IMG/VR virus record: IMGVR_UViG_3300048117_000374
Span: 1-29,865 of that record
From: a virus
Strand: one strand, 5' to 3'
DNA length: 29,865 nucleotides
This document shows, one piece after another, positions 1 through 29,865 of this stretch (position 1 is its first letter; every line of letters begins with the position of its first letter). The position numbers and the translations under genes are program-made. A model generated the notes under the pieces. That model was not told where the DNA came from. It saw only the letters and a list, made by a program, of their open reading frames with translations, and searched no databases.

Positions 1-578
1 AAAGTTGCCCCTGTAATGAACGGTAAAGCCACAGGAGTTGTACCAAGTGTACCTGTTCCTGCAAATGCTACGTCCCACGCACTACTGTAAGTAACCGCAG
101 TTAAAGCATCTATCGTACCTATAGTTACACCAGTAGACGATGTATTTAATGTTATTATATTGTTAGTTATTGAACCACCTGAAACATACGGTTGGTCTAA
201 TAAAGTAGTAATTGTTAAACCTCCATCATCTACAACAGTTAAACCCGGTCCACCTCTAAAATTAATTCTACTTCCATTATAGAAAGTTGACGTACCTTGG
301 TCACCTGTAGTAGTAAATTCTAAACCTGTAACGTCAACATTACTGTTGTCATTTAATCTAAGTCTCATTGTGCCAAGTGCCGGTGAATTAATTGTTCCAC
401 CTGTAACAAACGTATCACCTGTTAGTGTTCCAAATCCTGAAACTACAATGTCAGATTCTAATCCTTGGTTTATTTCTAAAGTAAGTGACCCTCCATTTAA
501 AGTTGCTCCTGTAATGAATGGTAATTCAATTGGACTAGCACCTAAAGTACCGTATCCCGCTAATGCGACATCCCAATC
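1..578 (-). repeat. In-frame direct repeat, period about 498 bp, inside the partial fibre gene
   Basis: Bases 1-80 and 499-578 are similar but diverged copies (for example aaagttgcccctgtaatgaa versus aaagttgctcctgtaatgaa). The spacing of 498 bp is 166 codons, so both copies are read in the same frame and encode the WDVA.AG.GTLG..P..LPFITGAT unit. The first copy is cut by the window edge, so the true number of units is unknown. Confidence 0.7.
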
Positions 579-950
579 GTTATTATAGGTTAAACCTGTT
601 ACCGCAGCTACTTCTATGTTAAAGTCCGCTCCTTGATTATTTGTGAAGGTCAGTGCTCCTGTCCCTCCGTTTAATGTACCACCTGTTACGTGAATATTCA
701 CGTCAGCTATTGATACTGTACCTCCTTGATTATTTGTTAATACAAGGGTTGAATCCCCTATTCCGCTTAGCGTACCACCTGTTATGAAAGTATCACCACT
801 AAACGAGGCTAGTGATAAAAAATTTACTTCATTATTTGACGGGTCTAAAGCTAGAATAGTAGACGATAATGATTGGTCTAATTGTACGTCTCCAAGGAAT
901 GTACTTCCTGAGACTCTTAAACCGTTTCTTGCTACTAATTCGTGTGCCAT
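1..950 (-). CDS. Probable tail fibre/structural protein with TGGT beta repeats (C-terminus off window)
   Basis: The frame opens at an ATG (950-948) and stays open to the window edge, giving 316 complete codons without a stop, so the C-terminus is missing. The protein begins MAHELVARNGLRVSGSTFLG. It then runs through short repeats of the form TGGT(L/I)..G...L..NNQG....VTG, rich in Gly, Thr and Asn, as in beta-structured phage fibre shafts. A larger unit (WDVA.AG.GTLG..P..LPFITGAT) occurs twice, 166 codons apart. It lies 12 nt downstream of the previous gene, whose repeats are of the same kind, so the two probably act in the same appendage. The leader is ATATAAAAAAATAAAAAA with no Shine-Dalgarno. 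Coding is secure; the fibre role is inferred from repeat style and position. Confidence 0.7.
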   Translation of the reverse strand, partial: MAHELVARNGLRVSGSTFLGDVQLDQSLSSTILALDPSNNEVNFLSLASFSGDTFITGGTLSGIGDSTLVLTNNQGGTVSIADVNIHVTGGTLNGGTGALTFTNNQGADFNIEVAAVTGLTYNNDWDVALAGYGTLGASPIELPFITGATLNGGSLTLEINQGLESDIVVSGFGTLTGDTFVTGGTINSPALGTMRLRLNDNSNVDVTGLEFTTTGDQGTSTFYNGSRINFRGGPGLTVVDDGGLTITTLLDQPYVSGGSITNNIITLNTSSTGVTIGTIDALTAVTYSSAWDVAFAGTGTLGTTPVALPFITGAT

Positions 951-962
951 TTTTTTATTTTT

Positions 963-2441
963 TTATATAATGTGTTTAATTATCCTGATATTCCAGGTCC
1001 CCCCTAAAATATTGGCTTTTAGTAACGCATCGTTACCATTCAATTCCATCCCCCATGAAAAATTATTAGTTGTTCCTATATCAACCGTTGAGAAATCATT
1101 GAAATCTATATCAGTACTCGACCATACCGCTTGTATTGTTCCAGCCCTATAGTTAGTACCATCATCAATTACATAATCAAAGAACACTGCTCTATATGTT
1201 GTAGTATCCACAGAATCAATAGTTGTCCCACTAACCGAAACATTAGAATCATTTACTAATCCAATATGTGTTAATATTTCTAAACCTGTAATTTGTGAAG
1301 TTGTTCCATCATTATTATTTAATGTAATAGAACCACCTGAATAAGTACCCCCTGTTACTTCAGCCGCAAATGTTCCAGCATTAAAATCAACACCATCATT
1401 TAAACCTAACGTTAATGTCTTAGTTATTTGATTATATGACATACCTGTCACATATGTATCCTCAGTAGTCCCTGTTGTAAAACCTGTTAGTGTAACTACA
1501 GAACCATCACTATTTTTTAACTCAACTGTACCCGAACTATTATTATAAGTACCACCCGTTAATTCAGTGTCAGTTGGTTGTTGCCATTGTCCATCACCCC
1601 TATAAAATGTTTTATCGTTTGCTCCACCACCATTATTTATTAAAGCAATGGTCATTTCATCAGGGTTAATCGCCGCGTCGGTAGCTATACCCGCACCTCC
1701 TGGTTCTTGGTAACCCGTGAAATTTAAAGTGAATCCATCAACAACCTCAATTGGTGTAGTAGGTACGTTATCACCAGATGCCGTCCACCCTGTATATGAC
1801 CCTGTACCACCCGTAGTAAAACCTGTAACATTGAATGTTCCACCCGTACTATTAGTAAAGACCGCAGTACCATTACTATAGGTACCACCTGTTACAGTAA
1901 TATCGGTACCGTAAAATATTTTCCATCTGGCGTTTGCTCGTGTTACTCCACTTACACCTTCTATTGATGAATCTAACCAAGCATTTATGAAATTAGTACC
2001 ACCAACGTTTGGTGCGAACTGTGTACCCGAACTAATTGTGGTAGTCGTGTCACCAGTTTCTACCGCACCACCAGCAAAGGCATCATCGTATAGAGTTTCA
2101 TAGTTATTTATAACATATTGATAAACTGTGTCCGTTTCATGAACATAAACTAACTGACCTAACCTTCGTCTACCAGATGATATTAAATCGTTATTAAGTG
2201 TTATTATGTTAGATTGAAAAGGAGCTAGTCTTTGATAGTATTCGATAGGGATTCTATTAGCTTCTTCCCGTATATTACCTGTACCAATAATAGTAAAAAT
2301 AAGGTCACTAAGAGCCCATACTTCAGTATATCCACCAACTAAACCAGCACTAAAAGTTGTACCCTTAGTATCGGTTCTAATTACTGATAATGTACCATTT
2401 ACTATATCAGTTGATAGTGGATTTTTATATATGAATGACAT
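963..2441 (-). CDS. Probable tail fibre protein with TGGT repeats and beta-rich C-terminal domain
   Basis: 492 aa, start ATG at 2441, leader TAAAATAAAGAAATAG without a Shine-Dalgarno. Residues 1 to about 175 form a unique globular part (begins MSFIYKNPLSTD; contains RRRLGQLVYVHETDTVYQY). From about 180 to 395 come TGGTY..G...F.N..GG.F.VTGF repeats, the same type as in the next gene downstream. The last 90 or so residues (with RAVFFDYVIDDGTNYRAGTI and STVDIG) resemble the beta-rich ends seen on many phage fibre or appendage proteins; this is recalled by style, not searched. No signal peptide, membrane segment or catalytic motif is visible. It follows the Thr-Pro stalk gene after 54 nt. A fibre or accessory appendage role is inferred; a fibritin-like or baseplate-decoration protein is an alternative. 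Confidence 0.65.
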   Translation of the reverse strand: MSFIYKNPLSTDIVNGTLSVIRTDTKGTTFSAGLVGGYTEVWALSDLIFTIIGTGNIREEANRIPIEYYQRLAPFQSNIITLNNDLISSGRRRLGQLVYVHETDTVYQYVINNYETLYDDAFAGGAVETGDTTTTISSGTQFAPNVGGTNFINAWLDSSIEGVSGVTRANARWKIFYGTDITVTGGTYSNGTAVFTNSTGGTFNVTGFTTGGTGSYTGWTASGDNVPTTPIEVVDGFTLNFTGYQEPGGAGIATDAAINPDEMTIALINNGGGANDKTFYRGDGQWQQPTDTELTGGTYNNSSGTVELKNSDGSVVTLTGFTTGTTEDTYVTGMSYNQITKTLTLGLNDGVDFNAGTFAAEVTGGTYSGGSITLNNNDGTTSQITGLEILTHIGLVNDSNVSVSGTTIDSVDTTTYRAVFFDYVIDDGTNYRAGTIQAVWSSTDIDFNDFSTVDIGTTNNFSWGMELNGNDALLKANILGGTWNIRIIKHII

Positions 2442-2455
2442 CTATTTCTTTATTT

Positions 2456-2463
2456 TATAAATA
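2456..2463 (-). promoter_or_regulatory. AT-rich motif TATTTATA upstream of the 492-aa gene
   Basis: On the coding strand the motif reads TATTTATA, 14 nt before the ATG at 2441. A TATTTAT core recurs in the gaps before the genes starting at 5438, 23462 and 25840, that is, where there is intergenic space for a promoter. It could be a late-promoter element. Its reverse complement matches the T4 late promoter TATAAATA, but that would point away from the genes. In DNA this AT-rich, chance is a serious alternative. Confidence 0.2.
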
Positions 2464-2495
2464 TGTAGAGTTAACTACTTTTCTTTTATTATTTA

Positions 2496-5438
2496 CTAAA
2501 TTAAACTACCCCCTCTAATATAATTAGCTGTGGTATCTACAACACCCGAAGCCCCTTGGTTCCATCCTCCATTACTAGAGAATACTCGATATGTTCCATT
2601 CGGCCAATTTGAGCCCGTATATGTAATATCAAAACGTCTAAGAGTACTATCGGTAGTTAATGGACTTAAACTATTTGGTGCTCCCGCGAAATTAAATTGT
2701 ACATCACCGTAAACTAAAGATGATGAGTCTAATAATGAATGTGGTACCCATATCGAATACCATACATTACCTGTAGTCGTATTTGCAATTATTTCAGCAG
2801 TTTCAAATACAAACGCATCTATTGGATTTCCTTGACTATCACTACCTCCCGTAACTTGAGGTACTGGAACTTTTATAACAGGCGGTACATTCGCTGTTCC
2901 ATTAACAAATCCTGGCCAATCCATATAAATCTTTAAATCTGCTACATTAGTCCCATTTACTCCCGAACCTCCTTGGAAACCATACCAAGATGATGCACCT
3001 GTATTAAACATATATCGTAAAATATCCGTATTTGGATTTGAACCAAATACTGAGTCATCAGCTGATTCCATAAATATTAACGCTTGTTTGTCTTCTTCTG
3101 GTCTCAATGATGGAGTCGGAGTTGGAGTAATAGTATTAGTCGGAGTCATAGTCGGAGTATTAGTTACTGTTGGTGTAGGTGTATTAGTTGGTGTATTAGT
3201 TGGGGTATTAGTTGGCGTGTTTGTTGGAGTATTTGTTGGAGTGTTAGTAGGTGTAGGAGTGTTAGTCGGTGTATTCGTAGGAGTATTTGTCGGTGTCGGG
3301 GTGTTAGTAGGGGTGTTAGTTGGAGTATTCGTAGGTGTATTAGTCGGCGTATTCGTAGGTGTGTTAGTTGGAGTATTTGTTGGAGTATTTGTCGGTGTTA
3401 GGGTAGGAGTTATAGTTGGTGTGTTAGTTGGAGTATTTGTCGGTGTGTTAGTTGGCGTGTTAGTTGGTGTGTTAGTAGGCGTGTTCGTAGGAGTATTTGT
3501 TGGAGTATTGGTTGGTGTAGGAGTATTAGTAGGAGTGTTAGTTGGGGTGTTAGTAGGAGTATTAGTTGGTGTGTTTGTTGGAGTATTAGTTGGTGTGTTA
3601 GTAGGGGTACTAGTTAGTGTTGGAGTTATTGTTGGAGTTATTGTTGGAGTATTAGTTGGAGTGTTAGTTGGAGTATTGGTTGGAGTATTAGTCGGTGTAT
3701 TTGTAGGAGTTAATGTTGGGGTATTAGTAGGAGTATTTGTTGGTGTGTTAGTCGGAGTATTGGTTGGCGTATTAGTCGGAGTATTAGTTGGAGTATTAGT
3801 TGGAGTATTAGTTGGCGTATTAGTTGGGGTAGGAGTATTAGTTGGCGTATTCGTAGGAGTATTTGTCGGTGTGTTAGTAGGAGTATTTGTTGGTGTGTTA
3901 GTCGGAGTATTAGTTGGAGTATTAGTTGGAGTATTTGTCGGTGTATTTGTTGGAGTATTAGTTGGAGTGTTAGTAGGTGTAGACGTATTTGTCGGAGTGT
4001 TCGTAGGTGTGTTAGTTGGAGTTAGTGTTGGAGTTAGTGTTGGAGTTATTGTTGGAGTTATTGTTGGAGTATTCGTAGGTGTGTTAGTTGGCGTATTCGT
4101 TGGCGTATTCGTTGGTGTATTCGTTGGAGTAGGTGTTATAGTTGCGTCAGGAGTTGAAGTAGGAGATGGTGTTACAGTATTAGTAGGAGTTAATGTTGGA
4201 GTATTAGTCGGAGTATTAGTCGGTGTATTTGTAGGAGTTAATGTTGGAGTATTAGTAGGAGTATTGGTTGGGGTGTTAGTAGGAGTATTAGTTGGAGTAT
4301 TAGTTGGGGTATTAGTTGGGGTGTTAGTAGGGGTGTTAGTAGGGGTAGGAGTTATAGTTGCATCAGGAGTTGAAGTAGGAGATGGTGTTACAGTATTAGT
4401 TGGGGTATTAGTTGGTGTATTTGTTGGAGTATTGGTTGGAGTGTTAGTAGGAGTATTGGTTGGAGTTTGTGTTGGAGTATTAGTCGGCGTATTAGTAGGG
4501 GTGTTAGTAGGAGTATTGGTTGGAGTTTGTGTTGGAGTTTGTGTTGGAGTATTAGTCGGCGTATTAGTCGGCGTATTAGTCGGAGTTGGTGTCGGAACGT
4601 TTGTAAATGAACCATCAACCACAAAATCACAATCTAAACCTGACGCTGTCGGAGTTGGAGTTTGTGTTGGTGTATTAGTTGGTGTTGGTGTTGGAATATT
4701 TGTAAATGAACCATCAACCACAAAATCACAATCTAACGTTGATGTTGCTGTCGGAGTAGGGGTTACAGTACTAGTTGGAGTATTAGTTGGAGTTACGGTT
4801 GGAGTAAGACCTGATGTTGGTGTTGGTGTAGGGGTTACAGTACTAGTTGGAGTATTAGTTGGCGTCGCCGTTGGCGTAATAGTTGGGGTAAGACCCGATG
4901 TTGGTGTCGGTGTAGGTGTTACAGTACCAGTAGGAGTATTAGTTGGCGTCGCCGTTGGCGTAATAGTTGGAGTAAGACCTGATGTTGGTGTTGGCGTAGG
5001 GGTCACAGTACCAGTAGGAGTATTAGTTGGTGTATTCGTAGGAGTACTAGTTGGGGTAATAGTTGGTGTGAGACCTGATGTTGGTGTCGGAGTAGGAGTT
5101 ACAGTACTAGTTGGAGTATTAGTTGGTGTGTTAGTCGGAGTTGGAGTAAATCCTATTGTTACTGTTGGCGTAGGAGTTGGAGTTGGAGTTACATCGTCAT
5201 CATAAACAATTATTTTTTTGGACACCGTCTCATCGTTACAACCTGGTTGCTTATTAACGACAAAAATAGTGTATTCAATACCTGCAACTGAACCTGGTAA
5301 ATCTAAAACAACACCCGCAACTATTTGGTCTCTAGTAATACCCGTTCTAATAGGCACAGTCTGAGTAGAACCCGTGTGAATATCAAACGGTCCAACCGCA
5401 TTTGAACTTAAAGTTAATCTTATTATTACTTGACCCAT
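2496..5438 (-). CDS. Thr-Pro repeat stalk protein of the tail
   Basis: 980 aa, start ATG at 5438, stop TAG. Three parts are visible. Residues 1-82 are a small globular domain (begins [20 protein letters not shown]; contains [18 protein letters not shown]). Residues about 83-775 are almost wholly Thr, Pro and Asn in TPTP and NTPT units, interrupted by [24 protein letters not shown] (twice) and [16 protein letters not shown] (twice). Residues about 776-980 are a non-repetitive beta-rich domain containing [16 protein letters not shown] and ending YIRGGSLI. Such linkers are extended and may be glycosylated; here they would make a long flexible or rod-like stalk tethering the C-terminal domain. 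It lies between two other repeat-rich fibre-type genes, so a virion-surface role is likely. It has no signal peptide or membrane segment, which fits a phage virion protein better than a secreted one. Confidence 0.7.
4135..4400 (-). repeat. 50-bp direct repeat pair within the stalk gene
   Basis: Bases 4135-4184 and 4351-4400 are nearly identical (one difference, g4145 versus a4361) and 216 bp apart, a multiple of 12 and of 3. They encode the [16 protein letters not shown] insert, one of the few breaks in the NTPT pattern, and show that whole blocks were duplicated as well as 12-bp units. Confidence 0.9.
4600..4736 (-). repeat. Exact 38-bp direct repeat encoding [11 protein letters not shown]
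   Basis: Bases 4600-4637 and 4699-4736 are identical over 38 bp, spaced 99 bp (33 codons). They encode the core of [13 protein letters not shown], the only Cys-containing segment inside the Thr-Pro tract. Identity at third positions, unlike the surrounding degenerate 12-bp units, suggests a recent duplication or ongoing gene conversion. Confidence 0.9.
4807..5160 (-). repeat. 84-bp tandem repeats (about 4 copies) in the N-terminal part of the stalk
   Basis: The marker agacc(t/c)gatgttggtgt begins at 4807, 4891, 4975 and 5071. Spacings are 84, 84 and 96 bp; the last equals 84 plus one 12-bp unit. Each copy encodes about 28 residues built on [10 protein letters not shown] and TVTPTPTPT. The extra 12 bp shows how copies change length in whole four-codon steps. 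Confidence 0.9.
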
Positions 5439-5549
5439 TAATTAATACATTTGTTATATAAATACTGCGAGAATGTAAAATACAGATTTCTATTTACTTT
5501 ATTTTTTTTTAGTTTTATCACTTGAATATATTATTATTTGTAGAAATTA
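5439..5549 (-). other. Intergenic gap with possible promoter motif
   Basis: 111 nt between the 1625-aa gene (stop at 5550) and the stalk gene (start 5438), one of the longest non-coding stretches here. On the coding strand it is A-rich, has only weak hairpin potential and no convincing terminator. It contains TATTTATA (5457-5464) 18 nt before the ATG. It may hold a promoter for the stalk and fibre genes downstream. Confidence 0.3.
5457..5464 (-). promoter_or_regulatory. AT-rich motif TATTTATA upstream of the stalk gene
   Basis: Coding-strand TATTTATA in the context GCAGTATTTATATAAC, 18 nt before the ATG at 5438. It shares its TATTTAT core with the gaps before 2441, 23462 and 25840. A promoter element is possible but unproven. 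Confidence 0.2.
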
Positions 5550-8500
5550 TTAGCAACCTCCTCCGATTCCACTACAATTACCACCTAAACATGTTAAGAA
5601 ACTTGTTACAACACCGTTACTAACATTAAAAACACATCCCGTATCTGAAACAAATGCTCCGTTACCTAACAGTACGTAGTTACCACCACTAAAGGCGTAA
5701 ACCGAATTACCTGTAGGACAATCTAAGAACGTAGATGTTAGTACATCTGTAAAATATTCAGTAGTTGGAGTGTCCCCACCAATAAAGGCATTACATGGTT
5801 GTGAGGAACCTCCTCCGTGAAGTCCGAAGAATAGACCTAATGAGGCATATCCTGGAGGTGTCGTATCACATGGGTCAAAACCTGTAATGAAATTACCAGA
5901 AGGACAATCATTATACATTACTTCTTCAGTACCAAATCCTAAATCTTTTACCACTCTAACCCAACTAACATCAGAGTGACAAGATGAACCCCCAGTACAG
6001 TTTTGATTAGGTCCTGAAAATATACATGCACAATTAAACGAGAAGTCAATAAGACCACTAGAAGAAGCCGCCGCTATAGCCTGAGCCTGTGTCGAATCAA
6101 TTGATAATTGACTATATCTATCCCTATTACTTTGACCAGGATAACCAGAACCCCCTACTAAAGTAGAATCAGGTGGGTAATTTAGAAGGTCAGTAAATCC
6201 ACCGTTATTATTCATAGATACCTGACCAATATTTATACCATTCGCTATAATATCAAACCTCGCTCTATTACATGTGTGACCCCCATGACAAGGCGAACCG
6301 TTTGCAGAGCTCTGATTATATTCAACTATAAATGTTAGAGACTCAATACAAGTAACTAAAGGTAGTGTTGTCGGTGTAGGTGTTGGAGTCGGTGTTGGAA
6401 TTAGAGTGGTTGTTGGTGTTGGAGTCGGAGTACTTGTTTGTGTTGGAGTTGGAGTCGGTGTAATATCATTACAACATATATCGTACACTATTTTAGTACT
6501 TAATCTAAAGTACACATTCTTTAATTCTTTACAGTCCGAAATAATTGTTATTAAATTTTGGTCAATATCTAATGTGAAACTTTCAATTTGCGGTATCGTT
6601 TTAAGTATCTCATCAATTGCGTTCATCCAATCTTGAGCACTAGGATAGTCACCTAAAGTAGTTCCTGTATAAAATGGGTTTTCTACGTGATAAGGAGGTG
6701 TCAGTGTACCACCTGAAAAATCAACTATAGCATAAAAAACGGCATTTACTAACGTACAGTTCTGATGTCCAACAGTTAAATCAAGGTAACCCTCATTTAA
6801 CATAGAACCAAAATCTCTAATACCCGCTGAAGTAGTAATAAAATCGTTTTCACATATTTCATTTACTTCATAACATTCAACAATTTGATTGTTACAGTTA
6901 ATAGTTACCGACTCCGTAGCACTACATCCGTTATCATCAGTAATAGTTGCGGTATATGTACCACCACTTAAACCTGTAATTGACATCGTAGTCTCACCAT
7001 TACTCCATAAAATATTAAATGGAGCAACTCCATCGCTAATACTAATATCTGCCATACCATCATCACCTGTAACACATTCAGTAGGAAGTATTATAAAGTT
7101 TACTCCTGTAGATGGGGCGATTGTTATAGTTTGAGAAACTGTACAGTTTCTTACATCAATAACATTTAAAAGGTACGTTGATGGTGCCAACGAAGTAATT
7201 GACTGAGTATTTGATGGGTCATCAATAACGGAATAAACAACTGAACCCGTATTAACATCAGTTAAGATATAATCAAATGGACCCTGTAATGGAACAGAAC
7301 CCGCAGTTAGATTAATATCTATTATCCCATTGTTATCACCACAAGTACCATCAGTGATAGTACTATTAACGTTAAATTTAACATTATTACTTATAGTTTT
7401 ATCAGTACTATATGTACAGTTACCATTTTGAGATACAATTGTAACCGTATATGTACCTGAAGGTAAGTTATTAAAAGTATGACTTTGTGAACTAGTTGTT
7501 GTACTATCAGTAATTAAACCATTCGTAACCTCATAAGTGAAAATTCCCGCAGGTGCTGATATACTTATCGATATTGAACCATCATCGTTACAATCGGAAT
7601 TAGTAACCCCTATATTAACAATGGTGAAACCTGCAGTTGAAGGTATAGACTGAATTGCCGTAACTGAACAACCACCCGCATCTGTAATAATAGTACTATT
7701 AAAACCTCCACATAATCCTGTAAATGATTCTGATAAATTATTAGAAGTTATTACTTCACCTGCACTATTTTGGTATGTATATGGTGAAGTACCTCCCGAT
7801 ATTGTTACCACAACTTGACCATCACAATCAAAACAACCCGCTTGTGTTGGTACGGTTGAGACTATACCTAATGGGTCAGCTAACCCTACGTTAATACTTT
7901 GACTTAATCTACACCCTTCAGAATCTGTAACTTCAACACCCCACGAACCCACGGATAATCCAGTTGCTGTTTGTGTTGTTTGTCCGTTGGACCACAAGTA
8001 TGTGTATGGTGGAGTACCACCTAATAAATTAGTAACAGTCGCAGTACCCACACCAGGACCACACGGAGAATCAGGAACAACTAAAATATTATAACTAATT
8101 GGGTCCGTACTTACAACTGTCGTATTTGTTGTTTGTGCGATTGCACCTCCAAAATCTGTAACAATACAGTAGTAGGTTGCGGGACCAATATTTGTAAATG
8201 TCTGTGTATTTGAAAAACTATTAAAAGATTGAAAAATAGTTCCCGAAACCGTATCGTATAAATCATATTGAAATGGACTAGATAATGAATCATTTGTAAC
8301 TGTTACAACTCCGTTGATATTTCCACATGTCGTACCTGAAGAAGTTATAGTGGCATTAAAACAACCTTCAACATTAACATTAATAACCACATCTTGATTA
8401 ACCCCACCTGAACTATCTTGAAGTAAAAAGACATAACTACCTTCATCAACACCACCCCAACTAAATGGTCCGTTACCTGTTTGTTGACCTAATAGTAATC

Positions 8501-10427
8501 CACCCGCCGCAGTGGTTGACGTATTTTGAATAGTATATGGTTTTGTACCACCTGAAGGACTTATTAATATAATACCACCTTTAGGATTAGTACAAGTACC
8601 TGTAACTTCAAAACTATAAGTTATCGGACCTTCATCACAACTAACAACACATACGTCACCACTAATTTGTACACCTTGCATCGAAACATTAATATCAACA
8701 CATACCTCTAACCCTACTTCATTACCTTGTTGTAATCTTCCACAACAATCCGTATACGTATAAAAACCATCTGTAATACCTGAAAAACAACCCTCCCCCA
8801 CATTTGAAGTTGGTGTTGGTGTGGGTGTAGGCGTAGGGGTATAACTAGGAGGGACAAAGGGACTTGAAGTTGGTGTTGGTGTGGGTGTAGGCGTAGGGGT
8901 ATAACTAGGAGGAACAAAGGGACTTGAAGTTGGCGTGGGAGTTAGAGTATTTGTGGGAGTAGGTGTAGGAGACAATCTAACTTCAGGTGAAGGTGTTGGT
9001 GTTGGCGTGAGAGTATTTGTAGGGGTAGGTGTGGGTGTAGATTCTTGACATATAATGTCAGTACACTTTATTGGCCCCACTGAAGCAACACTATTATCCC
9101 AATATATTATAGTAACATAAGGTTCTAAAAGTGGTTCATTAATTCTATTATAACACCCATTAACTCCACCTACATTTTCAAATAAATAGCCATTAAAAGG
9201 TGGGCTCGTATATAAATCATTATCAAAATCTATAACATTAAATCTAAATATTTTATTACCTGAACACGCAGAAAAATAATAATATTCATCTAACTCAGAA
9301 ACATTATTTTGACAATCAGTACAATTTTCATAAACGTTTGTTATTTCATGTCCTGATGTTATATTAGTACTTATTAGTACTTGGTCAACTTTATCCGTTT
9401 CACCACCAAAACAGAACGTCTTACTTTCAACGAATTGCGGCGTTATAAATCCAGTTCCAAGCGGGTTACCCCACGTTAACGTTGAAGCACTAAAAGTACT
9501 TTGACCCTGATTTACCCCGTTACAATCATTACCAGATGGTTGAAATTTATATATATTATTAAATGGATTATTAGAAACACAATCGGAACAATCAGAATAC
9601 CAATTTGATACTATGTCGTAATAACCAACACCTAAAGTACCTGAATAGGGTTGTTGAACATTATTAGGCTTTAAACACGGACCCCCCCATATTGAAGAAT
9701 ATGATTCTACCCTATCCCTCATATCACCAGAATATTGCACACCACTCGAATCTGTTATTAAATTACCGTAACAATCATCGGACATTGTAACCCACCCATC
9801 ATATAAACCGTTAAAGTAGTTTCTGGCGTTTGTTGCGAAATAGGGTATTTGTGTATAATATGACCCTAAACCACTTACTAAGTCTGATGTAATAGAACTG
9901 GCATTATTAAAATCATAGTTTAAAACCCCATTATTAGTAATGTGACTATAATCATTTACACTTGTTAGAAAAATAAAATCATACCTATTAGTATCCGCAC
10001 CACCTATTACTTTTGATAAATCATTAAACGTATTTGCACTATAAAAATTAGTACTGTATCTAGGAGATTTAAATGTCCCACTTGGACCTATTACATCAAT
10101 ATAGTTTTGAGCGAAAAATGTTGTATTAATATTAAACGTTGAACCTATATAAACCGCGACTGAAGTATCTGATACCTTACTCCAATATTCACCTGTAACC
10201 ATTTGAGTGTCAAAAGGGATTGTTGCTGAACCTAAATTTGTAGCTTTCCAATATCTTGACCTAAATGACCAAGTTGTATCAGGGTTAGTAAGTAGATGGT
10301 TCTCCGTAAACGCTCTATTTAATCCTGCGGGTGTAGCCGCATCGGGCCAAGCCATATATACGGTAGAACCTGTAGTTGGTGAACCTACAGTCGCTATTTG
10401 TTCTAATTTAAAATATAAAGTCGCCAT
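5550..10427 (-). CDS. Giant mosaic tail fibre/adhesin with SprB-like repeats and Thr-Pro linkers
   Basis: 1625 aa. The ATG at 10427 overlaps the previous gene's stop as TAATG, implying coupled translation. Residues 1-460 are a unique Cys-containing domain ([19 protein letters not shown] near the start). Residues 461-542 are a TPTPTPTP linker with a duplicated 20-aa unit. From about 590 to 1190 there are about seven repeats of 80-95 aa resembling SprB/PKD-type repeats of Bacteroidota surface proteins; the clearest are [16 protein letters not shown] near 800, [14 protein letters not shown] near 880 and [15 protein letters not shown] near 1140, followed by G.Y...(I/V)TD..GC. About 1190-1320 is a domain shared with the neighbouring 988-aa protein. 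About 1320-1356 is a second Thr-Pro linker. The rest is a Cys-rich domain with [14 protein letters not shown], ending [11 protein letters not shown]. Host-surface binding is likely but inferred. Confidence 0.7.
8804..8923 (-). repeat. 60-bp tandem duplication in a Thr-Pro linker
   Basis: Bases 8804-8863 and 8864-8923 are adjacent 60-bp copies with a single difference (g8853 versus a8913). A third copy begins at 8924 but soon diverges. Each encodes 20 residues, [20 protein letters not shown]. Near identity, including third positions, indicates a recent in-frame duplication. Confidence 0.95.
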
Positions 10428-13393
10428 TAACTACAATTGATTTTTACATTTACACCAACGTTTACTGTTAGAGTTTTATTTGTGAATTCGGGGTCGCATC
10501 CTGTGTTACTTACTGTCAAAATATTATTACTGTCTATAGTATAGTTTAAACCACTTTGATATAAATACTGTAACTTATCATTCAACGCAATAATCCAATC
10601 AGTAAATGTCGGGTAATCTTGTCCACCAAGTCCCTCATAAAATTCCTCCTGCACTAAAATTGTTGAGTCTAATCTTACATCAACATACCATTTACTAACT
10701 AAACTGTTTAGTACACAGTCATTAATAGTGTACCCAGATTTATTAATACAACTATTAATACTATTATTTAATATAGTGGGTATAGAACTTATATTAACAT
10801 CACACGTCAATGTTTCGTCAATACAATCATTATCAAATAACTGACCGTAGTATATACATGGAATACAGTCAATAGGTATAATTTCACAACCTCTTTGTCT
10901 TCTCCAAACATGTTTTTGTCTTTGTAAAACATTGTTTACCATTTTCTGACCACCCATCCATATTGTAGAGGCCGGAATCATCTGTTCAACTAATTTTGTC
11001 CAATAATCACCAATACCTAAAGTAAAATCAATCATCTTCTGATAAGTGTATTGATTTGAAGGTATATTTACCGCCGATTCCGATTGTAAATATTTCCAAT
11101 ATATGGACTGTAATGTTGGGTAACTGTTGGCCGCCCCATCACTAATAGTCTGTCTGTTTCGTACATTTATTAATGTATTATAAAACGTTTGAGCGAACTC
11201 GAAAAATGTTTTTTCCTGTGGTAGTGGATTAATAACGGTCCAATCTTTACCTCCAGGGTACGGATAAGGCGATGTTAAACCTGATGATGGAAATGGATAT
11301 CCATAACGTCTAGACATTCTCCATATATCGTAGGTTATACCTTGCGCCATGTTTAAGTATAATTCAACATTTTTAGCGTTAAGTACTAATTTTTCATCAA
11401 ACACCTCATAATACGCATTATACGCACCATCACGATTTCTCCTAATACCTGTTTCAGTATCATCCCATGATTTATTATTATCAATAGTTCTGGTTAACCC
11501 AAAACCAATATTCATATATGGGAACTTTCTAAATCTATCAAAATACTTTTGACCATAAGTAAAAGTCTCTAAAGATGTTTGTATACTAGGGTTAGCCCCT
11601 GTAAATGTTGAATTAGTAATATCAAGTTTTTCAATAGCTCTATGGTCAGGTGTCTCAATATACCAACCCGCACCTTTTTCAAAGAAATATTCATTATTTG
11701 TTACGGGTCTCTTTGGATACCCATACTCATTCATAGGGTAATCCCCTCTTGTAGCATCTGTTTGACTAACATATTTTGACGTAGTGAAACCTGTGTACGT
11801 AACACCTTGTATATTGTAAACTACATTCGGGTCTAAAGCGGGTACATCATCTACTTTTGTACCACCTGACAGTTTTAAGTATTCACCTTCAAATCTTTTT
11901 ACATTTATTGGACCATCAGCGATGTATACTATTTCATTGAACTCAATCAAATCTTTAGGTGCCCCTACCATCCTCATAATTGCCTCAATAGAATGTCTTG
12001 TTCCTTTTGATTTAAATAGATAAGCCGAATTCAGTATCAAATTTCTATAAAATTGAAAATTTAACTGATTAGGTGTCGGGTCATTTTGAAAACCAGGATA
12101 TATAGATTTATTTTTAGTCCCAAATATTGATGTTAAAAAATCTTCGTTAGTTATTGGTGAAATATTTGTATTCCATCCTAAAGTTTGTGCTAAATTTTGT
12201 AGTAATTCTGAAGGTATATCATTTTGAGGAGTATAATGTACTGAATTCATAAAAGATAACGCATCTATGAATTTTTTAGACTCATCAAAACTTCTACCGT
12301 ATAATTGTAAAACTTTTTCAACTTTTTTATCACCCGTATCAAAGTCTTTAAAAGCACCTGTAGTTAAAAATCTAACTATTAAATCAGTTTTATACCTATC
12401 TATTACCTCACCAATTTCACTAACCTGTGTTAAGTAATTGTCAAATCTTAATGTTGATATATCTAAATTCCATACCCCTAATTTAGGCCACGTAACCCTT
12501 TTTTTACGTTTTACGAATTGCCCATCATCGGTCTCTTCAACCATATCAAATATCGCAGTATATGGTGGGTTACTAAATCTATTTAATAAAAAATCTTCAA
12601 TCTCATCAAAATCTTCTTTAAATGTAAATTCAGTATTGAATGATGTAGGTCTTAATATTAGTGTATCTGTTGACGCGGTTAACCCACTAAATGGGTTACC
12701 TTTTACACTTACAGTAACAGTACCCGCAGAAACGTTTTGAGACGCCATAAAATTAACAAATGGATATTCAGTTTCCATATCGTTAACATATAAAGCATAT
12801 TTATTATAATTGGTGGTCATATCCCTTAATGGACTTGTTGGGTATGGTCTAACTGATATGTTACGAGCGGCATTTACTGAATAATCAATATCAAACGGAT
12901 TATCAAATCTGGTAACATCCATAGTGAACGTTGTAATTTGTTCAACACTATCAAATGTTATATTATTAGCAGTATTTGCACTAGAATAAGATGGTAACGA
13001 AACCCTATTTACTTGTATTGAAGCCGGAAAAAAATTAATTATTTTAGTTATAGATGTAGACAGTCTTTTCTGTAATGACCCATAAAGAGCGTAATTAGTA
13101 ACTTGACTTATATCATAGTTTGGATAAACTCTATAATTTTTTATTGCAATCGCTTTAGACTCTTCAATACTACCAACGTCAAGGTCGTTTAAAGATATGG
13201 GATTACTAAAAACACCCGTTTCAAATGTCCTATTAACTTTTTCAACAATATTTGTGGAAAATTCAAAATTACCCTGCGTTAACCCTCCACCATCAACCAC
13301 CTGTAACCCAACTAAATCAGGTGAAAATGATTGGTCAGCACTTGGAGGTGCTGGAGGATAAAAAAACTTTTTTTTATTGTTGTTTGTAGCCAT
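10427..13393 (-). CDS. Baseplate/tail structural protein with P2 gpI-like region
   Basis: 988 aa, start ATG at 13393, two nt after the preceding stop (TAA-AA-ATG), no Shine-Dalgarno. It begins [20 protein letters not shown]. The central region reads like the P2 gpI tail-protein family: [19 protein letters not shown], then [13 protein letters not shown], then [20 protein letters not shown]; the LA..LGW and KGT..SIE...R.VGAP pattern is typical of that family. In P2, gpI sits in the baseplate and helps place the fibres. The last 85 residues or so form a separate module ([16 protein letters not shown], ending KINCS) that recurs inside the next gene. Its place between baseplate-type and fibre-type genes suggests an outer baseplate or fibre-attachment role. 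Family assignment is by eye. Confidence 0.6.
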
Positions 13394-13395
13394 TT

Positions 13396-14304
13396 TTAGT
13401 TGGTTATGTTATTGAAATTTTTACTGAAATCTATGTTATCATCTCTATCTTGTCTAACCTCATATAATAAATCGTTAAATTCATCTCTAATCTCATATAA
13501 GTTATATTGTTTGTATATATTAAGATTACTATCATACATAGTATAAATTCCATCTTCCATACTTTTTGTTTGATTACCATAAAGTGCGATAGCTAACGTA
13601 TCAATATCATGTTCAGCCAATTCAATATCCATACTAATTGGATTAAAGAATGTGTTAGTCATAACAATATTTTGATTAGGTTGACCAATAAATGGTGTCG
13701 CATTTGCCTTATTAGAAGGGGCACTTGAAGGTGATACCGTACAAAATATTAAATCACTTCCCCCATCAACATATCTATATCTTATCGCCTTTTGAGAACT
13801 ATTACTTAAATTAGTCACAACTGGTTCACAATAAAAAGCTGATGTAACAACTCTATAAAAATTAGGTATCTTAGTGCCGTCACTATTTAAATATTCAATA
13901 CGGTAACCAATTAGTCCTTGATTGATAAATCTATTTCGGTACTCTTGTGGTACCCCATTTAAGTCGATGATTATACCCTTAACATTGGGTAATGATGATA
14001 ATACACCACAATCTGTAATAGTGGTTCTTATTTCTACAGGTCTTATATATAATGTGTATATACCTATTTTATTAAATTCTTCAGCTGGAAGTTTTAAGTT
14101 ATATAAACCACCTAATATTTCAACATCGGCATTACCTCCTGTAGTTGAACTGTGGAAATAAGGTGTTAAAACATCTTGGGCGTTCAGTTTTGTTAAAACA
14201 AAATTTGTCGTAACGTCTCTTGATGGAGTATAATTTAAAATTATCTCAACATCTTCTGGTGACATGTCAGCTGGTCTTACTGTTCCGTATGTTCCTAAAG
14301 CCAT
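13396..14304 (-). CDS. Unrecognised structural protein, 302 aa
   Basis: I do not recognise the family. The protein begins MALGTYGTVRPADMSPEDVE and has a beta-rich middle (IYTLYIRPVEIRTTITDCG, then VKGIIIDLNG). Its C-terminus is charged and probably helical (LYEIRDEFNDLLYEVRQDRD). No signal peptide, membrane segment or enzyme motif is visible. The ATG follows the upstream stop after four A residues (TAA-AAAA-ATG), and the next gene starts 2 nt after its stop, so it sits in the middle of a coupled baseplate/tail operon. A baseplate or fibre-connector role is inferred from this position only. Confidence 0.55.
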   Translation of the reverse strand: MALGTYGTVRPADMSPEDVEIILNYTPSRDVTTNFVLTKLNAQDVLTPYFHSSTTGGNADVEILGGLYNLKLPAEEFNKIGIYTLYIRPVEIRTTITDCGVLSSLPNVKGIIIDLNGVPQEYRNRFINQGLIGYRIEYLNSDGTKIPNFYRVVTSAFYCEPVVTNLSNSSQKAIRYRYVDGGSDLIFCTVSPSSAPSNKANATPFIGQPNQNIVMTNTFFNPISMDIELAEHDIDTLAIALYGNQTKSMEDGIYTMYDSNLNIYKQYNLYEIRDEFNDLLYEVRQDRDDNIDFSKNFNNITN

Positions 14305-14308
14305 TTTT

Positions 14309-15391
14309 TTACTCGTTATTATTGTTTATTCTAAAGTAACCATACCCATAAGATATCATGTCACCTAAGTTATCCACCTCTCCAAGTCTTTGTAGTGATT
14401 CAAACCCTGAAAGCTTACCTCTTTCAATAAATATTTCAGATTGTATTTCTGGCGAGTCAACTACGTTAATTAATACTTCTTGTTTAGTAATTGCTGACGC
14501 AACTAACTCATTACTTGTTAAACCCGAAGATTCGGCGATATATAATGTAGTACCATCTAAGTAATCGTAGTATTGAACATTATTAATTGTATAGGAGGTG
14601 TAACCACTCGTTATTTGGTCCACTTTACCAAAAGGTTGACCCCCCTTAACCACTGTTGTGGTCACATCAAATTGAGTATTTCCATATAATTTAAGTTCAG
14701 ATAACCTTGAAGAACTAAACCCACTCAATATAAATGGTACCGTTGTAAAATTATTAGACGTTTGACTTTGTACCGTATTAGAACTATCACCCGTAAAAAT
14801 ATAATCGTAACTAATAGGTATTCCTGACCAACTTCCACCTTGGGGAATAAATGTGACGTTACCATAAGGATTAGTTATTGTTACCCCTGTTGTTGGAACA
14901 TAAACCTTTTTCTCAACTATCGTTTGTCCCCATGGATTATTTTGAGTCAATGTTATAACATAGCTAGTGGTTACATTAGGATAAGTATGTGATAAATACT
15001 GAGGAGCGTTTGACGTTAGTGGTTCACTAAAACCGTCCCCCCAATCGACAATATAGTCAGACAACTTTAAAAATCCTTTAAATTCGTCAGACGTATTAAA
15101 TAACCTTATCGTATTTTGATTAGACGGGTCACCTGATGTTATAAAATTTGATACTACATCTTGCTGTAACGCAAATCCATCAAATGGAGTATAAAAACCG
15201 TAGTTTTCATACGTTTGTCTAAAAACTATTGGTACTGTTAAACCTGTTAATAAACTACTACCATCCGTACCCCCACTTAATATTTGAGTCATACCAGTAT
15301 ATACACCAAAAGTGTTTCCACTAAAGTATTCAGTAATAACGTCACCTTTTATTGATTCGGGTGAAATCTTTATGTAGTATTTCTCTTCCAT
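14309..15391 (-). CDS. PKD-domain-containing tail/baseplate protein
   Basis: 360 aa; its ATG at 15391 overlaps the stop of the previous gene as TAATG. Residues from about 115 to 175 look like a PKD (Ig-like) fold: VDWGDGFSEPL, then LSHTYPNVTTSYVITLTQNN, then VEKKVYVP, matching the WGDG...HTY....Y.ITLT..N..G pattern of the family. The C-terminal part contains ITSGYTSYTINNVQYYDYLD and LGDMISYGYGYFRINNNNE. Ig-like and PKD domains are common decorations of phage tail proteins and often bind carbohydrate or strengthen contacts. Coupling to its neighbours on both sides supports a virion role. The wider family is not recognised. Confidence 0.6.
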   Translation of the reverse strand: MEEKYYIKISPESIKGDVITEYFSGNTFGVYTGMTQILSGGTDGSSLLTGLTVPIVFRQTYENYGFYTPFDGFALQQDVVSNFITSGDPSNQNTIRLFNTSDEFKGFLKLSDYIVDWGDGFSEPLTSNAPQYLSHTYPNVTTSYVITLTQNNPWGQTIVEKKVYVPTTGVTITNPYGNVTFIPQGGSWSGIPISYDYIFTGDSSNTVQSQTSNNFTTVPFILSGFSSSRLSELKLYGNTQFDVTTTVVKGGQPFGKVDQITSGYTSYTINNVQYYDYLDGTTLYIAESSGLTSNELVASAITKQEVLINVVDSPEIQSEIFIERGKLSGFESLQRLGEVDNLGDMISYGYGYFRINNNNE

Positions 15392-16251
15392 TATTGCGGA
15401 TTAACATATTCATACCATTTTATACCGTTTGTAAGTTGTCCCACACGATTTCCTAAACCGTATCCTTGAAACACTTGATACTGATAATTATTCACATCTA
15501 AATCAACCTTGTAATAAAAGTATTCAGTTTTATTAAATTTAAACGTTTCACTCATTTCAGATTGTGGTCGATTAATCATTCTAACAAATTGTCCTGTTTT
15601 GGCGTTAAAAAATTTAGCTGACATATAAAATGTATTGACATCAATATATTCTCTACTTTTTAACCAATAAATAAAATACCCTTCTTTATCACCTATAAAA
15701 TCTAAATTAAAAGTGGGGGTCCTTATTATAACAGGTTTTGGTACTGATGGTGTTCCAATGTCAACTTCTTGTTTTTCACCTTGCTGAGTAGGTATCACCA
15801 ATGTGAAGTATAATCTTTGGTTTTCAGGTTGTGTAGAATCATAAAAGTCTAACTTAAAAAAACTCCTTTTAAATGAATTAGCGTAATAATACATTTCTTT
15901 ATTAGTAAATGAAATTCCACTATATGTTTGGTAAACTGAGGGGTCCACATAATTGTAACTTGAGACCCACATATTAGTATTTGCTGGTGTGGTATTATTA
16001 ACGTCTATGGTCCTATTAAAAAAGAAAAACTCATAAGTCGTACTAGTTTTAGGTTCATTATTAACCGTTAACCACTGAGTATGTGAATATCTAGTAGTCT
16101 CAAAATCCTCCACGGGATTAATGATTTCCTCAAGCACATCATTTTCATACTGTTTAATTAAATCTTCCCTTCCGAAATTATCAAAGTCAATTTCCATAGG
16201 AAGATTAATATACGTATCTTCATTATTAACGGTAAATCTAAATTTATTCAC
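15391..16251 (-). CDS. Unrecognised structural protein, 286 aa, GTG start
   Basis: The start is GTG at 16251, overlapping the previous gene's end by 8 nt (GTGAATAA). An in-frame TAG lies just upstream and the next in-frame ATG is about codon 19, so GTG is the best choice. The protein is rich in aromatic residues and polar strands (TTYEFFFFNRTIDV, then YYANSFKRSFFKLDFYD) and ends IKWYEYVNPQ. No membrane segment or catalytic motif was seen. From its position after the wedge-type genes it is probably a baseplate or tail component. Family unknown. Confidence 0.55.
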   Translation of the reverse strand: MNKFRFTVNNEDTYINLPMEIDFDNFGREDLIKQYENDVLEEIINPVEDFETTRYSHTQWLTVNNEPKTSTTYEFFFFNRTIDVNNTTPANTNMWVSSYNYVDPSVYQTYSGISFTNKEMYYYANSFKRSFFKLDFYDSTQPENQRLYFTLVIPTQQGEKQEVDIGTPSVPKPVIIRTPTFNLDFIGDKEGYFIYWLKSREYIDVNTFYMSAKFFNAKTGQFVRMINRPQSEMSETFKFNKTEYFYYKVDLDVNNYQYQVFQGYGLGNRVGQLTNGIKWYEYVNPQ

Positions 16252-18004
16252 AATTATCTATTATTGGTTGAAAGATTATGTTATTGAAAACGTTATTATT
16301 TTTCATTAGTGGCGTTTGTAAGAATAATACATCAGCAAATGGGTAGTGTTCTCCGTTTAAAAATGGATAATTAACACCGTTACCACTTGAATCAACAAAA
16401 CCGTAAGAGTATATGTCTCTCCATCTCCATTGTTGCTCATAGTTTGAAAAGAATGAGTAGTCTGGTACACCACTTACATCATTTTTATCACCCACTTCAA
16501 TATAGTCTGAATACACTCTTAATTTTACCGAATGGTGTGGATTATACGTATAACCATCAGGTAAATTAATATCCGTATTAGTTTTGAAAACATCAGTATT
16601 AAATGAAAATTTATGTGATATCGGTGAAAGCACAGTTTCTTTTTGGTCAAATTCATTCCACTCACAAACATCACCCTTTAATTCAGTACCGATAGGTAAA
16701 TCTTTATTATAATAAAATCTAATATTTAATCCTGGTGGGATATCCCCTTGTTTATCATAAAAATCAACATCAATATTATCTTTATTATTAAAATTTATTT
16801 TAGACCACCAATCATCCACACTGTTTTCTAAAAAATTAAAACCCCATCCAACTTCTAACCCTTTAGTTGGTTGAATACCGTCAACACGTGGTTTATTAAA
16901 ATAACCAATATAACCTTTATTAATAATGGTAATAAATAATTCAGTTACAGGTCGGTCTAAATTATCCATTAAAGAAATTATATCGATATCTTTATCGAAA
17001 GATACTCCGAATGTTCCCCTACCATCTTTAATAGATATTCTTGAAACCTCATTAGGAGTCAATGCAGAATATTCTAATTTTTTATTGACAGGAAAATTAT
17101 TTTGTTCAAACCCCATTTTAGTTAAATCTACATTTGAAACATCCGTTAAAGTTTTATGTTTTCTAACATAGTACTTAGACATTGTTTCTCCTGAGTTTTT
17201 AGGGTTTATAACACGTTTTAAATTTGACATATATCCGTCACTAATTGTTACCCCAGTAAAACCATAGTTATATACATTAAGAATTTTATCGTCATTTCCA
17301 TATGCTTGGTCACCTAAACTATAAACCTCAAGAAGGTTACTACCATTTATTGGCGTATTTAAATAAATGTAATCCCCCTGTTTTATATTATGTTTATAAC
17401 CGCAATAAAAACTTAACATATTCTTACCGTTCACCACTCGGTTTTTAATTGTGTAGGGTATACCTTCTGAAACTTGAAACGATATATCCGTACCACTTTC
17501 CTCATCAGTATATTTCATTATTTGATTATAATCGTTACTATGTGGATACGTTAGGTAGGTGGACCAATTATAAGTTGATGCGCTCTTACTTTTATATATA
17601 ATATGTCCAGGGACTGCACTTACTCTAAAAAAATTAAATTCATCATACGGTGGGTAACCTGTCCAAACACAATTTGCTAAGACCCCGTAAGCATCTACTA
17701 CAGTCTTAGTCGGGTCAATTAAATATAATTCATTCTCAAACGGTTGATAGTTATTTGTTTTACCTGAAACGATATTATCAAACAGATTAACTATTTTTCC
17801 GGCGATTCTAAACTTAGTCGATATTTGTCTTTCGTGGTCAAATCTTTCCTCTAAATTTAATAAAACAGTTCTATCACCTTCGATAATACTTTTTTTGGTA
17901 TTCTCTATAGGTACTTGGATAGATAAGTCCGTGTCGGGAGCACCTGCGTATCTGTCAGAACCCCTAACAATCCTTATTGTTTGATTATTTTTTTGATTAC
18001 CCAT
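16244..18004 (-). CDS. Probable baseplate wedge-type protein in gp8 position, 586 aa
   Basis: The ATG at 18004 overlaps the end of the 1821-aa gene by 8 nt (ATGGGTAA). It begins MGNQKNNQTIRIVRGSDRYA, is rich in Tyr, Asn and Asp, and is probably mainly beta. Recognisable stretches include VLANCVWTGYPPYDEFNFFR and VGWGFNFLENSVDDWWSKIN. No transmembrane segment is evident. In T4 the order is 6-7-8, and here this gene is third after a gp6-like and a giant gp7-position gene; T4 gp8 is about 330 aa, so this one is much longer. I cannot confirm homology to gp8 from sequence; the assignment is positional. Confidence 0.5.
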   Translation of the reverse strand: MGNQKNNQTIRIVRGSDRYAGAPDTDLSIQVPIENTKKSIIEGDRTVLLNLEERFDHERQISTKFRIAGKIVNLFDNIVSGKTNNYQPFENELYLIDPTKTVVDAYGVLANCVWTGYPPYDEFNFFRVSAVPGHIIYKSKSASTYNWSTYLTYPHSNDYNQIMKYTDEESGTDISFQVSEGIPYTIKNRVVNGKNMLSFYCGYKHNIKQGDYIYLNTPINGSNLLEVYSLGDQAYGNDDKILNVYNYGFTGVTISDGYMSNLKRVINPKNSGETMSKYYVRKHKTLTDVSNVDLTKMGFEQNNFPVNKKLEYSALTPNEVSRISIKDGRGTFGVSFDKDIDIISLMDNLDRPVTELFITIINKGYIGYFNKPRVDGIQPTKGLEVGWGFNFLENSVDDWWSKINFNNKDNIDVDFYDKQGDIPPGLNIRFYYNKDLPIGTELKGDVCEWNEFDQKETVLSPISHKFSFNTDVFKTNTDINLPDGYTYNPHHSVKLRVYSDYIEVGDKNDVSGVPDYSFFSNYEQQWRWRDIYSYGFVDSSGNGVNYPFLNGEHYPFADVLFLQTPLMKNNNVFNNIIFQPIIDNCE

Positions 18005-21000
18005 TTAAGTCAGCATTAAACATATATTTAGTTATGAATAAATTCATTGCACTTTTACCTTTTTTTAATCCAAAGTAATTTTGGAATGGTGAACCCACAC
18101 GATACCCGTCGCCATAATCGCCATCTGGTGGTGGAGTACCCGAAAAGATACCTAATGTTCGATTAAATAAGAATCCTGTTCCAAGTCCATCTTGAGGTCT
18201 GGGATAATTATTAGCCCCATCAAATGTTTCATCTTGGTATTTAGCTGTTATCGCGACTTCTGTTTGCCATGTATTTTCCTCACTACCCCAAACACTTCCT
18301 CCTTCGTATTTCCACCCATAATGTGGTATAATTTGACTACCAGGGTATTTAAAATCACTTGTTATAAAAGGAGATGGCTCATTAAAAGTTAATTGTCCCG
18401 GACCTAATATCCTTCTATCTTCGACTGTACTACCACCAACTGTATTATAAATACTTTTAGTACTACCTGTAAACCATATTCCCATTAAACTTTGATTAAC
18501 TGAAATACTATCATAATAGTTTCCTGATAGATAAGGTAACACCCCAAACTCAGTATTAATAGAAATCATTTGAGCGTAGTCCCCATCGATTCTAGAATCA
18601 GTAAATTGGTTTAGTAGGTTAGATTCCGCGTCCCTTGAAAATAATTTTTGTATTGATGCGTCACCAACACCTAATAAATTTTCTAAGAAATTTGAGTCTA
18701 TCAATCTCGATATTATAAATAAATTTAAAACACCTGATACATCTTGAAAAGATGTTGATTCTATTTCATCAATGATATATCCTTGAAATTCAGGAGTTAA
18801 TAAAATTTCTTTTAAGAAATCAGTTTTAGGTCCTAAATCCATTATAGTTGTCGGTTGAAAAATATTACCCTTGTTAGCACCTATCGTAGCTAATCCACCA
18901 AAAAACCCATAGTTACATTTTTTTGATGGTACAAAATCACCATTATAGAAAGGGGTGGACCTATAAAAGAATGAATTAGTGTCGGTATTGTAATAAAGTG
19001 GTCCACAATTTTTCTTAGTCGTCTCAAGCAACCCACCTTCACCACTTTGAGGGTCACCACAATACTTATAACGTTTTACCTCATTATCAGTATTATAGAA
19101 AGTTCTCTTTTGAAATGACGGCATATATAACGTTCCGTTAATCCAATTGTTTTGGAATGAATGAGCAATTACACCTCTACACGCGGCAAACATAAATTTA
19201 ATTCTAGTTCTCCACTCAAAAAGATATGCAAAATCACCTTTAGACCCAAACAGACTCACAATAAGAGGATTATCCACATAAACATAACAACCCCCTTGTG
19301 TCCTATCAAATTCACTACAATTTGGGTCCACACCAAAAGTATCACCCTCTCCTTTATAACATTTAAGGACAACCAACCCATCACACGTAAAAGTTTGTAA
19401 CACGTCAGGAAGAAAAGCGGTGTCTGGGTCAGACTCTAAATCACCTTGACCACCTGAACTATCGTTAGAAGTATTTGCACCGTCAGCACCTACTAATGTA
19501 CTTTGTCCATTATCACCAATATACCAATAAGCAAACGTTTCATTCAACATAAATGGAAAATCCTGATAAGTTCTTAAATCGGAGTCAAGACCCGTATCTC
19601 TATACGATGAAGTAGGTAACCTATCAGACCTAAATATTAATTGTGTAGGGTCATTTATCTCAATGGTCGGAGTATTTCCACCAGGATTTAATGGGTCTTC
19701 ATTTAACCAATATGATGGTGCAATAGTAAAACCTTTTTGACTATTATCATTACTATCTATTGGATAATTAGGACTTTGATTCGTCCATTGGTATGATGCT
19801 CCATCAATACGTCCCTGACCGTTATTCGTAAGATAAGTACTACTTATTGAATAGACTTTATTTGGTTGTACACCTGAAGTACTTGCAGGAGGATATGTCG
19901 GGGTACTAGAATTAGAATTAACTACTTTACCATCAGGGCAACCCATATTACCAATAGGGGCTGGTGAGGATAAATTACCACCCCATTGTTCACCTAATGA
20001 TGAGTAATAGGCAAATGCCGTTGTCTCAAATGTTGTAAATGAGTTTATTAATGATATACACCAAGTACCAAGACCACCTGAGGTTCCAGGGATAAATGTC
20101 GAACTAACAATCTCAAATGAAATATCTCCGTTTGCTGAGTTATATGAAATAACAGTACCTATTATAAAATTTGAATCATCTAAAGAAAATTTTATAGTTT
20201 CTCCCGCAACATACGGTAGACCCGCACTTATTGTACAACCAGTAGTTGTATTTGGTGTTTGAGGTAATTTAAAATTTTGTGAAGTACAATCTTCATATGC
20301 CGTACCAATGTTAGGAGGAGTAAACAAAAAAGATTTATGAAATAATTTACCATTACTATTACCTATCCCACCATTATTAAATTGGAGTCCAACTAAATTT
20401 TCGTAGTGAGTTTCAGGTGCATAAATATCCGTAGGGTTAGTCGCACCAATAGGTATATTTGGGAAGTAATCACCCTCAAAAACGGTTTGAACATGAGTAC
20501 TAGTTATCGAGTAATTCGTATTACCAAACAACATAGACATATTAAATTTCATCTTTTGTCTTGGGGCGAAGGGGTCAACACCCTTAGTTAGGAAATATAT
20601 TTTTAAATCTTTATATTGTTCAAAATATTCTGTCCATGATAGTGATTGAATAGACATTGAATTGAGTAGTGATACTTGCCTATAACATAATATTTGATTA
20701 ACTTTACCTATCAAATAATTCCATAATATGGACCTAGTTTTGTAAATTTGGTTCGAACTGTATCCCGTCATAATATCAATCGCCTCACCTATCGTAACAC
20801 TTCCGATTACTTGGTGATACTCAAGACCCATTTTAAAATTATATGACAATCCTGAAACAGGTGAGTAGAAATCTATATCAGCATTCTGAGTATTACCATC
20901 AGGTTTCATATATGTTATTGCATTTGTAACCTGAACATAATTAGACGAGTTGTGGGTCATAGTACCCTCAATACTTTGGTACCCGTATTGGTTAATTGTT

Positions 21001-23462
21001 AAACCAGTATTATTAACGTTTTCATCAGGTACCAATTCAGGGTCTACAAAACTTAATAATTGTCCATTATCCATATTGACTTGACCATCAGTAACCATTA
21101 TAAGAGGCATATCTTCATACCGATTTCTAGTAGCGGTTATCGGTGGGTCAGAGACACCATTAGATGCGAATTGGTTGTTTGTAAACTCAACTTGCATACG
21201 ATTTGGTAAATTATTAAAAACTGTATTACCGTCACCATCATCAATATTTTGAAAATATCGTTCCCTTTGATTCATTAAATTTACCGCTTGAGGTACTGTT
21301 ACGTGATAAGGAATTCTTGTTCTAGGGTTACCGGGGGTTGGGTCCTGTAAAGAAATCGGACTTTTATACCACCTATTACTTGGTTGAGGTAAATCATTCG
21401 TACCTGGACCTGAAATTTCAGCGTCAGGGTCATACCCTGAGAATATAACCATGTTGTAATTTTCTGGCGCACCGTCATCACTTGTACCGTTATAACAAGA
21501 GTTACAAATCTGCGTATTAGAACCCGCACCATCTAGTTGGACTCCATTTGGTAGCGTAGAATTCCTACATTCAATTGGTGCGTCATACGCTCCAATACTA
21601 ACAAAATCCGCTAAATTACTTTCGTTGTTATTTGCTAATACCACATTCATATCATCAAGAGTCTCACTCTCGGCGGGAGGTAACGTCGCTTCTTTACAGT
21701 TACAAGCCTCACAATCGGGATAAGTTATCATAGGTAGTGTTAACCTCTTGAATGGGTTATCTTTAGGTAATGGAGTAATTGTTTCTTTTTTACAATCACT
21801 CTTTTTTAATTTTCTACTTAGAAATGCAACAACCTTACAAATACCATAAACTAACTTGTTTATAATCCATAAAACAAAATTAATTATTACCCTAAAAATT
21901 GGATATAGTAACGCTAAAACGTGCATTATAGGTAAAATAACCACAATAATCGGTGTAACGATAGTTAATAGAATATTAAATAAAAAGTACAATAAATCAA
22001 AATTTCGCTGTCCATCATTTGTTGGAAACCTATTATTCTCACTCGCACATGACTTGTCTAAAATTTCTTTTATACCGTAATGTGACGCCCTATTAATACC
22101 GTATTTCCAACGGTCAATATGTGCCGCTGTTGTATATACCTTATTATAACCAAACAAATAAAATGTGTCTTCACATTTTATTGCGGAATCTTTATCATAA
22201 TAATCCGACCAATCTAATGAAAACGAATATGATTTATTTCTATTTATAAAATTGGTATTGGAACCCATATTAGGCGCGGTGCCACCTGTCCAATGTTCTT
22301 TTATATTTGGAATTAAATAATTGGCCCTCATTATTTGAGTTTGTAGTCCCGCCTCATTTTGCCATTTAACTTTAAACCTATACTTAGATTTAGTTGGTAT
22401 ACCGACTGTTGGGTCAACTGAAATAACTCGTTCCCCGAACTCGTTAGTAGTTACATAATCTAAGTTCATCGGTAGGTCAATTAACCAAGCACCGTTATCA
22501 TCTATAACATTACCACCATCCTCTAATTGGTATTGTTCAAGTACTGGGTCACCATTCTCATCTTCTTGTATCGTTTGTCTTATGGCTAAAATCTCTCCAG
22601 GACCTGCAACCATATCACATAGGTTACCCGTATCTTTTTTAGGTCTACAATTGGCTTTGATATATTCATCATCATTTGATGACGTAATTGAACCCATGAA
22701 AGTTGAATGAGGTAAGATTTCAATACCCTGGTCAGATAAATCAAAATCGACCCTAGTTATTCCAACGTCACACATCTCATCTTGTCCCCAAAATGAACTA
22801 ACATCTATATCTTTTATTTCGTGAGCTATCTGTGGTAGTGAGTCAATATTTTCAGAATCTTTAAATAGTTGACCATTAAATTGAGATTTAACCCCTCTAC
22901 CCATTCTAATTAAATCGGAAGGCCTTAATGAAAACTCACCCATATTAGACAGGTCTAAATCCATAACAATTTTTTGACTACCTAACGGTACCCCCACAAT
23001 CATAAAATCACCTGACGCATTGGTTCTTACAGAATACTTATAATACTTTTCATAAACCTGTAAAACTTCTTTACGTGTTAATACATCATCAACCGAAGGG
23101 AACGTCCCCGTAGCATTGTGTCCATAGTACTCATCTTCATAAGGTAAAAGATTATAACGATACCCATCCTCATTTTTAGTGGTTGGTGTTTTATATGGGT
23201 AAAGTGTAGATATTATCGGGTCTTCTTCATCCACACTATCTAAAGGTATAAAAATAGAAATATGGGCGTTAGGTACACCTAACCCCCCATTGGCGATAAC
23301 ACGACCTACAACGACCCCATAGTCGGCACAAAACTGTGTGTATAAATCCTCTTGTCTTAATTTTAAAGACAGAATTTCTAACGAATCAAAATCTTGGTCA
23401 ATTTTAACATTAATATTTCTATCAACACCAGGTTCTGTTCTTATTCTAATTGATTTCGGCAT
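17997..23462 (-). CDS. Giant baseplate-type protein in gp7 position with central hydrophobic segment
   Basis: 1821 aa, start ATG at 23462 after a 71-nt gap, leader TTAAAAACTAATT. Residues about 50-175 resemble a carboxypeptidase-regulatory-like (transthyretin-type) beta domain: VVVGRVIANGGLGVPNAHIS, and later TNASGDFMIVGVPLGSQKIV. Residues 488-550 are strongly hydrophobic (FNILLTIVTPIIVVIL, IFRVIINFVLWIINKLVYG) and end in a basic stretch RKLKKSDCKK, enough for two or three membrane helices. A Cys cluster follows: C584, C587, C589, C632, C653, C656. The remaining 1150 or so residues are beta/Asn/Gly-rich, without long coiled coil, ending ITKYMFNADLNG. It directly follows gp25 and gp6 as gene 7 follows gene 6 in T4, but is nearly twice as long as T4 gp7 (about 1030 aa). 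A wedge role is positional inference; the hydrophobic segment is unexpected. Confidence 0.55.
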   Translation of the reverse strand: MPKSIRIRTEPGVDRNINVKIDQDFDSLEILSLKLRQEDLYTQFCADYGVVVGRVIANGGLGVPNAHISIFIPLDSVDEEDPIISTLYPYKTPTTKNEDGYRYNLLPYEDEYYGHNATGTFPSVDDVLTRKEVLQVYEKYYKYSVRTNASGDFMIVGVPLGSQKIVMDLDLSNMGEFSLRPSDLIRMGRGVKSQFNGQLFKDSENIDSLPQIAHEIKDIDVSSFWGQDEMCDVGITRVDFDLSDQGIEILPHSTFMGSITSSNDDEYIKANCRPKKDTGNLCDMVAGPGEILAIRQTIQEDENGDPVLEQYQLEDGGNVIDDNGAWLIDLPMNLDYVTTNEFGERVISVDPTVGIPTKSKYRFKVKWQNEAGLQTQIMRANYLIPNIKEHWTGGTAPNMGSNTNFINRNKSYSFSLDWSDYYDKDSAIKCEDTFYLFGYNKVYTTAAHIDRWKYGINRASHYGIKEILDKSCASENNRFPTNDGQRNFDLLYFLFNILLTIVTPIIVVILPIMHVLALLYPIFRVIINFVLWIINKLVYGICKVVAFLSRKLKKSDCKKETITPLPKDNPFKRLTLPMITYPDCEACNCKEATLPPAESETLDDMNVVLANNNESNLADFVSIGAYDAPIECRNSTLPNGVQLDGAGSNTQICNSCYNGTSDDGAPENYNMVIFSGYDPDAEISGPGTNDLPQPSNRWYKSPISLQDPTPGNPRTRIPYHVTVPQAVNLMNQRERYFQNIDDGDGNTVFNNLPNRMQVEFTNNQFASNGVSDPPITATRNRYEDMPLIMVTDGQVNMDNGQLLSFVDPELVPDENVNNTGLTINQYGYQSIEGTMTHNSSNYVQVTNAITYMKPDGNTQNADIDFYSPVSGLSYNFKMGLEYHQVIGSVTIGEAIDIMTGYSSNQIYKTRSILWNYLIGKVNQILCYRQVSLLNSMSIQSLSWTEYFEQYKDLKIYFLTKGVDPFAPRQKMKFNMSMLFGNTNYSITSTHVQTVFEGDYFPNIPIGATNPTDIYAPETHYENLVGLQFNNGGIGNSNGKLFHKSFLFTPPNIGTAYEDCTSQNFKLPQTPNTTTGCTISAGLPYVAGETIKFSLDDSNFIIGTVISYNSANGDISFEIVSSTFIPGTSGGLGTWCISLINSFTTFETTAFAYYSSLGEQWGGNLSSPAPIGNMGCPDGKVVNSNSSTPTYPPASTSGVQPNKVYSISSTYLTNNGQGRIDGASYQWTNQSPNYPIDSNDNSQKGFTIAPSYWLNEDPLNPGGNTPTIEINDPTQLIFRSDRLPTSSYRDTGLDSDLRTYQDFPFMLNETFAYWYIGDNGQSTLVGADGANTSNDSSGGQGDLESDPDTAFLPDVLQTFTCDGLVVLKCYKGEGDTFGVDPNCSEFDRTQGGCYVYVDNPLIVSLFGSKGDFAYLFEWRTRIKFMFAACRGVIAHSFQNNWINGTLYMPSFQKRTFYNTDNEVKRYKYCGDPQSGEGGLLETTKKNCGPLYYNTDTNSFFYRSTPFYNGDFVPSKKCNYGFFGGLATIGANKGNIFQPTTIMDLGPKTDFLKEILLTPEFQGYIIDEIESTSFQDVSGVLNLFIISRLIDSNFLENLLGVGDASIQKLFSRDAESNLLNQFTDSRIDGDYAQMISINTEFGVLPYLSGNYYDSISVNQSLMGIWFTGSTKSIYNTVGGSTVEDRRILGPGQLTFNEPSPFITSDFKYPGSQIIPHYGWKYEGGSVWGSEENTWQTEVAITAKYQDETFDGANNYPRPQDGLGTGFLFNRTLGIFSGTPPPDGDYGDGYRVGSPFQNYFGLKKGKSAMNLFITKYMFNADLNG
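21495..21713 (-). other. Cysteine cluster within the giant protein
   Basis: Residues 584-656 hold six Cys: DCEACNC (C584, C587, C589), then IEC (C632), then ICNSC (C653, C656). The two close pairs could bind zinc or form disulfides. It lies just after the hydrophobic segment, which itself ends in a Lys-rich, Cys-containing stretch. Confidence 0.4.
21813..22001 (-). other. Encoded membrane-like hydrophobic segment in the giant protein
   Basis: This stretch encodes residues 488-550 of the 1821-aa protein. It is about 60 residues dominated by Ile, Leu, Val and Phe with two prolines (TP.., LP..) and short polar breaks, followed by a Lys/Arg-rich end. By composition it could form two or three transmembrane helices or a helical hairpin. 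Confidence 0.7.
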
Positions 23463-23533
23463 AATTAGTTTTTAAGATAAATAGTTATTCATCCTAATTT
23501 TAATTTGATTTTGTCAAAAGTATATGGATAGAT
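23463..23533 (-). promoter_or_regulatory. Intergenic gap upstream of the giant gene with possible promoter elements
   Basis: 71 nt between gp6 and the giant gene. On the coding strand it contains an 11-nt palindrome TTTTGACAAAA (including TTGACA), and TATTTATC at 23483-23476, 13 nt before the ATG. The spacing between them does not fit a standard sigma-70 or Bacteroidota (TTTG / TAnnTTTG) promoter, so any promoter call is tentative. No terminator hairpin was seen after gp6. Confidence 0.25.
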
Positions 23534-25372
23534 TTAAGAGAAGTCGACATTTTTAAGTGACTTAGCCCTTACTTTGATATCGTTATCGGGAAAACGAATT
23601 TGATACACCTGATTTGGTTGAGCAAAAATGGTATCATCAATTAACTTTATTTCTTTTGTTTGACTATCAGAATATCTTTGTGATGTTTGCGAATTAGAGT
23701 ACCTACCCCCAACTTTTCCAAAAACCTTTAAGTCAGATAATGAAATAACACCTGGAATATCTTGAACGATTCTTCTAACATCTGAAACATTAACATTACT
23801 ACCTAACTGTTGTCTTTGAGGTGAAAAATAACTATCTACAGAATTAATAATATTTGTGATAATTTGCCCTTGATTTTGAGTCGAATCCATAACAACTGAT
23901 AAGTCAAATTCTAAATCCACTACGTTTGCACTTGATATGGAGATATAATCATTTATCATCCTATAATGTGATAAATAATTAGCAATATTTTGTTTTAATG
24001 TATTAGATACCGATTCAGTTAACTTACCTTGGGTGTCGTATGAAAGAATTTCAATTTTTATTTTATTATCTTCTTCAGTAATCGCAGCCTTAGCAGGTGC
24101 ACCATATCTACTCGGCATAGTTCTAACTAATGAATTATAATCATTAACCGTTACCGCTCTTTTTTGTGCGGCAAAATTAAAGGATACCATATTTCTAACT
24201 TCCTCAGCAGTTGGTAAATCACCTCCACCGATTGCCGCGGTAACATTATTAGTTCTTAAACTTTCAATTACATTTTGACTAATTGTACTTGACGGTCCAT
24301 TTACATCAAAAAATGTTGTACCAAATTGAGTTAATGTATCAACACCAATATTAGACGCCTTACCACCACCAACTCTATATTGTACAAATAATGTCGTGTT
24401 AGCCCTAACAGTAACACCTAAACCAATATTATTTTGATAATCTTGTATTCTTAACGGAACTCCCGTTCTTGTGAATTCTTGTAACTGTTCTTCAGGTGTT
24501 GTAGTACCACCACCAAAATTTATTTTACAATACCCTTCAGGTGTATATTCAGAAACAAATCGTGTTTCAGTCTCAATATACTTCCCAACTTTAATACCTG
24601 GTTGGTCAGCAGGTTTAGTTGGGTCCTCAACAAATATTTTAGACTCAGCCAACGCATCGACTTCATACCATTTGTTAGTTGAACTTATAAATTCATCATA
24701 TGTAGGTGGAGACTGATAGTTAACCCCATCTTTTTGTATTATAGAAGTTATACTAATAACATTCTTTTCAGGTAAAAAGAATTCAAAAAATGGTCTAACA
24801 TCGTTATTATTAATAACCTTTTTAAAAGTTTTAGTTAAACCATTAACTACAACCTCTCTTTTGGTCATAGTATAATTTATTAAACGATTATTGGCGTCAA
24901 AATTTGGTGTCTTAGTACGATTCGGGTAACCTTCACTATTATACTGTGAACTAAACTCAATGTCATTAGGGTTCTCAAATACTTGACCCCCACCAATAAA
25001 CTGAGAACCCGCTCTCATAGTACCCAAATATCTCTCATCTTCTTGGTCACCTAAAGCCGGTACTGTAATTGATACATCAACTAAAGCGATGGAAGGTCTA
25101 TTACCGGGTATTTTTAACCCATACGTTCTTGCGATATTATATATTGATGACTTCTGTTGAGCATATTGAAGTACCGTTTCTTGTATACTACGGTCCATAT
25201 GGTAATGTAAGTTATCACCAATCGCAGCGTTTAAATCCATAAATACCGAATAAATGGATGCGTCATTAAAATTACCTATTAAATCAGGGTAATATTGTTG
25301 AGTGTAATTTATCAATTCCTGTCTTAAGGATTGAAAGTCTCTATCTGTGTATGAAATTTTACGGTTAGCCAT
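23534..25372 (-). CDS. Baseplate wedge protein gp6
   Basis: 612 aa (T4 gp6 is about 660). The N-terminus DRDFQSLRQELINYTQQYYP, then FNDASIYSVFMDLNAAIGD, then LHYHMDRSIQETVL is the hallmark of the T4-like gp6 wedge family. A later stretch, MVSFNFAAQKRAVTVNDYNS, then MPSRYGAPAKA, matches the baseplate J-like part common to gp6 and gpJ. In T4, gp6 forms the ring that joins the wedges and reorganises on sheath contraction. Start ATG at 25372 lies 6 nt after the gp25 stop, so the two genes are translated together; there is no Shine-Dalgarno (AATATTTAATAGTATATG). It is the most recognisable virion gene here with gp25. Confidence 0.9.
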   Translation of the reverse strand: MANRKISYTDRDFQSLRQELINYTQQYYPDLIGNFNDASIYSVFMDLNAAIGDNLHYHMDRSIQETVLQYAQQKSSIYNIARTYGLKIPGNRPSIALVDVSITVPALGDQEDERYLGTMRAGSQFIGGGQVFENPNDIEFSSQYNSEGYPNRTKTPNFDANNRLINYTMTKREVVVNGLTKTFKKVINNNDVRPFFEFFLPEKNVISITSIIQKDGVNYQSPPTYDEFISSTNKWYEVDALAESKIFVEDPTKPADQPGIKVGKYIETETRFVSEYTPEGYCKINFGGGTTTPEEQLQEFTRTGVPLRIQDYQNNIGLGVTVRANTTLFVQYRVGGGKASNIGVDTLTQFGTTFFDVNGPSSTISQNVIESLRTNNVTAAIGGGDLPTAEEVRNMVSFNFAAQKRAVTVNDYNSLVRTMPSRYGAPAKAAITEEDNKIKIEILSYDTQGKLTESVSNTLKQNIANYLSHYRMINDYISISSANVVDLEFDLSVVMDSTQNQGQIITNIINSVDSYFSPQRQQLGSNVNVSDVRRIVQDIPGVISLSDLKVFGKVGGRYSNSQTSQRYSDSQTKEIKLIDDTIFAQPNQVYQIRFPDNDIKVRAKSLKNVDFS

Positions 25373-25378
25373 ATACTA

Positions 25379-25840
25379 TTAAATATTTATAATCACGAAA
25401 TCTTTTGATGAAAATGTACCACTAACAATTGTATAGTCAATTCTTAACTTTGCAGTATACTCAACCGCACTATCACTAGCTACTCTAAAAATTTGACCAC
25501 CTAACTCATCATAGTTTATTTCACCAGGTAAAGGTTCCGCCTCTACATAAGGTTCTATTGTAATATCATTTATTTGTAAATTAGGTATATACTTATCTAC
25601 AGCTTGTCGGACATCGGCTTTTATAGCATCGAATGTTGGTCCATCCATTGGTTCAAAAATAAACTCATAAATACGAGTTCCAAAATCAGGTAAATAATAT
25701 CTACTTCCTTTCCTAGTTAATATTAAATGTAGTAAATCTGCCCTAATCTCCTCATCAGTTGATTGAGTCAATCTAAGGTAGTCCCCTTGTAAACTATCCC
25801 TGAATGGAAAGAATACACCGTATGTTTTACCGTTCGCCAT
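25379..25840 (-). CDS. Baseplate wedge protein gp25 (GPW/gp25 family)
   Basis: 153 aa (T4 gp25 is 132). The core GVFFPFRDSLQGDYLRLTQS, then EIRADLLHLILTRKGSRYYL, PDFGTRIYEFIFEP and PNLQINDITIEP is the standard pattern of the gp25/gpW lysozyme-like family, including the R-G-x-R-x-x-x-P-D-F-G-x-x-(I/L) signature. In contractile tails it sits at the inner baseplate and contacts the first sheath ring; despite the fold name it is not an active lysozyme. It is the first virion gene after the nrdA terminator, and a TATTTATG motif is close to its start. C-terminal residues beyond the core make it slightly longer than T4 gp25. Confidence 0.93.
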   Translation of the reverse strand: MANGKTYGVFFPFRDSLQGDYLRLTQSTDEEIRADLLHLILTRKGSRYYLPDFGTRIYEFIFEPMDGPTFDAIKADVRQAVDKYIPNLQINDITIEPYVEAEPLPGEINYDELGGQIFRVASDSAVEYTAKLRIDYTIVSGTFSSKDFVIINI

Positions 25841-25844
25841 ATTT

Positions 25845-25852
25845 CATAAATA
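25845..25852 (-). promoter_or_regulatory. AT-rich motif TATTTATG just upstream of gp25
   Basis: Coding-strand context TGTTTATATTTATGAAATATG. The TATTTAT core matches the gaps before three other genes and lies between the terminator and the gp25 start, where a late promoter would be expected. The distance to the ATG is only 4 nt, so a -10 element here would give an almost leaderless mRNA; this weakens the call. Confidence 0.2.
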
Positions 25853-25880
25853 TAAACACAGATTATTTTATCTAAATATA

Positions 25881-25912
25881 AAAGAAAAAAGGTTAGACGA
25901 ATCTAACCTTTT
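25881..25912 (-). terminator. Rho-independent terminator with UUCG tetraloop after nrdA
   Basis: On the coding strand the hairpin is AAAAGGTTAGA-TTCG-TCTAACCTTTT, an 11-bp perfect stem closed on a UUCG tetraloop, followed by a T-rich tail (TTTTTTCTTTTA). It starts 27 nt after the nrdA stop codon and ends well before gp25. It separates the helicase-nrdB-nrdA group from the baseplate genes. Confidence 0.9.
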
Positions 25913-25938
25913 CACATAAAATACTATTATTTTATTCC

Positions 25939-27645
25939 TTAACCTTCACATGCAACACATTGTAAATCATTTAGATTTAACTTTTTCCTTGCAAATGCCT
26001 GTGCCGAATTCATAGAATGTTGGTAATATAAAGTTTTAACCCCCAACTTCCACGAGTCAATAAGTAATTTATTAACATCTTTAGTCGGCATCTCAGGTGA
26101 TACCATTAAGTTTAGAGACTGTGATTGGTCAATAAAATCTTGTCTAATTGCCGCCTGATTAATAATCGATGATTGGTTAATCTCAGCAAAAGTTCTAAAG
26201 ACATCTTTTTGTTCGTCACTTAGGAAGTCTAAGTGTTGTACTGACCCATCAGCCTTTTTTATACTATCCCAAGTCTCTTTATTATCTCGACCCATAGTGT
26301 CTAATAATTCTTTCAACACTGGATTTTTTATAGTTACCTTCATCTTAGCAACATCCTTAACATAACAGTTAGACCAAATTGGTTCAATAGATTGTGATAC
26401 CTGACCAAGAATAAATGCTGATGACGTAGTCGGAGCGACCGCATTAAGTGTTACGTTTCTTCTACCATAACCTTTTAGATATTCAGGTTCCCCAAATATT
26501 TCAGCTAACTCCTCGGATGCTTTATATGATTTATCTTTAATAGTTTTAAACACCTCAACGTTAAGTTTAGCGGTTTCTCTGGTATCAAAAGCCAACCCTT
26601 TTGATTGTAATAATGAGTGCCAACCTAAAACACCTAAACCAAGAGCTCTTTGTCTTTTAGCGAAGTTATAAGCTTTTTCCATATAAAGAAACGCCATTTT
26701 ACCTTCTCTAGTACCATTGTCTCTTAATTCCTCTAATTTATTACAATATTCAGTAACTACTGCGTCTAAGAAATAAACCATAGTTTCAACAGCATCGGTA
26801 TCTTTCCACTCATCGTAGTGTAACACATTCATTGAAGATAATACACAAACGAATGATTCATCTTCAGAGTTATGTAGAGCTATCTCAGAACAAAGATTAG
26901 AGTTATAAATTTTAGCCCCTTTATCTTGGTAAACTTTAGGTGCATTATTATTCATCGTGTCATGAAACATAATATATGGGTAACCAATTTCACCTCTTCT
27001 TTGGATTACTTTTGCCCATATTTTTCTTTTCTCATCGTCACCTGCAATCATTTCTTCCATAAATTTATCAGTCACTGTAACTGCGTGTGTTAAATCTTGG
27101 ATTGAAGCCCCTTCTGTACCAATCTCTAAGAACTCCATAATATCTGGATGTTCAACGGGTAAGTAAGGTGAGAAACGACCTCTTCTTGTCGCCCCTTGTG
27201 AAATATTATCAACAACACTCTGAAATAAGTTCATGAAGTGAACCGCACCAGGAGCATGTCCATTGTCAGTTATCTTAGCTCCACGACCTCTAATGTTACC
27301 GAAGTACCCTGAGGTACCACCACCCATTTTACTCATTTCTCCAACTTCAGCTTGAGTAAATAATATTGATTCTATGTTATCGCTAACATTAGAACCAAAA
27401 CAACTTACAGGTAAACCTCTAACTTTACCAAAATTTGCCCATACAGGTGATGATAACGAATACCATCCTTTACTCATATAGTCGTAAAATTTTTCAGCAA
27501 ACCCTTCTTTACCTAAAAGTTTTTCTGCATGTTGTGCAATTGTTTTTATTCTATCTAAAGGTTCTTCACCTTCACTTAAATAACCTCTACGAAGAAACGT
27601 TATTGATTCTTCATTAATCCAATTAAAAGGTTTTCTATTTTTCAT
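25939..27645 (-). CDS. nrdA: Class I ribonucleotide reductase large subunit, short form without ATP-cone
   Basis: 568 aa, reduces ribonucleoside diphosphates to deoxy forms for phage DNA synthesis, with the radical supplied by NrdB. Visible active-site residues: first redox Cys C82 (LPVSCFGSN); the catalytic motif N250-L-C252-S-E254; second redox Cys C267 (FVCVLSSMN); the radical-transfer pair Y540-Y541 (TLYYQHSMNS); and the C-terminal shuttle C563-x-x-C566 (LQCVACEG, the last residues). The APTTSSAFILGQVSQSIEP stretch is the usual phosphate-binding region. Compared with E. coli or T4 NrdA (about 755-760 aa) it lacks the N-terminal ATP-cone and some 190 residues overall, yet all catalytic parts remain. 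Start ATG at 27645 lies 30 nt after nrdB. A terminator follows. Confidence 0.95.
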   Translation of the reverse strand: MKNRKPFNWINEESITFLRRGYLSEGEEPLDRIKTIAQHAEKLLGKEGFAEKFYDYMSKGWYSLSSPVWANFGKVRGLPVSCFGSNVSDNIESILFTQAEVGEMSKMGGGTSGYFGNIRGRGAKITDNGHAPGAVHFMNLFQSVVDNISQGATRRGRFSPYLPVEHPDIMEFLEIGTEGASIQDLTHAVTVTDKFMEEMIAGDDEKRKIWAKVIQRRGEIGYPYIMFHDTMNNNAPKVYQDKGAKIYNSNLCSEIALHNSEDESFVCVLSSMNVLHYDEWKDTDAVETMVYFLDAVVTEYCNKLEELRDNGTREGKMAFLYMEKAYNFAKRQRALGLGVLGWHSLLQSKGLAFDTRETAKLNVEVFKTIKDKSYKASEELAEIFGEPEYLKGYGRRNVTLNAVAPTTSSAFILGQVSQSIEPIWSNCYVKDVAKMKVTIKNPVLKELLDTMGRDNKETWDSIKKADGSVQHLDFLSDEQKDVFRTFAEINQSSIINQAAIRQDFIDQSQSLNLMVSPEMPTKDVNKLLIDSWKLGVKTLYYQHSMNSAQAFARKKLNLNDLQCVACEG

Positions 27646-27675
27646 ATTATTGTTTTATTATTGTTTTGTTTCTTT

Positions 27676-28956
27676 TTAAAATAAGTCGTTTGACGTTATT
27701 GATTTTTGTTTCTTACTATAGTTAATACTTCTTTTATTGAAAAAATCAGTATGTTTGGTCGTTAAAATCTCATCATCAAACCACTCTGTAGTTTCTAATA
27801 ATGTATCATTAGTTTCGAATATACTGTCAACACCTATAGAATTCAAAGATACATTAAATCTATATTTAATGAACTCCATTGTTTGTTTTTTAGTTAAGAA
27901 ATCTAAATCACCTTTTTCAAAAATCCAATTAACCACTTCAGTCTCAGCCTCGTAAGCCTCTTTAGTTGCAATAATTAAATCTTCAACTAACTGAGGTGTC
28001 CACCATTCAGGGTTTTCTTTTTTAATTAAATTAACTAACTCAAACCCAAATTCAGCATGAATATTTTCTTCTTTAGATGTCGCCTCAACCGCGTTACTAA
28101 TACCCTTTAATTTGTTTTTATGTTTATTAAATGACATAATAACTAAAAATTGTGAGAATAACGAAACGTTTTCAACAAACATCGAGAATAAAACTATAGA
28201 CTCAAAATACTCTTTATCGTCAACTGATTTTGAATTTGAAATCGCTTTCTCTAAATATTTAATTCTCCTTCTCACTTGTGGTACTTCTAATAAATTTTCA
28301 AATTCATTATTAAGACCTAATAGTTGTATTAAGTGTGAATATGCGTCTGCGTGTCTTACTTCCGATTCCGCAAATGTCGCACCGACATTACCAATTTCAG
28401 GTTTTGGCATCCTCTTATAAATGTCACCCCAAAATGATTTAACTGCAACTTCAATTTGTGAAATTGCTAACATCGCTCTTTCAACTGCCGATTTTTCTTT
28501 TTCGTTTAAATGTACTTTGTAATCTTGGATATCTGACGTATAATTAAATTCAGTGTGTACCCAGTATGAATGTCTAATTGCGTCAACATACTCATTTAAA
28601 TTAGGGTATTCGTAAGGTTTAAGATTAATTCTTTTTGAAAAGATGTTAGGTTGGTTCTTAGAACGATAAATAATGTATTCTTTGGCAACGTCATTTAAAC
28701 CGTTATCCATTAACTTATTTTCAACCATATCATGAATTTCATCTACGTTAGGAATTCTTTCTTTATTACCTCTGAAAAGTCCTTTTGTTGTGAGTCTAGC
28801 AATTTTTTCAGCCATACCCTCATCAACTTTATCAATACTTTTCATGGCATTTAAAATAGCCATTTCAATCTTTTCAGATTTAAAAACTACTTTATCTCCA
28901 CTTCTCTTTATTACGTAACGAATGTCTTTTGAGACACTATCTATTAGATTGTCCAT
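27676..28956 (-). CDS. nrdB: Ribonucleotide reductase small subunit with N-terminal ATP-cone
   Basis: 426 aa, longer than usual (about 320-390) because of an N-terminal ATP-cone at residues 10-100 (YVIKRSGDKVVFKSEKIEMA, then IPNVDEIHDMVENKLMD, then AKEYIIYR). The rest is the ferritin-like radical-generating fold. Likely metal ligands by spacing against E. coli NrdB: E169 (D84 position), E199 and H202 (ESEVRHADAY), E262 (MFVENVS), E297 and H300 (KEENIHAEFG). Y206 is at the position of the radical Tyr122. The C-terminal tail, ending SITSNDLF, would dock to NrdA. With the cone absent from NrdA, dATP/ATP control is expected to act through this subunit, as described for Leeuwenhoekiella blandensis NrdB. 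Whether the cofactor is diiron-tyrosyl or dimanganese cannot be read from sequence. Confidence 0.95.
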   Translation of the reverse strand: MDNLIDSVSKDIRYVIKRSGDKVVFKSEKIEMAILNAMKSIDKVDEGMAEKIARLTTKGLFRGNKERIPNVDEIHDMVENKLMDNGLNDVAKEYIIYRSKNQPNIFSKRINLKPYEYPNLNEYVDAIRHSYWVHTEFNYTSDIQDYKVHLNEKEKSAVERAMLAISQIEVAVKSFWGDIYKRMPKPEIGNVGATFAESEVRHADAYSHLIQLLGLNNEFENLLEVPQVRRRIKYLEKAISNSKSVDDKEYFESIVLFSMFVENVSLFSQFLVIMSFNKHKNKLKGISNAVEATSKEENIHAEFGFELVNLIKKENPEWWTPQLVEDLIIATKEAYEAETEVVNWIFEKGDLDFLTKKQTMEFIKYRFNVSLNSIGVDSIFETNDTLLETTEWFDDEILTTKHTDFFNKRSINYSKKQKSITSNDLF

Positions 28957-28978
28957 TTACTATTGTTTTTAAAAAAAT

Positions 28979-29865
28979 TTATAATTTATTTTCCCTTTGT
29001 TTTCTTTTTTGTAGAAGTTCTTGAATACGTACTTTGTTCTTTTCTTCTTTTTGTTCTTCCATTCCTAAGAATGTTACACTACTGTCCGTATCAATTTCTA
29101 TCATTTCGTTATCGAATTTACAATTTTCAAATACAATTCCATCTTTACCAATTCTTGATTTAGTAATAGCAATTGTTGCTAAATTCATTTCTTTCTGTTG
29201 TAGGGATTTAGCAACAGAAATAATAACGTGACCTACTTGAGCTTTCTTAATTGAACCACCCATTTGGTCCGTAGTAACTACTTCAGAAGATATTGACGAA
29301 CGGTTACCTTGAGTGGCCGTCCATCCTGCTATATCTAATTCATGACACATAGATTCAAACCCTCTCATAACCGAACCTTCACTTTTCCATTCGTCCCCTA
29401 AATTTTTATCGGGAACGATACAATCAATATAATCAACTACAACTAAATCTATTTTAGTACCTTCCGCTATCATTTTACGTATCTGATTTTTTATTTGATT
29501 CATCGTTAACGTATCGGATGGTAACTTCTTTAGAACTAATCGATTAGATGCATTTTCTTTAATTTGTCTAACTTTTTCTAAAACTTCTTCCCTTTGTAGT
29601 GACAAATTATCAGGTGCAATTTTTGTCCACATAGTGAAATGTTTTCTTTGTATAATCTTAGGGTTGTCTTCGAAAAATATTTGTAAAACATTATAACCTA
29701 AGTTAAATGCGTTATTAGCTATTTTACTAAGTACTGTAGTTTTACCCACACCTGTCGGAGCTAAAATAACTCCAATTTCACCCTTCGCTAACCCACCTTT
29801 TAGTAGATTATCTATACCTGTTATTCCCATCGGAATCGGATGTCTAAAGTCATCATCCAAAACCT
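28979..29865 (-). CDS. Replicative DNA helicase, DnaB/gp41 family (N-terminus off window)
   Basis: The frame is open to the right edge, giving about 295 C-terminal residues; the TTG at 29860 is not a credible start. It is a RecA-type hexameric helicase domain: Walker A APTGVGKTTV, a catalytic Glu in IFFEDNP, Walker B LVVVDYID, a motif resembling H3 in TATQGNRSS, and ITKSRIGKDG, which corresponds to the arginine-finger segment (KNRNGPTG) of DnaB. The C-terminal tail is Lys/Glu-rich (MEEQKEEKNKVRIQELLQKR). In T4 this is gp41, which unwinds the fork with primase; the missing N-terminal domain would be off-window. It lies 22 nt upstream of nrdB in the same direction. A KaiC/RecA-type ATPase is an alternative, but the finger motif favours DnaB. 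Confidence 0.88.
   Translation of the reverse strand, partial: VLDDDFRHPIPMGITGIDNLLKGGLAKGEIGVILAPTGVGKTTVLSKIANNAFNLGYNVLQIFFEDNPKIIQRKHFTMWTKIAPDNLSLQREEVLEKVRQIKENASNRLVLKKLPSDTLTMNQIKNQIRKMIAEGTKIDLVVVDYIDCIVPDKNLGDEWKSEGSVMRGFESMCHELDIAGWTATQGNRSSISSEVVTTDQMGGSIKKAQVGHVIISVAKSLQQKEMNLATIAITKSRIGKDGIVFENCKFDNEMIEIDTDSSVTFLGMEEQKEEKNKVRIQELLQKRKQRENKL

Follow-up and report, generated by a model that had tools for sequence, protein, structure and literature searches.

A phage class Id ribonucleotide reductase with an ATP-cone on its radical-generating subunit, kept under selection in a marine phage clade

The stretch of DNA analysed here (hereafter the window; 29.9 kb, positions 1 to 29,865) comes from the IMG/VR virus record IMGVR_UViG_3300048117_000374, which is a fragment. 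On the minus strand, it encodes a DnaB-like phage helicase, nrdB (28956 to 27676), nrdA (27645 to 25939), gp25-like and gp6-like baseplate wedge proteins and large tail-region proteins, in this order (Table 1). A preliminary description, made from the letters alone, gave exact coordinates for nrdB; the strand, which it did not state, is minus. Searches of the window for tRNAs and against Rfam found none. Six ORFs at 10427–23462 (minus strand; 286–1821 aa) have no match in PHROGs, the five of them scanned against Pfam gave no match and the 1821-aa ORF has no relative in annotated phages. These ORFs probably encode components of the tail or baseplate in a myovirus group that has yet to be described.

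Table 1. Features of the nrdB–nrdA locus, with window coordinates and supporting evidence.
Feature	Coordinates	Strand	Evidence
nrdB, class Id (NrdBi) radical-generating subunit, 426 aa, N-terminal ATP-cone	27676..28956	-	Pfam PF00268 and PF03477; 5OLK full-length match, E 8.4e-158; Foldseek top match 5OLK
ATP-cone of NrdB, residues 14–101	28654..28917	-	PF03477, E 1.9e-21 at exactly these bases; residues mapped to L. blandensis NrdB; conservation
NrdB four-helix-bundle core, residues 109–383, class Id signature	27808..28632	-	PF00268; L. blandensis mapping; no or almost no variation among 249 sequences
nrdA, class Id (NrdAi) catalytic subunit, 568 aa, without ATP-cone	25939..27645	-	TIGR02510, 753.7 bits; PF02867/PF00317 only; motifs; 6DQX alpha chain, E 4.7e-200
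nrdB–nrdA gap, 30 bp, beta before alpha	27646..27675	-	Gene coordinates

Cellular Bacteroidota have the same gene pair, which might suggest a cellular host operon on a contig wrongly labelled as viral. We give this reading almost no credence and rejected it: the baseplate wedge genes lie directly downstream of nrdA and the phage DnaB-like helicase upstream of nrdB, all on the same strand; near relatives are present on at least 80 IMG/VR contigs, and ten of those searched, 36–270 kb in length, have one pair each; and the NrdB clade of the window contains no cellular sequence.

In a Pfam profile search, NrdB matched the ATP-cone family PF03477 (E 2.1e-18; 67.1 bits vs. a cut-off of 25.8) and, downstream of it, PF00268 (E 1.4e-59), which bears out the preliminary claim of a full ATP-cone at residues 10–100. 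A chance cone match is ruled out by the E-value and by the conservation and selection described below. The VxKR motif of the cone reads V15-I-K17-R18, and the nucleotide-site positions, whose inspection the preliminary description had proposed, hold V15, K17, R18, F25 and K29. Compared with the NrdB of Leeuwenhoekiella blandensis, K11, R12, F19 and K23 correspond to K17, R18, F25 and K29, and D73, E76, M80, K89, I92, I93 and R95 correspond to D76, E79, M83, K92, I95, I96 and R98, which are cone–cone contact or structural positions. The residues in contact within the L. blandensis NrdB tetramer (β4) are Met80, Ile92, Ile93, Asp73 and Lys89, with Asp73–Arg95 as an internal pair (PMC5794259, PMC8350387), and the window NrdB retains them as M83, I95, I96, D76, K92 and R98. 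The Asp76 of the published account is Glu76/Asp77 in the numbering used here, with E79/N80 as window equivalents, and N80 thus stands in place of Asp77, beside the salt-bridge patch. In the NrdR of S. coelicolor, V48, K50, E56 and K62 were found by mutation to be important for nucleotide binding (PMC12176259). Aligned by eye, the window cone has V15, K17 and K29 at the equivalent positions and V23 at that of the Glu; the latter is Ala in L. blandensis NrdB, which nonetheless binds two dATP.

The core carries the metal ligands E169, E199, H202, E262, E296/E297 and H300 (E170, E200, H203, E263, E297/E298 and H301 in L. blandensis), together with K173, W176 and an off-site Y206 with T293. Class Id is marked by Glu as the N-terminal metal ligand, a conserved Trp and a Lys three residues before the Trp (PMC6754362), and all three are found in the window NrdB as E169, W176 and K173. 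Among 249 full-length sequences, this Glu and the Trp are invariant and the Lys occurs in 248, the class Id metal-site residues and the Lys/Trp signature being kept save for one Lys and one ligand Glu. By its sequence, the window pair is a class Id (NrdBi/NrdAi) ribonucleotide reductase. The cofactor expected of this class is Mn2(IV,III) without a tyrosyl radical; the ligands and the off-site Tyr/Thr pair are present in the window NrdB.

Among solved structures, 5OLK, the L. blandensis protein, comes closest to NrdB over its full length, and it was also the best PDB match of the AlphaFold model in Foldseek. The model has a mean pLDDT of 81.7, with a confident cone (about 73–92 over residues 11–100), and its rmsd to 5OLK is 11.7 Å over the whole chain and 1.4–1.8 Å for the core alone, a gap that points to another orientation of cone and core in the model rather than another fold. 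The two class Id enzymes share the order of cone and core, the length of NrdB (427 aa in L. blandensis vs. 426 aa), a cone-less NrdA, the metal-site and Lys/Trp signature, the nucleotide-site residues and most cone-contact residues (PDB 5OLK; PMC5794259, PMC8350387). The window protein differs in being phage-encoded, in its divergence from L. blandensis NrdB (42% identity in the cone, 64% in the core) and in having His for Gln at L. blandensis position 72 and Asn for Asp at position 77. The preliminary description's comparison with the L. blandensis type, with the cone on NrdB, is thus upheld by the whole-length match to 5OLK and by an NrdA without a cone.

This NrdA, described beforehand as a 568-aa protein with C82 as its first active-site Cys and no cone, has just the all-alpha and barrel domains (PF00317/PF02867) in Pfam, with PF03477 absent, and scores above the curated cut-off of TIGR02510 'NrdE-prime' (602 bits). 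Its motifs include C82, NLCSE at 250, LYYQ at 539 and a C-terminal CVACEG at 563 (CxxC 563–566), and its best PDB match is the 6DQX alpha chain. A separate cone-bearing NrdA elsewhere in the genome, which the preliminary description had named as the observation that would speak against it, was sought in the window and, because the record is a fragment, in the ten longer relatives of 36–270 kb; none was found. A single cone and a single NrdA are present in the window and in each of the ten relatives, and in those of 162 and 270 kb the NrdB cone is the only cone. A cone HMM matched no NrdA ORF of the collected loci. Overlong class Id NrdA frames (821–1175 aa) occur in Salicola phage SCTP-2, two viral contigs and Paenibacillus pini (L165, L175, L178 and L110) and possibly contain inteins or insertions. 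On a 160-kb viral contig (L267), a 747-aa ORF with its own ATP-cone (plus frame, from base 683) lies upstream of a cone-bearing class Id NrdB and looks like an anaerobic NrdD. Cone-bearing class Id NrdB/NrdA pairs are also present in many Patescibacteria MAGs (L093, L097, L102, L105, L112 and L126), in which the alignment to the window NrdA ends before the C-terminal CxxC.

For the conservation of the cone, 169 distinct cone-bearing NrdBs were compared (129 viral and 40 cellular), gathered by similarity to chosen seeds, and these counts do not measure prevalence. K17, R18, E79, I95 and R98 are the same in every one of the 169, the 129 viral proteins retain the core nucleotide-site residues and, in the clade of the window, the nucleotide-site positions are invariant. 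Selection was assessed in 104 distinct sequences with cores more than 80% identical to that of the window, with 254 pairs of usable synonymous divergence. For the cone the median omega was 0.038, and for the core 0.028; these estimates come from pairs that are related and not independent, and whose synonymous sites are close to saturation. For cone and core, pN/pS was 0.086 and 0.058, respectively, vs. 0.70 for the variable N-terminal tail of NrdB, part of which may be untranslated. By these ratios, the cone is under strong purifying selection in the clade of the window. It is much less conserved than the core, both within the clade (0.91 vs. 0.44 bits) and in its identity to L. blandensis. 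The most conserved cone segments of the viral clade are helices 3 and 4 (0.27 and 0.36 bits; helices 1 and 2 have 1.1). The contact positions known from the literature, located in helices 3 and 4, are more conserved in the clade than random cone positions (p 0.003). The position of L. blandensis Q72 is Gln in 40 of 40 cellular cone-NrdBs and His in 109 of the 129 viral ones. In the window it is H75, encoded at about 28734 (minus strand), and the change from Gln to His might tune the nucleotide site.

In the tree, cone-bearing phage NrdBs fall into at least two lineages with cellular sequences between them. One is the all-viral clade of the window (100/100), which sits on a long stem of 0.48–0.52 changes per site; the other groups Bacillota with Staphylococcus and Sporosarcina phages (100/99). 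Cultured phages with a cone-NrdB/NrdA pair are present in GenBank, where they are annotated merely as encoding reductase subunits: the Staphylococcus Silviavirus Romulus, Mammaliicoccus phage MSShimriz1, Sporosarcina phage Lietuvens and Salicola phage SCTP-2 all encode a class Id cone-NrdB followed by NrdA on the same strand, as in the window. Unlike the window, Romulus, MSShimriz1 and Lietuvens belong to the lineage with Bacillota sequences, and the cones of Lietuvens and Romulus are about 30% identical to that of the window. The SCTP-2 NrdB forms a long branch, and a scan seeded with it returned a single weak relative. We also found 59 distinct viral class Id NrdBs without a cone, among them those of Rhizobium phages such as RHph_TM39, of marine phages of about 115 kb and of a viral locus designated L253, which share with the window the metal-site signature and the operon order. 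No cone was found anywhere in 11 records of such cone-less phages. The L253 NrdB (3522–4508) is 75% identical to a Polaribacter cone-NrdB and starts directly at the core, and the NrdBs of L253 and L254 look like products of clean domain loss. Phages of class Id thus both keep and lose the NrdB cone. In all 123 viral cone-bearing loci in which both genes could be scored, nrdB precedes nrdA, an order reported as the rule for cone-bearing beta subunits (PMC9669993); given that cone-less viral loci have it too, it does not tell the two groups apart.

Direct evidence covers the domains and their key residues, the persistent selection on the cone and the lack of any other cone, and the reading that we find probable is a phage class Id reductase with an ATP/dATP switch on NrdB of the L. 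blandensis type. NrdB would carry a dimanganese site and pass a radical to the cone-less NrdA, which would reduce NDPs to dNDPs for phage DNA synthesis. The NrdB cone is expected, from the homologue, to bind ATP or dATP. With ATP in the cone, NrdB would be a dimer and form an active α2β2 complex; with dATP, the cones would pair via their last two helices, yielding a NrdB tetramer that holds NrdA unproductively. In L. blandensis, where the Ki for dATP is 20 µM (PMC8350387), the nucleotide causes this cone–cone pairing, and the resulting β4 gives inactive α2β4 or α4β4 complexes (PMC5794259, PMC8350387), which would also be the dATP state of the phage enzyme. For the latter, we extrapolate from the homologue that it binds nucleotide, forms the tetramer, is inhibited and has a manganese cofactor.

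The preliminary description had doubted that a phage would keep dATP inhibition during replication; the lineage does keep the domain and its key residues, while inhibition itself lies beyond what sequence can tell. The class I reductase of phage T4, which belongs to another subclass, carries a cone on the catalytic subunit. That cone can bind dATP and the enzyme is not inhibited (PMC3267527), and a conserved cone therefore does not imply inhibition. By this precedent, the cone of the window could fold and bind nucleotide while being uncoupled from inhibition, and be kept for ATP activation, stability or assembly. A virus benefits from having no shut-off during replication, and the cone-less phages of the same class agree with such an uncoupling; however, the tetramer-contact positions of helices 3 and 4 rank with the best conserved cone positions of the clade, and a cone without function should degenerate or be lost, given that some phages do without any, including L253 with its clean N-terminus so near to a Polaribacter NrdB. 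We regard uncoupling as rather unlikely, though clearly less so than a cone that works via an assembly other than β4, such as alpha-containing rings or a complex with a further protein, from the phage or its host. The oligomer driven by the cone varies among reductases (PMC11226230), the long viral stem gives room for change and N80 replaces Asp77 near the salt-bridge patch, but the known contact residues D76, K92, M83 and I95 are kept, and we consider another assembly very improbable.

The cone-on-NrdB arrangement is itself already known, and the novelty implied by the preliminary description was overstated, because NrdBi proteins with N-terminal cones were reported in 2018 to be encoded by viruses and several bacterial phyla, Flavobacteriales predominating (PMC5794259). 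In the literature on phage reductases, we found only this general statement on cone-bearing NrdBs in phages, PMC3653736 being silent on the cone. What is new is the evidence that the cone of a widespread clade of marine phages has been under lasting selection, set against the cone-less phages of that subclass. Activity control is often missing from viral reductases: viral clades without cones have been noted (PMC9669993), and T4 has a cone without inhibition (PMC3267527). It seems to us about evenly balanced whether a widespread marine phage lineage keeps, against this viral trend, a functional off-switch, operated by dATP, on the radical subunit, with limited dNTP overproduction benefiting the phages and H75 perhaps retuning the set point. 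The data place a class Id enzyme, of a putative manganese type, in a widespread marine phage group, and, with the cone under selection beside cone-less phages of the same subclass, nature supplies matched pairs in which one can ask under what conditions feedback inhibition is worthwhile in infection.

A Bacteroidota origin, as the preliminary description had suggested, fares differently for the gene and for its carrier. The NrdB phylogeny, which it had also called for, recovers the purely viral clade, and this clade groups loosely (85/91) with sequences from Bacteroidota, one Paceibacterota MAG and gammaproteobacterial MAGs. A Bacteroidota-constrained tree scored above the quick free tree, which indicates that the quick search was incomplete, and the careful tree, from which the long-branched Salicola phage SCTP-2 was left out, leaves the sister group open. 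Bacteroidota as sister group or donor of the phage nrdB are thus neither rejected nor established by these trees.

For the host, the evidence lies outside nrdB. In the 162-kb relative, whose NrdB is 93% identical to that of the window, Shine–Dalgarno-like sites precede 7% of genes, near the shuffled expectation, as is the case for two Flavobacteriia phages (2–4%); the share is far higher for a Pelagibacter phage (50%) and a T-even phage (58%). The Bacteroidota-type promoter motif TTG-N17-23-TAnnTTTG occurs 15 times in intergenic regions of this relative vs. 2.9 expected (0 of 100 shuffles reached this number); in the window by itself, two were found vs. 1.8 expected. The two known Flavobacteriia phages are without enrichment of the motif, which serves as support rather than as a test. 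SprB repeats are known from the gliding adhesin of Flavobacteriia. A 1625-aa tail-region protein of the window (5550–10427, minus strand) contains such repeats (PF13573, E 3e-19) together with Thr-Pro-rich linkers. The repeats occur in each of the seven window-type records tested, and eight other phage records and 14 control genomes have none; the protein may serve in receptor binding, as a part derived from the host or mimicking it. A DNA search with the terminase gene found nothing, and the closest baseplate and terminase relatives among annotated phages are those of Flavobacterium phage immuto (26–27% identity). Taken together, Shine–Dalgarno-like sites at chance level, the promoter motif, the SprB repeats and the immuto relatives make a Bacteroidota host likely for this phage.
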